Origin: a virus
Direction: 5' to 3' (one strand)
Virus record (IMG/VR): IMGVR_UViG_3300020182_000040
Span: 1 to 57,497 of that record
Length of the DNA: 57,497 nt
Below are positions 1-57,497 of the stretch, one piece after another. The translations under genes were made by a program, and so were the position numbers. Each line of letters begins with the position of its first letter. Within the stretch, counting starts at the first letter, position 1. The notes below the pieces were generated by a model. It did no database searches, had not been told where the DNA came from, and saw nothing but the letters and a program-made list of their open reading frames with translations.

Positions 1-248
1 TATACGTCGTTGATTTCAACCTTTTTTAATTTTACGCTTCTCCCGTGGTCGTCGATTTCATTAAAGATCTTAAATCTAGAGGCCGTAACCAGCTTGTGTA
101 TTTCTCGTGCGATCATATCATAATGAATCTTGTCCTCTTCAGATCGATCGTCTTTCCAAGAAGGGTCCAAATCAAATGAGAAATTAGGTAAAATCTCAAA
201 GTCTGGTGATTCAAAATTATTGTCAAATATTTTATCTCTTTCTATCAT
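1..248 (-). CDS. Hypothetical protein, 5' part only (runs off left edge)
   Basis: An open frame of 82 codons starts at ATG 248-246 and continues past the left edge. Its ATG overlaps the helicase TGA stop by four bases (ATGA), the usual sign of translational coupling, which supports both the start and the reality of the gene. The visible part is strongly charged, with an acidic N-terminal half (MIERDKIFDNNFESPDF) and a more basic end. I see no known domain, signal peptide or membrane segment. It follows gp41 in the replication operon, so a replication-accessory role is possible but is only inferred from position. Confidence 0.75.
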   Translation of the reverse strand, partial: MIERDKIFDNNFESPDFEILPNFSFDLDPSWKDDRSEEDKIHYDMIAREIHKLVTASRFKIFNEIDDHGRSVKLKKVEINDV

Positions 249-1561
249 ATTCCGTGTAGATTACTGTTTGTTATATCTTCTGTTTCTACCAGACGCATAT
301 AATTCCAGTTAATGTTTAGTTTACATTTTGTTCCTTTTCCTTCACCATCTCTCATCTTTAAGATTTTGAGCCAGTATTCGTCACTTGCACGCATTAAATC
401 ATCTTGAATAATACCATACATTACATCGGCAGTGTGTGAAAGACCAGCTGATTCTGCAATATCTCCCATTGAGATGTCACTTGAATTATAACCTCCTCTT
501 GTAATCTGAGTTGCTGTTACAATTAACCAATCATGACGTTGACCCATTGCTCTTAAATCTTCTGCAATTTGTTTAATCTTTAAGTAAGTGTTCTCACTGT
601 TTGGATTACGATAGTTTGCCAAGATGTTAATGTAGTCAATTACAACTGCTCCAATCTTAATCTGCTTTTCTTCTTCAAGTTGAGTAATGTATGCATCAAT
701 ATCAAGAACCGTTGCTTGTGATGTTGGCATTTGCTTAATGAATAACTGGCCTGGAGGAGTAAAACCATCACCGACTGTTTCAAGTCGACGTTGTATGTAC
801 TCTTTTTGTTTTGCCTTATCAGAATATTCACTAATATTAATTGATAGAAGATTAGAACCAATACGTTTTACAAATTTGTGAGCTGCCATTTCTGCTGTAA
901 TTACAACAGTGTTAACTCCCATTTTTACAAAACTTGCAGCATCATTTGCCAAGTAGATTGATTTACCAATGTTTTGCTCTCCAGCATAAACTACTAGGTT
1001 ACCACCTTTATCATAACCACCGCCAAGTACTCGATCGACGAAGTTATAACCAGAGCTAACTTTTTCAGCTTCTTTTTGATCGTGATCTTCTGGATTAAAG
1101 AAGTCTAGACCAAGGTCTGAGTTAAATGTTATATTGTTTCTCTCGTTAATTAACCCTTTTACCTTTTGGATAATACTATCCGCATTGTCGGGTGTAACCT
1201 GTGTTGTCTTAATATACTCGATTGTATCAATCAGAGTGGTATCAAATGTTCTCCACTTAATCCAAGATTCTGCAGTTGAGGTAAGCCATTCTTCATCATA
1301 TTGGGCAAGATCAACATCAAAGATAACATCAAGAATACCGTCAGTAATCTTTTCTTTTGCCTTCTTGTAATTTTGTACTAGAAGTTTAAGTTGCTCTTTT
1401 CCTGGAGTCTCTTTAAACTTAACATAGAACTTATTAGCAAGATAGCTCAAAATATCAATTTCTTCAGAGGTATAGTAACCGCTTTTAATTGATTGAAGAT
1501 ACTTAGGCTTCTCTAATGAGATTCTAAAGAATATTTTCTCGAAGTCTTGTCCGAATTGCAT
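245..1561 (-). CDS. 41: Replicative DNA helicase, DnaB/gp41-like
   Basis: A 438-aa hexameric 5'-3' helicase of the RecA-fold DnaB family that would unwind the fork and recruit primase. The Walker A motif GEQNIGKS is at residues 194-201, preceded by the glycine-rich GGGYDKGG loop. The Walker B strand VVIDY is at 306-310 with Asp309. The length is close to T4 gp41 (475 aa). The N-terminal 150 residues are helical, as in the family. It is 31 nt downstream of uvsX, the same neighbour order as around T4 uvsX-41, and overlaps the next gene by 4 nt. The start ATG has an A/T-rich leader with no Shine-Dalgarno. Confidence 0.95.
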   Translation of the reverse strand: MQFGQDFEKIFFRISLEKPKYLQSIKSGYYTSEEIDILSYLANKFYVKFKETPGKEQLKLLVQNYKKAKEKITDGILDVIFDVDLAQYDEEWLTSTAESWIKWRTFDTTLIDTIEYIKTTQVTPDNADSIIQKVKGLINERNNITFNSDLGLDFFNPEDHDQKEAEKVSSGYNFVDRVLGGGYDKGGNLVVYAGEQNIGKSIYLANDAASFVKMGVNTVVITAEMAAHKFVKRIGSNLLSINISEYSDKAKQKEYIQRRLETVGDGFTPPGQLFIKQMPTSQATVLDIDAYITQLEEEKQIKIGAVVIDYINILANYRNPNSENTYLKIKQIAEDLRAMGQRHDWLIVTATQITRGGYNSSDISMGDIAESAGLSHTADVMYGIIQDDLMRASDEYWLKILKMRDGEGKGTKCKLNINWNYMRLVETEDITNSNLHGI

Positions 1562-1592
1562 AGGTCTAAATTATTTAAGCTTATAGAAGAAA

Positions 1593-2702
1593 TTAGTCTT
1601 CAGTTTCCTCCATTAACTCATCAAAATCAAATTCAACCTCAGTATTATAGTTAAATAGTGGGTGAATCTTCTTCTCGATCTTTTCTAGGACCTCTTGAGT
1701 AAATACTTTTTCAGTAAAGAATTCATTGTTTGGTACTGTTTCATCAAGATGCTTACAGATCCAATTACGTGCTGTCTTTTTAGGTATCTTTTCGCCTTTT
1801 TCAATTGTACCTTTTGCAATACCGATCTCTTCCCAATCGATGTATTGTTCTAATCCCACATAACGGTTCATTCCTTCGCTAAAATGTAGGTGGAACTTGA
1901 TTGGATGCGGTTTAGCAAAACGATTCTTATTTGGTTTTGCGCTAACGATAATACCAGCTTTTTCACCACTAGAATCTTTAAGTTGTGCTTTTCCTAAGAA
2001 TAGTACAATAGAAGCTGCATATTCTGGTCCTGTTCCACCGCCTGCAACCTGACGAGAGATAAAGTCTTGTGTCTGGTACGTATGGTTTGTGAATAAGAAT
2101 GGAATCTTAAGGTCAGCCATTGGTGTCATAATGATACGGAAGATTGACTTCAAGATCTTTGAACGCGTCATATCACTCTTTTCAGAACCGCTAACTGCAT
2201 CATCAATCTCTTTTTGAGTTGCAAGGTTACCAGCAGAATCAAGAATAATCATCATCTTTGGAAGTTCTGCACCGCCTCTCTTTGCCTCTTGCATTCTCTT
2301 CGTAATTGTAGTTACTGAAGATCTAAACTCCTGTACCGTATTAATCGGTTGGTAGTTTACTTTATCAGTATCAATACCAAACTTTTTCATAAGGGTTTTA
2401 TCAACTGCTGCTTCTGAATCATAGAAGATAATGTTGTAGCCCATATCGATTGCTCTACGAATAGAGTTTAGGATCAGATAGGTTTTACCTGTACCAGAAG
2501 GTCCTGCAATCGAACATGATCTGTTGTTTGGCCATCCACCAAATAGAGAACCTGAAACACATGCATTAAGGTGATAATTACCTGTGTCAATCCACTCAGT
2601 AACATCACTAAAACTAGAGTTTGACATAACTGATCCAAGTGGATTCAAGTTTGCTAGCTCAGCATTAATGTCATCAAAGCTAAATTGTTTACTTTTCGCC
2701 AT
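1593..2702 (-). CDS. uvsX: UvsX RecA-like recombinase
   Basis: A 369-aa strand-exchange protein that forms filaments on single-stranded DNA for recombination-dependent replication and repair. Walker A GPSGTGKT is at residues 67-74 (the canonical lysine is present). Walker B MIILDS is around 151-156 with Asp155. The C-terminus is acidic (ELMEETED), as in RecA/UvsX proteins. T4 UvsX is 391 aa. Its partner mediator UvsY and the helicase UvsW are encoded about 17 kb upstream. The gene start overlaps the end of the small coiled-coil gene by 14 nt, so the two are probably co-translated. Confidence 0.95.
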   Translation of the reverse strand: MAKSKQFSFDDINAELANLNPLGSVMSNSSFSDVTEWIDTGNYHLNACVSGSLFGGWPNNRSCSIAGPSGTGKTYLILNSIRRAIDMGYNIIFYDSEAAVDKTLMKKFGIDTDKVNYQPINTVQEFRSSVTTITKRMQEAKRGGAELPKMMIILDSAGNLATQKEIDDAVSGSEKSDMTRSKILKSIFRIIMTPMADLKIPFLFTNHTYQTQDFISRQVAGGGTGPEYAASIVLFLGKAQLKDSSGEKAGIIVSAKPNKNRFAKPHPIKFHLHFSEGMNRYVGLEQYIDWEEIGIAKGTIEKGEKIPKKTARNWICKHLDETVPNNEFFTEKVFTQEVLEKIEKKIHPLFNYNTEVEFDFDELMEETED

Positions 2703-2877
2703 TGTTATTAATTTTTTTATCTTTTTCTCGGAGAGCTTCTAGCTGTCCTATCAATTGTTTGGCTTCAGCACTTAAGGTTTCCATTTGTTCCTCAAGTTCA
2801 TGCAGCCGTGAGTGAATCGCTTGATATTCTCGTACGATTTGTTTTTGCTCTTCTGAAAGTTGATTATAATCAAGCAT
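2689..2877 (-). CDS. Small coiled-coil protein
   Basis: A 62-aa, highly charged, Gln/Glu/Leu-rich protein. Heptad-like spacing of Leu and Ile from about residue 8 to 52 predicts a single long helix or coiled coil. No family is recognised. It overlaps the 55-aa gene upstream by 8 nt and uvsX downstream by 14 nt. This tight packing argues that it is translated and not chance reading frame. A role as a small partner of the recombination or replication proteins is only a guess from position. Confidence 0.7.
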   Translation of the reverse strand: MLDYNQLSEEQKQIVREYQAIHSRLHELEEQMETLSAEAKQLIGQLEALREKDKKINNNGEK

Positions 2878-3037
2878 TCCCTAAAGCATCGAGTTCCTCT
2901 TCACTCCAGAGGCTTAGTTGGTTTGGGTCATTTTCTTTCTTCATTAATGACCAAGCCATTATTCTTACTTGTTCTCCAAGCTCCATATCGTTTGGATATT
3001 GCTTGTGTAGGTCGATAATTTGCTGTTCTAAGTCCAT
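2870..3037 (-). CDS. Small hypothetical protein (55 aa)
   Basis: A short frame from ATG 3037-3035 to TGA 2872-2870. The product begins MDLEQQIIDLHKQYPNDMEL and is acidic and helical, with a Trp in each half (MAWSLMKKE and LSLWSEEEL). It starts 2 nt after the polymerase C-part stop codon and overlaps the next gene by 8 nt, which fits a compact operon. No family is recognised. Support comes from operon packing, protein-like composition and a normal start; its shortness is the main doubt. Confidence 0.65.
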   Translation of the reverse strand: MDLEQQIIDLHKQYPNDMELGEQVRIMAWSLMKKENDPNQLSLWSEEELDALGNA

Positions 3038-3039
3038 AA

Positions 3040-4242
3040 TTAAAATAATGCTGAAGCATAAATTAGATTAGTATCAAGAGTCTGAAGTCCAATTGCTTTT
3101 AGTACACGATTAAGTGGATCAATCATCGACTTTTCAAATTGAGTGTCATAATCTACAGGTGGAGCAAACTCATAAGGATGTTCACTTGGCATATATGCGA
3201 ACATATCACTTATATTACCTTTCACATGATAGATTCTTAACTTCTCCCCGTTACCAATTAGTTTATACTTGTTTTTATATTTTTTATTGTTGTTCAATAA
3301 GTAATTGTAGAATCCTGCCGCTTTTACATTCGGTGGACATTTCGATCCAAACTGAAGTTCAATTTGGTCATCAACGATATACTTTTCAATATTATTAGTT
3401 CTCTTATTGAACGCAATATCGTCAATATCTGCAAGTTTGAATTCTTTCTTCGTTTGCTTCATGAAAGTAACAAGTTCTTGTAGATCTTCTGCTGTTGGTT
3501 TCTCATGCTTCTTAAATAGGATTTTAAGAGCTTCATTTAATTTACCTCTAACAAAAGTTGGTGTAGATGACTGAATAGTATCGAATCCGATTGTCTTAAT
3601 CTTCTTTAATGAAGGGTGACGATCGGTTGATTCAAGTTTATCATCCCATGCAATATTTTGAATGTACTTTTTCTTACTCATCCAAATACCACCATATGCT
3701 ACAGTTTCAAGTTCAAATACCAAGAAGTTGTCAGTGTTTCTCTTTTCTGCATACTTTTCCATTGCTTTAATGATATAGTCCTTTAGTCTAAGGGCATAAA
3801 TCTCAATGATAAATGTATCGATTGAAAGAGGTTCTCCTAACCACTCAATTGAATTGTACATTTCTTCAAACTGAACATAACAAGAATCAGTATCGATATA
3901 GATTACTGATGGTCGTTCAAGCTGGTGTTTTACCTTAATATTGAAGTGTTCATGAACCATCGTATCCTTATGAAAGAACTCTTGAAAGTACTTGTTTAGA
4001 ATACTTTCAGAATACAGGATCGCATTTTGACCTTGTAATGTGATAGATTCTGCAATATCAATATTGAAGAAGTGAAACCACTTGTTACCAAATGCACCAT
4101 AGATCGAGTTCAAAGTTACCTTTACCGCCTGTTCATAAGCAGTGTACTTAGCGGAAAGTTCCTCATAATAGTTTATGAGGAACTCCGCTTCACTTTTACT
4201 TAATTGATCGGTTGGTTTATTCTTTAACTCTTCTATGTTCAT
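3040..4242 (-). CDS. 43: DNA polymerase (family B, gp43-like), C-terminal part
   Basis: A 400-aa protein carrying the second half of a T4-type family B DNA polymerase. It starts inside the fingers region. Motif B (KVTLNSIYGAFGNKWF) is at residues 41-56, motif C YIDTDS at 115-120 (catalytic Asp117 and Asp119), and the KKKY motif and thumb region follow. It lacks the exonuclease domain and motif A, which are in the separate gene at 8121-9521. The two parts add to 866 aa against 898 aa for T4 gp43, so together they should make one complete enzyme. It starts 1 nt after the sliding clamp stop. The ATG start has a sensible A-rich leader, so this is a real separate gene and not a frameshift fragment. 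Confidence 0.93.
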   Translation of the reverse strand: MNIEELKNKPTDQLSKSEAEFLINYYEELSAKYTAYEQAVKVTLNSIYGAFGNKWFHFFNIDIAESITLQGQNAILYSESILNKYFQEFFHKDTMVHEHFNIKVKHQLERPSVIYIDTDSCYVQFEEMYNSIEWLGEPLSIDTFIIEIYALRLKDYIIKAMEKYAEKRNTDNFLVFELETVAYGGIWMSKKKYIQNIAWDDKLESTDRHPSLKKIKTIGFDTIQSSTPTFVRGKLNEALKILFKKHEKPTAEDLQELVTFMKQTKKEFKLADIDDIAFNKRTNNIEKYIVDDQIELQFGSKCPPNVKAAGFYNYLLNNNKKYKNKYKLIGNGEKLRIYHVKGNISDMFAYMPSEHPYEFAPPVDYDTQFEKSMIDPLNRVLKAIGLQTLDTNLIYASALF

Positions 4243-4243
4243 A

Positions 4244-4987
4244 TTAAGCGTTTTGGCAGGTTGATACAGTTAGAAGTGTTTCGCTGTCTTTTGATGCGAA
4301 TACAACTTTTGAAGAAGAAATGTAAACTGTTTGCTCTTCTTTGTCAAGCAAGTTCAAATACTTCTTGTATACTGTAACTTCACCTTTGCCATTGCTCTCT
4401 GGGTTGATTACAACGTTGAATGATTTACCTTTAACATTTACGCCTTTAGCGTTTGCATTGATTGCAAATGTTTCGTCTTTATCAAGACTAAATAGGTTCT
4501 TAACTTTACCAATTGAATAAGTGTCCAATTCAAAGTTAAATTCACTACCATCTTTCGAGAAGATACCTTCAATTTGCTCTTGAGTAAGATCTTTAAAACC
4601 AAGAGATGGTTCAGAACAAGACAATGTGATTTCAAGTTCATCATTGAATAGACGAAGTGTTGAAGCAACCATGTCTTCATCGTTTTCAATGAACTGAATT
4701 TCACCTTTAATTGCATCAGCATCGAAGTGCTTAATAGCATCAATAACTTTAGCACCGTCAAAGAATGCAATCTTTATTGGTTTATCAGTTTTCGGAACTG
4801 ATGAAAGCTTAAAGATTGTGTCAGTGTTAACTGCGTGGTACTTCACAGCATCTCTTTGTGGAAGATAAACTGCAGAAGTAATGCGATTCTCGTCCATCTT
4901 CAAATAGATGAAAGAATCAATTAACTTCACACGATTGATAAAATCAGTCAAAGCGTGTTGGTCAACTCGATCAATTACTAGTTTCAT
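4244..4987 (-). CDS. 45: Sliding clamp, gp45-like processivity factor
   Basis: A 247-aa ring-forming clamp subunit that would tether the DNA polymerase; T4 gp45 (228 aa) is also the co-activator of late transcription. I base the call on overall similarity of the N-terminal half (MKLVIDRVDQHALTDF, then the ITSAVYLPQRDAVKYHAV strand region), the alternating strand pattern and the gene's place directly before the polymerase C-part. In T4 the clamp is also near gene 43. No clamp-loader genes (44/62) lie in this window. The gene is preceded by a 148-nt structured region with a terminator, so it probably has its own promoter. Confidence 0.85.
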   Translation of the reverse strand: MKLVIDRVDQHALTDFINRVKLIDSFIYLKMDENRITSAVYLPQRDAVKYHAVNTDTIFKLSSVPKTDKPIKIAFFDGAKVIDAIKHFDADAIKGEIQFIENDEDMVASTLRLFNDELEITLSCSEPSLGFKDLTQEQIEGIFSKDGSEFNFELDTYSIGKVKNLFSLDKDETFAINANAKGVNVKGKSFNVVINPESNGKGEVTVYKKYLNLLDKEEQTVYISSSKVVFASKDSETLLTVSTCQNA

Positions 4988-5135
4988 ATTTTTTTATTTG
5001 TTTAAAGAATTTGATTATTATATGAGGGCTAGCCAAACTGTTTCACATAAAAAAGCCAGGGAGTAGCGAATTCCCTGGCTAAAATCCGTTAACGATGTAA
5101 CGGTCCTAAGACGAGGTCTTCAAACCTCACCGTCT
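4988..5135 (-). other. Structured nrdA-clamp intergenic region
   Basis: A 148-nt gap between the nrdA stop and the clamp start. On the transcribed strand it holds three hairpins in series. The first is GAGGT/ACCTC with extra flanking pairs, at about 5109-5133. The second is CCGTTA/TAACGG at 5086-5103. The last is the strong terminator at 5048-5080. After these comes an A/T-rich leader with CATATAATAATC about 35 nt before the clamp ATG, a possible promoter. I found no reading frame or tRNA in it. Confidence 0.5.
5048..5080 (-). terminator. Rho-independent terminator after nrdA
   Basis: A perfect 9-bp stem (AGCCAGGGA with TCCCTGGCT), a 9-nt loop and a run of T residues on the minus strand. It lies 56 nt downstream of the nrdA stop and would separate the nucleotide-reductase unit from the clamp and polymerase unit. 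Confidence 0.85.
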
Positions 5136-6977
5136 TTATCCATCACATGATAAACAATCTGGATCCGTTGCTCTGGTTGCAATGTCTCCTCGTAGAACGC
5201 TCTCCGTTCTCATGTAATAGAGTGTCTTTATACCTTGATCGTACGCTTCAAGGTGAACTTGGTTAATAAACTTAGGATCCGCTGTATTTGGGAACGCTAG
5301 GTTTAATGAAACTGCCTGGTCAACATATTGTTGTCTAACTCCAGCTTGACGTACCAATTCCATTTGGTTAATTTCCTTAAATGTTCTATAAACATCTTTC
5401 ATCGGAATAAAATCTTTCATGTCCTCTTCAGACAATTCATCTTTATTGATTGGAATGCCCTCTAATTCTCCATGATGTACATAGTAGTTATCCATCCAGT
5501 CAATTCCTTGAACACTTCCACCGTCTTCTAGGATCTTATCCCATGTATCTTTTGTGTTTTTACGAATTGCTTCAAGTGCCGTCTCAAGAGTAGGGTTCTT
5601 GCGGATAAATGTTCCTTTTGCAGTTTGTTCAGTAAATACGTTTGCTGCCCATGGTTCAATACCTGGAGAAACGTTACCACTTAGTTTACTATTAGAAACA
5701 GTAGGAGCTACGGCTCTAAGGTGAGTGTTACGCATTCCAGTACCAACACACCATAGAGGTTCACCATACTCTTTCGCCATATCACGACTTGCTTTCTCGC
5801 TTTCGGTCTTTAACTCACTAAAAATCTTACGAGTTTCAAATTGTGCGGCTAGTCCTTCAAAAGGAATGTTTCTGTCTTGTAGGTAAGTGTGCCATCCTAG
5901 AACTCCAAGTCCTAGTGCTCTTCCCTTTTCTGCTGAGCGAATAGAGTTCTCAAATCCACGCATGTATTTTGCCTTCTGGATAAATTCTTCAAGAACGCCA
6001 TCTAAGAACCAAGTAGCTGTGTAAATAAGATCAGTGTCTCTCCACTCATCATACCTTGTAAGGTTTAATGAACTTAGACAACATACGAATGAATGATTTT
6101 CATCGGTGTGTAGTGCAATCTCAGAACAGATATTGGTCATGTAAACTTTAAGACCATTGTTTTTGTAAGCATCTGGATTGGCATTATTTACATTACCTTT
6201 AAACATAATGTATGGTTCTCCAGTTGCTCTACGCTTTCTTAATAGAGCTGCCCATCTTTTACGTGCCTCTTTGTCTCCCTGTTTGATTTTGTCCATAAAA
6301 CCATCAGGAACAATAACACATTGGTGAAGATTAAGAGACTGTCTGTTTACGTCTCCCTTTGGCTCACGAATTTCTAGCCATTCCCAGAAATCTTTGTGTT
6401 CAATGTCAATGTTTACTGAAGCTGCACCTCTACGAACAGAACCTTGATTAGTCGCTAGGATCGTTGAATCGTAAATTTTACAGAATGGAACTACACCATC
6501 ACTTGTACCATTACCTTGAATCTTAGCACCTGCTGGTCTAATTTGATTAATTCCAATACCAACACCGCCTCCATGTTTTGCAAGTAGCATCATTTCTAGA
6601 TTCTTTGAGCCAATATCATGAATTGAATCAGCAACATCAATACCAAAACAAGAGATTGGTAAACCACGCTCAGTTCCAGTATTTGAAAGTACTGGAGAAG
6701 CAAGATTTAACCAGCCCTTCCAGATATAGTCAAAGAATTTGCTAGCCATTTCAGGTTTTTGTAACCTTTTTGCTACAGTTGTTGCAACTCTCCAATATGC
6801 ATCCTTTGGAGTTTCACCCTCTAAAAGGTAACCGTTGCTAATTGTCTTTACATAGATTTCAGTGTTAGCCCATGTTGGAAAATCTACTCCGAGTTCCCAG
6901 CCTAAAGCTTCACCATGATTAATACCATTGGCGTCTTCGCTCATTTTCTTGTCATTATTTTTAAAAAAGTTAATCAT
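5136..6977 (-). CDS. nrdA: Ribonucleotide reductase, class I large subunit
   Basis: A 613-aa catalytic subunit that reduces ribonucleotides to deoxyribonucleotides for phage DNA synthesis. Visible active-site residues are Cys110, the Asn282-x-Cys284-x-Glu286 loop (NICSE), the redox partner Cys299/Cys300, the Tyr pair in LYYMRTE, and a C-terminal CLSC thiol pair for re-reduction by thioredoxin or glutaredoxin. It is much shorter than E. coli NrdA (761 aa) and has no N-terminal ATP-cone, so the overall on/off control by dATP is probably missing. It is encoded 17 nt after nrdB. An alternative start at Met12 is possible, but the first ATG fits the spacing. Confidence 0.95.
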   Translation of the reverse strand: MINFFKNNDKKMSEDANGINHGEALGWELGVDFPTWANTEIYVKTISNGYLLEGETPKDAYWRVATTVAKRLQKPEMASKFFDYIWKGWLNLASPVLSNTGTERGLPISCFGIDVADSIHDIGSKNLEMMLLAKHGGGVGIGINQIRPAGAKIQGNGTSDGVVPFCKIYDSTILATNQGSVRRGAASVNIDIEHKDFWEWLEIREPKGDVNRQSLNLHQCVIVPDGFMDKIKQGDKEARKRWAALLRKRRATGEPYIMFKGNVNNANPDAYKNNGLKVYMTNICSEIALHTDENHSFVCCLSSLNLTRYDEWRDTDLIYTATWFLDGVLEEFIQKAKYMRGFENSIRSAEKGRALGLGVLGWHTYLQDRNIPFEGLAAQFETRKIFSELKTESEKASRDMAKEYGEPLWCVGTGMRNTHLRAVAPTVSNSKLSGNVSPGIEPWAANVFTEQTAKGTFIRKNPTLETALEAIRKNTKDTWDKILEDGGSVQGIDWMDNYYVHHGELEGIPINKDELSEEDMKDFIPMKDVYRTFKEINQMELVRQAGVRQQYVDQAVSLNLAFPNTADPKFINQVHLEAYDQGIKTLYYMRTESVLRGDIATRATDPDCLSCDG

Positions 6978-6994
6978 TTAAATAGTGTTGGGGA

Positions 6995-7999
6995 TTAAAA
7001 GATATCGTCTTCGTCCCAGTTTTCGTCTTCTCCTGCTTTTGAGTAATCAGTCGGTCTAATTGCAAAAAAGTCAGTGTGTGTTGTTCCTCCAGTTAAGTGG
7101 TAGAACCAATCAAGTTCAGATGCTTTATCTTCATCGTACTTCATAAATGGTCCATCACTGTAACCTAGTTCAGCAATCTTTTCATTTGCTCTTTTAACGA
7201 TAAAATGTTTAAGGTCTTCTGCCTTCATGTTTTCAAGGTCTCCCATTTCAAACATTTTATTAATAAAGTTATGTTCCATTTCGACCATTAATTCAGCAGC
7301 ACGTACAACATCGTCCCTTACCTCTTCTTTTAGTTCAGTATATTCTTCACACATATGACGGAATAATTGACATCCCATTCTGCTGTGTAGTGATTCATCA
7401 CGAACTGACCATTTCATTTGCTGACCAATCCCCTTAAGAAGGTTACGCATCTGGAATGAATATAAAACTGCAAATGATGAATATAGTGAAACTCCTTCGG
7501 CAAAAGCAGAGAAGATTGCCAGTGATCTAGCTACCTGCTTTCTAGCTTCTGAACTTGATGCTAAATCTTCATAAGACCAATCAGCTTCAACTGAAGTTAA
7601 GTGTTCAAATTTATCAGCAGTTGCTGGTTCATGTAGAAACGCTGTAAAGTCTTCTAATCCTAGTGTTTCATTTAGGTATGAATATGCCGTTGCGTGAATG
7701 GTTTCTTGTGAACCAAACATCATTGCCATTTGCTTAATTTCATGCTTTGGAAACCAGTTAGTAACCATACCAGTCCAGTAATCTGAAACTGCACATTCTG
7801 TTTGAGCAAATCCTAATAATATATTTCCTACTAAATTCTTTTCGTGTTCTTCTAATCTTTCATTCCAATCTTTAACATCTCCTTGCATTGAGATTTCAGT
7901 GTGTAACCAAAATGCTTGTGCTTGTTTGAGCCAACCTTCGGTGTAGTATACCGGGTACTCAAATGGTTTAAATTCAATTCGTTCTTCAAATAGTGACAT
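6995..7999 (-). CDS. nrdB: Ribonucleotide reductase, class I small (radical) subunit
   Basis: A 334-aa di-metal radical subunit partner of NrdA. Metal-ligand positions can be read by comparison with E. coli R2: Glu68 (where E. coli has Asp84), Glu99 and His102 (ETIH), Glu168, and Glu202 and His205 (DESLH). The radical tyrosine position is Tyr106. The acidic C-terminus ending in DEDDIF fits the R1-docking tail. The Glu at the first ligand position is unusual for classic class Ia and occurs in some manganese-using subclasses, so the cofactor type is uncertain. There is no ATP-cone. It is expressed with nrdA and preceded by a terminator for the polymerase N-part gene. Confidence 0.94.
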   Translation of the reverse strand: MSLFEERIEFKPFEYPVYYTEGWLKQAQAFWLHTEISMQGDVKDWNERLEEHEKNLVGNILLGFAQTECAVSDYWTGMVTNWFPKHEIKQMAMMFGSQETIHATAYSYLNETLGLEDFTAFLHEPATADKFEHLTSVEADWSYEDLASSSEARKQVARSLAIFSAFAEGVSLYSSFAVLYSFQMRNLLKGIGQQMKWSVRDESLHSRMGCQLFRHMCEEYTELKEEVRDDVVRAAELMVEMEHNFINKMFEMGDLENMKAEDLKHFIVKRANEKIAELGYSDGPFMKYDEDKASELDWFYHLTGGTTHTDFFAIRPTDYSKAGEDENWDEDDIF

Positions 8000-8120
8000 A
8001 TTCTAATATTACCTTATTTTTTAGACTAAAAAAGGTCTAAAGTGAATTAGACCTTTTGATTGTTGGATTTTACCAGCTAGTTGTTTATATATTCTGCTAT
8101 CCAACAAGTTTGGGTCCTGG
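8000..8120 (-). other. Intergenic region between polymerase N-part and nrdB
   Basis: A 121-nt gap holding two inverted repeats. A perfect 9-bp pair (TTGTTGGAT/ATCCAACAA, 8060-8068 with 8099-8107) encloses 30 nt that include a TATATAAA element. Closer to nrdB is the terminator at 8027-8057. The gap sits where the separated polymerase coding sequence ends. No reading frame or tRNA fold was found. Confidence 0.45.
8027..8057 (-). terminator. Rho-independent terminator after polymerase N-part
   Basis: An 11-bp perfect stem (AAAAGGTCTAA with TTAGACCTTTT, 8030-8040/8047-8057), a 6-nt loop and a TTTTTT run on the minus strand. It lies about 64 nt downstream of the polymerase N-part stop and just before nrdB. 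Confidence 0.85.
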
Positions 8121-9521
8121 TTACTTAAATATTTTTTTAAGTTCATGAGCCTTTTCATAATAATCATATGATATAGACTTATATTGTTTCCTCTGTGCGT
8201 ATAAATCGCTAAGAATCTTTTTCAAGATCGAATCTTCTTTCTTATATACTACACCATTTTCACAAACAATTTCATCTATGTTTTTACGACGCTCTTCAAT
8301 TTCATTCTCTGGAATAAGGTCAACGTAAGCATCTGGTGAGATGTTAAATTGTCTCATTACTGAAGGATATAGTGACGCAAAGTCAAATGCACTTACACCA
8401 GAATAGTAACCAACTAATGGTTGTTTTACAAATGCACCTGCGTACTTGCCGTCTTTTTTGTTATCCTCTTGATTATAGTCAACTCCAATTTTACGATTCA
8501 TTTCAGCCATTTTACGGGCCATCAATGCTTCGGTTACAGCAACTGGAGAAGCTGCTTTATACAATGGCATTTTTGTAATAGTTGCCAATGTCATAATTAC
8601 TTCCATCGATTTTAGCTTTTGGTCAATATAGTATACCAAAATAGAATCGACTACATTATAGAATACGTATTTTTGGAAGTCATTCTCATATAAATCTTGT
8701 AGACCACCCGTATACTTGATCTTTGCAACGTCAAGAACCTGCCCAGCAACAAAGTCAAGTTTATTTGACTCTTTTACTTTTACACTTCGGTCATACTTAT
8801 CATAAAGTTGCATATAATCAAGAATACCCATATGTAGGGGTCTTGAGTCAGTCTTATCAAGTTCTCCAGTGATCGCAACTTCAGTCAGGTCAATTTGTAA
8901 ACGCCTACATCGATTAACAATATATTGCCAGTCATAGTTAATAAAGTTCCAACCTGTCATCATTGGGAACTTTGGCATAAATTTATGTAAGAACGTGTAC
9001 AGCATATTGTATTCGTCCTTAAATTTATAGTAACTGAATTCCCAATCTTGATCGTATTTCTTGAAGTGTTTCAGTGTGTCATCTTCAATCTTCTTAATTT
9101 GTTCGCTAGATAAATCATCAAGACCTAGCACAATTGCCTTACGATCAGGTGTGATAATCGAAAAGGTAAGAATTCTACTCTTTGCCTCTTCTGCTTTTGG
9201 GAAACCATCAACAATCTCAGTCTCAATATCGACAAAGTAGGTCTTTGGCATATTAAATGCAAAGATTTCTTCCTGATCTTTTTCAGGAAGAGAGTCCATA
9301 AAATACACTAATGAGAACTTGTTGAAGTTACGGGCACGTTGTCTTTTAATTGGTCGACCGTCCCAGTTTCTAAATGTTCCGTCTTTCCACTTATCTTTTT
9401 CTTCAGTGACTACCCAGTTTTCAAACTGAGAGATTGGATATCTTTTAAATGCTACTTTACCTTCTTTATCGTAATATGAGACGATGATTTCTTGGTCTTT
9501 TTGTTCTATATCTAATAGCAT
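8121..9521 (-). CDS. 43: DNA polymerase (family B, gp43-like), N-terminal part
   Basis: A 466-aa protein carrying the N-terminal domain, the 3'-5' proofreading exonuclease and the first part of the palm of a T4-type polymerase. Exo I is Asp98-x-Glu100 (FVDIETE), Exo II is in GWNFINYDW, Exo III is YNVVDS, and palm motif A is the DFASLYPSV block. It ends in the fingers helix (AHELKKIFK) with a normal TAA. The missing motifs B and C are in the gene at 3040-4242. On its own it could at most be an exonuclease. The two products presumably assemble, as the split gp43 of some Aeromonas T4-like phages is taken to do. A TATATAAA element lies 26 nt before the ATG. Confidence 0.93.
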   Translation of the reverse strand: MLLDIEQKDQEIIVSYYDKEGKVAFKRYPISQFENWVVTEEKDKWKDGTFRNWDGRPIKRQRARNFNKFSLVYFMDSLPEKDQEEIFAFNMPKTYFVDIETEIVDGFPKAEEAKSRILTFSIITPDRKAIVLGLDDLSSEQIKKIEDDTLKHFKKYDQDWEFSYYKFKDEYNMLYTFLHKFMPKFPMMTGWNFINYDWQYIVNRCRRLQIDLTEVAITGELDKTDSRPLHMGILDYMQLYDKYDRSVKVKESNKLDFVAGQVLDVAKIKYTGGLQDLYENDFQKYVFYNVVDSILVYYIDQKLKSMEVIMTLATITKMPLYKAASPVAVTEALMARKMAEMNRKIGVDYNQEDNKKDGKYAGAFVKQPLVGYYSGVSAFDFASLYPSVMRQFNISPDAYVDLIPENEIEERRKNIDEIVCENGVVYKKEDSILKKILSDLYAQRKQYKSISYDYYEKAHELKKIFK

Positions 9522-9546
9522 TCGCTTATTTTTAAAGTTATGTTGT

Positions 9547-9554
9547 TTATATAC
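9547..9554 (-). promoter_or_regulatory. Candidate promoter element TATATAAA
   Basis: TATATAAA on the minus strand, 26 nt before the polymerase N-part ATG. The same octamer occurs before other leading genes and is reminiscent of the T4 late promoter TATAAATA. Confidence 0.45.
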
Positions 9555-9684
9555 CCGATTTTTGAGAAGTTTCTCACTTTGCCTCTAAATATGAGATTAC
9601 CATATGAGTAGCTTTGTAATTTGTGGCAAGGGGTACATTACTTATATGTGAAGGTTCACGCTTGTTTCCTAAGCTAATATAAAC

Positions 9685-9713
9685 AAAAAAGCCGAGACTA
9701 AAAAATCTCGGCT
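9685..9713 (-). terminator. Rho-independent terminator after internal-protein cluster
   Basis: An 8-bp perfect GC-rich stem (AGCCGAGA with TCTCGGCT), an 8-nt A/T loop and a T-run on the minus strand, 24 nt after the stop of the gene at 9737-10267. It closes the unit of putative head-internal proteins. Confidence 0.88.
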
Positions 9714-9736
9714 TAAATTATTTTAAATAATGTGAA

Positions 9737-10267
9737 TTAATCAAGTGTCATTTCAAATGGTAAATCACTTGGTTCATAATAGCCATCATTACTATGCAGA
9801 CCATACCATTTTCCACCATCTGTAAAGTAGAACCAATCGTGAGCTACGTCATGAATCACTTTAAAAGGTCTTTGATATAGTTCAAACTTGACTGACTTTG
9901 CACTGCCTCTAGCTAAATCTTTTAGAACTGGAACACCATCATCCCAAGTTTTAGTTGTCGTCGTTGCTTTAATAGTAGCTGATTTGCCTTTTAGTTTTGC
10001 AGTGTATACTTCACCACTAACCTCATCTGCTAAAAGTAAAGCAGCTTCTGAGTCCATTTCATTAAGTACTGACTCTACCAGTGTTAGCTCTTCTGGTGAA
10101 TACTCTTTAGTTTCTCCATTAATAGAGACAATATAGATTTCTTCATCACCATTTCCAGTAGATCCAATAACTGATCCGATCATTCCGCTATCAATACATT
10201 CTACGCTGTCGCCTGCAGTAAAATGAGATTCGTTGATAAACTGTTCGAATAATTTTATGTGTTTCAT
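9737..10267 (-). CDS. Putative head-internal protein with capsid-targeting-like N-terminus
   Basis: A 176-aa protein starting MKHIKLFEQFINES, nearly the same opening peptide as several neighbours. It resembles the T4 capsid-targeting sequence (MKTYQEFIxE) that precedes a prohead-protease cut after L/I-x-E; here the possible cut is INE/S, with another at LNE (SVLNEMD). After the leader comes a small SH3/KOW-like beta segment (GMIGSVIGS, then VSINGETKEYSPEEL). The C-terminal half is aromatic and rich in Asp and Gly (DWFYFTDGGKWYGL). No enzyme domain is recognised. It is the last gene of the cluster before a strong terminator. Packaging inside the capsid is an inference from the leader. Confidence 0.75.
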   Translation of the reverse strand: MKHIKLFEQFINESHFTAGDSVECIDSGMIGSVIGSTGNGDEEIYIVSINGETKEYSPEELTLVESVLNEMDSEAALLLADEVSGEVYTAKLKGKSATIKATTTTKTWDDGVPVLKDLARGSAKSVKFELYQRPFKVIHDVAHDWFYFTDGGKWYGLHSNDGYYEPSDLPFEMTLD

Positions 10268-10278
10268 AATTAGTTTCT

Positions 10279-10878
10279 TTATTTAAGGTCCATTCTAACC
10301 TTAAACTTTCTATCTCTAATAATGTTATTCATCTCGTTAGAAAGGTAGGCTAAGATTTCCATTTGAGCATTCTTAGCAGCTTCATCAACTGAATCTTCTG
10401 CCATGTCGTTTTTGAATTCTTCCCAATTGTCAGCAGTATCTTTATACCACTCTTTAAATGCTTCGATTAGGTCAGTTGAAGGTACATCAAGACTTGGAAG
10501 TTCAATATACTCTTCATTGACTGAAGAGAAAGATTCAAATGTTTTTACGTATTTCATCTTTTTACGTTTCTTTTTATATTCTTGCTTCGCATCACCTTGA
10601 CCTGCAGGAACATCACCAGAGCCATTTGTTGATGAAGTTGGGAGCATGACTGGCCCCATTCCACCGATGTTAGCAGGTGTGATATTTTCTGCAACTTCTG
10701 GTAATCCTTCGTGCTTAGTTTCTGCAAAATCTTTTAATTGTTTGAGTGTCATACCATCAACAAGATCTTTTACCTTATCTCTATATGTCATATCAACATC
10801 AGAGATTTGCATATCGCCAGATTTAACAGCATATGCGACTCCCATTAGTCTTTGTTGCGATTTAGATGTACTTGGCAT
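10279..10878 (-). CDS. DUF3008-like protein joined to a capsid-targeting-like second half
   Basis: A 199-aa protein made of two visible pieces. Residues 1-80 (MPSTSKSQQRLMG through FAETKHEGLPE) resemble the small DUF3008-type proteins found in many marine T4-like phages. A Gly/Pro/Ser linker and a basic stretch (KKKRKK, 102-107) follow. Then from Met108 there is MKYVKTFESFSSVNE, a copy of the leader peptide that opens neighbouring genes, and an acidic helical C-terminal half. It could be a true fusion, a precursor cut by the prohead protease, or a gene with an internal start at position 10557. Its function is unknown. Confidence 0.75.
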   Translation of the reverse strand: MPSTSKSQQRLMGVAYAVKSGDMQISDVDMTYRDKVKDLVDGMTLKQLKDFAETKHEGLPEVAENITPANIGGMGPVMLPTSSTNGSGDVPAGQGDAKQEYKKKRKKMKYVKTFESFSSVNEEYIELPSLDVPSTDLIEAFKEWYKDTADNWEEFKNDMAEDSVDEAAKNAQMEILAYLSNEMNNIIRDRKFKVRMDLK

Positions 10879-10884
10879 AACTTA

Positions 10885-11202
10885 TTATAGTCCTAAGAAT
10901 TCTGCAGCTGCAGCCTTTAACTCGTCGTAAGTGTACTTTCCTGTTAAAGCGTCATCTAAGATAGTTCCTGCTTTTTTACCACCTGTTGCATAAAGTGATA
11001 CATAGTCAAAACCTAACCAGTCTCCACCGCCAAACTCGTGGTTTGGATTTAAACCTAAGTCTACTGCTAAAGTTTTAGAAAGAGATTTTCTTCCTAAGAA
11101 TTGGTCATTATAACCTAATTTGCCAGCTTTAGCGTATTTATTTTCATTAACTGTTGAGTTTGTTCCATCTACGAACTGCTCAAATAATTGTACGTGTTTC
11201 AT
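10885..11202 (-). CDS. Small putative head-internal protein
   Basis: A 105-aa protein starting MKHVQLFEQFVDG, one of the repeated capsid-targeting-like leaders, with a possible later cut at VNE/N (residues 18-20). The rest is Gly-, Ala- and Tyr-rich without a recognised domain. The C-terminus forms a short helix (YDELKAAAAEFLGL). It lies 19 nt after the 718-aa gene and 6 nt before the DUF3008-like gene, in the same unit. A cargo or core role is inferred from the leader and neighbours only. Confidence 0.72.
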   Translation of the reverse strand: MKHVQLFEQFVDGTNSTVNENKYAKAGKLGYNDQFLGRKSLSKTLAVDLGLNPNHEFGGGDWLGFDYVSLYATGGKKAGTILDDALTGKYTYDELKAAAAEFLGL

Positions 11203-11221
11203 CGTTTTATTTTATTTTTGA

Positions 11222-13378
11222 TTACCAAACGTAATCCATTTTTTCAATCTTAGAGATTCTGTCTTTAATTGACTTAGCATAGTTCTTCACTTCTCTTGCA
11301 TAGTAATCGCTACCATAACCTGCCTCTTCCTCACGCTTTGCTTGCTCAGTGTAATCTACATATCTGTTAAAGTCATCAAGAAGATTTTGCATTACGTTAG
11401 AAGCATCTCTTAGTTTAACCTCGCGGCCTTTAGGATCCTTTCCAATAATAACGTCTCCATACTTTCCTTTTTCACCAGTAGCTAAACCATCTTTAATTTG
11501 AGAGGTAACTACATCAATTGCTTTTAGAACCTCTTTGTCTACTGGCATTGAAGCTGCTCTGTCTGCTAAAATAGTATGGTATCTGTCAAGATTTTGTTTC
11601 TTGAAGTCCTTATCACTCTGGAACGCAGTTGCTCCTTTTTTAGCAGCGGTTCTTTCATCTCTTTTTGCGGTTGATGAATATCTTGCTCTTAAAATATCTA
11701 AGTCTAGAACGTATGCTCTATCAGCAAGTTCAGCAACTTTAGATAGACTTGAAATACCTGAACCCCAAGTATCATTAGCTGCACTTTTTCCGAAACCAGA
11801 TCCGTCATTTCTCTTAGTTTTAGATAACGTCTTTGTTCTATCAGATCCCCAAGATCTTGCGTAATCTGTAGCTAGCCATTCGTTTGAACCATTAGTTGCT
11901 CCAAGCAGTGTGTTTCCTGGAATTGTTGTAACTCCCCAAGAATTTCTACCAGCATATGGGTTTGGTTTTTCATTTGTTGTGAAGTATAGGTATACTGCGC
12001 TTTTTCTCTTTTCTTTTCTAGCCTGCTCTGGATCTATTTCGATAATATCAACATCTTGAACTTTATCTAATTGGATTTTAGCCATTTGGTAAAAAGCCTT
12101 AGCAAAATCTTTTGGCATAGAACCTGCACTTGTTAAGATTGACTGTAGTTTCATTGAACTAAATGCCTCGTTAACTACAGATTCATAAACTCCTTTATTA
12201 ATGTTCTTAATTAGTAGTTTAGCTCCCTTCTTGTCAAGCTCATTGTAAATAAAATCCATCATTTGGTTTGGATCTCCATCGTCTACTCCAAATTCAAATG
12301 CTAGGTTTTGATATGCATCAAAGTCCATGTCTGAAATAGCAGCTTCTAAATCAGCGAATACATCTTCGTTCACTGATAAATTATTTACAAAATTAGTAAA
12401 TGATTCAAACATTCTTTTGTTTTCCATTTTTATATCTTCTGTTTCTGTTTCTTCTTTGATAGTTACTGGGTAAGTTTTGCCATCATATTCAAATTCTTCC
12501 TTGCCTTCATCTTTTGCCTTTCTAGCAGCTGCAACAAATGCTCTACCCTCTTCAACATGATCAGCATCTACTGATTCTTCTAATTTCTTAGCAGCTAATT
12601 CTGGATCCTTCTTAGAAACATTATCTAAATAAGAACCATCTCCCCAGAATTTAACAACTAATTCAGTTTGAGTAGTTGAATGCATACCCGGTTTGTAGAC
12701 TGCTATATCTCTTAATTTCTTGTTAGAAGCAATGGTTTGCTTCATGAAGTCAAGAGCTTGTTTTTCACTTCTGAATTTTTTCATAGCACTTACACCATCG
12801 CTATAGATCACTTCATAGTTTTCAGTAACTACTGATTCTTCAATATATTCTGCTAGATCTAGATCAGCCCAACCAAACTCTTCGTCTGCTAATACTGCCT
12901 CAAGATCCTTTCTTTTACCTTGCATTGTAATAACTGGAGTTCCACCACCTGGACCTTCCATTTCTTTATTAATAATCTTAACTCTATGCTTCTTTAAGAA
13001 CTTTAAGAAGTCTTTGTTATCTGGATCCATTGCGTCCATTTCGACGGTTGCTTCGAATAGAATTTCTTCGCTTTCATTTACTGTAACTGATGAAAGTGCT
13101 CTTTTACCAAAGGTTGAAAGTGAAATACCATCTTCAGATACCGAGAAGTATTTTGCGTTTCTACGCATCCATTTTCCAGAATCTGTAGAAAACTCTTTTA
13201 AGATTGCATTGAATTCTTCTTGAGTAATCTTACCATCAGCAATAGCTTCTAGCATTTTATTTCTGACTCTTGCAACCTTTCCAGCCTCAATTGCCGGATG
13301 GTTTTCAGTATATCTTCTCTTTAGAGTAATCTTTCTAGACTCGTCTAAGTTGTTAATAAAGTCGTTAAAATTTGACAT
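11222..13378 (-). CDS. Large putative head-internal protein with two leader-like segments
   Basis: A 718-aa protein opening with MSNFNDFINNLDESRK (possible cut LDE/S). A second leader-like block, MENKRMFESFTNFVNN, lies near residue 320, followed by VNE sites. The N-terminal third is charged and helical. A segment EFEYDGKTYPV before the second leader matches a segment in the 505-aa protein of the same cluster. The C-terminal half (from about 400) is a globular Lys/Asp-rich region with no enzyme motif that I recognise. The arrangement suggests a precursor of two internal proteins separated by proteolysis. A TATATAAA element lies about 20 nt before the ATG. Confidence 0.72.
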   Translation of the reverse strand: MSNFNDFINNLDESRKITLKRRYTENHPAIEAGKVARVRNKMLEAIADGKITQEEFNAILKEFSTDSGKWMRRNAKYFSVSEDGISLSTFGKRALSSVTVNESEEILFEATVEMDAMDPDNKDFLKFLKKHRVKIINKEMEGPGGGTPVITMQGKRKDLEAVLADEEFGWADLDLAEYIEESVVTENYEVIYSDGVSAMKKFRSEKQALDFMKQTIASNKKLRDIAVYKPGMHSTTQTELVVKFWGDGSYLDNVSKKDPELAAKKLEESVDADHVEEGRAFVAAARKAKDEGKEEFEYDGKTYPVTIKEETETEDIKMENKRMFESFTNFVNNLSVNEDVFADLEAAISDMDFDAYQNLAFEFGVDDGDPNQMMDFIYNELDKKGAKLLIKNINKGVYESVVNEAFSSMKLQSILTSAGSMPKDFAKAFYQMAKIQLDKVQDVDIIEIDPEQARKEKRKSAVYLYFTTNEKPNPYAGRNSWGVTTIPGNTLLGATNGSNEWLATDYARSWGSDRTKTLSKTKRNDGSGFGKSAANDTWGSGISSLSKVAELADRAYVLDLDILRARYSSTAKRDERTAAKKGATAFQSDKDFKKQNLDRYHTILADRAASMPVDKEVLKAIDVVTSQIKDGLATGEKGKYGDVIIGKDPKGREVKLRDASNVMQNLLDDFNRYVDYTEQAKREEEAGYGSDYYAREVKNYAKSIKDRISKIEKMDYVW

Positions 13379-13397
13379 TTTTTATAAAATTTGTTTT

Positions 13398-13405
13398 TTT
13401 ATATA
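13398..13405 (-). promoter_or_regulatory. Candidate promoter element TATATAAA
   Basis: TATATAAA on the minus strand, ending about 20 nt before the ATG of the 718-aa gene and overlapping the last codons of the upstream gene. It is the same octamer as at 9547, 18574 and 22758. Confidence 0.4.
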
Positions 13406-15237
13406 TTCTTAATAAACTCGTTGAACGTCAGTAGTGATGCTTCATTAGCAGCCATCGACTTTTCTAGCTTAGCCTTTAGTTCATCATACATTCCATGGAT
13501 TTCGCTTGGGGTTAACTTCTTAAATAGTTTCTCATCTCCAGCTAACATCGCATTTCTAACCTGAGTTGCTGAAATGTTTTTACCAGTTCTTGGAATTTCG
13601 AATAGACCAAAATCAGTTCTAACACCTAAATCTTCTCTATAAACTGGTTTATCGACTTGATGCGAATATGTTTTAAGTCTATCAGTTCCAGTACCCCATA
13701 GTACAGGCTCATATCCATCTGCTCTCATTGCATTAAATAGATGGTCGATGCCTGCGGTTGGTAGTACATAAACCTTTTCGATTGGATATTTTGACTTTAA
13801 CTTATTTAGCATTTCAATTTGAGTGTCCTCATCATAAGGTCTAGAGAATGCATCTTCTTTCTTCTTAGTTTTAGACTTAATTAGGAAGATTACAACTGGA
13901 TGTCCATTTTGCTTATGGATCGTTTCTAATACCTTTGCATGTCCTAGTGTAAATGGTTGGAATCTACCAACAAACATATTAACTAGCTTCTGTTGTTCAG
14001 GATATTTAACATTAAGAGCTTCAGTAATTGGGCTCTCCTGGTGTTTTAGTCCTTGGTTTTGTAAATACGTTTTGAATGTCATAACCGATGCTTCATTGCT
14101 TTTTGCCATAATCGAATTATCGATCTTATCGACAATCTCGTTGATCTGTCTCATTAGATCAGCATTAATGATCTGTGTTTCTTTAACCCTTCTTTTTCTA
14201 AAAGAGCCAAGCGCTATTTTATATAGTTCCTCGAGAACCTCATTTGAAACATACTCAATTGTCTTCTCGTTCTTAATAAACTTAGTGTTAAGTTTAAATT
14301 CTGGAGAAGAAGCAAAATCAGCTGAATCAAATGTTACTCCAACATATTTGGTAGCGTTTTCTGAAACATATGCATTGAATAGTTTAGAAATTAATTCAAT
14401 GTATCTTTGATCTGCTTTCTCTTCGTTTAATTCGATGCTTTCAATATCATATGTTGTAAAATATTCAACTAGATCTAGAAGTGAAAGCTGGTACATATGA
14501 GATGGTTCTCTTTCTTCTTTCTTGATTACAACATCTTCACAAATCTTAAAGTTCTTAACTGAAGTAGAATCAAAAAAGTTAATCACAATTGAATCAATAG
14601 TTCCATCAAGACCCTCATTTAACGCAGTTGAGTTCATTGCTGGGTTAAAGATATTGTACATTTTTCTTGAGAATGTAATATCTTCAAATACTTTAACATA
14701 CTCAGCATCTGATAGAGCCATTAATTCAGAAAGTTGTTCTCTTTGGAACTCATTTAAACTTCCACTAAATAGAACCTGTGGTCTTTGTACCTCTAGTACA
14801 TCAGCCCATTTATTAAGAATCTTTGGGTCTCTAATTACCTTTTTAATAAGAGAATGATCTGCTGGATTTAAAACTTGAATGTGTGTTAACATTAAGTTGT
14901 TCTTTGGTATTCTATCGTATTTGATATTTACCGTTTTTGAATCTATCATATAGTCAAATCCAAACTTCCAGTCTTTTGGCATTTCCTCTTTGTTATCTTC
15001 ACTGATTGAATCAAAGTGGCTAATTGCCGATTCGTAGTATTTTACGATTGTTCTATCGACTGCATTCATTGGCTTTTTACTTCCACTCTTGAAGTAATTG
15101 TAGCCTTCTACTGTTGATTGAACATGAAAAGACGACGCTTGTAACTTCTCAGTAACAACACATGGAAGTTTAAGCATCGCTTGAAAGTCATTAGTATTTG
15201 ACTCGCTATAATATGTCTTTAAGTTTTGTAGCGCCAT
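13399..15237 (-). CDS. Ligase-like nucleotidyltransferase fused to NMN-adenylyltransferase-like domain
   Basis: A 612-aa two-domain protein. The N-terminal ~370 residues resemble the RNA/DNA-ligase nucleotidyltransferase fold: motif I TEKLQASS with Lys31, a motif IV-like EGLDGTIDSIVI, and a motif V-like FKICEDVVIK. The C-terminal domain is a cytidylyltransferase/NMNAT-type Rossmann fold with GRFQPFTLGH (424-433) and ISATQVR (555-561), the two nucleotide-binding signatures. Between them is a leader-like segment (SVMTFKTYLQNQ) ending in PITE/A, a possible prohead-protease site. A similar segment (LLTFNEFIKNI) ends the protein. NAD or nucleotide-tagging chemistry is likely; the exact reaction is not shown by the sequence. 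Confidence 0.8.
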   Translation of the reverse strand: MALQNLKTYYSESNTNDFQAMLKLPCVVTEKLQASSFHVQSTVEGYNYFKSGSKKPMNAVDRTIVKYYESAISHFDSISEDNKEEMPKDWKFGFDYMIDSKTVNIKYDRIPKNNLMLTHIQVLNPADHSLIKKVIRDPKILNKWADVLEVQRPQVLFSGSLNEFQREQLSELMALSDAEYVKVFEDITFSRKMYNIFNPAMNSTALNEGLDGTIDSIVINFFDSTSVKNFKICEDVVIKKEEREPSHMYQLSLLDLVEYFTTYDIESIELNEEKADQRYIELISKLFNAYVSENATKYVGVTFDSADFASSPEFKLNTKFIKNEKTIEYVSNEVLEELYKIALGSFRKRRVKETQIINADLMRQINEIVDKIDNSIMAKSNEASVMTFKTYLQNQGLKHQESPITEALNVKYPEQQKLVNMFVGRFQPFTLGHAKVLETIHKQNGHPVVIFLIKSKTKKKEDAFSRPYDEDTQIEMLNKLKSKYPIEKVYVLPTAGIDHLFNAMRADGYEPVLWGTGTDRLKTYSHQVDKPVYREDLGVRTDFGLFEIPRTGKNISATQVRNAMLAGDEKLFKKLTPSEIHGMYDELKAKLEKSMAANEASLLTFNEFIKNI

Positions 15238-15243
15238 AATAAT

Positions 15244-15393
15244 TTAAATTAAGCTGGCCAGATCATTACTGTGCCTGCATCGTACCATTGTTCTAGGTCC
15301 GTCAATATATGCTGTGATCCAACCCATCATTGAGTTACGATCTAAAACTGAAGCTTCGTTTAGAAACTGTTCAAATAGTTTTACGTGTTTCAT
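15244..15393 (-). CDS. Tiny protein with capsid-targeting-like leader (49 aa)
   Basis: A short frame from ATG 15393-15391 to TAA 15246-15244. It starts MKHVKLFEQFLNEAS, the clearest example of the repeated leader with a textbook L-N-E/A cut site, followed by about 34 residues (DRNSMMGWITAYIDG and a basic Cys/His tail). It lies 2 nt after the previous gene and 6 nt before the next. The leader and the packing make it credible despite its size. It may deliver a short peptide into the head, or be a trimmed remnant of a longer gene. Confidence 0.7.
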   Translation of the reverse strand: MKHVKLFEQFLNEASVLDRNSMMGWITAYIDGPRTMVRCRHSNDLASLI

Positions 15394-15395
15394 GA

Positions 15396-15662
15396 TTACT
15401 TAACTCCTAATTTATTAAGGAACTTAATCCATTGATCATCATTGTAATGAAATCTGTCTTTAGCTCCTAGAGACCAATACATATCGAAAATGTCTCCTGC
15501 TGTATCGGCATCAACTGCATAGTTTGATACAAGATAGTCTACAAATTCTTCTGGCATCATTTCCATTGAATCTGGGTTTGATAGTATGTCAACTAGTTCA
15601 GCCATATAATGACTAGCCTTTCTTTCACTAAGAAATCCTTCAAATAATTTTACATGTTTCAT
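15396..15662 (-). CDS. Small putative head-internal protein
   Basis: An 88-aa protein starting MKHVKLFEGFLSERKAS. I chose the ATG at 15662, one nt after the upstream stop, because the leader begins there; an earlier in-frame ATG (15674) would add four residues and overlap the upstream gene. A possible cut is LSE/R. The body is acidic and helical (MPEEFVDYLVSNYAVDADTA), looking like a small helical-bundle domain, and ends with KFLNKLGVK. No family is recognised. Confidence 0.75.
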   Translation of the reverse strand: MKHVKLFEGFLSERKASHYMAELVDILSNPDSMEMMPEEFVDYLVSNYAVDADTAGDIFDMYWSLGAKDRFHYNDDQWIKFLNKLGVK

Positions 15663-15663
15663 G

Positions 15664-16959
15664 TTACCTTCCAAATTTTATAATACCCATTAGCTGGTTA
15701 ATTGCAGCAAAGGTACCTGTTAATTTATAAATTTTGCCCTTATATGTAAATACAATACCTTCAGTTGGAATAATAGACTCAATGCCTCCAATACGGTCAA
15801 GTCTTGCTAATTCAGCTTCAACCTTCGAGATTTGATCGATATTACCTCCTTTTTTAATCTTAGCTGCTTCATCTCTAAGCTCTTTATGTAGCCTTTGCAT
15901 TTCTGCACTTGGATTAGCTGCAACAAAATTAGAAGCATTTTTAAGAATAACACTTCCTAGTTCTAAGAAAAGATCTTCAAACGGTCTAATGTTTTCTTTA
16001 TATTTCTTCTTAACATCATTCTTATCGAATTGCTTAACTGCATCTGCCTGTTTTGGCGTAATAGTTTTAGCAAGACTTCTCATGTTTAGAGATTTCTTAT
16101 CATCGTATGCCCATCTTAATAGTAGGCCCTCTTTAATGTCTTGTGGAAGATCTCCAAATACAGATTCAATTTGCTCTCTCCACCACATTTCATGGTAACG
16201 AGAAACCTCATCAGCATCTGTTAAGTTATATTGTTTACGTAGGTCTTCTACCTTTTTAATAAACTTGTCTTTATTAGCTTCAAAATCTAAATCTTTACCA
16301 AGTTTTACAATTTGAGGTGGAATGAATGTAAATGTTTTACCAATAGTAGCCTCTACTTTATCGAGAGCACTTGCGATGCTCTTAGCTGGCTTTGTGTCTT
16401 CACCAATGATATTACCCTCACCGTCAGTTATCTTAATGCCGTGGAACTGTATTACATCACGGTCATAGTGAATAACGTTTGGGTTCTTTGAGTAGATTAA
16501 CTCCATATTCATGAAGTTCTTACCATTATCGAAATTCTCTTGATCTTTTGGTGAGATTTTAATTAGTTGAGACGCTAAATCCTCTGCAGCTAATTGGAAA
16601 GTGTCCTGAACAAGTTTACTAGGATGACCTTCAAACTTTTTCTTAAAGTCTTGCAGTGACATTGGATTCTTAAGCTCAGTTTTATTACGTGCAAACTTTA
16701 CCTCTCCATCCTGGATGGTTGCAAATACGTTTTGACCATCCGTCTTTTCAGTTGCTTCTTCTTCGAAGTTAAGTTCTCCTTTAAGACCTGCCTCGATTAG
16801 TTTTTTAAAGTCGCCAAACGTAAGAGATTTATCATCAAACGGGTGTGACATATGACCAGCAGCACCTCCTTCCATAACAAGTTGAGAATCTCTCCACTCA
16901 TTTAGGTCTTGGTTTGCCTTTTCAACTAAAAAGTCGCTATATGATAGTAATAATTTCAT
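15664..16959 (-). CDS. Ligase-like nucleotidyltransferase with capsid-targeting-like leader
   Basis: A 431-aa protein. It starts MKLLLSYSDFLVEKANQ (possible cut LVE/K). A conserved block GGAAGHMSHPFD follows at 31-42, of a kind I recall from other marine T4-like phages. The nucleotidyltransferase motifs are motif I EKTDGQ with Lys72, FARNKTEL near 89-96, MNMELIYS with Glu153, motif IV EGIVFTYKG at 400-408 and motif V YKLTG with Lys412. This is the order of ATP-dependent RNA/DNA ligases, but the substrate is unknown and no DNA-binding OB domain is obvious. It is the first gene after a hairpin terminator. With the next-but-two gene it makes a pair of ligase-like enzymes in the cluster. Confidence 0.8.
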   Translation of the reverse strand: MKLLLSYSDFLVEKANQDLNEWRDSQLVMEGGAAGHMSHPFDDKSLTFGDFKKLIEAGLKGELNFEEEATEKTDGQNVFATIQDGEVKFARNKTELKNPMSLQDFKKKFEGHPSKLVQDTFQLAAEDLASQLIKISPKDQENFDNGKNFMNMELIYSKNPNVIHYDRDVIQFHGIKITDGEGNIIGEDTKPAKSIASALDKVEATIGKTFTFIPPQIVKLGKDLDFEANKDKFIKKVEDLRKQYNLTDADEVSRYHEMWWREQIESVFGDLPQDIKEGLLLRWAYDDKKSLNMRSLAKTITPKQADAVKQFDKNDVKKKYKENIRPFEDLFLELGSVILKNASNFVAANPSAEMQRLHKELRDEAAKIKKGGNIDQISKVEAELARLDRIGGIESIIPTEGIVFTYKGKIYKLTGTFAAINQLMGIIKFGR

Positions 16960-16977
16960 TCAGTTACAAATATAATT

Positions 16978-17017
16978 AAAAAGTTTGACATAGAAAAATC
17001 TAGGCCAAACTTTTTTT
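16978..17017 (-). terminator. Terminator after 505-aa internal protein
   Basis: A 16-bp arm pair (16978-16993 with 17000-17015) matching at 14 of 16 positions, a short loop and T-runs on both sides. It would work on the minus strand after the gene at 17024-18541. Its symmetry means it could also act on plus-strand transcripts. Confidence 0.75.
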
Positions 17018-17023
17018 AATTTT

Positions 17024-18541
17024 TTATCCTAAAGATGATGTTAGCATACCAACAGCAGCTCCATAGTCTCCATCAGATTTTGAAAGAATACCATCAACTA
17101 CTTCTTGTGCTTTAGCATCATCAAAGTCTTCACCAAATGCTTTTTGAAGTACTGTGAATGCATACTCTTTAAATTCATCATCTGATTTTACTTCAGCTTC
17201 AGTAACTTTAGCCTCTCCCATTACTTCAACCTCTTCTCTTTCAGTTTCTTCAACATCTTCAGAGTCTCCGGATGGAGATGGATAACCAGCTGGATTTGTA
17301 TGTTCTCCATTGATTTCAGACTCATTTGCAAACTCTTCAGCATTCTCTTTATCATCAGCATCTACTCCTTTAAGTTTGTATGTTTTACCATCAACTTCAA
17401 ATTCGCTTTTACCTGCAGCAATTGCCTTTGCTCTTGCGGAACCAAATGCATTACCTTCAGCAATTCTTTCTTCCATTGTTTGAGCAGATTCATTAAAAGC
17501 TTTGTTGAATCTAGCCATTAAATCTTCAGCTTCTTTAGTATATCCAATTGAATCTAAGTACATTGCAGTACCTTCAACAATTGCTATACCTGAGAATTTA
17601 GCTGCACCTGATATAATACTACCGTTTGCTGCACAGATATCCATTAATTTACCTGCTGAAATTCTAATAGATGCATTATTTAATTCTGCAACCTTGACAT
17701 CGATTGAGTAAACTACGCCAGGAATTGCTCTTTTAGTTGCTGGGAGCTCTCTAGAAAAGTTAGCGTCAATCATTGCTTCTGCATATAATTCTCTAACAGC
17801 ACCGACATGATGTTTAACTGGAACACCTATAGCCTTTTTACTTAAAGCTGGATATTTCTCAAAGAATTTAACGTATGTTGTCATAACTCTTTTAGCATCT
17901 CTCTTACCAGTAACTACAACTGCTTCACCGATAAATGCTTCAAAAGCTGGAACCATATTATCATCTTCATAAGTATCAGCCATATACCATTTACCATCTC
18001 TCTCATCGTATAGGTAAATAAATTCTGCCCACGATTGTTTTGCATCGCTGATAAAATCTCTAATTGAACCAATGTTACCAGTTAATGGCTCATTTCCGTC
18101 ATTATAATAGTTAATTTTCTTTGGGTCAGCTTCTAGTCCAGATCCTGCACCATTTTGTAGAACTACATCAATGTTCTTTTTCTTAGCACCACTATAACCC
18201 TTTTGGATTAGGGGTAACATATTTTCTGGGTAACCATCGTAGTGCATATACACTGCTTCGATGTCTCCTGACTTCTTGCTTATTTTACCAAAGAAAGAAC
18301 GAGTACCTTCTGTTACAAGAGATAGTGATTCATTTAGATCAGTTCCGTCTAGTTTACCAAAGAATTCTTCTCTTTGATCTTCATCTAATTCTGAAACCTT
18401 AGTAACACCATACTCTGCAAGAAGATCTTTAAAACTTCTTACTGTTTCTTCTCTAGCAGCTTCTTTTTGTGCTTCAATTTCAGCTGAAACTTGCTCTTGT
18501 CTTATTTTTGCGTAGTCTTCAAATGAATGTAATTTAGCCAT
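17024..18541 (-). CDS. Putative head-internal protein with HxDGYPE-type region
   Basis: A 505-aa, very acidic protein. The N-terminus MAKLHSFEDYAKIRQE resembles the leader of its neighbours but is more diverged. A coiled-coil stretch follows (EIEAQKEAAREETVRSF), then possible cut sites LNE/S and VTE/G near residue 70-80. Residues about 93-180 contain YMHYDGYPENMLP and FIYLYDERDGKWY, a compact domain known from other phage and bacterial proteins but without an assigned function. Near the C-terminus is EFEVDGKTYKL, shared with the 718-aa protein, then an acidic linker and a helical end. A scaffold, core or packaged-cargo role is inferred. Confidence 0.75.
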   Translation of the reverse strand: MAKLHSFEDYAKIRQEQVSAEIEAQKEAAREETVRSFKDLLAEYGVTKVSELDEDQREEFFGKLDGTDLNESLSLVTEGTRSFFGKISKKSGDIEAVYMHYDGYPENMLPLIQKGYSGAKKKNIDVVLQNGAGSGLEADPKKINYYNDGNEPLTGNIGSIRDFISDAKQSWAEFIYLYDERDGKWYMADTYEDDNMVPAFEAFIGEAVVVTGKRDAKRVMTTYVKFFEKYPALSKKAIGVPVKHHVGAVRELYAEAMIDANFSRELPATKRAIPGVVYSIDVKVAELNNASIRISAGKLMDICAANGSIISGAAKFSGIAIVEGTAMYLDSIGYTKEAEDLMARFNKAFNESAQTMEERIAEGNAFGSARAKAIAAGKSEFEVDGKTYKLKGVDADDKENAEEFANESEINGEHTNPAGYPSPSGDSEDVEETEREEVEVMGEAKVTEAEVKSDDEFKEYAFTVLQKAFGEDFDDAKAQEVVDGILSKSDGDYGAAVGMLTSSLG

Positions 18542-18573
18542 TTGTAATATCTTATTTTTTGATTAACATACCT

Positions 18574-18581
18574 TTTATATA
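18574..18581 (-). promoter_or_regulatory. Candidate promoter element TATATAAA
   Basis: TATATAAA on the minus strand, about 33 nt before the ATG of the 505-aa gene. It overlaps the last codons and stop of uvsW. Confidence 0.45.
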
Positions 18582-20083
18582 TCTCCATCAAATTTAACCT
18601 TTTTGATGTCATATTTGAACTTTTGTTCTCTGTAAATTTTTTGTCTGGCCTTTGCATGTCGAATAAGATAGTTGTCCCAGTCTGGCGAACTAATATCGTC
18701 CACAAAATCAATGATTGTAACACTGTCCTTCGATTCATGTTGTCTCAATCCACGGCCAATCGATTGACGAATAATTACCTCACTCTTAAACGATTCAGTA
18801 AAGAAGATGTTGTGGATTTTCTTGATCGAGATACCAGTCGAGAAGGTACCATACGATGCGACAATAACAACTTCATTACCGGCTTCCATTTTCTTTTTGT
18901 ATTCTTCGCGTATGTCCTTGTCAGTTCCACCATCAACATAATAGATTGTCTTATCACTTTCCTGTCTAAGCTTTTCATATATCTTCTTACCATGCTCAAT
19001 GCGATGGAAAAGTACAAGGGAATTACCTCGTACTCTGGAAATAATGTTACAAATGAAGTTGAGGCGGCCTGGCGAATTGATGATATAATTTTGTTCAAAT
19101 TTAAATACGTCTTTGCTTTCATATTTATTAAATGCCATTTCCTTAAACGCGTTCTTTGCGCCTTCGGTTGCGTAGTCCATCTCAATAACTTTTACTCGAC
19201 AGTTTGCAATATAACCTTCATTCTGAAGGAAATTTGCACTTACTTCGGTAATTAGTGGACCAGTATAGGCCATTAGTGTTAGTCGATCCAGGGTTCCAGA
19301 CTTTGGTATAGTACCAGAAAGGCCATATCGATAGTCGGCATTTTTACACTTCGATAGGATCGTTTTAATTGACTGTGATTTTGCCTTATGTGTTTCATCA
19401 ATAATCACAGCATCAAATTGGTCAAAGTATTCGGCTTTCTTCTTAATTAATGATTGATAGGTACCAATCACTACGTTTCTACCAGCTCTGATCTTTTGAC
19501 CGCTATAAATTTGCTGAATCTTTATGTTTACCTGGTTTCGATAGTTATAATCTGCAAAATCTTCACTTGCTTGAATTACAAGTGAAACGTTTGGTACAAT
19601 AAACAGGATCTTTTCAGCCTTTTGTTTCTCTAAAATATATGCAACTGTTAAGAATGATATCAGTGTCTTACCAGCAGATGTTGCAAGCTCTGAGAGACAC
19701 TTTCTAAACTTTAAAATGTTATATGCAGCCTCGACTTGATAGTCACGAGGTGTAATGTCTGAATCTTCAAAGAAGTCTTCTACCCAACTTTGAAATGATT
19801 CTGGATTAATTTCACGGTCAAATAATTCACTAATGCCATTAATCTTTAGCTCGAACCTGTACTCTTTACAGACGTCCATCACCTCTTTCCAAAGACCTGC
19901 AGGAATCCACTTATCGTCCTTGATATAGGTAATGTAGCCGTCCCATACCCCTTTCTTGACCAAAGGGTTGAATCTCCACGATTCTATTCTCTTGGTCAAG
20001 GATATATTCAACTGTTCAAGCTCTAATGAAGTAGCATCATCAACTCTAAGTAGTTGTTTATTCTCTGTTAAACTGAGCTCCAT
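18575..20083 (-). CDS. uvsW: UvsW-like DNA/RNA helicase
   Basis: A 502-aa superfamily 2 helicase, almost exactly the length of T4 UvsW (503 aa). UvsW unwinds R-loops and branched DNA and helps switch replication from origins to recombination. The motifs in order are the Q-like TPRDYQVEAA at 111-120, Walker A ATSAGKT at 134-140, DETH at 229-232, SGTIP near 254 and motif VI QSIGRGLRQHE near 443. The N-terminal ~100 residues match the small UvsW N-domain by size. It is 26 nt after uvsY, as in the T4 uvsW-uvsY cluster. The stop overlaps a promoter-like element for the next unit. Confidence 0.95.
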   Translation of the reverse strand: MELSLTENKQLLRVDDATSLELEQLNISLTKRIESWRFNPLVKKGVWDGYITYIKDDKWIPAGLWKEVMDVCKEYRFELKINGISELFDREINPESFQSWVEDFFEDSDITPRDYQVEAAYNILKFRKCLSELATSAGKTLISFLTVAYILEKQKAEKILFIVPNVSLVIQASEDFADYNYRNQVNIKIQQIYSGQKIRAGRNVVIGTYQSLIKKKAEYFDQFDAVIIDETHKAKSQSIKTILSKCKNADYRYGLSGTIPKSGTLDRLTLMAYTGPLITEVSANFLQNEGYIANCRVKVIEMDYATEGAKNAFKEMAFNKYESKDVFKFEQNYIINSPGRLNFICNIISRVRGNSLVLFHRIEHGKKIYEKLRQESDKTIYYVDGGTDKDIREEYKKKMEAGNEVVIVASYGTFSTGISIKKIHNIFFTESFKSEVIIRQSIGRGLRQHESKDSVTIIDFVDDISSPDWDNYLIRHAKARQKIYREQKFKYDIKKVKFDGDI

Positions 20084-20109
20084 TCATAGGCACAGTTTTT
20101 TTATTTGCC

Positions 20110-20535
20110 TTACAGATCTTTTAATGCAAGTCTGTTTCGGATGGCAAATCCCATGTTATCTAGGGTCTTTACCGATTCTTTAAAGAAGTCTAATTGGTTC
20201 TGTAAATGTGAGAGCATTATGTTTTCATCAGCTAGGTCAGCTTCGATAAAACGGTCTTTTTGCTTCTCACTTAATTTATAGTCAAAATTATAGTACTCAA
20301 GATATTTTTCTCGGTACCTATCATTTATCCTTCTTTCTTGTTCCTTGATCTTCATGTTTATGTAAGCAATCTGATCAATGATAATTTGGCGGTTAGAGAG
20401 CACCATTGCAATAGTGTCCTCCATACCGTTGATATAACGAAGCGACTTAGAAAGATCTTGGATTTTTAAGGTCCATTCCTTTCTTTGTTCACTTAGTTTT
20501 CCATCAAGTGCTAAAATCTTTTCTTTATTCGACAT
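20110..20535 (-). CDS. uvsY: UvsY-like recombination mediator
   Basis: A 141-aa, strongly helical, charged protein. Length (T4 UvsY is 137 aa), composition and position beside uvsW support assignment as the mediator that loads UvsX onto gp32-coated single-stranded DNA. The helix QRKEWTLKIQDLSKSLRYI fits the DNA-binding N-terminal region, and the C-terminal helices fit the oligomerisation region. There is no sharp motif, so context carries much of the call. It lies 10 nt after the 71-aa gene and 26 nt before uvsW. Confidence 0.82.
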   Translation of the reverse strand: MSNKEKILALDGKLSEQRKEWTLKIQDLSKSLRYINGMEDTIAMVLSNRQIIIDQIAYINMKIKEQERRINDRYREKYLEYYNFDYKLSEKQKDRFIEADLADENIMLSHLQNQLDFFKESVKTLDNMGFAIRNRLALKDL

Positions 20536-20545
20536 CTAATCTTGT

Positions 20546-20761
20546 TTAAAACAACGAACCCTTATTACCTTTAATGAACTTACTAGCCTTTAACTTCTTC
20601 TTAAATTTTGGTTTTCCAAGATCAAGCTTCGGTACATCATGTTCGTATTCTGATGCGTTGAAATCTACCAGCATTCGCATACCTTTAAATCGGTCACGAT
20701 CACTATAAAAATCATCTAGATCCTTTTCAACCATATCTGTAATATCTTCTATATATACCAT
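20546..20761 (-). CDS. Small basic-tailed hypothetical protein
   Basis: A 71-aa protein with an acidic N-terminal half (IEDITDMVEKDLDDFYSD) and a very basic C-terminus (FKKKLKASKFIKGNKG). It overlaps the primase end by 13 nt and precedes uvsY by 10 nt, so it is part of the recombination and priming operon. The polarised charge suggests a small DNA- or protein-binding adaptor. No family is recognised. Confidence 0.75.
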   Translation of the reverse strand: MVYIEDITDMVEKDLDDFYSDRDRFKGMRMLVDFNASEYEHDVPKLDLGKPKFKKKLKASKFIKGNKGSLF

Positions 20762-21825
20762 AGATCTAACGAGCTAGAGGTGAAGTAGTCATCCAACTTT
20801 TTAATTGCTGGATTCTTTAACTCAAAACACTTGATAACTAAGTCGTTTAGATCCTTTATATCATATGTATCTAATTTATTTTCTTTTAAGAATTTAGACC
20901 ACATAAATACAGATCTTCCCTTTTTTAGTTTCTCAATCATTTTCTTTTTACCAGTATCGTCATTATCAAATAGATACCGGACCGTTGCCATTTCATCGAA
21001 CTCTTCAGTGTTACGACCTGCGGTTGCAAGTGCAATACTATTAGTCATGAATTTAGCATCAATTGGACCTTCAAACATTGTTACTGGACGCTGGAAGTTT
21101 ACTTGCATAATACCAAACAGTGTCGATAACTTTGTTACCTTTTCCAAATCTTCTTGTGAGAGCTCAAGTTCTTTACCAAGCTCTTCATATAGTTTAGGTA
21201 AATCATACGTTAAGTAACGACTACCTTTACCCTTCATTCTTCTACTTTGTGCTGACATAATCTTACCGTCTCCAGTAAAATTAAGAATCCATAAACGATT
21301 GTCCTTTGCACTAAATAAAAACTCTTCGCTCTTTTTATGAAGCAATCTATTTTTTAAGTAGAGCCAAATCCAATCTCCAGGTTCTATTTCTCTTGCACCA
21401 AATCCTTTTTTAAACTCATCAACTGTTATTGCTAAGTCACTTACACTTTGAAATACTGAGTGTGTTAGTGTATCTGCCTGTGAAGTTACAGACCTGTTGT
21501 GTTTGATATAGTCAATAATGGTAAATGAATCCTCTGAACTTGGGAGTCTTACCTCGTGGTCCTTTAAGAGAGTCTTTACATCAGTATGTGTTCCACAGTT
21601 ATAACAGTGATATTGAAGCGTGTCCCAATACATGTTACCGCGTTTCTTGGTATCATCACTATGCGAATCCCCACAATAAGGACATGCCATAGTAATTCTA
21701 CCAGGCATGTCCTTTAGCATTTGCTTGTTGGGACTTGAATGTGCTGTCAGACAAACGTCTTTCAGCGCTTTCATAATCTTTAGTTTAAGCTCTTGAGTTA
21801 TCTGTGGATTAGATGTCGAGGTCAT
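20749..21825 (-). CDS. 61: DNA primase, gp61/DnaG-like
   Basis: A 358-aa primase (T4 gp61 is 342 aa) that makes RNA primers with the gp41 helicase. It has an N-terminal zinc ribbon with Cys48-x2-Cys51 and Cys74-x2-Cys77 (CPYC and CYNC). A TOPRIM catalytic fold follows with Glu252-Gly253 (MFEGPIDAKF) and the acidic cluster DNDD at 287-290. The gene overlaps the gp32 end by 17 nt, putting single-strand binding protein and primase under one control. The start overlaps upstream coding sequence and has no Shine-Dalgarno, so coupling to gp32 translation is likely. Confidence 0.93.
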   Translation of the reverse strand: MTSTSNPQITQELKLKIMKALKDVCLTAHSSPNKQMLKDMPGRITMACPYCGDSHSDDTKKRGNMYWDTLQYHCYNCGTHTDVKTLLKDHEVRLPSSEDSFTIIDYIKHNRSVTSQADTLTHSVFQSVSDLAITVDEFKKGFGAREIEPGDWIWLYLKNRLLHKKSEEFLFSAKDNRLWILNFTGDGKIMSAQSRRMKGKGSRYLTYDLPKLYEELGKELELSQEDLEKVTKLSTLFGIMQVNFQRPVTMFEGPIDAKFMTNSIALATAGRNTEEFDEMATVRYLFDNDDTGKKKMIEKLKKGRSVFMWSKFLKENKLDTYDIKDLNDLVIKCFELKNPAIKKLDDYFTSSSLDLWYI

Positions 21826-22717
21826 TCAAGAAAGAATCTAAATCATCATCACTTGAAACTTCTGTAGTTGAACTGCTTGTTGGAGCAGCAACAGCTTCAG
21901 CAACTTTTTCTTTCTTTGGTGCCGACTTCTTTGGAGTTGATGAAGTTGAGATCTCAGAGATTGCATCTCCAGGATTCAAATACATTTTTAGTACTCCATT
22001 TACAAAATCACGAGTTTCACCATCCCATGCTTTGTAGTCGTAAGTTGCGAGTGAAGGTGCTTCATCAAGTTCTGCTTTGATTGCAGCCATTGATTCTTTT
22101 GTTCTTTCAGCTGGTTCACCATTAACGTTAACTGCTGATCGGGAAGATGAGAACTTAGACTTATCGTAGTTGTTGTATTCGCCTTGTCGTGTGATAATCA
22201 ACTCAAAGTTTTTACCTTCAAATAGGTCAAATACTTGTGTTGGTTCACCGAAGTCTGGCTTCAATTCAGCATCGATCTTTTCTTTGATCTTGTAACCGAA
22301 CTTGAATACTTTGTAAGTTCCTTCTAGTGCTGGATTCTGTGGATCCTTAATAATTTTGATTAGTGAGTAGTACTGCTGACGTCTTTTTAGTTTGTCAGAA
22401 GCTTTACGATCTACTGCACTGTCGCTGTTACGAAGTTTCCAGAATACATCTGCGATTGGGCATTTCTCACCAACTGTTGATGGAGAGTCTACCAATTTAC
22501 CGTTGCCATTAGCATCTGTTAGCCAATGTACGTACTTTTGAATCAGAGAATTACGTGGATTCTCAGGATTTGGAACGAAGCGAACTAACGCTTTGTAAGT
22601 TCCGTCTTTACCGTCATCAGCTGTTGGTTTGTAAACTTCATTTGCTGATGTTGTTGCTTGGGGTTGATGCGTTTCTACGTCTTCTACACCCAAATTGAAA
22701 ATGTCAAAATCTGCCAT
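21809..22717 (-). CDS. 32: Single-stranded DNA-binding protein, gp32-like
   Basis: A 302-aa protein (T4 gp32 is 301 aa) that coats single-stranded DNA and coordinates replication and recombination. The central OB-fold region is recognisable (QQYYSLIKIIKDPQNPA, then YKVFKFGYKIKEKID). The C-terminal tail is acidic (SSDDDLDSFLNDLDI), as used by gp32 to contact partners. In the zinc region His64 is kept and one Cys remains (Cys86), but the other two Cys expected from T4 are absent, so zinc binding is probably lost. It leads an operon with primase after a 296-nt upstream region containing a TATATAAA element. Confidence 0.9.
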   Translation of the reverse strand: MADFDIFNLGVEDVETHQPQATTSANEVYKPTADDGKDGTYKALVRFVPNPENPRNSLIQKYVHWLTDANGNGKLVDSPSTVGEKCPIADVFWKLRNSDSAVDRKASDKLKRRQQYYSLIKIIKDPQNPALEGTYKVFKFGYKIKEKIDAELKPDFGEPTQVFDLFEGKNFELIITRQGEYNNYDKSKFSSSRSAVNVNGEPAERTKESMAAIKAELDEAPSLATYDYKAWDGETRDFVNGVLKMYLNPGDAISEISTSSTPKKSAPKKEKVAEAVAAPTSSSTTEVSSDDDLDSFLNDLDI

Positions 22718-23013
22718 AATACTTAAAAATTACCTTTAAAAATGTTTAATTGTGTACTTTATATACCTCTAAATAACAATGTTTCACCGCCATAGGTTGA
22801 TACTAAATCTTTTTTAAAGCTGTCGCGCTTGAACGTTTCCTTCTAATTGAGGACCTAATTTAAAGATTATTGTATCGGACGAATGTTGGCTTGTAACATC
22901 ATCATATATTATATATCTAAGAAATGGGAAGTTTCACGCAAAAAGTTAGCACAATTTGAAACTTTTTTCTCAAAGGTGCATATAACTTTCAGGTCTTTGA
23001 AAGAGAGATAAGG
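22718..23013 (-). other. Upstream region of gp32, with possible gene remnant
   Basis: This 296-nt gap is the longest in the window. Near gp32 is a TATATAAA element (22758-22765). Two partly overlapping open stretches in different frames (22814-22933 and 22759-22842) read like a single small protein broken by a frameshift, but neither has an ATG. At the far end are A/T-rich inverted repeats (around 22929-22964) without a clear T-run. In T4, gp32 represses its own translation through its leader; whether this region does so is unknown. Confidence 0.4.
22758..22765 (-). promoter_or_regulatory. Candidate promoter element TATATAAA
   Basis: TATATAAA on the minus strand, 41 nt before the gp32 ATG. 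It is the same octamer as before three other leading genes. Confidence 0.45.
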
Positions 23014-23667
23014 TTACTTGGTTTCAGGGGTTGATATCATAGCTGCTAGGAAGAACGCGTCCACTAAATCATCAAGCGGCTTTGGTATCTTTTTCCCAAA
23101 CTCTTGTTCTTTAATCCAAGCATATAAGGGGCTCTTCTCTAGGTTTTCGTCCCCAATTCGATTCTCCAAAAAAGCCTCAAACAATTGTAACTTATTCATA
23201 TTTCCCTTTCCAGCAAATTTCTTAATTGAGGTCGGAGCGACAGTCATTAAGTCTTCTGGTCTTAAGGTTTTAAGAAGCTTTAGTTTTAGGATAGCGGCGC
23301 CAGCAGCCATATCAATTACATTATTAGTCCCCATCTTTGAGCCATAACTGGTACCCTCAAAAGCAATTGTAAAACCTTCTCCTTCGAAACAATCCTGTAA
23401 AACTAAATTGATAATATCATCTGCCATTCGGTCATATCTTTTGACCTTTGCAAGCTCAACACTTGAGAACTCTTCTTCTTTTGTAAAATCAGGCTGACTA
23501 ACGAGAGTAACGTCTTTTAAAAGAGACATCTCCTCTTGGAGCTTTTGCTCCTTCTTTGACCCAGTACCAGGTTTCATATAAGCGATGAAGTGGTACTTTT
23601 TACTCTTATCATTATATAGACAAATCCCTGGAGAATTTAGGGAAAAGTCGATTGCTAGGTAATTCAT
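23014..23667 (-). CDS. RuvC-like Holliday junction resolvase
   Basis: A 217-aa RNase H-fold nuclease. Asp7 lies in the first strand (LAIDFSLNSPG), Glu104 in the second core strand (IAFEGTSYGS), and Asp199/Asp200 and Asp203 in the last helix (PLDDLVDAFFLA). This is the acidic quartet order of RuvC and related resolvases. It would cut branched recombination intermediates before packaging, the job done in T4 by the unrelated endonuclease VII. It starts immediately after the preceding stop. The gene lies at the boundary between tail and replication genes. A different RNase H-fold nuclease cannot be excluded. Confidence 0.82.
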   Translation of the reverse strand: MNYLAIDFSLNSPGICLYNDKSKKYHFIAYMKPGTGSKKEQKLQEEMSLLKDVTLVSQPDFTKEEEFSSVELAKVKRYDRMADDIINLVLQDCFEGEGFTIAFEGTSYGSKMGTNNVIDMAAGAAILKLKLLKTLRPEDLMTVAPTSIKKFAGKGNMNKLQLFEAFLENRIGDENLEKSPLYAWIKEQEFGKKIPKPLDDLVDAFFLAAMISTPETK

Positions 23668-24045
23668 TTACATGTTTTTACCAAGAGCAGCACCTAATGC
23701 AGCACCTACAAGTCTTGAAGTTAATAGATCGTAAAATACTCCCTTCTGAATACCTAACACTTTAGCAATTAGTTTACCAACTGATTTACCTAAAGCAAAT
23801 CCAGTTAAACCACCAAAAATAGATCCTAATAAACCTTCATTAGTTAACTCTTCATTAAATTTATTAATGTCAAGTTCTCCATTTTCATTAGAGTATTCGG
23901 CAACGAATTGTTCAATTGCCTCATCAACCTTCGCTTCAAGCTCTGAAGTCCACTCAGATTCTAAACCTTCGGTTAAGATTCTTAGATCCTCTTCAGTAAT
24001 TTGTTGTTCCTGTAGGTATTCTTTAAATGTCTTAATATCTTTCAT
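23668..24045 (-). CDS. Putative head-internal protein with glycine-zipper hydrophobic domain
   Basis: A 125-aa protein starting MKDIKTFKEYLQEQQ, another capsid-targeting-like leader. I prefer this ATG (24045) to one six codons upstream that overlaps the previous gene. Possible cuts are ILTE/G and LTNE/G. The first half is acidic and helical. The second half has two hydrophobic Gly/Ala-rich stretches (GLLGSIFGGLTGFALG and LVGAALGAALGKNM) spaced like glycine-zipper membrane segments. If the leader is cut, a small membrane-active piece would be released inside the head, which would suit DNA ejection. This role is inferred. Confidence 0.72.
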   Translation of the reverse strand: MKDIKTFKEYLQEQQITEEDLRILTEGLESEWTSELEAKVDEAIEQFVAEYSNENGELDINKFNEELTNEGLLGSIFGGLTGFALGKSVGKLIAKVLGIQKGVFYDLLTSRLVGAALGAALGKNM

Positions 24046-24055
24046 ATTGTATATA

Positions 24056-24607
24056 TTAGTCAATTTCGATTTGTAAGTCTATCTTATTGTAGTAGAATGT
24101 AACTTCGAATGTACTGAAGTCGGCCACGTTATCACTCATATTCAAGGTCAACTCATTAATTGAGTTCATAATTGGATTCTCAAATTTAAAGAATGCAACA
24201 CTTGCACCTTCAGCATCAAGTACTCGTAGTGTTAGGTCTTGGGTAAACGGATCCTTAGTTCCTCTTGAATAATAATATAAAAGGGTATCTTGCATAATCC
24301 AGTAGTTAATGAAGCCGTCAAGTAACTGCATTGTTACTGTAAATTGTCTCTCTACTGTATTCTGGATTGGTTGAGAACCTCGATGATATCTTGTTGTACC
24401 GTCCCAGTCATTTTGAGTTACTGGATCAAAGCTAATTCCAGGAACATTAAGACCCTGTACTGAATAATTTACAAAGTCGATTGGCTCCGCCATTATATTA
24501 CCTGGAATCTTAGCAAGGTACTTTCTGTACTTATCTGCTACTTCATCTGGGATAAAGTTTCTAGGGAACCTAAAATCGTATGTATTATTTCTACTATTTA
24601 GAATCAT
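24056..24607 (-). CDS. Probable tail-tube-fold structural protein
   Basis: A 183-aa beta-rich protein whose strand pattern resembles tail-tube and tube-initiator proteins (QFTVTMQLLDGFINYWIMQ, then LTLRVLDAEGASVAFFKFE, then FEVTFYYNKIDLQ). It overlaps the previous stop by 1 nt (TAATG-type coupling). It could be the tail tube protein, or a baseplate protein with the same fold. No tail sheath gene lies in the window, so the exact role stays open. Confidence 0.6.
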   Translation of the reverse strand: MILNSRNNTYDFRFPRNFIPDEVADKYRKYLAKIPGNIMAEPIDFVNYSVQGLNVPGISFDPVTQNDWDGTTRYHRGSQPIQNTVERQFTVTMQLLDGFINYWIMQDTLLYYYSRGTKDPFTQDLTLRVLDAEGASVAFFKFENPIMNSINELTLNMSDNVADFSTFEVTFYYNKIDLQIEID

Positions 24608-26706
24608 TATTCAACTGTAAAGCTTCCTTTGATAACAATAGTTTCTTCACTACCATTATTTAATCCAATATAGAATGAGTTAGTTTGCATTGCTCTAATT
24701 TCGGTAGCGTTTCCACTATCTATTTTAAATAGAACCTCTCCTTTACTCATATCAACGTCTCTATTACAGATGTGGTTGAATTTCTTACGAACCTGTCCAT
24801 CAATAAAATTAAGAGTCATATTCTCAACTGATGTGAAGTCCATTGCTTCAAAATCGTCGCCATTCTTTCTTACAATCTTAAACTTATAGTAGTTGTCCAT
24901 CGGATAGACTCCAATTTCTAGTTGATTTGAAGCAAGATATTCTGGGCTATTCAAATCTCTGATACTATTAAGTTGTCCAAGTTCAGTGATTGAAACTTCT
25001 GCAGGGTTAACTGCTGCAACTACATTATATCTCTCAATAAATGTTTTAACGTTCTTAATCGATCTTGGTATTGAAGCCACAATTGCCTCTCTAATACTTC
25101 TGTTCTGTGAAAGATTTGGAAGAGTATTAAATACCTCAGTTACTGTGTTTCTACCAGATATATTTATCGTCTGTAGTTTTTTACCGTATTTAGCTGCTGA
25201 ATTATAGGTTAAACTTGCCTTCTTAACGATTTGTGTATTGTCAGTCTCGTTATAGATTCTCATCGTAACGTCGATTGAGAAGTTAACCGCAGTACTTGCA
25301 TTCATTACAACTGGTCGGAAAATGATAGGGTTTGCAAAATCTTCAGTTTGAGTAAACGTTGTATCGAACGTTTTAACTTGACCCATCCCGATTTGTTCGT
25401 ATAATTCTACACCATAGATAACAATAATGTCATCTGATGAGGTATTAATCCTGTTTAATACGTAAGCTTCGAATGCACTTGCACTACCATCTCTTTCTCC
25501 ATAAATCTTAAAGTAATCTCCGTCATTTGCCTCTTCAATAACAGCTGTAAAATCTTGGTACTCGTCCTCTCTTGAAATAGTGAACGCGTTTTCCTCAGCA
25601 GTATAGATATAATCGTATCCATCCTCAGTCGATAATCTGTCAATTAGACTAAATACAACTCCATAGTTTGAAGTTGGGTCTAAATCTGAACTATTAGCAT
25701 TGCCATCACCGTAGAATACATCATTAAACTGTGGGTTCTGATTTGCTAAAACAGTTGGAAACTTAATTTCAATAAATTTAGAGAATAGTGTCTCTCCAAG
25801 AATAAATGGTTTTGGATTTGAAATCTCGTAATTAGACTGGTTTAAGTAAACTAATTGAGTTAGGTTATTTTGTACTCCACTAGTTCTATCTGCTAATACT
25901 TGGAATAAGAAACCTTCATATCCTCTACTTGCAAAATTGTAACCACTTCTTAAGTGTAGCCTAATTTTATCGTATCTAATAAAATTGATTGATGCTGTAG
26001 CATTTGCCTGAGAAGCTAATAAATCGGTCTCATCTTCTCCTAACCAATCAGTGTTATTATTAATATAGTTAAATTGCTGGTATGCTCCAGTAGAATCATA
26101 TCCTAGTAGAGCCCATTTCGTAGAATCACCAGGTGCTTGAACTGTATGGTATCTACCAATAATTTGATTAATATCATTTCCAGTATTCTCATCTGGATTT
26201 GCAAATAATGGATTTGCCTTTTCAGAAACACTAATAACTCCACCAATTAACGGAGAAGCCAAGTCATCATAATAATACTCAGCAAGTCCATTAGTTACTG
26301 GAGTAAATGTCAAAATTGTGTTTCCATTTACCGTTGAATATCCTCCAGTACCTACAGTTCCTTTAATCTTAAAGTTACTAGCAACTGGAATATAATTTCC
26401 AGTACCGTCTCCAAGGTTGAATTTGTAAGTTTTACCTGATTGTAGAAGTAATTTACGAGCTGCAAATCCTTCGATAACAAGATATCCTGCAGAATAGGTA
26501 ACGTCAAAATTAACAACGTCTCCTCCAAGCTCATGAATTAAGTGTCTTTTCGCGAATGGATCTCCATCAACCGTATTGAGAATTTTTATCTCACTACCAT
26601 TGTCATCGACCTCGATGTCATATGTTGTAGGGTTAGACTGATCGTGATATACGAACTCTAACAATACATCTTCGTCAATTCTGTAGTATGTTGATGATTG
26701 TGCCAT
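24607..26706 (-). CDS. Large virion structural protein (tail/fibre)
   Basis: A 699-aa, beta-rich protein full of Asn, Thr, Gly and Tyr with no signal peptide or membrane segment, typical of tail-fibre-associated or baseplate proteins. The C-terminal third (from about 560) includes NVKTFIERYNVVAAVNP and strands ending ETIVIKGSFTVE. No named domain is recognised. It starts 1 nt after the spanin-like gene and overlaps the tube-like gene by 1 nt, so it belongs to the tail unit. Confidence 0.65.
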   Translation of the reverse strand: MAQSSTYYRIDEDVLLEFVYHDQSNPTTYDIEVDDNGSEIKILNTVDGDPFAKRHLIHELGGDVVNFDVTYSAGYLVIEGFAARKLLLQSGKTYKFNLGDGTGNYIPVASNFKIKGTVGTGGYSTVNGNTILTFTPVTNGLAEYYYDDLASPLIGGVISVSEKANPLFANPDENTGNDINQIIGRYHTVQAPGDSTKWALLGYDSTGAYQQFNYINNNTDWLGEDETDLLASQANATASINFIRYDKIRLHLRSGYNFASRGYEGFLFQVLADRTSGVQNNLTQLVYLNQSNYEISNPKPFILGETLFSKFIEIKFPTVLANQNPQFNDVFYGDGNANSSDLDPTSNYGVVFSLIDRLSTEDGYDYIYTAEENAFTISREDEYQDFTAVIEEANDGDYFKIYGERDGSASAFEAYVLNRINTSSDDIIVIYGVELYEQIGMGQVKTFDTTFTQTEDFANPIIFRPVVMNASTAVNFSIDVTMRIYNETDNTQIVKKASLTYNSAAKYGKKLQTINISGRNTVTEVFNTLPNLSQNRSIREAIVASIPRSIKNVKTFIERYNVVAAVNPAEVSITELGQLNSIRDLNSPEYLASNQLEIGVYPMDNYYKFKIVRKNGDDFEAMDFTSVENMTLNFIDGQVRKKFNHICNRDVDMSKGEVLFKIDSGNATEIRAMQTNSFYIGLNNGSEETIVIKGSFTVE

Positions 26707-26707
26707 A

Positions 26708-27529
26708 TTAAAATCTTAACCATTTTGGTGACCAAATTAGGTGTGCTCCAATTGTTGGGCCAAATCCTAATTGCTGTCCATTATTTAACATAACTCCATA
26801 TCCTACTCCAATTCCAACTGACCATCCAGCTTTCTTAGTATATGGTGTTGCGTTTAACTTATTATTTATCAAATTTATATTCTCAATCGAACCGATCGTT
26901 AAACCAGGGTAGCCTGTAGAAATCTTAATTTGATCCCTTCCATCTACTTCTTCAACTGCTGCTCTTAGTGTAATTGATTGACTTAATCTAATCTTAACAT
27001 CAGATGCTGCAAGAGCACTATCAAGTTTAGTTACAACCAAAGAACCTGAAAGGTCTCTAGAATTGCCATCTCCATAGTCTACATAATCTTTAAACTCGAT
27101 TAAATCAGTACTGTCGCTTAGTCTGGTTGAACTTGCAGATGCAATAATGCTATCCTTTATTTGTAACTCACTCTCAAGCAGATTCTTAACACCTTCAAGT
27201 TCTTTATTTAATTGAAGTGATCTTCTGTATTTTTTCAGCAAGTTACCATTTGCCCTTTGTAAATCCTCAACTGAAAATTGGTAGCTTGAAATTTGAGCGA
27301 CCATATCTCCGTTTAAGGTTCTAAAATACTTAATTGAGTCATTTGCTGCAATGTAGTTATTTAGATTATTCTCAGCTTGAGCCTCAACTTGCTTAATTTC
27401 AGTTTTTAACTCACTGATGCGATTACATTGCTGCATCATAAATAAAACAAGAATAGCACCACCAATAAATGCTAGCACTTTCTTATCAAGCGACCTAAAA
27501 AAGTCTAATATTTTAATTAATGTTATCAT
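26708..27529 (-). CDS. Membrane-anchored coiled-coil protein, spanin-like candidate
   Basis: A 273-aa protein. There is a short basic N-terminus, one transmembrane helix at about 18-33 (VLAFIGGAILVLFMMQ), then a long coiled coil (36 to ~130). A beta region follows, and the C-terminus (from ~235) has amphipathic strands (GWSVGIGVGYGVML, then GFGPTIGAHLIW) and ends in WLRF. A terminal Phe after alternating strands is the usual signature of outer-membrane insertion. One protein linking inner and outer membranes would fit a unimolecular spanin-like lysis role. It could instead be a membrane-bound tail chaperone; no endolysin or holin is seen nearby. Confidence 0.6.
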   Translation of the reverse strand: MITLIKILDFFRSLDKKVLAFIGGAILVLFMMQQCNRISELKTEIKQVEAQAENNLNNYIAANDSIKYFRTLNGDMVAQISSYQFSVEDLQRANGNLLKKYRRSLQLNKELEGVKNLLESELQIKDSIIASASSTRLSDSTDLIEFKDYVDYGDGNSRDLSGSLVVTKLDSALAASDVKIRLSQSITLRAAVEEVDGRDQIKISTGYPGLTIGSIENINLINNKLNATPYTKKAGWSVGIGVGYGVMLNNGQQLGFGPTIGAHLIWSPKWLRF

Positions 27530-27543
27530 CTTTTCTAGAATTA

Positions 27544-29394
27544 TTATACTCCTTGTGAGTTTCCTGTATTACCACCACCGCCGGTAGTAAAACTAGTGTA
27601 AGATTCATAATTAACAGGCATTGCAAAACTAAATCTAATACTTAAAGGAACCTGACCGCTACCTGTATTGTATGTTACTACATGTTTGAGTTTTACCGGT
27701 TCTGCAATGGTTACTACAGCTCCGTTCGTTGGGCTAGTTGGAGTACTTCCTGTTCCAGTACTTGCTGTTGTATTTCTCCTAACATATAATCGGATTGTGT
27801 TTTCTCCTGGTCTAATAATTCCAAAATAAGAAGCCGGAGTATTCTCAGGATCTGATGGTTCATTCCCAGCACTCGTAGGTGCTGTTTCGTTTAATATTTG
27901 AAAATTATCTACTTCAACGTTAACTATAATATCAAAATTAGAATTATTAGTATATGCAAATTCATTGTTTACTCCTAGTTTTAATCCAAAATTGTCAGAC
28001 AGCGTGTATGATCCTCCAAAACTAGTTGTCTTAAATTCATATTGACCAAAAACATTAATTAAATTACCAATTTTAGTATAGTTTACATCAAAATCTCCGT
28101 CGGTATAATTTGACGATGCGATTACAAGAGCAGTGGAAGAACTATCCGTTACTTTAACTAATGGATTAGTAGGAGTATAGTCTCCTTTTTCAAAATAGTC
28201 TCTTAATGTTCTGTCTACTATATCTGAACCAAAATTACCAGCAGTAAATCCAGTGGCTCCATTGGAACCAGACAGACCGGCTGAATCATTTCCAACTGGA
28301 AAAACAACTCCTCTATTTTTAGTAATAAAATATAGATCTGATGTTGTTAGTTTAGTATCTTTAATAATGTTTACGTCAGAAACACCAACACTAACAGTTT
28401 TAGTTCCAGAAGCAACTAGATTAACTTTACCATCTTCACCTAATGAATAATCAGAATCAGTTTGTACCGCAACATAAGTTGTCTTTGCTGAATTAGATAG
28501 TCTAGTTAAATCTACCCACACTGTTGAATCATATCCTTCAAATTTATCAGAAGTTGAATTGTATCTAATTGCGCCTATCGGACTTCCAGCAGTTCTTTGT
28601 GCTGTTGTACCAGAAGGGAGATTAATAGAACCGGTTCCGTTAAAGAATGAATCGGTTCCGCCAACTGTTAATTCTCCAGTTATTGAAGCATCTGCATTAA
28701 TGGTCACATTATCATTAAATGTTGAAATTCCATCAGCTGTAAAACTAGGTTTAACTACAATTGCTCCACCTGCTAAAAACTCTACTCCTGTAGTACTAGA
28801 GATATTTAGCTTTTCATAAGCATCTAATCTTAGCACATGTGACTGGATAGTTAGCTTGGTATTTGCGCCTCCAAAGTTTGGTTGTAAAACCCAATTTGTA
28901 CCTGCATTATTATTGCCATCATAATCTATTGTAGCCTCTCCTCTAATTGCAATGTCAGTTAATCCACTTCCATATGCTAACCATTTTTGTGCATAGAATA
29001 AAGAACTACTTTGACCAACCACAAGCTGTGCGTTTGGATCTAAATCACCAGCAGCAGAACCTTCAGTATATGTAGTATCGCCAATAAACACTACAGTCTC
29101 TTGACTATTTGTTCCGTCTTTTGGTTTTAAAACGTTTGCGCTAATTGAATCATGTGTAAACTGATCCCAAAAATTGGTTGAAATACCAGTTTCACCTTTA
29201 ATTCCTTGGTCTCCCTGGTCTCCTTTGTCTCCTTTAACACCAGTAGCACCAACTGCTCCAGCGTCTCCCTTGGTACCTCTCGGTCCCTCTTTACCGCCAT
29301 TTGCTAAGATCTGGTCAAAGTTATAATTGACCTTCTCCCATCTAATGGTATCAGTATCATTAGGGTAAAGTATTTCTCTAATGTTAATTGGCAT
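27544..29394 (-). CDS. Collagen-like tail fibre protein
   Basis: A 616-aa fibre protein. An N-terminal attachment region (MPINIREILYPNDTDTIRWE) is followed by eleven Gly-x-y triplets at 37-70 (GPRGTKGDAGAVGATG and on), a collagen-like triple-helix segment. Long beta repeats rich in Ser, Thr and Gly then follow (GSINLPSGTTAQR, then IGAIRYNSTSDKFEGYDS), and the C-terminus is Gly/Asn-rich. The motif AIRYNSTSDKFEGYD is common in phage fibres near head or knob domains. It lies directly after the 2296-aa gene and probably contributes to host binding. Confidence 0.75.
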   Translation of the reverse strand: MPINIREILYPNDTDTIRWEKVNYNFDQILANGGKEGPRGTKGDAGAVGATGVKGDKGDQGDQGIKGETGISTNFWDQFTHDSISANVLKPKDGTNSQETVVFIGDTTYTEGSAAGDLDPNAQLVVGQSSSLFYAQKWLAYGSGLTDIAIRGEATIDYDGNNNAGTNWVLQPNFGGANTKLTIQSHVLRLDAYEKLNISSTTGVEFLAGGAIVVKPSFTADGISTFNDNVTINADASITGELTVGGTDSFFNGTGSINLPSGTTAQRTAGSPIGAIRYNSTSDKFEGYDSTVWVDLTRLSNSAKTTYVAVQTDSDYSLGEDGKVNLVASGTKTVSVGVSDVNIIKDTKLTTSDLYFITKNRGVVFPVGNDSAGLSGSNGATGFTAGNFGSDIVDRTLRDYFEKGDYTPTNPLVKVTDSSSTALVIASSNYTDGDFDVNYTKIGNLINVFGQYEFKTTSFGGSYTLSDNFGLKLGVNNEFAYTNNSNFDIIVNVEVDNFQILNETAPTSAGNEPSDPENTPASYFGIIRPGENTIRLYVRRNTTASTGTGSTPTSPTNGAVVTIAEPVKLKHVVTYNTGSGQVPLSIRFSFAMPVNYESYTSFTTGGGGNTGNSQGV

Positions 29395-29395
29395 T

Positions 29396-32300
29396 TTATG
29401 CTTGTATTTTTATCAGCGCCTTCATGCTATATGAATAGCCTAACTTTTTATTATATATTAGTCTAAAATTTAGTGGCTTTTTACCATGTAATTGATATGT
29501 AAAATCGCTTGCTTTAGTATACCCATTGTCGATTGTATCAATACTATCTGCTGAAACTACTTCTGATGGAGAGCCTTTGTACTCTTTAACATAGATTTGA
29601 ATATCATCAAGTCTGTATAGTCCAACCATATTGTTAGCAGCATACAATGTTACATCGTCATCAATTGTTGTTTTATCTCCTGCACTGTTTGCTGGATCGA
29701 CAAACTTTTGAATAGTTTCAAATAACCCATCTTCACCAATTGTTTTTGCTGCGATTCCTCCTAAATAGAAGTCAACAATCAAATTATTATCATCTTCAAA
29801 ATAGACAACGTCTGTTTTATTTGAATTGTTTTTCAATATAACATCCAAATCAGATGCAGAATTCACAGAAGTCGATGTAAATTCATAAATCGAATACGAT
29901 GGTTTGTATTTTATTACAGTAGAACCAAGGTATGATTTTTCTTCAAGAGTTGAAATCGTACCAGGTACCAATTCAGTATCTCCTCCACTTAGAGATCTAA
30001 CATAATAGTTATTTTCCCATGAAGACTTGAAGACATTAATATCTCTTTTATCAATTGTAACCTCATTAATTAATGGGTATTGTGGTAAGTATTCACTGCT
30101 TTCTGAAAGTTTAGTTACGCCAAGCGTATTGATTTCATTTACCTTATGGTAGAAATGGTTTTTAATCTTTCCCCATTTAGCATCATGAATCCCTTCGTCA
30201 CTAATAAATCCAACGTTAAATGCAGTACCCATTCTATTGTACCTATTATAAAATGCTAGTGATTTATTTACATCGTAGTTGGTTGATAGATTTAGTTTAT
30301 AAACCGGTTCTTTGAACATTTTAAACCCAGTATCATAGGTTAACTGGTCTCTAATTACCTTGTTGAACCCATAAATATCAGTAAATGTAACTACCGGAGT
30401 TAAATCAACGGTATACCTTCCATTGTGTCTAATTAAGAACGGATAATATTCAGTTCCGTCTTCGATAACATATCCAATAGTTTCCTTTTTAAGTTTGTAA
30501 CTTTTTGGAGTGTCTCCATCAATCGAGGTAACCAGTTTAGAATGCTTAATAATTTCATTACCATCATCCATTCTAACTGAGAACTGGTTAGTAAGTTCAG
30601 TACCGTCTTCTAAAATTGTAGTGTACTTAATTTCAGTTGAATTGTTATTTACCTTATCAAAAACTTTATTTGCTGAAAGTTGTGATAATAATAATTCGTG
30701 TGCATTAACACCACCACCTTCGTAAACATATTTAGCGTTTAACTGAGCTTGATATGGAATAGTGTATGGATTTACTGGTTGCTTAACGCCTAAACTATCA
30801 ACAGTGTAAGGAGCTCCTAAGACTTGAAGTTGGTCAATACTAATAACCTTAACAACATCCATATAGAAATCTCCGCCTAATCCATAGTCAATTTTTAACC
30901 TTCCATATGTACCATCCTCTTGTGATGGCATTTGATTAGAGAATGCAGGAGAAGAACCATCATTATGAATAACACCCTTTAGAGTATATGGACCCTGTGC
31001 TGCCCAGTTAACTGAAGAAAGTTCAATTGCACCATCAATATTAACATCAGCATATCGGTAGAAGTTTTGACCATTTTGATCCGTATCAACGACAACCTTA
31101 TGCTCTAATTCATATAAGTACTTTCTATTAATATAATCGCCAATAAATGAGTCTTCAATATTTAACTGAATAAAGAATATAACATATTCGAACTTATCGT
31201 TCTTAATAAACTCATATTCAATGTTATTAGTATCAGCATTTGTATTTACCTTAACAAGTGTCGAGAATCTGTAGTTATTAAATTCAGAATTCTTAACAAA
31301 CTCTGCAGTGTTTTGACTTGAACCGTCCTTTCTTTTCTTAAATTCAAATTTAAGACCTTTAAAGATTGTACTTGCAAAATCAATATCACTACCACCTTTA
31401 ATTGGAGTGTACTTTTTAGTCAATTCGGTTTTAGTGTAGAATATAGTCTCTTTATTCTGAGTTGGATCTAATGGGTCAATAAACGGTACCACAAGTTCAT
31501 GTCCTTCTGAAACCATGAATCGATCAAAATAATCATGGTCGACATTCTTAAAAATATCTTTTGTAACATCAAATCCTTCTACAAAATCAATATAACTAAA
31601 ACCATCATTGTATTGATTATATGTTAAGTATTCTGGCCATTTATCTAAATAGAACCATTCATGTGAGAATGCATCTCTATTTCTACCCTCAACCGTAATA
31701 TCTGGTGAGAAGTTTGTTTTACCAAATGCCTCATTAGTATTTAAGTAATATGGTTGCTCTCTAACATTTAACATATCCTTTAGGACCCACTTATTAATGT
31801 TAGGCACGACTCTTGAATCAGTTGAGTATTCTTTGAGGTAGTTTTCTTTTAATCTATCGTATTCTGAAGAGATTCTATCAACTTTAAGAGTTTTTGAGTC
31901 CTCTCCACCTAAAACAGGTAAAAGATTAGCAAAATACTCAATTGGGTTCAGTAAGAAATCTTCAGAAATTACATTGTCTGGTAAAATATTACCAACTCCT
32001 AGTACTGCTTGTTCATATGGCTCGTAGTCCATATTTTCTCTAGTCTCGTACTTTAATTCTTTTAGTTCAGAATTTGAAGTATCGTAGAAATCAAAGTTCA
32101 TGTCGTGAATATCATACGCCGAGAATAATCCAAGAGCCATTAAATTCTTAGAGAACACATTGTAATTGCCAGCAGTTAGCGATGATTTGTCTTGTAAAAT
32201 TATCTTATTAAAATTACCAGACCTTTCAGTTGTATCTTCAACAACATCCAATACTAAATTATATTTACCACTATATTTAGTAGGTAAGTAATCTCCGGCT

Positions 32301-35300
32301 TGAATTTGAGAAACTACATTTGAATCAACATATACTGACTTTCCAGCAGAATGTCCACCGTTAAAGAAATAACTTGAGTAATTTAAAGTTAGATCAGAAC
32401 TTAAGTTTAATTCATTATTAGTGTCACTATTTTCGGCAGTAATAAAATCTATTTGATTACTATCTGCTACGAGTAACGTACAGTTCATCAGTTGATAGCC
32501 GTTCACTTCACTAATAATATACACATATTCATTCACACTATACGCATCAAAGTCCGTATAGTTTCTGATTGCACCTGCGATTGCGAACGCTACATCACTC
32601 TTTTCACCAATTGTCGAGAAAAAGTCTTTGTTAAACTTTCTTTTTCCTAAACTTCCAGTATTATCTGCTCTAAATGTACCAATTGTTTGGTTAACATTTG
32701 TGTAGATTTCTTTAACTCCAATAATTGAAGTTACAGTGGTTACAAAAATACCATTGTCAACTAGATTAGCCGACCTTTCTCTAAGAACAATACTGTTAAT
32801 TTGCGTACTATCTGCTTCTACACTTAACTCATATCTATTGTAGAATTCAATTGTTTGCTGTGGAGATGTTTGATTGACTGAATTCCATGCTGCTTCAAAG
32901 TTTGCCCAAGAAATACTTCCAGTTGCACCCATTGTAAAATCAATGTAATTGCCTAGAGCGTCTTCAATTCTAACAGTTTCTCCACCAACATTTGCAACGA
33001 TTTTTAAACGTACTGCTTCTCTCTTAACTGCAGTTACTCTAAATAAATCATTGTTTCCTGGAATATCAATTACAGTTGCTTTTAAATAGTCTCCACCTGC
33101 AGTTTCGTTAGGTTTAATTTGAACTGAAACGTCCTTACTATTAATACCAAGTTTAGAATTAATTTCTTCGTCAGTCGCTTTAACTGCAACATTATAACGA
33201 TTAGCATTATATGCATTTGAACTATCTAAATTATAGAAGTTCTCTTTAATTCTAGCATATGCAAGTACTCCAGCACTTTGTAATAAGCTGTATTCTGGAA
33301 TAGCATATGTTGGATCGTTACCTTGTAAATATGATTCAATATTCTTAAATCTAACCAGACCATTTTTAATGTTCGATATTTCACCAATACCTGAATCTAA
33401 GTCGTCAACATATAAACCAAAATATCTGTTAACTGAATAGTCAGTTGCGGTTGTGTCATTAAACATGAACTCTAAATTAATTAGATTAGCACATGCAACT
33501 TTATTTCTTCTAAAACCATCAGTTATAAAATTGTTTGCATCTATTAAGGTAGTGTCTTGCTTGACAAAATCATCATAAATATATTCGCCTTTCTCAACGA
33601 ATCCACCCTTAACCAAATCAATTCCATTGAAATTTGATTTTTGATTTTTCTCCATTGTAACCGTAAGCGGAGAGTCTGGGAAGAATTCATCTTGAACGTG
33701 ATTTCTTAAGTATTTACCAATCGAAGAGCTACTACTTAAATCAAACACTTTAACTATTCTAGAATTTCTAATCATTCTAGTAACTCTAGTTAGCTTATCA
33801 GTAGCACCCTCAGTATAGTCAAATTCTGGTGTTGGATCCTCAACCCTGTAGATCACGAACTTTTTAGGCATATTAACATCCAACCAAATTGGCGCCATCA
33901 TCCTAAAGTCTTCTGAGTATAGCTTAGAAGCGTTCAGCTTAGTACCGTATTGATAATCTTCCTCGAACTGTTTTGAATAGTCATCAAGCACTGAAAAATC
34001 AGAGTAATCTCTTTTCGTATCAAACGCAGAATCTAAAGGTGTATTGTTTTCGTTATAGTATCTTGATAGGTCATATGCATATCTAGAATCAGAACTTAAC
34101 TCGTACTTTTTGTAGCTAGTATTCGATAAGCCTTGATTTGCATTAATCGAATCTAAGTATATTCTACCCTCTGAATCAACCACCATCTTAACATTTGTGC
34201 TAAGTTTTGGATTAGTTCTAAGTAATGGTTTTGAAACATTATCAAGTTGATAGTTTTTCTCAGTATCTAAGTTTGGTCCAGGTGTTGGTGGAACAGCCTC
34301 TTCAACAAAAGGAAATTTATAAGATAAAGGGTCAGTATTCGATGAACAATCAGTACAATCGTCATATACTAACACTTCGCTTTCACTAAATATACCAAGA
34401 TTTGCAGGATCCTCAGAAACTACTCTGTCATAATAATTTTCTAGAAGTACTTTTGCCTCATTTTCAGTATTAGCATAAATTGTATGAATATACTCAACAC
34501 ATTTACAACTATTAACTGCAAAAGTCTTTTTATTATTTTGATTTAAGAAACCAACAAAATCAGTAATATAATTCTCTTCATTTAAAGTTACGTCTGCATC
34601 AATAACATAAACCGGGAAAGAATTTGCACTTTGTCCAATTGTTGCACTTCCACATTGATAGAATGCATAGAACTTTTTATACCCTCCAGTGTTTAGAACT
34701 TCTGTACTAAATGGTGTAGTTCTTGAAACTGTTTGACATTGATGTCCTTGAGTAATATTAGCGGTTGGATGGTCACTTCTCTCAGTACCATTAGTTGGAT
34801 TCTTACCTAAATAAAAAGATCCTGTCCAAATAAAGTATTGGGTAGATGGAATACTATTTTGAGCATCTCCAAATGCTTGATAGCTTATTAACTCATTATA
34901 ATCTGTATTTTCAGCCGCATCCGCTGAAGTATATAGGTAAATGTTTGACTGAACGATTTCAAGAAGCGTTAAGTCAACTGTTGACATATAAAAGACTTGA
35001 ACTATAGACTTTGGATAATGACAGAATCCTACAAATTCTCCATATTCAGTACATTGTGCAACTGTAATATCAATTGGTCTTGGTTCTGGTGTACCGACTA
35101 GAGCACATGTTATCTTTGATTGGAACCAAGTTCCAGTATTATTATCAAACCCATATCCATAACTACTTAAGTGTGAATATACACCAGTAGCTGCTAAATC
35201 AGTCGTATAGTTAGGATCTAATCCACTTACTGCTGAATTTGCATTATTCCATATTCTAATACCGTTCGATACTAAATCATCGACTGTGTTATACGTTGGA

Positions 35301-36286
35301 CCTCCAGGTCCAGTGTAATAGTAATAAGTTGAATTAGTTGGAGTTCCACAGAATGCCGTTGAATCTGATCCATAATTCAGTATAATTGAACTAGCTCCAG
35401 AATTTGGACAATAGAATGGAATCCAACCTGCCGCTAAAGCGCTTTGTTTTGTAGATCCAGGGTCAGAAGTTGGAACTAGTATAGTACTTGTATAATCTAT
35501 GTTTGCACCAGAACCATGCTGCCAACCATTTTGTGTTCCATCTATATTAATATAGAAATAATCAATAACGTCTCCATATTCACCAGGTGTAAGGTCCAGA
35601 ATAGCTAGTGGACCTGTCTGATTAATATCATTTAAATCAGTTATTTGTGAAGCACTTGGTGGATTCCCAGGGCCTGTATAAATCTTTAAAGTAATAGCTC
35701 CAGTAACGTGAGCGTATATAATTTGCTCAATTGTACTAAAAGTTGAAGCACCATCATAATAAAGATTTTTAATACTAGTACCTTGACAATAATCTCCATT
35801 TGATCCGGTCGATGATGTGTAGTAAATCTGAAATGATTTAACGTTTGAACTAGTTCCCGAAGTTCCGCTAGTTCCCGAAGTTCCGCTAGTTCCTGAAGTT
35901 CCACTAGTTCCTGAAGTTCCTGAAGATGCTTGACATAATGTGGGTTGACCCCAAGATCCATTATTATATGGATAAACTGTAGTACTTACAGTATTTGTTC
36001 CATCAAATTCAGTAGAAGCATAGTACCCTGCTTCAGCATATCCAGTAGGATCATTTTGATCCGCAAGAATTTGAGTGCGATAAATCTCAATGTTATTAAG
36101 ACCTAAATCAATTATACTTGCACTATCATTTAGTCCAACTAATAAAGCATTCTGTTCATTATAGAACACAATGAATTTACCAGAACCATCTGATTGTAGG
36201 TTAACCGGGGTGTCATGAGGGCCTGAGCATAATAGGCTCGGATCACTCAATATATCTTTAAAATATATTCTTGTACTGAATGCCAT
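29396..36286 (-). CDS. Giant tail/baseplate-periphery structural protein (2296 aa)
   Basis: The largest gene of the window. After ~120 beta-rich residues comes a GTS-triplet repeat (seven GTS units, residues 123-143), a flexible spacer that I associate with marine phage fibres. Then come several Cys-containing small domains (120-650), with CSGPHD at the start and VYDDCTDCSSN near 640. From about 700 on it is a long beta-strand protein without recognised enzyme motifs, ending KKLGYSYSMKALIKIQA. The size and the fibre gene following it suggest a tail-fibre network or distal baseplate component. It is preceded by a 58-nt spacer with a promoter-like TATATA. Confidence 0.7.
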   Translation of the reverse strand: MAFSTRIYFKDILSDPSLLCSGPHDTPVNLQSDGSGKFIVFYNEQNALLVGLNDSASIIDLGLNNIEIYRTQILADQNDPTGYAEAGYYASTEFDGTNTVSTTVYPYNNGSWGQPTLCQASSGTSGTSGTSGTSGTSGTSGTSGTSSNVKSFQIYYTSSTGSNGDYCQGTSIKNLYYDGASTFSTIEQIIYAHVTGAITLKIYTGPGNPPSASQITDLNDINQTGPLAILDLTPGEYGDVIDYFYINIDGTQNGWQHGSGANIDYTSTILVPTSDPGSTKQSALAAGWIPFYCPNSGASSIILNYGSDSTAFCGTPTNSTYYYYTGPGGPTYNTVDDLVSNGIRIWNNANSAVSGLDPNYTTDLAATGVYSHLSSYGYGFDNNTGTWFQSKITCALVGTPEPRPIDITVAQCTEYGEFVGFCHYPKSIVQVFYMSTVDLTLLEIVQSNIYLYTSADAAENTDYNELISYQAFGDAQNSIPSTQYFIWTGSFYLGKNPTNGTERSDHPTANITQGHQCQTVSRTTPFSTEVLNTGGYKKFYAFYQCGSATIGQSANSFPVYVIDADVTLNEENYITDFVGFLNQNNKKTFAVNSCKCVEYIHTIYANTENEAKVLLENYYDRVVSEDPANLGIFSESEVLVYDDCTDCSSNTDPLSYKFPFVEEAVPPTPGPNLDTEKNYQLDNVSKPLLRTNPKLSTNVKMVVDSEGRIYLDSINANQGLSNTSYKKYELSSDSRYAYDLSRYYNENNTPLDSAFDTKRDYSDFSVLDDYSKQFEEDYQYGTKLNASKLYSEDFRMMAPIWLDVNMPKKFVIYRVEDPTPEFDYTEGATDKLTRVTRMIRNSRIVKVFDLSSSSSIGKYLRNHVQDEFFPDSPLTVTMEKNQKSNFNGIDLVKGGFVEKGEYIYDDFVKQDTTLIDANNFITDGFRRNKVACANLINLEFMFNDTTATDYSVNRYFGLYVDDLDSGIGEISNIKNGLVRFKNIESYLQGNDPTYAIPEYSLLQSAGVLAYARIKENFYNLDSSNAYNANRYNVAVKATDEEINSKLGINSKDVSVQIKPNETAGGDYLKATVIDIPGNNDLFRVTAVKREAVRLKIVANVGGETVRIEDALGNYIDFTMGATGSISWANFEAAWNSVNQTSPQQTIEFYNRYELSVEADSTQINSIVLRERSANLVDNGIFVTTVTSIIGVKEIYTNVNQTIGTFRADNTGSLGKRKFNKDFFSTIGEKSDVAFAIAGAIRNYTDFDAYSVNEYVYIISEVNGYQLMNCTLLVADSNQIDFITAENSDTNNELNLSSDLTLNYSSYFFNGGHSAGKSVYVDSNVVSQIQAGDYLPTKYSGKYNLVLDVVEDTTERSGNFNKIILQDKSSLTAGNYNVFSKNLMALGLFSAYDIHDMNFDFYDTSNSELKELKYETRENMDYEPYEQAVLGVGNILPDNVISEDFLLNPIEYFANLLPVLGGEDSKTLKVDRISSEYDRLKENYLKEYSTDSRVVPNINKWVLKDMLNVREQPYYLNTNEAFGKTNFSPDITVEGRNRDAFSHEWFYLDKWPEYLTYNQYNDGFSYIDFVEGFDVTKDIFKNVDHDYFDRFMVSEGHELVVPFIDPLDPTQNKETIFYTKTELTKKYTPIKGGSDIDFASTIFKGLKFEFKKRKDGSSQNTAEFVKNSEFNNYRFSTLVKVNTNADTNNIEYEFIKNDKFEYVIFFIQLNIEDSFIGDYINRKYLYELEHKVVVDTDQNGQNFYRYADVNIDGAIELSSVNWAAQGPYTLKGVIHNDGSSPAFSNQMPSQEDGTYGRLKIDYGLGGDFYMDVVKVISIDQLQVLGAPYTVDSLGVKQPVNPYTIPYQAQLNAKYVYEGGGVNAHELLLSQLSANKVFDKVNNNSTEIKYTTILEDGTELTNQFSVRMDDGNEIIKHSKLVTSIDGDTPKSYKLKKETIGYVIEDGTEYYPFLIRHNGRYTVDLTPVVTFTDIYGFNKVIRDQLTYDTGFKMFKEPVYKLNLSTNYDVNKSLAFYNRYNRMGTAFNVGFISDEGIHDAKWGKIKNHFYHKVNEINTLGVTKLSESSEYLPQYPLINEVTIDKRDINVFKSSWENNYYVRSLSGGDTELVPGTISTLEEKSYLGSTVIKYKPSYSIYEFTSTSVNSASDLDVILKNNSNKTDVVYFEDDNNLIVDFYLGGIAAKTIGEDGLFETIQKFVDPANSAGDKTTIDDDVTLYAANNMVGLYRLDDIQIYVKEYKGSPSEVVSADSIDTIDNGYTKASDFTYQLHGKKPLNFRLIYNKKLGYSYSMKALIKIQA
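35858..35920 (-). repeat. GTS-triplet coding repeat
   Basis: Seven consecutive Gly-Thr-Ser codon triplets in the 2296-aa protein. The DNA has an 18-base period with a few substitutions (CCCGAAGTTCCG alternating with CCTGAAGTTCCT on the plus strand). Such a short-period repeat can change length by slippage. Confidence 0.85.
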
Positions 36287-36319
36287 TCAATCTAGTCTTT
36301 TTATAGAGATAATCTTATA

Positions 36320-36330
36320 CTCTATATATC
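36320..36330 (-). promoter_or_regulatory. Candidate promoter element GATATATAGAG
   Basis: A TATATA-centred element on the minus strand, 34 nt before the ATG of the 2296-aa gene. It is overlapped by an inverted repeat TATAGAG/CTCTATA (36303-36309 with 36319-36325), which could be an operator or an RNA hairpin. It diverges from the TATATAAA form seen elsewhere. Confidence 0.3.
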
Positions 36331-36344
36331 AACTTTAGCTGACA

Positions 36345-39300
36345 TTAAATCGATAGCTGAGCTGCTTTGATCGAGTTCTTATTAGTACCACTTGGCTTAT
36401 ACTTCGCAAATACTTCAACATCGAATGAGAATTGTTCTCCATCGGCGTCAAATACGTCGATACCGATTCTCTTAGCGTAAGTTAAGTTTGAAAGATTAGT
36501 GCTCATAATACCACCAATTCTACCAAGATCAGTAGCTGGATCGTTACCTGCATAATCAGTCATTCTATATTGATATACAACATCGATTGAAACAGCGTTA
36601 CTTTCTCCAGTTGTAACATATTTGCGACCAAATTTATTATCACCATCAACAAGTAATGACTCAGAATTAATTGGCGAAATGAATAGGTAAGAACCACATG
36701 ATTTACCGCCTAATAGATATTGGTCATTCACATCAAACGACATTTTAAGAGTACGATCATATGATGTTCCATTAATTAAACCAATTAGACCATGAGTATG
36801 CTTATATCCAAGTTGCTTTTTACCGTTAGCATCTTCAGCTTGGAAAGTTGCAGGTACTGCCATCGTACCAATTACTCCAGATTTAATTTGATTTTCAAGT
36901 ATTAATTCAACCTCTCCAGCAGTCATTGCAGTACTTACCGCAGCACTTGCTTGATATGAAGCATAAATATTTTCTAGATCTGGGTGGTTTTTATGCAGAT
37001 AAATTCCGCCATCATATCCACTTGAAGTAATTGTATTAAGGTTTGTAACATTTGGAGTTGATGTACCAAATGCTCCAGAAACGTCATATTCATCGTTAGC
37101 CTGGTCATAAGTTCCAAATGTACCATTCCAAATAAAATCAGATCCTGCAGTTGAAATTGCAGGTAGTGTAGTTGGGTCGTATGACATTAAGTATTCGTAA
37201 TCTGCAAGTGTTGATGTTGCAGGAGATACTGCAGGAGTATCAAAGTATAGTCCATTTTCAGCAGAAATGTCCATAAATCTAGAGTAGATAAATTGACCTC
37301 TTCTTTGAGATGATTGATATGGTGCTAATTGATTGTACTCAACTGGGTTTGTACCAAAGGTCTCTAATAAATCATCGCCACTTACGTTTTGATATTGAAC
37401 TGGTACAACGTCATATTTACCTTCAGTAGTATAGAAAGTATCGTTAATTACTTTTTCTGGAATTCCGCTACCTGAATCTGGGTCAATACCAAATTCATAA
37501 GTTACTGCATTTGAAGTAGCTGCTGAAGATCTATAGGTTGGAAGACCACGGTCTCCAATAATTCTAGCAATTAATTCAAGTTGAGTAGCATTTGTATTTT
37601 CAAGAAGAAGTTTAAATGTTTTTGTAACAATATGTCCTTTCTTAACGTTAAGATCTGCAACTTCATCAGTGTAATATCCAGCAAATACTTTATTGTTAGT
37701 ATTCTTATTAATATTAATTACTGTACCCTCTTCAGTTACCAGCTTAACAGTAAGTTCTCCTTTAATTCCTGAAATAGTTTCTTGTAGAGCTGTGATTTCA
37801 TTTTCAAGCTCAGTTAACTTATCAAATAATGAAATTGGAGTTTGTTCAGGTGAAAGGAAACCAGAAGCAATTGTTGTAGAATTATGTGCAAAATACTTTT
37901 CATTCGCTGTAAACGCATCATTGATATGACGATAAACTCCTTTTGAAGTTAGTTGGTCATTAATTCTAACGATTGCAGATTCAGTTTGATTCTTCTCAAC
38001 CAATGTTGAAATGTTAACAGTATCGAGCTGTCCTTCTGGAAATTCAATTCTAACAGTTTCGCTCCAATCACTCATTACTGGATTTGCTGGATAACCTGCT
38101 TCAGAAATTGATTTGATTCTAACTTCAACAACCTCTCCTTTTTGAATTGGAATATCTAACTGGTTAAAGTTAACCTCTTGTCCATCTTCAATTGCAGTAT
38201 CTGCCCAGTAGAATTTACCAGTAGTTTCATCTTTTAATCTTTGACGAACACCAGTTTTAACTTCATTCCAGTTTGAGAATACTCCAGTCTTTTGCGTTCC
38301 ATTTTCATTTACTGGAATTTGTGCAATTTCTGAAGTCTTACCACTGGTTGAAACATATCTGTATTGAACGATGAATTGAACAACTTGTTGTGGAATAGTT
38401 TCAGCTACAATTTTAGCATCTGGAATAGTCCAGAATCCTCTTACTCTAAACTTAGGTTCAATATTAGCAACTCCAGTTCCACTAGAAATTGCATTGATTT
38501 CATTTACTAATGAACTATAGAGTTTAGTTGTTGAATCTCTCTCGTTAATCAGAGATGCTAATTCGTTTATATCGCGATCCCTTGCAATTGCTGATGCATA
38601 CTTATTTATAGATATAGATGCAGTCTTTTTAGCAATTGTATCGTCAAGTTGCTTAAGTTTCTCTTCGGTATTAATCTTATCAGCAGTAAGTTTCTTAATC
38701 TTATTTGCTGCATTGTTATCCGTTAAGTGCTTATTAATTTGAATAACGGTAAAGTTTCCTGGTTCTAGATTAGGAGAATCTGGAGTTTTACCAAGAGTTG
38801 CTGGTGGAATTGCATCTTCTTTTAGTGCTTTGATAAATTGACCAAAGTCAGCAACCTCTTCTTTGTAGTAATCTCCAAGTGATTGAACTGTTCCGTTTTC
38901 TAAAGTGATTGTTAAATCATTTGAATAGATTGCAGCACCAGGTGACCAGTTTTCTGCAAGTATATTTGAATCAGGATCGATAGCCTTTACAAAGACAGCA
39001 ATACTCTCATCGAATCCAACGTTAATTTCAACGCTAGTTCCAATCTCACTTGCCTTATAAATTCTAAGTTGATCTGCTCCAATCTTGATAGCTTCATAAC
39101 CTTGTACAAGTTCTAATTCAACTTGTCTGGTAGAAGTATCGATATTTTTTACTCTATATTTAGTACTTCTTTTACCACTATTAATCATTAACTCATCTCC
39201 AGCTCTTAAAGTTTCTGTGTTAGAAAAACCTTTTTCGCTATCAGTATAGTTTAACTGATCTAGAGTATATAGTTTAATATTTTGTGTAGTTGAAGTACCA

Positions 39301-39983
39301 TTTACTAGAACTGTTCTTTGTACGTTATCAATTGAAGTTACATCAAACGTACCGTAATATTGTGTGCTTTTATATGGAAGGTCTCTTACCTCCTCATCAT
39401 CATAGAATGGAATGTTATTAGCTGCAAGATCTGCAATTACAGTATCATATGCTAATCCATCTTTACCTCTTAATTCAGTGTTAAAGTATTCAGCAGCAAA
39501 ATCAAAAGATGTATCAATAATCAGTCTCTTCACTAATACTCTTTCAGTATCAGATTGAATTTGATTAGTAACATCAAAGTTTACTGTTAATAGTGGTGTT
39601 AGGAAATCTTCAAAGAAATAGTTCTGCTTTGTTTCAAACTTAGTTGGTCTGTTTAATGCAGTAATATCATTTGCTGGACTTTTAAGAGTACCAGTATAAA
39701 TTCTTTGATATGTTCCGTCAGCTAATTTTAATTTTGAAGTACCATCGGTAAGGTCAGTAAGAGATCTAATATTAGCATCTAATCTTTCGAGTTCTCTTCT
39801 CATATAACCAAAAGCAGGAACATAAACTGTTTTAGTTGTTCCGTCTTCGGTAAGCAACTCAAGCGGCACAGTTTGCTTATCCGTTGTAACCGCCTCATTT
39901 ATTCTCTCAAATGTCTTAAGAGAATTTACGTTAATTTCAAGCAATTGCTTGATAACTGATGATATTGAGTTGTTTGTGTTCAT
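36345..39983 (-). CDS. Large structural protein, probable baseplate-wedge/fibre component (1212 aa)
   Basis: A 1212-aa protein. The N-terminus is helical and contains SLKTFERINEAV, similar to the leader peptides of the internal-protein cluster, but about 20 residues in and inside a tail gene. A long mixed region follows, with a central coiled coil (around 440-500, KIKKLTADKINTEEKLKQLD) and beta-rich fibronectin-like stretches (IVRINDQL and VQFIVQYRYVSTSGK). The C-terminal half is beta-rich with many Tyr and Gly. It starts 1 nt after the 647-aa gene. A wedge-to-fibre connector role is a guess from size, order and fold type. Confidence 0.65.
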   Translation of the reverse strand: MNTNNSISSVIKQLLEINVNSLKTFERINEAVTTDKQTVPLELLTEDGTTKTVYVPAFGYMRRELERLDANIRSLTDLTDGTSKLKLADGTYQRIYTGTLKSPANDITALNRPTKFETKQNYFFEDFLTPLLTVNFDVTNQIQSDTERVLVKRLIIDTSFDFAAEYFNTELRGKDGLAYDTVIADLAANNIPFYDDEEVRDLPYKSTQYYGTFDVTSIDNVQRTVLVNGTSTTQNIKLYTLDQLNYTDSEKGFSNTETLRAGDELMINSGKRSTKYRVKNIDTSTRQVELELVQGYEAIKIGADQLRIYKASEIGTSVEINVGFDESIAVFVKAIDPDSNILAENWSPGAAIYSNDLTITLENGTVQSLGDYYKEEVADFGQFIKALKEDAIPPATLGKTPDSPNLEPGNFTVIQINKHLTDNNAANKIKKLTADKINTEEKLKQLDDTIAKKTASISINKYASAIARDRDINELASLINERDSTTKLYSSLVNEINAISSGTGVANIEPKFRVRGFWTIPDAKIVAETIPQQVVQFIVQYRYVSTSGKTSEIAQIPVNENGTQKTGVFSNWNEVKTGVRQRLKDETTGKFYWADTAIEDGQEVNFNQLDIPIQKGEVVEVRIKSISEAGYPANPVMSDWSETVRIEFPEGQLDTVNISTLVEKNQTESAIVRINDQLTSKGVYRHINDAFTANEKYFAHNSTTIASGFLSPEQTPISLFDKLTELENEITALQETISGIKGELTVKLVTEEGTVININKNTNNKVFAGYYTDEVADLNVKKGHIVTKTFKLLLENTNATQLELIARIIGDRGLPTYRSSAATSNAVTYEFGIDPDSGSGIPEKVINDTFYTTEGKYDVVPVQYQNVSGDDLLETFGTNPVEYNQLAPYQSSQRRGQFIYSRFMDISAENGLYFDTPAVSPATSTLADYEYLMSYDPTTLPAISTAGSDFIWNGTFGTYDQANDEYDVSGAFGTSTPNVTNLNTITSSGYDGGIYLHKNHPDLENIYASYQASAAVSTAMTAGEVELILENQIKSGVIGTMAVPATFQAEDANGKKQLGYKHTHGLIGLINGTSYDRTLKMSFDVNDQYLLGGKSCGSYLFISPINSESLLVDGDNKFGRKYVTTGESNAVSIDVVYQYRMTDYAGNDPATDLGRIGGIMSTNLSNLTYAKRIGIDVFDADGEQFSFDVEVFAKYKPSGTNKNSIKAAQLSI

Positions 39984-39984
39984 A

Positions 39985-41928
39985 TTATCTTAAAATGTCT
40001 ACTTCAAATTGATAAGTTGCTGGGTTGATACAAATTACCTCGATGTATGGTTTATTGGTAATTAGACTTGCTGGAGCAATATCAGCGATTAATTGGCTGA
40101 AACCATCTCTAGCATGTGTGTAGATCTTAATATTGTTACCATCCATATTGATAGTTTCAAACGTGATCTTTACAATTTGTCCTTCTTTCCAAGACGTTGT
40201 TGTGTCGTCTATGTATATATTCAAATCATCATTCGCAGTACCGGTAAGGAATTTATCGATAAAGCTAATTCTATTAGTGAACTGCTTAAGTTTACACCAA
40301 ATTCCATATTGGCTTAGTCCACTACCTCCGACTTGAATATCGAATGGATTAGCAGATGTAATTGAAGTTCCAACCTGTTCAGACGCTAAATCCCATGTAA
40401 ATAGATTTAGGTTTTCATAGCCCTTAGTTACGTTGTTTACTTTAATCTTATTCTCAACTGATTTATCAACTTGAGTACCTGCTCCATCAAATAGAACATC
40501 AGTGTTATATTGTAATGCAACTGGAATTGTTCCGTCAATCAGGGAGTTAAGTTTATCATGTGCTTTTGTGATTAACTTCAACAGAGAATCAGCATCCTGT
40601 AATTGAACTGAGGTGTTCTGGAAGTCTGTTTCTAAACTGGTTAATCTTGCCTCTATATCTTCTGATGTTTCGCTTGCAAGTACTAATCTTTCTAGTTCAT
40701 CAAGACGATTAGTAATTCCACCATATCTATTATTTGCTTGGATTAAGATTTCAGCTGCATTCTCTAGCAGTGTCGTCGTATCCATAAATAGATCCATTGA
40801 GAATGTTGTAAAGTCGTTGATATTAGTCTCAACGCCAACATTATCAAGAGAAGTATTAAACTTCAAGTTTAATTTTAATGAGAAAGCATTACCATTTAAA
40901 CCAGTAACCTCGTTTGGCTTATACTTAATTTGTTCATTAATCTTGTAGCCTGAACCTCCAGTACTCTTAACATCATCTAGAATAAGAATACCATATAGGT
41001 TAGTTGATCTATTTGAAGGAACAGAAGCGCTATACATGTCATAGTATACTAGGACTGCATTAAATCTAAAATCTGTACCCTTCTTTGCGTAATCGTTTAG
41101 GTTTTTTACTTCAGAATCATTAGTAACTCCGTAGTAAGATTGCTCATTCCAATCAATACCAACACTATTAGTCCCGTTAGTATTAATGTCGTAATAGGCT
41201 CCAGTTGCTTGATCGTATTCGTCAACAATTGGTTCTAAATCTAGATTTGGGTCCGGATGTGTTTGTCCGTCTCTACCTTCAATCCAAGATCCAGCATATA
41301 ATCTATTAGCCGTAGTATTATAGTTCGATGGCTCAAATAATACAGTTGGTGTAGTACCTGCTGAAGAAGGAACATTAATATAAACCTCATGATACGCATT
41401 ACCTTTGTATGCAATATCGTTTTCCGCGTCAATTGTACCTAAATATTTAACAACTCGATCATATACTGTTCCTGCTTGTGAAGAATTAGGCTGCTCAGTA
41501 TAATTACCACTATTACTTTCAGTTGAATCTGCCGTTTTAAATCTAATCGAATTAGTAGTAGATAACCATTTAAAGAATAGTTTTTCTGCGTCTGTTCTAA
41601 AGATTATTGGGTCAAAATCATCGTCCTGTAGGATTAACTCTTCTGCGTTTAGAACGTAATTTTGGAAAGTTTTTGCAAAGTCTACTCCAGCTCCATTTTG
41701 AGAAGGTGAGTATGCTTGACCTGCAGAATCTTTCAATTGAGTATAATCAATTGTGTTGGAATTATTGACAGGGGTCGTAAAATCAGGCAGATCCAATAGT
41801 GCATATCTACTGAATTCAAATTTAATATCGGCGTTGTTGAAAGCACGTGTGATATCTCTTGCCGCTGAAGCAAAAGCATACATAGTACCTCCTTGAACCT
41901 GTGGTATTCTAACTAATGGAGTTGCCAT
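39985..41928 (-). CDS. Structural protein, probable baseplate component (647 aa)
   Basis: A 647-aa protein, mostly beta with one long helix pair around 390-470 (LLENAAEILIQANNRYGG, then RLDELERLVLASETSEDIE). The N-terminal region begins MATPLVRIPQVQGGTMYAFA and is rich in aromatic residues. It follows the gp6/gp7-like wedge genes, where T4 has gp8-gp11, but I see no motif that would decide which of these it replaces. It lies 19 nt after the 196-aa gene and 1 nt before the 1212-aa gene. Confidence 0.65.
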   Translation of the reverse strand: MATPLVRIPQVQGGTMYAFASAARDITRAFNNADIKFEFSRYALLDLPDFTTPVNNSNTIDYTQLKDSAGQAYSPSQNGAGVDFAKTFQNYVLNAEELILQDDDFDPIIFRTDAEKLFFKWLSTTNSIRFKTADSTESNSGNYTEQPNSSQAGTVYDRVVKYLGTIDAENDIAYKGNAYHEVYINVPSSAGTTPTVLFEPSNYNTTANRLYAGSWIEGRDGQTHPDPNLDLEPIVDEYDQATGAYYDINTNGTNSVGIDWNEQSYYGVTNDSEVKNLNDYAKKGTDFRFNAVLVYYDMYSASVPSNRSTNLYGILILDDVKSTGGSGYKINEQIKYKPNEVTGLNGNAFSLKLNLKFNTSLDNVGVETNINDFTTFSMDLFMDTTTLLENAAEILIQANNRYGGITNRLDELERLVLASETSEDIEARLTSLETDFQNTSVQLQDADSLLKLITKAHDKLNSLIDGTIPVALQYNTDVLFDGAGTQVDKSVENKIKVNNVTKGYENLNLFTWDLASEQVGTSITSANPFDIQVGGSGLSQYGIWCKLKQFTNRISFIDKFLTGTANDDLNIYIDDTTTSWKEGQIVKITFETINMDGNNIKIYTHARDGFSQLIADIAPASLITNKPYIEVICINPATYQFEVDILR

Positions 41929-41947
41929 TTACTTTTATCTTTTTAAT

Positions 41948-42538
41948 TTATGCGATTGTTGCTGCGTGTGAACCAATAACGTACCAAGTATTGTTGCTAC
42001 TAAAGAATCTTACGGTAACTGATGAATTTAGACCATCAAGTGAGATTGAAGTAGCACCAAGAGATACTCCAGTACCTGCTGTAACTGTGATTGCTGAACC
42101 AGCTGTACTGATAATTGTTACTTCTTGACCTTCTGAGCCTACAGGTAGAGTTAATGCAACTCCACTAAAATATGTAGAAGCATCAATTGAAGTTGGAGCA
42201 GCTGAAGTACTTCCGTTTCCAGAACCACCAGCACCAACTACACCAGATTTTTGAAGTTTCTTTTGTACATCAACGTCTTCCGCAAAATCGGTTGCAACGC
42301 TAAATACTGCACCAGTCGAATCGATCGAAAGGATAGGAAGCGAAGAACCTCCTTGTAGATACGATAAGTTAATTGATTCCGCAGAAACACTATCAATTCC
42401 AGTAATTGTTGAAGTTACTGGATCTACTAATGAAGTGATGTCTGCGATTTCGTCATTCAGGGCAGTAAAGTTTGAGTTGATCGTCAGTCTTGATGAAGAA
42501 AGAGAATCAGTCCCTAGAATTTCTGTAATGTTTGCCAT
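41948..42538 (-). CDS. Small fibre-like structural protein
   Basis: A 196-aa protein. The N-terminal coiled coil SRLTINSNFTALNDEIADIT is a trimerising start common to short phage fibres. A Gly/Ser-rich linker follows (VVGAGGSGNGSTSAAP), then a beta domain (ALTLPVGSEGQEVTII and VTVRFFSSNNTWYVIG) of the type that ends many marine phage fibres. It is a short fibre or a trimeric spike. It lies 9 nt after the 909-aa gene. Confidence 0.7.
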   Translation of the reverse strand: MANITEILGTDSLSSSRLTINSNFTALNDEIADITSLVDPVTSTITGIDSVSAESINLSYLQGGSSLPILSIDSTGAVFSVATDFAEDVDVQKKLQKSGVVGAGGSGNGSTSAAPTSIDASTYFSGVALTLPVGSEGQEVTIISTAGSAITVTAGTGVSLGATSISLDGLNSSVTVRFFSSNNTWYVIGSHAATIA

Positions 42539-42547
42539 CTTTTGTTT

Positions 42548-45277
42548 TTATTTTACTGTTAATATGTTTCTATGTGTTGAGTTAACATTTCCATTAGTAT
42601 CTTCAACCTCTAGTGAGATTGTATAGTTTCCTGGATTCCTAAAGAGATATGTTAACACTATATCACCATAATATATATCACTATTATCAGGGTATGTATT
42701 ATTGGTAATCGTCCATTTTTTCAATTTCATTCCTGGCATCTTTGAATAATCCGGAGAGAATGTAATATGTGTTGATTTATTTACCATTCTCCAGTCACTA
42801 AAGATATCAATTTCATCGTAGTTAGGATTATAGGTTACTTGATGTACCTCTCCACTAATAGTTCCGCCTAACATCGATACACTTTCAAAGTCGTGGTACT
42901 TATTAGTTTCTTTACCAACTGCAAGAATAAATGCAACTACGTCGACTACTCCATCACCATCATTGTCTTTACCGACTAAATTGTAGATAAATTTACTAAT
43001 AATTGGATTAGTCGATGTATTTAATTCATCAACAACTGTTTGCCAATCCGCTATATTAGTATTAGCTCCTGGGTTTGCAGAAGTTATTTGATATGAATCT
43101 GATATAATTTGACCAGTTATCGGATCTTTATGATCGATCGAAATTACTGGGTTTCCTGTAAATACTGGTTCTATTTTAAATGAAGCTGCTAAATCTGATC
43201 CGATTCTAGTTGCATCCCACCATAAATCAGATGTATTGTTCCAAGTATAATTAGCGCTATTCCAGTAGTAAGGACCTGTAGTTTCAGAATAACCAGTCTC
43301 TGAGAAAATATCAACGTATCTTGAAACTGTCGTAAAATCATCGCTCTGTCCTTCGATTGGATCGTGAACATAATTATTTCGGTCAAGTGCTAAGTACCAA
43401 CTTGTATTTGATTCTTCAATCTTGTTTGGATTATGTACTGGAAGATCCCAATATCCACCAACTTCTTTCCAAGAAACCGATTCTCTGTCATTCCAAGTAT
43501 TTTTTCTAAGAGTTTTATAGAATCCATAGAACTCAACCTCTTTTAAACCAACTTCGATTAAACCATATTTAACATCATATGATCTGTGACCAAATAGGTC
43601 AAATGTTCTCATTTCAACATTATATGACCCTTCATATGGTAAGAAAACAGGGAACCTTAAATAGTTATCAATGTCTCCTTTAAATTCATATCTTAGTCCT
43701 TTTGGACCAGTAATAATCCATTCAACTTCATATACCCAACGCTTCCACCAGTTATTCCAAGTAACTTGTGGATCGATTGCATCTTGCCATGTAAATTGAG
43801 CCTCTTCCCAGCTTTGAGTAAATGTTGTTTCACCGTCAAGAATTACTGGACATCCAATTTCAATATCCTCATTGAATGTTTCTAACTCATCATTATAATA
43901 GCCAGCATAGAATAGCTCAATTGCCTCTCTTAAATCAGCAAGTTGATCGTTAGTTAAGTTTCCATACTCACTAAAATCAGTTGCTAATAAATCATGATAC
44001 TTTTGGTAATCTCCACTTGTAATATTATTTGGATCGTACACTTTCTTTAAGACTAGTGATACGTCCTCAATAAATAGTTTTCGTTGTGTTGGGAATAGCT
44101 CAAAATCAATGTCATGTCCTTCAGTAAAGAAGGCAATTGCATTTTGGTTATTCCAAATGTTTAGGTTCTTTTGTGTAAAGTAATCACCTTCAGCAACAAT
44201 ATCAATAATTTTAGCATTTAATGGAAGGTATTCTCTCTGTAACTTTGACTTTAGACCATATAACTTAATTAGTACCTCTTCTGGCGTAAACTCAAAAACT
44301 TCTTCAACCTTTGGGTAATCCCATTCATCATATTCTCCATTGACAACATTTAAACGGTATACCAAACTAAACCTACTGGTTTTCTTTAGGTTGCTTGAAG
44401 GAACCTCAACACTAATCTTTTTTCTAACCGCATCTCCATATTGACTTGAACCTGTTACTGGAATTGCGTGTAGTTTACCAAATGAACTACTTCCAGTATT
44501 AATGTTTAACCAATACTCTTTTAGGGTCAAATTATTATAACCAAAGAAATCAATTGCATTTAGAATAGCTTTGTAAGTTCCAATAAATGGTTTTATGTTT
44601 GCTAATTCTAATAAGAGCTCTCTTCTTTTTTGGTTTAATAAAATATAGTCAGGAGCCATTTCAGTAATATCATGCTCCTTAAATAAGATAAAGTCACCTT
44701 CATCTAGACTGGCTCCTAAGTTTTGTAATAGGACTCTTAACCTCTCATCTTCACCTACAACCTCACCGTAGAAAAAGATACTCGCAATGTGTGTACTTGT
44801 TGCTCCATCGTTATAATACACTAGAAGGGTGTTCTCGTGTCTTCCTTCATCTTCAGAATTAAGAGCAACGTTAACTTGTACCGCCTCATTATTTACGCTT
44901 GAAACCTGCTTTACTCCATTGATTGTACTGGTAACAGTTGAATTATCAAGGATTGAAATTTGCTGATTAGTTTCAACGTTAATTTTGGTCAACCCATTTT
45001 CAACCTTTGCAGTATACATTATCAGATCATCTGAGGAATAAGAATCATTTTTCCATTTGAATACAAATTCACCTGCAGTTTGAGTGTCTGATAGTGGTCT
45101 ATTTAAATAGCGAACACTATTATATTCAACATCTTCTAAAAAGAATAATGTTGCCGACTCATATAGTCCAGTAGAAACCTCATCAAGATACACAGAAGTT
45201 TTCAGTACACCATTCTGGTCTACTGTTGTATCTAGAACATGATCAGTTCCTTTAAATATCTTTAAGTTATCAAACAT
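42548..45277 (-). CDS. Probable baseplate wedge protein, gp7-like
   Basis: A 909-aa protein in the position of T4 gene 7, directly downstream of gp6 and one tiny gene (T4 gp7 is 1032 aa). The N-terminal half has a gp7-like alternation of helices and strands (LLQNLGASLDEGDFILFKE). Two Trp-rich segments (VTWNNWWKRWVYEVEW, ~490, and SLKEVEFYGFYKTLR) precede Ig/PKD-like domains, the last one at 840-909 (YLFRNPGNYTISLEVEDTNG). The call rests on position, size and fold impression and not on a sharp motif. It overlaps the 90-aa gene by 1 nt. Confidence 0.55.
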   Translation of the reverse strand: MFDNLKIFKGTDHVLDTTVDQNGVLKTSVYLDEVSTGLYESATLFFLEDVEYNSVRYLNRPLSDTQTAGEFVFKWKNDSYSSDDLIMYTAKVENGLTKINVETNQQISILDNSTVTSTINGVKQVSSVNNEAVQVNVALNSEDEGRHENTLLVYYNDGATSTHIASIFFYGEVVGEDERLRVLLQNLGASLDEGDFILFKEHDITEMAPDYILLNQKRRELLLELANIKPFIGTYKAILNAIDFFGYNNLTLKEYWLNINTGSSSFGKLHAIPVTGSSQYGDAVRKKISVEVPSSNLKKTSRFSLVYRLNVVNGEYDEWDYPKVEEVFEFTPEEVLIKLYGLKSKLQREYLPLNAKIIDIVAEGDYFTQKNLNIWNNQNAIAFFTEGHDIDFELFPTQRKLFIEDVSLVLKKVYDPNNITSGDYQKYHDLLATDFSEYGNLTNDQLADLREAIELFYAGYYNDELETFNEDIEIGCPVILDGETTFTQSWEEAQFTWQDAIDPQVTWNNWWKRWVYEVEWIITGPKGLRYEFKGDIDNYLRFPVFLPYEGSYNVEMRTFDLFGHRSYDVKYGLIEVGLKEVEFYGFYKTLRKNTWNDRESVSWKEVGGYWDLPVHNPNKIEESNTSWYLALDRNNYVHDPIEGQSDDFTTVSRYVDIFSETGYSETTGPYYWNSANYTWNNTSDLWWDATRIGSDLAASFKIEPVFTGNPVISIDHKDPITGQIISDSYQITSANPGANTNIADWQTVVDELNTSTNPIISKFIYNLVGKDNDGDGVVDVVAFILAVGKETNKYHDFESVSMLGGTISGEVHQVTYNPNYDEIDIFSDWRMVNKSTHITFSPDYSKMPGMKLKKWTITNNTYPDNSDIYYGDIVLTYLFRNPGNYTISLEVEDTNGNVNSTHRNILTVK

Positions 45278-45549
45278 TATTTAACGTTTGTGTCGTCTTT
45301 TTTAACAGTATAGTTTTTGTACTGTTGCATCATCTTTATTGATCGGATTAGATTCATTAAATAATCATTAATAAAACTAATAAAGTCGCTTATTGTCTGG
45401 TTTCTCAGAACATGAGAAGACATGTTTCTTTGCATCAAACTTTCAGAGTAATCATAACCTAAGTTTAAACGATTATCCTTTCTAGTTTTTCTGCTAGAAT
45501 AAAGCTTCTTTAGTTTATATTTTAATAGTCCTTTATATAAAGATTCCAT
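45277..45549 (-). CDS. Small basic hypothetical protein in baseplate cluster
   Basis: A 90-aa, very basic protein (many Lys, Arg, Ser and Tyr). It begins MESLYKGLLKYKLKKLYSSR, followed by a helix (VLRNQTISDFISFINDYLMNLIRSI). It is joined by 1-nt overlaps to gp6 before it and the gp7-like gene after it, which supports translation. A small wedge-assembly factor or minor component is possible. No family is recognised. Confidence 0.72.
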   Translation of the reverse strand: MESLYKGLLKYKLKKLYSSRKTRKDNRLNLGYDYSESLMQRNMSSHVLRNQTISDFISFINDYLMNLIRSIKMMQQYKNYTVKKDDTNVK

Positions 45550-47378
45550 TATAGTGCTTTTCTATTTGATGTCTGTACTCTTGTATAAATCTTTCTTGGT
45601 ACTGGAGTACCATCGAAGTTTATAGAAAGACATGATTCTTCATTAATTGCTGGCTCATCTTTGATTTCATCCCCATCGCGATCTTGCCAACCTCCTCTGA
45701 ATACTGCAATTTCTTCTTTGTCTAGGATAATATCACCCCATTGATCTAGACCTACAATATCGGCTGGAATTGAATCATTTTCAGCAACATTCACTTTAGT
45801 AACCTCTTCAATTTTCTTAAAGAATACGTACTTTTGTTTACCATTACCAATATCTTCAAGCGTTACTGGTTCCTGTGCTGCAATTGTAGTTGTAACTGAT
45901 TCATAGTAACCTAGTCTTCTAGCAGTTTCTTCAGTTTCGCTTCTAAATTGAACGTTTACTGCATCAACCCCTTCAATTCCTTCTAGGATATAAATAATAT
46001 CACTCTTCGGTAATTTATCCCTTCTTGTGATATTTAATAAGTATTCAGAAATTGCTACTCTAATATCATTTGCAATGTTTTCTTTACTAAACCCTTCAAA
46101 ATATCTAACTGAAATATCCATTGCATATTTTCTAACCTGTGGTTTAACAAATTTAACTTCAGTTGTAACCATCATTTGACCACTATCTTGTAGAACCTGT
46201 GTCATTTTATCATATTCATTCTGGTCAAAGAACATTTCTTGCTGTGGAATTGAGAAGTAGTCTTGATTCTTTGCAAGTTTTCTCTTAATATCAGGTACTG
46301 CAAAAATATAGATTACATTGTCATCGTCGATATAACCATCATCAGCGGTATTGTATGCATCAATATATGAGAAAATACCATATCTTGATAGGAAGTACTC
46401 ATAGTTATCTGGAGTTGCTAATACAAATGACTTTGACGCAAGTGGTGCAATTACCTTTGTAAACTCAGTAGATTCTGGGTCAGCTCCCATTTTCGGAGAT
46501 GATGTAACTTCAACTGACAGGATTTCGTTTAGGTCATAAAAGTTACCGGCACTATCTTGACCTTCATCAATCCATTTAATTGTTAAGTCTTCAGCATCTT
46601 CAATATTACCGTTTGCCCCATCATGAATAATGTACTCAATATCAATAATAGAACCATTAACTGGAATTGTACCAAAATTATTAGTACCAAAGTAAACATC
46701 TAAACCTCCACTGATACCTGTTTTAACAATAAACCCTTTATCTCCGGCATTCATTTCATAAACTGAATTGAATTTAGTCCATTGTTCTCCGTTAACCGAT
46801 ACTTTTACTAGGTTATGATCTGTTGTTCCTCCAGTTTGAATATTGTAACTTTGAAATGATTCACCATCACCAGTAACACTTTGAGTTTCTGATCTACCCT
46901 GTACAATAACAACTTTAATTTGTTCTCTTTGATTCTTATTAATTCTAAATGCATCTCTTGATGTTCTTAGCATATAAGAAAGTCCGTTTGCATCAAATTT
47001 AAGTTCAGTGTTTGCTGGAATCGAGATCCCATCTCCTGCTAAATTAGTTAGGGCACCTGACTGTGGGTTGATTCTAATTGCAAGTTCACCAGTAGCCGCA
47101 AATCCTCTAGTTGCATCATGTCCAGCAAGTCTAGCAAGTCCATAGATTGATTCTGATTGTTGTGCTGTGTATATGTTTTGTTCTACAGTAGAATCTTCAA
47201 CATAGAATAATAATAGCTCAGAAATCTCTGAAAGAACCCTCAGGATTTGAGCAAAGGGCGAAGCGTTAGTGAATAAAGTGCCTGATCTTTTGTAGATTCT
47301 AGAAATATAAGTTCTAGTATCATCAAAGATCTGAGAAGCAATTATCCTCGTCTTATTTAGAAATTTTTGTTCGGCCAT
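45549..47378 (-). CDS. 6: Baseplate wedge protein, gp6-like (baseplate J family)
   Basis: A 609-aa protein; the region around residues 60-130 (ESIYGLARLAGHDATRGFAA, then ELAIRINPQSG) is the characteristic start of the gp6/baseplate-J family. Long beta domains and a helical C-terminal arm follow (VRYFEGFSKENIANDIRVA). T4 gp6 is 660 aa. It forms the iris of the baseplate wedges that drives sheath contraction. It lies directly after gp25, its normal partner, and 1 nt overlaps the next gene. Confidence 0.88.
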   Translation of the reverse strand: MAEQKFLNKTRIIASQIFDDTRTYISRIYKRSGTLFTNASPFAQILRVLSEISELLLFYVEDSTVEQNIYTAQQSESIYGLARLAGHDATRGFAATGELAIRINPQSGALTNLAGDGISIPANTELKFDANGLSYMLRTSRDAFRINKNQREQIKVVIVQGRSETQSVTGDGESFQSYNIQTGGTTDHNLVKVSVNGEQWTKFNSVYEMNAGDKGFIVKTGISGGLDVYFGTNNFGTIPVNGSIIDIEYIIHDGANGNIEDAEDLTIKWIDEGQDSAGNFYDLNEILSVEVTSSPKMGADPESTEFTKVIAPLASKSFVLATPDNYEYFLSRYGIFSYIDAYNTADDGYIDDDNVIYIFAVPDIKRKLAKNQDYFSIPQQEMFFDQNEYDKMTQVLQDSGQMMVTTEVKFVKPQVRKYAMDISVRYFEGFSKENIANDIRVAISEYLLNITRRDKLPKSDIIYILEGIEGVDAVNVQFRSETEETARRLGYYESVTTTIAAQEPVTLEDIGNGKQKYVFFKKIEEVTKVNVAENDSIPADIVGLDQWGDIILDKEEIAVFRGGWQDRDGDEIKDEPAINEESCLSINFDGTPVPRKIYTRVQTSNRKAL

Positions 47379-47393
47379 TATCTAATTAATTTT

Positions 47394-47750
47394 TTATAAA
47401 CTTGACACTGATATCATATATTGGCTATCGATTGTAATGTCAATAAATGCTTCGTCTCTTACCTCTCCTCTAATAAAATTAACTTCAGCGTCGACTCTAT
47501 ATTTAGAAGCAAGTGGACAATATCTTGCTATTTGTTTGTCTATTTCATTTTTTACAACGAACTCATTTGCATTAAGTTCATATAGTAGGTCATTTAAACT
47601 GCAACCAAAATCAGAATCCCCTAAGACCTCTCCTTTATTAGTGAAGAGGATAGTTTCAATCTGCGTAATCAACTGGTCAATTTCATTTTTTGAATGAACT
47701 TCAGTTGGATTATGATTGGGGTCGCCAATGGTCTTAATATACAGTTCCAT
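47394..47750 (-). CDS. 25: Baseplate wedge protein, gp25-like
   Basis: A 118-aa protein (T4 gp25 is 132 aa) of the small gpW/gp25 family. The central block LFTNKGEVLGDSDFGCSLND and the following helix-strand (NEIDKQIARYCPLAS) match the family pattern of the sheath-initiating wedge piece. It lies 15 nt before gp6 and 16 nt after the 279-aa gene. T4 also places 25 near uvsY-uvsW, but here they are 27 kb apart. Confidence 0.9.
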   Translation of the reverse strand: MELYIKTIGDPNHNPTEVHSKNEIDQLITQIETILFTNKGEVLGDSDFGCSLNDLLYELNANEFVVKNEIDKQIARYCPLASKYRVDAEVNFIRGEVRDEAFIDITIDSQYMISVSSL

Positions 47751-47766
47751 ATTCTATTTATTATAA

Positions 47767-48606
47767 TTAGCCGTGGAACATCCAGTCAACTCCTTCGTCG
47801 CCCTTGATTTCCTCTTTAATTTCTGCTAATTCTTCGTCTCCCATTGATTTGATCGCGTCATAATCAAAGTCAACATTTCCAGGAAGTGCAAACTTAAAGA
47901 TTCCAAGTTTAGCTCCTAGAGACTGTTTAATTCTTGCTGAGCAATATCTAAAGAAGATTTCATCGCTGTATAGTGCACAATCTTCAATGGTTTCATATAC
48001 ATTAATAATTACATCACCCTTTGGAGTGTCTCCTAAAAACTTAAGTTCTCCAGTTAATTGAGAGAATGAGAATGTAATTGGGTTTTCTAAGATTTGTCTT
48101 GAAAGATCGAATAGAGATCTATTAACTACATAGTACTGTAGGTTTTCTGCAAAATCAGCTGAACCAGAACCAGAATATGCTCCTTTAAACATCATTCTTT
48201 CCATTCCAAAATCTCCTAATGATGTAAATCTGATGTCTAGTCCAGATCCACCACCATTCCATCCACTAGAAAGATCCCATAGTCCAAAAACTGAGAATAC
48301 TTGACCTGCTCCAGTACTTGACGTGTCTGGTAAATAAACCGATCTATTTTTTCTAAAGTATTCAGTTTCAAAAACATTATGTGGAATATGGAAGAAGTTT
48401 TCTCTTACCGAATATTCATAGTTCTTATAGAACCATTTTCTAGCTCTTTTAATAATGTTCATGATTTCTCTAGTTGGAAGATTTACTGGAACCATACATG
48501 CTCCAGTGATATCGTCTGCTAATTCATCTAAGAATGCATTTTCACAGTCTGTTCCAAAATCTCTTGGAGTGCTTAATCCACTAGTACCACTTCTAATTTC
48601 GCTCAT
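47767..48606 (-). CDS. Hypothetical virion structural protein (279 aa)
   Basis: A 279-aa protein with a helical start (NLPTREIMNIIKRARKWFYK), a Gly-rich beta middle (WDLSSGWNGGGSGLDIRF) and a helical acidic end (SMGDEELAEIKEEIKGDEG). The layout looks like a neck/connector or baseplate-associated protein in marine phages, but I cannot name the family. It starts 1 nt after the amidoligase-like gene and precedes gp25. Confidence 0.65.
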   Translation of the reverse strand: MSEIRSGTSGLSTPRDFGTDCENAFLDELADDITGACMVPVNLPTREIMNIIKRARKWFYKNYEYSVRENFFHIPHNVFETEYFRKNRSVYLPDTSSTGAGQVFSVFGLWDLSSGWNGGGSGLDIRFTSLGDFGMERMMFKGAYSGSGSADFAENLQYYVVNRSLFDLSRQILENPITFSFSQLTGELKFLGDTPKGDVIINVYETIEDCALYSDEIFFRYCSARIKQSLGAKLGIFKFALPGNVDFDYDAIKSMGDEELAEIKEEIKGDEGVDWMFHG

Positions 48607-48607
48607 T

Positions 48608-49918
48608 TTACGAATTTATTTTTTTACTGACGACAACTTCTGTTTCGTCAAATCTTGTATTATCATCGATGAATCCTTCCCTGAAGATTCCACCTATCAT
48701 TTTACCTTTAAAAATTCCACCCCTACCAAACACATAACAGTTCTTAGCAGTACAGCTTGCATGTACATAAGAAGATTCAATCTTAGAGTCTGAAACCTCA
48801 GTGCCATTATACAGATTACATGTTTTAAGTACTGATCTTGTAACCTCACTGTTATGCATGTTTGAATTAAAAACGTTTCCATTTACATGACAATCAATTA
48901 AATCTACTCCATCAATTTCATAGCATACTGGAAACTTTCCATCTTTAACCTGTACTCGACCAATATCAGAATCATAATTAATGATACCCTCTACCATACC
49001 ACCAAGTGAGATTAAAGAAACTATTTTGTTTTTAATTCGATCCCATTGTAATCTAATCACAGCATCTACTTCTTGTAAGTCTACCATAACATCAATACTT
49101 GGATAGTGCTTCTTTAAGTTTGTGTAATTGCTGAGTATTTCTCTAAGTGGTAAATTCTTATTAAGAATCTTCTTCAGTTCGATTTTATTAGTTTCAGTGA
49201 ACTCAGGTTCTGAACATGATTTCCACGTTTGAACAATAAATCGATCAACAAGATACAAAATACTATCTTGCTTGTGTTCGTAATCTTTTCCTCCAATATA
49301 TCTAAATTCTAAGTAATTTTTAATCTTCTTATCAAAGTTTATTCCGTAGTACTTAGTATTTGGGAAGTTAAAGTTCATTTGAGAAATTAATGAACCGTCA
49401 AAATAAAACGATTCATTCTTTGGCATTACCCATTTAATCGACTTAGCATAAATCGAATCTTTTCTATTTGGGAAAAGCTTGTAAACTTGATCTTCATTAA
49501 ATTCAAGAATAAACTTAAGGGTGTTCATTTTTGAAATGGTATTCTTATCATCTAAGAAGTCTTTCTGAAATGAAAGGTTTAGGTGAATTGAAGATCTTTC
49601 AGTTGTGTAGCCATTTTCTCTAATCCATCCAAGCATCTTAATAATCATGATCCTTGCATTTCTGTATGGAACTGCGCCAGTAACCAGCTCGATTAGACCT
49701 TTGCCACCACTCATATCTGGTTCCATTTTAAACGTTTTATCGTCTGGTTGGAAGTCAGAGTGGGCCTTCGTTTCTATACGAATATCACGACCTAGAAGAA
49801 CTTTGAGCATATCTCTCGTTTCTTCTATGCCGTGATTAGAATAAAATTCAAACTCAACACCTATCTGTGAGGCGTTTAAGATTGACAATTTATCAGAATT
49901 TCTATTTAATGTCTGCAT
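48608..49918 (-). CDS. Amidoligase-like enzyme with C-terminal beta-helix
   Basis: A 436-aa protein. The N-terminal ~330 residues carry features of COOH-NH2 ligases related to glutamine synthetase: GVEFEF at 20-25, MEPD at 65-68, LIELVTG at 75-81 and SSIHLNLSF at 109-117. These are the acidic and His metal/ATP-binding pattern of the amidoligase family. The last ~100 residues are short repeats (DCHVNGNVFNS, then CNLYNGTEVSDS and CYVFGRGGIF), a small right-handed beta-helix like those in spike proteins. It would form peptide (amide) bonds on a protein or cell-wall target. It lies in the tail cluster behind a TATATACTTA element; its substrate is unknown. Confidence 0.68.
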   Translation of the reverse strand: MQTLNRNSDKLSILNASQIGVEFEFYSNHGIEETRDMLKVLLGRDIRIETKAHSDFQPDDKTFKMEPDMSGGKGLIELVTGAVPYRNARIMIIKMLGWIRENGYTTERSSIHLNLSFQKDFLDDKNTISKMNTLKFILEFNEDQVYKLFPNRKDSIYAKSIKWVMPKNESFYFDGSLISQMNFNFPNTKYYGINFDKKIKNYLEFRYIGGKDYEHKQDSILYLVDRFIVQTWKSCSEPEFTETNKIELKKILNKNLPLREILSNYTNLKKHYPSIDVMVDLQEVDAVIRLQWDRIKNKIVSLISLGGMVEGIINYDSDIGRVQVKDGKFPVCYEIDGVDLIDCHVNGNVFNSNMHNSEVTRSVLKTCNLYNGTEVSDSKIESSYVHASCTAKNCYVFGRGGIFKGKMIGGIFREGFIDDNTRFDETEVVVSKKINS

Positions 49919-49945
49919 CGACTGATTATGATATTATACACTTAT

Positions 49946-49956
49946 TAAGTATATAT
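49946..49956 (-). promoter_or_regulatory. Candidate promoter element ATATATACTTA
   Basis: ATATATACTTA on the minus strand, about 28 nt before the ATG of the amidoligase-like gene. The same 11-mer precedes the S1-like gene at 51293-51303, which is unlikely by chance in two adjacent leaders. Confidence 0.45.
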
Positions 49957-49977
49957 CACATTCAGAGATGTGTTAAA

Positions 49978-51267
49978 TTATTCTGGTAATTTAAGGAAGA
50001 TCTTTTGAGCAGCCTTATCGATTCTATTAATCTGTACGGTAATTTTATCACCTGGATTATATAGATCCATAATTCCATCTTCAAGTTCGCTAACATGCAA
50101 TAAACCAACTAAACCTTCTTCAACGCTAATGAATAGACCATAGTCCTTTTTAGTTTTTACAGTTGCTTCAACATTACATGGTACTTTGAACTTTTTGTCA
50201 ACATCTGACCATGGATTATCAATTGATTCAGCTTTTTGGCTTAGTGTAATCTTCGTGTTACTAATGATGTCTTTAATCCAGAAACTAATTGAATCTCCGG
50301 GCTTGATTTCTCTTGCCTTGAATTTCTTCATTGTTTCTTCATCTAAATCATTAACGTGAATCATACCAGTTAGACAAGTATTAAACTCAACAAAGACTCC
50401 ATATTTAGCAGTACCTGTTACTTCACCTAAATGATTATCTTCGATTGCAGCTTTAAGATTCTGAATCTCGGTTGGAATCATTGCTTGTAAATACTTACGG
50501 TGAGAAACTACGATTGTACCTCTTTCTGGTGAGAACGACACTGGAACAACATACATTTCTTGTCCAATAATAGATTCAAAGTCATGTAGTTTATTAATTC
50601 CAGCTAATGAACCTGGCATAAAACACTCAACACCTTGAATAGCTACGATATAACCACCATTCTCAATCATGTGGCTAACTCTACCAACCCATGCAGTATC
50701 TGCAGTATCAACTCCGGATTGTAGGTCTCTAAAGACTCTTTGCTTCATACCACCCGAAACAGATCCAGTAATGTGAGCATTGTTACTTGCAGTATCGTAT
50801 CCGTCGCTTGTGATTAATACTGATACCTCATCACCTGGTTTGTAGTCCTCAAGTATGTGTGCAGGTTCTTTTGATAACTTAACGTAAATCATCTCGCGAT
50901 AATCTACATCAAGCGTCATCCATTCTGAAGAAACTGCATATACTCTACCATCAACGATGTCGCCAACATTTACATGCACTCGCATGTTTTGAACACTTTC
51001 ATGTCCAGCATAAATATCGTAATGTTTTTGGGCATATGGTTCTCTACAGAATACTCTGTCTTTACCATTAGTTTTGATGTGTGGATTTGGTTTTCGAGTG
51101 TTAGTAATACACGTTGATTCGTAGCCATCCCAGTTAAATGTTCCATCTTCATTTAACCAAGATTCTTCTTCTACTCTTTCTTCGTTAGATTCAACAGTTA
51201 CTGTTTCTTCTACGATTGCTTCACCAGCCATTGGCTTGGTTAGGCGCTTTCTTTTGTTTTCTGACAT
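49978..51267 (-). CDS. Ribosomal protein S1-like protein with four S1 domains
   Basis: A 429-aa protein. An acidic/basic N-terminus is followed by four S1-type OB folds: at ~98-165 (VNVGDIVDGRVYAVSSEW), ~190-260 (WVGRVSHMIENGGYIV), ~275-345 (GEVTGTAKYGVFVEFNTCL) and ~360-428 (VEATVKTKKDYGLFISVEEG). The last two have the typical VGLLHVSEL/TGMIHVNDL loops that bind RNA. Host S1 brings mRNA to the 30S ribosome and unfolds it. It is a single cistron between tail genes with its own TATATACTTA element 26 nt upstream. It could act on phage translation; it could also be an RNA-binding factor unrelated to the ribosome. Confidence 0.88.
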   Translation of the reverse strand: MSENKRKRLTKPMAGEAIVEETVTVESNEERVEEESWLNEDGTFNWDGYESTCITNTRKPNPHIKTNGKDRVFCREPYAQKHYDIYAGHESVQNMRVHVNVGDIVDGRVYAVSSEWMTLDVDYREMIYVKLSKEPAHILEDYKPGDEVSVLITSDGYDTASNNAHITGSVSGGMKQRVFRDLQSGVDTADTAWVGRVSHMIENGGYIVAIQGVECFMPGSLAGINKLHDFESIIGQEMYVVPVSFSPERGTIVVSHRKYLQAMIPTEIQNLKAAIEDNHLGEVTGTAKYGVFVEFNTCLTGMIHVNDLDEETMKKFKAREIKPGDSISFWIKDIISNTKITLSQKAESIDNPWSDVDKKFKVPCNVEATVKTKKDYGLFISVEEGLVGLLHVSELEDGIMDLYNPGDKITVQINRIDKAAQKIFLKLPE

Positions 51268-51292
51268 TTATTTTTAAATTAAAAAGTGAGAC

Positions 51293-51303
51293 TAAGTATA
51301 TAT
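51293..51303 (-). promoter_or_regulatory. Candidate promoter element ATATATACTTA
   Basis: ATATATACTTA on the minus strand, 26 nt before the S1-like ATG. It is identical to the element before the amidoligase-like gene. Confidence 0.45.
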
Positions 51304-51306
51304 TCG

Positions 51307-52404
51307 TTAATTACTGTGGTTTTCTCGATACCACGCATCATATGCTTTAAGTACATTTAATTCTTTTAACAATTGGTCTGCAACTTCTCCATTACCATAT
51401 TTAATTAAGGTACTGTATTGGGCATTCATTGAACTGATGTTTGTATCGGAAAGTGGCCATCCAGTAATATAAGAAAACTCTTCCTTTTGTAAGAGTTCTT
51501 CAATGCTTGCTTCAGTAAATGTTTCATCACCAATAACATATTTAAACGGAGGCTGTGGGTTATTTGCTTCTTCCTCTTTTGCATCTGCTTTCTTTTCAGC
51601 ATTGTCCATTTTTTGAGCCGATTTTAAAAGCGGTCGAGCAATATTGCCAAGTTGCTTAATTGGACCGCTATTAGAAATACCAAGTTGACCTGCAAGTTTT
51701 AATACTGTCGCAACTGTTACTAAAAAGTCATTAATAACCTCTTTAATTTGACCGGTACTTACTTTTAGGTCTAGCGCCATTTTTGCAAAGTTAGGAACTC
51801 CAATACCTATCGTACCTGGAAGAACTGAACTTGCAATTGCTTGAGTTGCTATAATCGGAAGTTTAATTGCTATTTCTTTTGCCTTTCCAAGAGATGCTTT
51901 TAAGTCTTTATATTTTCCTTCGAGTGCCTCTTTTCCAGCACCATTCATATAGTAATCTTTTAAACTATCAATTTCAACCTTAAAGTCAGCATCTGCAATT
52001 TGAGGATTTTGTCTTTTAATTTCATTCATTCCAACTTTAGTTGCAATAAAAATACCGACGACATCTTCATATGAAGGTAAACCATCTCCACCTTTATTTA
52101 GAAAAGAATCAAGTGCTGCGCTTAAATTAGATCCTGGGGGAAATGGACTTGGTGGTGAAGCAGTTGCAGTAGAACCTGGGTTTCCACCAGTACCTGTTGG
52201 TGTTCCAGTACCTGCCGGTGTTCCAGTACCTGCCGGTGTTCCAGAGCCGCCTGGAGTTCCAGAGCCGCCTGGAGTTCCGGTTGGAGTTGGTATTCCTCCA
52301 CCGCCACCGAATGAAGGCGTAGAAGGTGCTCCGGTCGGTGCTCCACTATTCCCATCGTTAAGTGTACCTACCCCTGTATCATCTCCTGTTTTTTGATCTG
52401 CCAT
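51307..52404 (-). CDS. Baseplate-associated protein with Gly/Pro/Thr repeats
   Basis: A 365-aa protein. I chose the ATG at 52404, one nt after the gp5-like stop, because an earlier in-frame ATG (52455) would add 17 unlike residues inside gp5. The N-terminal 90 residues are low complexity, with five hexapeptide repeats at 43-72 (GTPGGS twice, GTPAGT twice, GTPTGT). The rest is helical, with a hydrophobic segment around 170-205 (IAIKLPIIATQAIASSVLPG) and a charged region (AEKKADAKEEEA). In T4, small hub proteins are encoded near gp5 and gp27; I cannot assign this one. Confidence 0.72.
   Translation of the reverse strand: MADQKTGDDTGVGTLNDGNSGAPTGAPSTPSFGGGGGIPTPTGTPGGSGTPGGSGTPAGTGTPAGTGTPTGTGGNPGSTATASPPSPFPPGSNLSAALDSFLNKGGDGLPSYEDVVGIFIATKVGMNEIKRQNPQIADADFKVEIDSLKDYYMNGAGKEALEGKYKDLKASLGKAKEIAIKLPIIATQAIASSVLPGTIGIGVPNFAKMALDLKVSTGQIKEVINDFLVTVATVLKLAGQLGISNSGPIKQLGNIARPLLKSAQKMDNAEKKADAKEEEANNPQPPFKYVIGDETFTEASIEELLQKEEFSYITGWPLSDTNISSMNAQYSTLIKYGNGEVADQLLKELNVLKAYDAWYRENHSN
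52189..52278 (-). repeat. Five 18-base coding repeats (GTPxGx)
   Basis: A tandem 18-base repeat encoding Gly-Thr-Pro-Gly/Ala/Thr-Gly-Ser/Thr five times. Neighbouring copies are identical in pairs (GGTGTTCCAGTACCTGCC twice and GGAGTTCCAGAGCCGCCT twice on the plus strand), which suggests recent duplications. It encodes a flexible linker. Confidence 0.85.
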
Positions 52405-52405
52405 T

Positions 52406-53113
52406 TTAAGGTGTTGATTTCTGTTTAATTTTACCCTCTCCTGAATTTTGACCAAGTTGACTCTTTAGTGCTTTACCCTGTATTGAAACAGGAGGCAGTG
52501 GAGGCGTTGTTGGTCCTGTTGGTGAAGTGTGTGTATGTGTTGTAATAAAATCAAGCATTTTTTGTAGAAGCTTTGATAGTGTTTCTCCACGAACTGCTGG
52601 TTCAGAATCATCTGTCCCACTTTCAGCAATAAAGATATTGTCTGAATTAATAAAGATCTCTCCTTCTGGACTAAATCTTAACATTGGAGCCTCAGTATTA
52701 GACTCTCCAGATGTTACAACTAATCCGTCTTCAGGTGAGTGGTATATTCTTAAGTTTCTTTCGTCGTCGTAAACGAGTGAAATTACATTTTGAGGAGTTT
52801 CAGAATTCTCAAGTACCTCACTCTTAAGGGCACTATTCTGATCCACCTGGAACCAATACTCTGGGTGGTATATGTTACCATTATCGAAACGAATGGCTAC
52901 AATGTCGCCAACCCTAGGAACTGAGTGTGCACCTACCTGATCACGATTCATTGGAGTTGCCCATGGAATAGCCTCTTCTGGTAAAAGGTCGAATTTACCA
53001 AACACCTTTACCCTACATCTTCCATTTAGAAGAGGATCCTCGTTATTAACTACCTCACCAATCCAGTGAGAGTCTCTAACGTTATCACGATATAACTCTC
53101 TTATGGTCTCCAT
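52406..53113 (-). CDS. 5: Baseplate hub spike, gp5/gpV-like (no lysozyme domain)
   Basis: A 235-aa protein. The N-terminal ~95 residues are the OB-fold of phage spikes (HWIGEVVNNEDPLLNGRCR, then VPRVGDIVAIRFDNGN and YHPEYWFQV). A beta prism-like region follows, with a Gln-Asn-Ser tail. At 192-201 is THTHTSPTGP, with His193 and His195 in the arrangement that binds a metal at the tip of gpV/Mu-type spikes. T4 gp5 has a lysozyme domain inserted; it is absent here, so wall degradation must come from elsewhere. It has a 1-nt overlap with the gene before it. Confidence 0.87.
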   Translation of the reverse strand: METIRELYRDNVRDSHWIGEVVNNEDPLLNGRCRVKVFGKFDLLPEEAIPWATPMNRDQVGAHSVPRVGDIVAIRFDNGNIYHPEYWFQVDQNSALKSEVLENSETPQNVISLVYDDERNLRIYHSPEDGLVVTSGESNTEAPMLRFSPEGEIFINSDNIFIAESGTDDSEPAVRGETLSKLLQKMLDFITTHTHTSPTGPTTPPLPPVSIQGKALKSQLGQNSGEGKIKQKSTP

Positions 53114-54261
53114 TATTTATGTACGTTTTGGTTGATTGGACCTTCGTTATCTGTTACGTTTGAATTAATATACACGTTTTCTGGAGTTAGATCTTCAGAA
53201 TCTTGAGCTACTTCTCCATAAACGTTTCCTCTTGGTGATTCATTTTTTTGAGGAACTTTATCGTGCACCTCTCCAAGATTACCGTCTCCGGTATTTCCAG
53301 AGCTAGTAGTATTAACTCCATTCAGGATGTTTGCAATACCATTAACTGATCCAGCATTAAATGCGTCTTGAATAGTTGATGCTAAATTTATGCCATGTAC
53401 ATTTCCAAGAAGTGCTCTTGCTTGTAGACTTTCAGAAACTCTATCAATTGCTCCACTTGTAATTCGGTCTAACTTTTCTTTTGCAATATCTCCAAGCATT
53501 TCTCCCAAAGTTCTATTAGCATTCGGTATTGAATTGTTACCGTATTCCCCAATATATGAAACATTTTCGTAAAAGATTTTAATAGTTGGAGCTGCAACTT
53601 CGCTAGGACTTCTTGAAAGATCAGCAAATATATTACTCGTAGAGTCAATATCCCATGTACAATAATTTAATTCAATTTGAAAGAATGGTTTAGCACTTTT
53701 AACGCTATTGTCATTACTAACAACATTGTTTCCTCCAGCCTCTTGAAGCGCGCTAAACGCCTTTGAAGCTGAAGATGTAGAAAAGTCTCTAACTTCTGAA
53801 ACCCAAACCCACATTCTAAAACGTCTTAAGTTCTTTGGAATAACTTCAACCCATCTATTAAAGTCATATGCTGCCTTTTTGTATAGATCGATCATACCAG
53901 AAACCGTAAGTTCTACAGTCTCTAAACAACTTATCTCAATCGCAGGTTTATCAGCTCCCCACCATGGTTCTTCCATGTTACCATATTGTCGAGTAGTATC
54001 AATTCCAGAAACACTTTGCCAAAACCAAGGAAGTTCAGAATTAATTCTTTGTAAAATCTTTTTAAAGTTCGCAAGAGCCTCCGCTTTTTCAGCATCTTTA
54101 ACTACATTTTTTAAGTAATTCTCTGCCTCTCCATTAAATAGAGGAGACTCTTCACTAAAGTAGTCAAACATAAAGAAAAACGTCAAGAATGTAGGATCCT
54201 CCGCTAATTTGCTATAGCGAAAGCCCTTTCTAAAGTCTAATGTCGTCTTGAAGTCTTGCAT
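53113..54261 (-). CDS. Probable baseplate/tube-like structural protein
   Basis: A 382-aa protein. The middle holds the alternating strands of tube-fold proteins (RFRMWVWVSEVRDF, then FFQIELNYCTWDIDS, then APTIKIFYENVSYIGEYG). The C-terminal ~100 residues are Gly/Asn/Ser-rich and look disordered. It sits between the hub-like gene and the gp5-like spike, so I take it as a hub or tube-initiator component (gp48/gp54 class). No motif is decisive. Confidence 0.6.
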   Translation of the reverse strand: MQDFKTTLDFRKGFRYSKLAEDPTFLTFFFMFDYFSEESPLFNGEAENYLKNVVKDAEKAEALANFKKILQRINSELPWFWQSVSGIDTTRQYGNMEEPWWGADKPAIEISCLETVELTVSGMIDLYKKAAYDFNRWVEVIPKNLRRFRMWVWVSEVRDFSTSSASKAFSALQEAGGNNVVSNDNSVKSAKPFFQIELNYCTWDIDSTSNIFADLSRSPSEVAAPTIKIFYENVSYIGEYGNNSIPNANRTLGEMLGDIAKEKLDRITSGAIDRVSESLQARALLGNVHGINLASTIQDAFNAGSVNGIANILNGVNTTSSGNTGDGNLGEVHDKVPQKNESPRGNVYGEVAQDSEDLTPENVYINSNVTDNEGPINQNVHK

Positions 54262-54268
54262 AATTTAA

Positions 54269-55768
54269 TTATTTATTCCCTTTAACCGCGTTTAGTCTAG
54301 CCGGCCAATCTCTTCTTATAAGAGTAACTCGTTGAAAGAATTTACCAAGTCTCTTTTTATAAATTAACTCTATTGATTCTACTATATAATATCCTGAAGC
54401 AAATTGATCTAATACTTGATCTGGGTTTTCTTCGCCTTTAGGAACATCAATTGCTGAATCTGTAAATCCTTGCTTTTCTTTTTCTTTTTCCAACTCAAGC
54501 GCAGGTTTTATACTTTCTGAAGTAACATGATAAAGTAGCAAAGGTACTTTTTGAAACCTATATAGTGAAGGATTAAAAGATTCAAGAGTAACAACCATTT
54601 TCATTCTTTGAGTATCGTCGTTATTCATGTTATTATTTAATTGAGCGAACACATAATTAGGGTGTGAATTTCCAATTCCATCGCTACCAACATCCTGTCT
54701 ACCCATATACTTATGTTTCCTAAGCTGTGCATATTCTTCGCTTTCTCTGTTTCCGCGAAGTGGCTCTTGAATATCAAGCAACCTTGAAGGGTCTTGTGTT
54801 AGTGTACTTAATTCAAATTCATCAAGTTTTTCATCTGAATTATCATCATATACTTGAACATCTCTAAAATGACCATGTACTTCTGTTACCGCTTGTGATG
54901 AATTAACTATCTCAAATTTATTTACATATTGATTTGTTGCCTTAAAGTTAACTTTATTAGTTAAAAATAATCGAGTTGGGTTTGAGTCAATGTCTTCTGG
55001 CGCAAATGATTCTTCTCCAATTGAAACATTTAAAGATGCTAAAGATTCTTCAAAACTATCAAGCGGTGGATTTTCTGAATTAAAAATAGAATTTACATTA
55101 ACAAAATTTAGATAATAATAATGGTCAATAAAATGAGTCTGGAAAGAGTCATCATTAATATATGAAGTTGAGACAATATTATTTATAAAATCAACGTAAT
55201 TTATGTATGGTTGAATTCTTATTTGTGAATCGTCAGTACTTTCAATATTAGAAGCTAGTCCTAGTCCTAATTCTTTTGCTACTTTAGTAATATGCTCTAA
55301 TGAAGTGTTCTCTTCTAAATGTTGACAATTTTCAGCAAAAAATTTAGGTACTTTAACCCTTCCAGTAAGATTAACTACTTTAGGATCTCCCTCTTTTTTT
55401 GGCTCAGCAGTAATGTTTATAATTTCAAAATCAAGATGAATTGACTTAAAAGTGCTTTGATTTTTTGAATTAATAAAAACAGTAAATACATCTCCGTCTC
55501 TAGGAAAAGCATCAACAGTAAACACATTTTTTGAATCTACAATCTTAGCCGAACAGATTGGTATAACTCCAGCGCTTTCAATTGAAAAATTGACAACATC
55601 AATTCTTTCAAAAACATAACCATTTAAAAAAATGACAGGAGAATCAATACCGAAAGTTTTCGTTATTTTATCCTCTTCTCCACTCTCTTCATTTTTTGAA
55701 GGTGTTTCAATTTTTGAAGGCTCAATTGAAGGCTCAATTAAGGCTAATATTTTACTAGATAGATCCAT
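54269..55768 (-). CDS. Probable baseplate hub protein, gp27-like
   Basis: A 499-aa protein. Its strand pattern and place before the spike suggest the gp27/gpD hub torus that carries the gp5 spike: VFERIDVVNFSIESAGVIPIC and later HLDFEIINITAE resemble hub domains, and the C-terminus (GYYIVESIELIYKKRLGKFF) resembles hub tail strands that end in a basic patch. A Ser/Glu-rich acidic start is unusual. T4 gp27 is 391 aa. It lies 6 nt after the LysM gene and 7 nt before the tube-like gene. Confidence 0.6.
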   Translation of the reverse strand: MDLSSKILALIEPSIEPSKIETPSKNEESGEEDKITKTFGIDSPVIFLNGYVFERIDVVNFSIESAGVIPICSAKIVDSKNVFTVDAFPRDGDVFTVFINSKNQSTFKSIHLDFEIINITAEPKKEGDPKVVNLTGRVKVPKFFAENCQHLEENTSLEHITKVAKELGLGLASNIESTDDSQIRIQPYINYVDFINNIVSTSYINDDSFQTHFIDHYYYLNFVNVNSIFNSENPPLDSFEESLASLNVSIGEESFAPEDIDSNPTRLFLTNKVNFKATNQYVNKFEIVNSSQAVTEVHGHFRDVQVYDDNSDEKLDEFELSTLTQDPSRLLDIQEPLRGNRESEEYAQLRKHKYMGRQDVGSDGIGNSHPNYVFAQLNNNMNNDDTQRMKMVVTLESFNPSLYRFQKVPLLLYHVTSESIKPALELEKEKEKQGFTDSAIDVPKGEENPDQVLDQFASGYYIVESIELIYKKRLGKFFQRVTLIRRDWPARLNAVKGNK

Positions 55769-55774
55769 CTATTA

Positions 55775-56329
55775 TTAACTTAAGTTTTGAGTATCTTGAC
55801 TTCTAGTCTCTTTTAAAATTTCATCCACAACAGGGTCACTTTGTGCCTGTTTCCCAAACACAATTTTACCCCTTTCAAATCTATAAGTTTTCTTGCCCAC
55901 TGGTATAACATTTGGCGGCAATAGGTTTTCTTTACCGTATTTCTTTTGTAGAGCTTTAACCCTTTTTTGATCTTTAGTCGTCAATCTTTTTGTATCAATA
56001 AACTGCTGCTTTACTGGGTTTTCTTCAACCTCTTTTGGTCGTTGAAACTTAATTAGTGAAATTTCTTGAGAAGGTACTGATATAATCTGACCCTGTTTAA
56101 TAGAAAAAGGATCAGATATATTGTTATACTTTAAAATAATATCTAGCCCCTCCGTAGTTCCATAGTACTTAAGTGCAACTAGATCTGGTCTTGCCTCTTC
56201 AAACTTAGTGATAGCATGATTTTCTTCAACTAGTTTAGCATTTTCTCTATCACTAAAGATTATAGAAGGAACAGCCATTATAATTTTAACGCCGTCGCTG
56301 ATCTTATTTAATAATGTTTTTAATTCCAT
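55775..56329 (-). CDS. 53: LysM-containing baseplate wedge protein, gp53-like
   Basis: A 184-aa protein (T4 gp53 is 196 aa). A LysM domain is visible at about 46-86 (RPDLVALKYYGTTEGLDII, then KYNNISDP and IKQGQIISVP), the same domain carried by T4 gp53, which links neighbouring wedges. The first 25 residues contain a hydrophobic stretch (GVKIIMAVPSIIF). The C-terminus is basic, then acidic. It lies 5 nt after the tube-initiator-like gene. Confidence 0.82.
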   Translation of the reverse strand: MELKTLLNKISDGVKIIMAVPSIIFSDRENAKLVEENHAITKFEEARPDLVALKYYGTTEGLDIILKYNNISDPFSIKQGQIISVPSQEISLIKFQRPKEVEENPVKQQFIDTKRLTTKDQKRVKALQKKYGKENLLPPNVIPVGKKTYRFERGKIVFGKQAQSDPVVDEILKETRSQDTQNLS

Positions 56330-56334
56330 ATCTA

Positions 56335-57492
56335 TTATCCGTGATTCATATCAGAAGCTCTACGTATCATTTCTTCTGTCATTATTTTCTTACCGTATGC
56401 ATCAACCAATCCTTCGTTAGGACCACCACCTTCTTCAGGTTGTAGATACAGTCTACCTCTTCCAGCATTAAACATGCTCTCAATATCACCCTTATCTCTT
56501 GGTCTACCTGGTTTTAAGGTAATTGTAACTTTTAATTTACTTGGAAAATCTTCATATCCAAGAGGACCTTCAAATTCAAATTGAGCATCTTGCAGTGCTA
56601 AGTTACCTATCACTACCATTGGTGCCATTGGATTACCAATTGTTAAGTGCCAGTTACCAGTAGGATCACCAGTTAGAAATGCTGCAGCAAGAGTTGCACC
56701 TTGAGGACCTCCAAATAATTTCATCAAGCCACCACCAACAACGTTATCAAGAATTTTTGAGTTACCAAATCCTTTTTTAAGATCTTCCCATCCTCCAGAA
56801 AGGGCTCCGGAAAATTGATCTTTTAAACCTGTTAAAAATCCTTGGTAATCTCCACTTTTAAGTTTATTAAGATCACCAAATGGCTTACCAACACTACCGC
56901 TTCCTAGATAACGAGTAGCTCCTCCCCAGAATGGAGCATTACTATATGTTAGTGCCAATATGTTTGACATCGTATCCATAAACGCTGCCTTCGGTGAAGT
57001 GTTTCCGTATCCTCTAATGTCATAATGAAACGTAAGTGTGAAATCTTGTTCAAATTTAATTCCGCGATCCCTAGCTAATACGTCTTTAATTACATTATAT
57101 GGTCCAAATACTTTGTTTGGGTAAGTTTCTTTAGTTGGGTCAAATCCAGCACCTCTTTCTCTAATTAATTGAGATTCTGCTGCACTTCTACCATTTAAAC
57201 CAGCCTCTACTGCTGAAAGTAATGGACTACCGTCAATACTTGAACCAAGTGCACCTCTATTAGATTTAGAAGTTTGAATATCTTGTAATTGAGATTCAAC
57301 ATCCTTCCAGTTATAACCCACCTTAAACTTTAAAATTTCTTTAAGATCGTTTCCAAGCGCAGGTGACATCCAAGTAATAGCCCTTGCAAGATCAGGCTGG
57401 TGTGATTCCACCGGCTTACCGGTTTTATCAAATATTTTTGGGCTAATAATATCGTCTTGTACTGGATATGGAAACCTTCTTAGAGTTAGCAT
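56335..57492 (-). CDS. Probable tail tube initiator/cap-like baseplate protein
   Basis: A 385-aa protein whose ATG is at 57492, almost at the window edge. The middle is Gly-rich with helices (KAAFMDTMSNILALTYS, then APFWGGATRYLGSGSVG). The C-terminal strands (PMVVIGNLALQDAQFEFEG, then FPSKLKVTITLKPGRPRDKG) look like tail-tube folds of gp48/gp54. It opens the baseplate part of the window, upstream of gp53-like. The role is tentative. No promoter can be judged so close to the edge. Confidence 0.55.
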   Translation of the reverse strand: MLTLRRFPYPVQDDIISPKIFDKTGKPVESHQPDLARAITWMSPALGNDLKEILKFKVGYNWKDVESQLQDIQTSKSNRGALGSSIDGSPLLSAVEAGLNGRSAAESQLIRERGAGFDPTKETYPNKVFGPYNVIKDVLARDRGIKFEQDFTLTFHYDIRGYGNTSPKAAFMDTMSNILALTYSNAPFWGGATRYLGSGSVGKPFGDLNKLKSGDYQGFLTGLKDQFSGALSGGWEDLKKGFGNSKILDNVVGGGLMKLFGGPQGATLAAAFLTGDPTGNWHLTIGNPMAPMVVIGNLALQDAQFEFEGPLGYEDFPSKLKVTITLKPGRPRDKGDIESMFNAGRGRLYLQPEEGGGPNEGLVDAYGKKIMTEEMIRRASDMNHG

Positions 57493-57497
57493 ATAAT

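Follow-up and report, generated by a model that had tools for sequence, protein, structure and literature searches.

A short leader peptide that opens many proteins with unrelated bodies in a group of marine T4-like phages is very probably a capsid-targeting and cleavage signal of the T4 type, belonging to a much enlarged system whose packaging and cleavage steps are deduced. The window (the whole stretch of 57,497 nt analysed here) is an IMG/VR fragment of one such phage. It encodes a replicative helicase, UvsX, ribonucleotide reductase, a UvsW-type helicase, gp32, primase and a DNA polymerase split over two ORFs, together with tail and baseplate genes. This phage is also represented by a 130-kb record, G001, which has the same gene set, including an identical 612-aa protein; two further records (G006 and G007) represent relatives at greater distance. 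A DNA similarity search against named phages gave no match. The nearest named major capsid proteins are those of LR756500 (a huge uncultured phage), the Prevotella Lak phages, and Tenacibaculum and Flavobacterium phages, from which Bacteroidota can reasonably be inferred as the host of the window phage. The tagged genes and tags of the window are:

9737..10267, minus strand: 176-aa putative cargo protein; leader MKHIKLFEQFINE, followed by S
10279..10878, minus strand: 199-aa protein; DUF3008 domain (residues 4-61), lysine-rich linker, tag at residue 108 (MKYVKTFESF, between the linker and the next domain), second domain
10885..11202, minus strand: 105-aa putative cargo protein; leader MKHVQLFEQFVDG, slipped site TVNE|N
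11222..13378, minus strand: 718-aa protein, a possible polyprotein; leader MSNFNDFINNLDE, followed by S; internal sites including TVNE|S, SVNE|D and VVNE|A
13399..15237, minus strand: 612-aa protein; T4 Rnl2-like ligase domain, linker, NMNAT/CoaD-like domain, linker, C-terminal tag
13402..13434, minus strand: C-terminal tag LLTFNEFIKNI of the 612-aa protein (residues 602-612), lacking the P1 glutamate
15244..15393, minus strand: 49-aa ORF; leader MKHVKLFEQFLNE, followed by A
15396..15662, minus strand: 88-aa putative cargo protein; leader MKHVKLFEGFLSE, followed by R
15664..16959, minus strand: 431-aa putative RNA-ligase-like nucleotidyltransferase; leader MKLLLSYSDFLVE, followed by K; KTDG and EG motifs
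17024..18541, minus strand: 505-aa protein; weak leader MAKLHSFEDY lacking the P1 Glu; sites DLNE|S at residue 71 and LVTE|G at residue 78
23668..24045, minus strand: 125-aa protein; leader MKDIKTFKEYLQE; hydrophobic, glycine-rich C-terminus

An earlier, sequence-only reading of this DNA had placed near-identical leaders (MKHIKLFEQFINE, MKHVQLFEQFVDG, MKHVKLFEQFLNE and MKHVKLFEGFLSE) and looser versions (MKLLLSYSDFLVE, MSNFNDFINNLDE and, at 23668-24045, MKDIKTFKEYLQ) on these minus-strand genes. Each was found where it had been placed, as were the internal copies reported in the 199-aa and 718-aa proteins. That reading had missed the conserved copy at the C-terminus of the 612-aa protein.

We confirmed that the leaders are not a product of chance. 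In total, 315 distinct leader proteins were collected, falling into 135 families with unrelated bodies. Leader-profile scores above 20 were obtained for 4 of the 47 ORFs in the window, 13/151 in G001, 6/144 in G006 and 24/200 in G007, and the leader-trained profile located 49 N-terminal copies in the latter three records combined. No shuffled N-terminus exceeded a score of 20 in any of 200 shuffles, a check against composition rather than an independent test, as the profile was trained on the genomes that it scored. Across 80 further loci, the leader starts 151 of 1537 ORFs, compared to 7 of 4101 random internal windows. The exact 13-residue pattern is present in at least 118 IMG/VR stretches and in none of 84,980 GTDB bacterial and archaeal genomes. 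With a looser pattern, five of the group's records gave 5, 4, 12, 10 and 20 matches and LR756500 gave 11, and its reversed form did not match in any record scanned. The looser pattern had no match in T4, S-PM2, PTm1, pT24, MaF61, Mel-JY01, Lak-B1 or LR756501, and therefore the leader in this form is not a general feature of T4-like phages. The tag is common in environmental T4-like phages, mostly on proteins of unknown function.

The profile search that the sequence-only reading had proposed showed that leaders are concentrated in a small number of gene clusters and hardly occur on conserved replication genes, most families of which had none at all. Families were nearly all-or-none, with every member tagged in many cargo families and essentially no leaders in gp32, primase, UvsY-like, RuvC-like and other conserved families. 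The matches in RuvC-like proteins (LFEAFLEN near residue 160) were rejected as chance, as they lie within a conserved enzyme and have no P1 Glu. The tagged genes cluster, and many are small, side by side and without a recognized domain.

The residue pattern of the leader is that of a predicted gp21-type cut site at positions 11-14. With families weighted, position 11 is I/L/V/M in 91% and position 13 is Glu in 85%, while position 14 is A/S/G in 55%, compared to ~18% at later positions; conservation stops abruptly past P1'. Glu13 is missing in ~15% of families. Proteins lacking it often carry a slipped [LV]NE|[ASG] site shifted by an insertion, such as MKHIKLFEQFEASLNE|A and MKHVKLFEAFVASQKLNE|G, although in some a clear slipped site is absent. 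The 431-aa family, which was defined by its enzyme domain rather than by its leader, has F/Y7, F/W10 and I/L/V11 in 100% of members and E13 in 88%, and its linker (residues 14-26) is variable while the leader is conserved.

This pattern corresponds to residues already mapped in T4. In the T4 tag MKTYQEFIAE, Y4 and F7 govern targeting and I8 and E10 govern processing, and Asp at position 10 stops processing but not targeting (PMC9026906). The spacing is the same in the group leader, with Y4, F7, I8 and E10 equivalent to F/Y7, F/Y10, I/L/V11 and E13. The T4 internal proteins IPI, IPII and IPIII (the leaders of the latter two were read from T4 record NC_000866) resemble the group cargo in having a 10-13-residue N-terminal tag on diverse mature bodies, with aromatics three residues apart followed by hydrophobic-x-Glu, which gp21 cuts in T4. 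Unlike the T4 tags, the group leader starts with a longer, basic stretch (MKH[IV]K), the tag is also found at C-termini and between domains, and the number of tagged genes per record reaches about two dozen, in contrast to the few of T4. Other phages also process internal head proteins: in Salmonella phage SPN3US and phiKZ, many are cut by gp21 homologues after a short Glu-ending motif. The nine identified SPN3US substrates have mostly long propeptides of 111-254 residues (PMC10052503), whereas the group leaders are short.

The gp21-like protease, for which the earlier reading had proposed a search beyond the window, was found in the longer records. In G001, gp21 (PF03420, Peptidase_S77) occupies 93458-95458 and gp23 occupies 95552-97009, both outside the window. 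PF03420 was also found in G006, G007 and G009, and of 24 large records with leaders, 19 encode gp21. The protease is fused to a long acidic scaffold tail, a fusion also annotated in Tenacibaculum phage PTm1. The fused scaffolds contain 33, 34 and 27 [LIVM]xE motifs, against 15 to 18 expected (z 3.7-4.7), and T4 gp22 likewise has many such motifs. The group gp23 has no F..F[IL]xE site of the T4 kind.

Between the portal gene and gp21 lies a small gene that itself opens with the leader: MKYVKLFEQFIKE in G001, MRYVKLFEQFIKE in G007 and MIIKTFEQFIAIKE in G006. All three full comparisons thus have the leader on this gene, as do most of 19 further loci, where its form is clear or degenerate; this places the leader within the head-assembly module. 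Like T4 gp67/gp68, this gene lies between portal (gp20) and gp21 and encodes an acidic C-terminal part; unlike them, it opens with the cargo tag. The likeness is one of position and acidity. The leader on a gene in the prohead-core position, together with the match to the mapped T4 residues (PMC9026906), supports the capsid-targeting interpretation offered by the earlier reading.

We propose that the short amphipathic leader would bind the prohead core, formed by the gp22-like scaffold and the protein in the gp67/68 position, through aromatics F/Y7 and F/Y10, and would thereby bring cargo into the prohead. The gp21-type protease would then cut after [ILV]-x-E, usually before A/S/G, which would free the cargo from its attachment to the core. 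Once mature, the cargo would be packaged together with the DNA and be delivered into the host on infection.

The tag is not confined to N-termini. The motif core is ~21 times commoner in the last 22 residues of proteins than in protein interiors. C-terminal copies keep both aromatics, and Glu is found in only 2 of 50 distinct copies, compared to 95 of 132 at N-termini (Fisher value 4e-18, which is too optimistic because the sequences are related). Most belong to one of three families, of which that of the 612-aa protein is the largest; the others are DUF3008 proteins and a ~150-residue protein. An exception is the FIFE|K near the C-terminus of the L128/L129 DUF3008 proteins. An upstream cut site accompanied 35 of the 50 copies against 30 expected by shuffling, weak support for such a site as a general rule.

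Among 38 homologues of the 612-aa protein, T604, F/Y605 and F/Y608 are invariant and position 611 is never Glu, while E599, upstream of the tag, is present in 89% and mostly followed by Ser. A second site, [LIVM]xE406|[AG], is invariant (ITE|A in the window protein). E406|A407 and E599 fall in the least ordered stretches of the predicted model, and the tag forms a separate short helix. In G007, ligase and NMNAT are encoded separately: the ligase protein has the C-terminus ...SPIDEANLLTFSQFLDKDI, and the gene for the NMNAT domain has a full leader, MKHIKLFEQFINE. We read this as an NMNAT domain that lies, in the window phage, between a predicted cut site and a tag. The C-terminal version lacking Glu is new relative to the open-licence papers that we found; the conserved [LIV]xE|[AS] sites in the linkers of the 612-aa protein, which are predicted to be disordered, are also new here.

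Strict [ILV]NE|[ASG] sites are enriched 4.8 times in the bodies of cargo proteins (z 6.7; z 1.4 in other proteins, which is not clear), although the broad [ILV]xE|[ASG] pattern occurs there at ordinary density. The strict enrichment suggests that some cargo proteins may be cut into pieces. We also consider a wider scheme, which we judge to have an even chance of being right: the tag would be position-independent, with N-terminal copies ending in a cut site, C-terminal copies dropping Glu and relying on an upstream cut, and internal sites splitting polyproteins inside the prohead, so that 20 or more exchangeable proteins would be prepared for delivery to the host.

The C-terminal copies also suit a general docking peptide. 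The tag could be a localization or partner-binding peptide for another phage structure or a membrane, with the Glu left uncut; amphipathic peptides can serve many targets, and packaging is deduced from sequence. We consider this improbable, since the gene that separates portal from gp21 carries the leader, A/S/G is preferred after E13 and slipped sites occur where E13 is missing. The lack of Glu in copies at the C-terminus, where no downstream part needs to be freed, and the T4 precedent of identical spacing also favour a capsid-targeting and cleavage signal.

Less probable still is that the genes share a nucleic acid element (DNA or RNA) at their start, such as a translation signal or a site at which recombination shuffles genes, and that the peptide is a by-product. 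The clustering of tagged genes does suggest shuffling, and there is some nucleotide preference near the start (K2 and K5 favour AAA, L6 TTA/CTA and H3 CAC). However, 288 different 39-mers were found in 315 genes, and the codons of F7, E8, F10, N12 and E13 are near background, which indicates that selection acts on the protein. The sharp end of conservation after P1' and the copies inside proteins and at C-termini also argue against a nucleic acid element. Least likely of all is plain paralogy, the duplication of a single ancestral gene whose copies diverged past recognition: many small tagged proteins without a recognized domain do adjoin each other, but the bodies differ in domain or fold (RNA ligase, NMNAT, HD, ATP-grasp, Tad3), the leader is kept where the adjacent linker is not, and the tag also occurs at C-termini.

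The recognizable cargo of this candidate capsid-targeting system includes several enzymes. The first domain of the 612-aa protein is a predicted Rnl2-like RNA ligase fold (best PDB match T4 Rnl2, E 9e-7, with a low global TM-score owing to the two-domain query), in which E30-K31, containing the candidate active-site lysine, is conserved. The second is a predicted NMN adenylyltransferase-type nucleotidyltransferase (PF01467), with PDB matches to NMNAT and CoaD, and GRFQPF..GH and ISxTxxR-type motifs invariant or nearly so in the 38 homologues. T4 Rnl2 and NMNAT/CoaD share the folds of these domains, which here are fused into one protein that ends in a tag and has a predicted cut site in the linker joining the two. 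In the 431-aa protein, the KxDG and EG motifs are invariant and the fold match to RNA ligases is weak (E 9e-3); a profile search against PDB sequences found no relative. Other tagged proteins carry HD, ATP-grasp/RimK-like, AAA_33 and DUF5661 domains. In G028 (L176 4615-5373), the Thoeris inhibitor Tad3 (PF25185, E 9e-22) lies behind a leader and a second site, INE|G. In the open-licence literature, we found nothing on Tad3 with Thoeris, nor on capsid targeting in metagenomes.

The putatively packaged enzymes of the group recall T4 Alt, a packaged ADP-ribosyltransferase that gp21 processes at both ends (PMC9026906); the excerpted text of that source gives Alt an N-terminal propeptide of 7 residues and describes no shared Glu-less C-terminal tag. 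By analogy with T4 Alt and IPI (PMC9026906), and with Tad3, we infer that the cargo may be injected into the host and act against its defences. Neither a system of this scale nor the cargo identified here was described in the open-licence papers that we found.

If the wider scheme is correct, a position-independent tag would load 20 or more swappable proteins per phage, including an anti-Thoeris protein and enzymes for the repair of NAD and RNA, blunting host defence. Among the recognized cargo, Tad3, NMNAT and the RNA ligases point to counter-defence and repair functions that are injected. The leader would test the generality of the T4 rule that targeting and processing residues are separate, and would provide a second capsid-targeting peptide, besides that of T4, for loading foreign proteins into phage heads. 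Sequence data could then predict the head-carried proteins of uncultured phages.

The prohead protease and a long, acidic, site-rich tail form a single fusion protein in the 130-kb record G001 (93458-95458, locus L025), and likewise in the more distant relatives G006 and G007. In all three the acidic tail looks like the T4 scaffold gp22, and Tenacibaculum phage PTm1 is similar in that its annotation gives a protease-scaffold fusion. A further protein is encoded 5' of the portal gene:

G007 49048-50250 (locus L037), 400-aa protein
G001 88472-89686

The excess of [LIVM]xE, the putative gp21-type protease site motif, was greatest within G007 in this protein (24 sites, z 4.8), which is possibly a second core protein.

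The B-family DNA polymerase of the window is apparently split into two ORFs (8121-9521 and 3040-4242), with both ribonucleotide reductase genes between them; G001, G006 and G007 show a similar order. In the tail region, a 436-aa protein (48608-49918) contains a GVEFEF motif and presumably resembles the amidoligases; it had no match in PHROG.

Among the putative cargo genes, the 612-aa ligase-NMNAT protein occurs as two diverged copies on one contig (L075, 9336-11183 and 13397-15280). A 49-aa ORF with a perfect leader (window 15244-15393), of the same length in G001, seems to be a cargo gene that has decayed, or else a minimal one.
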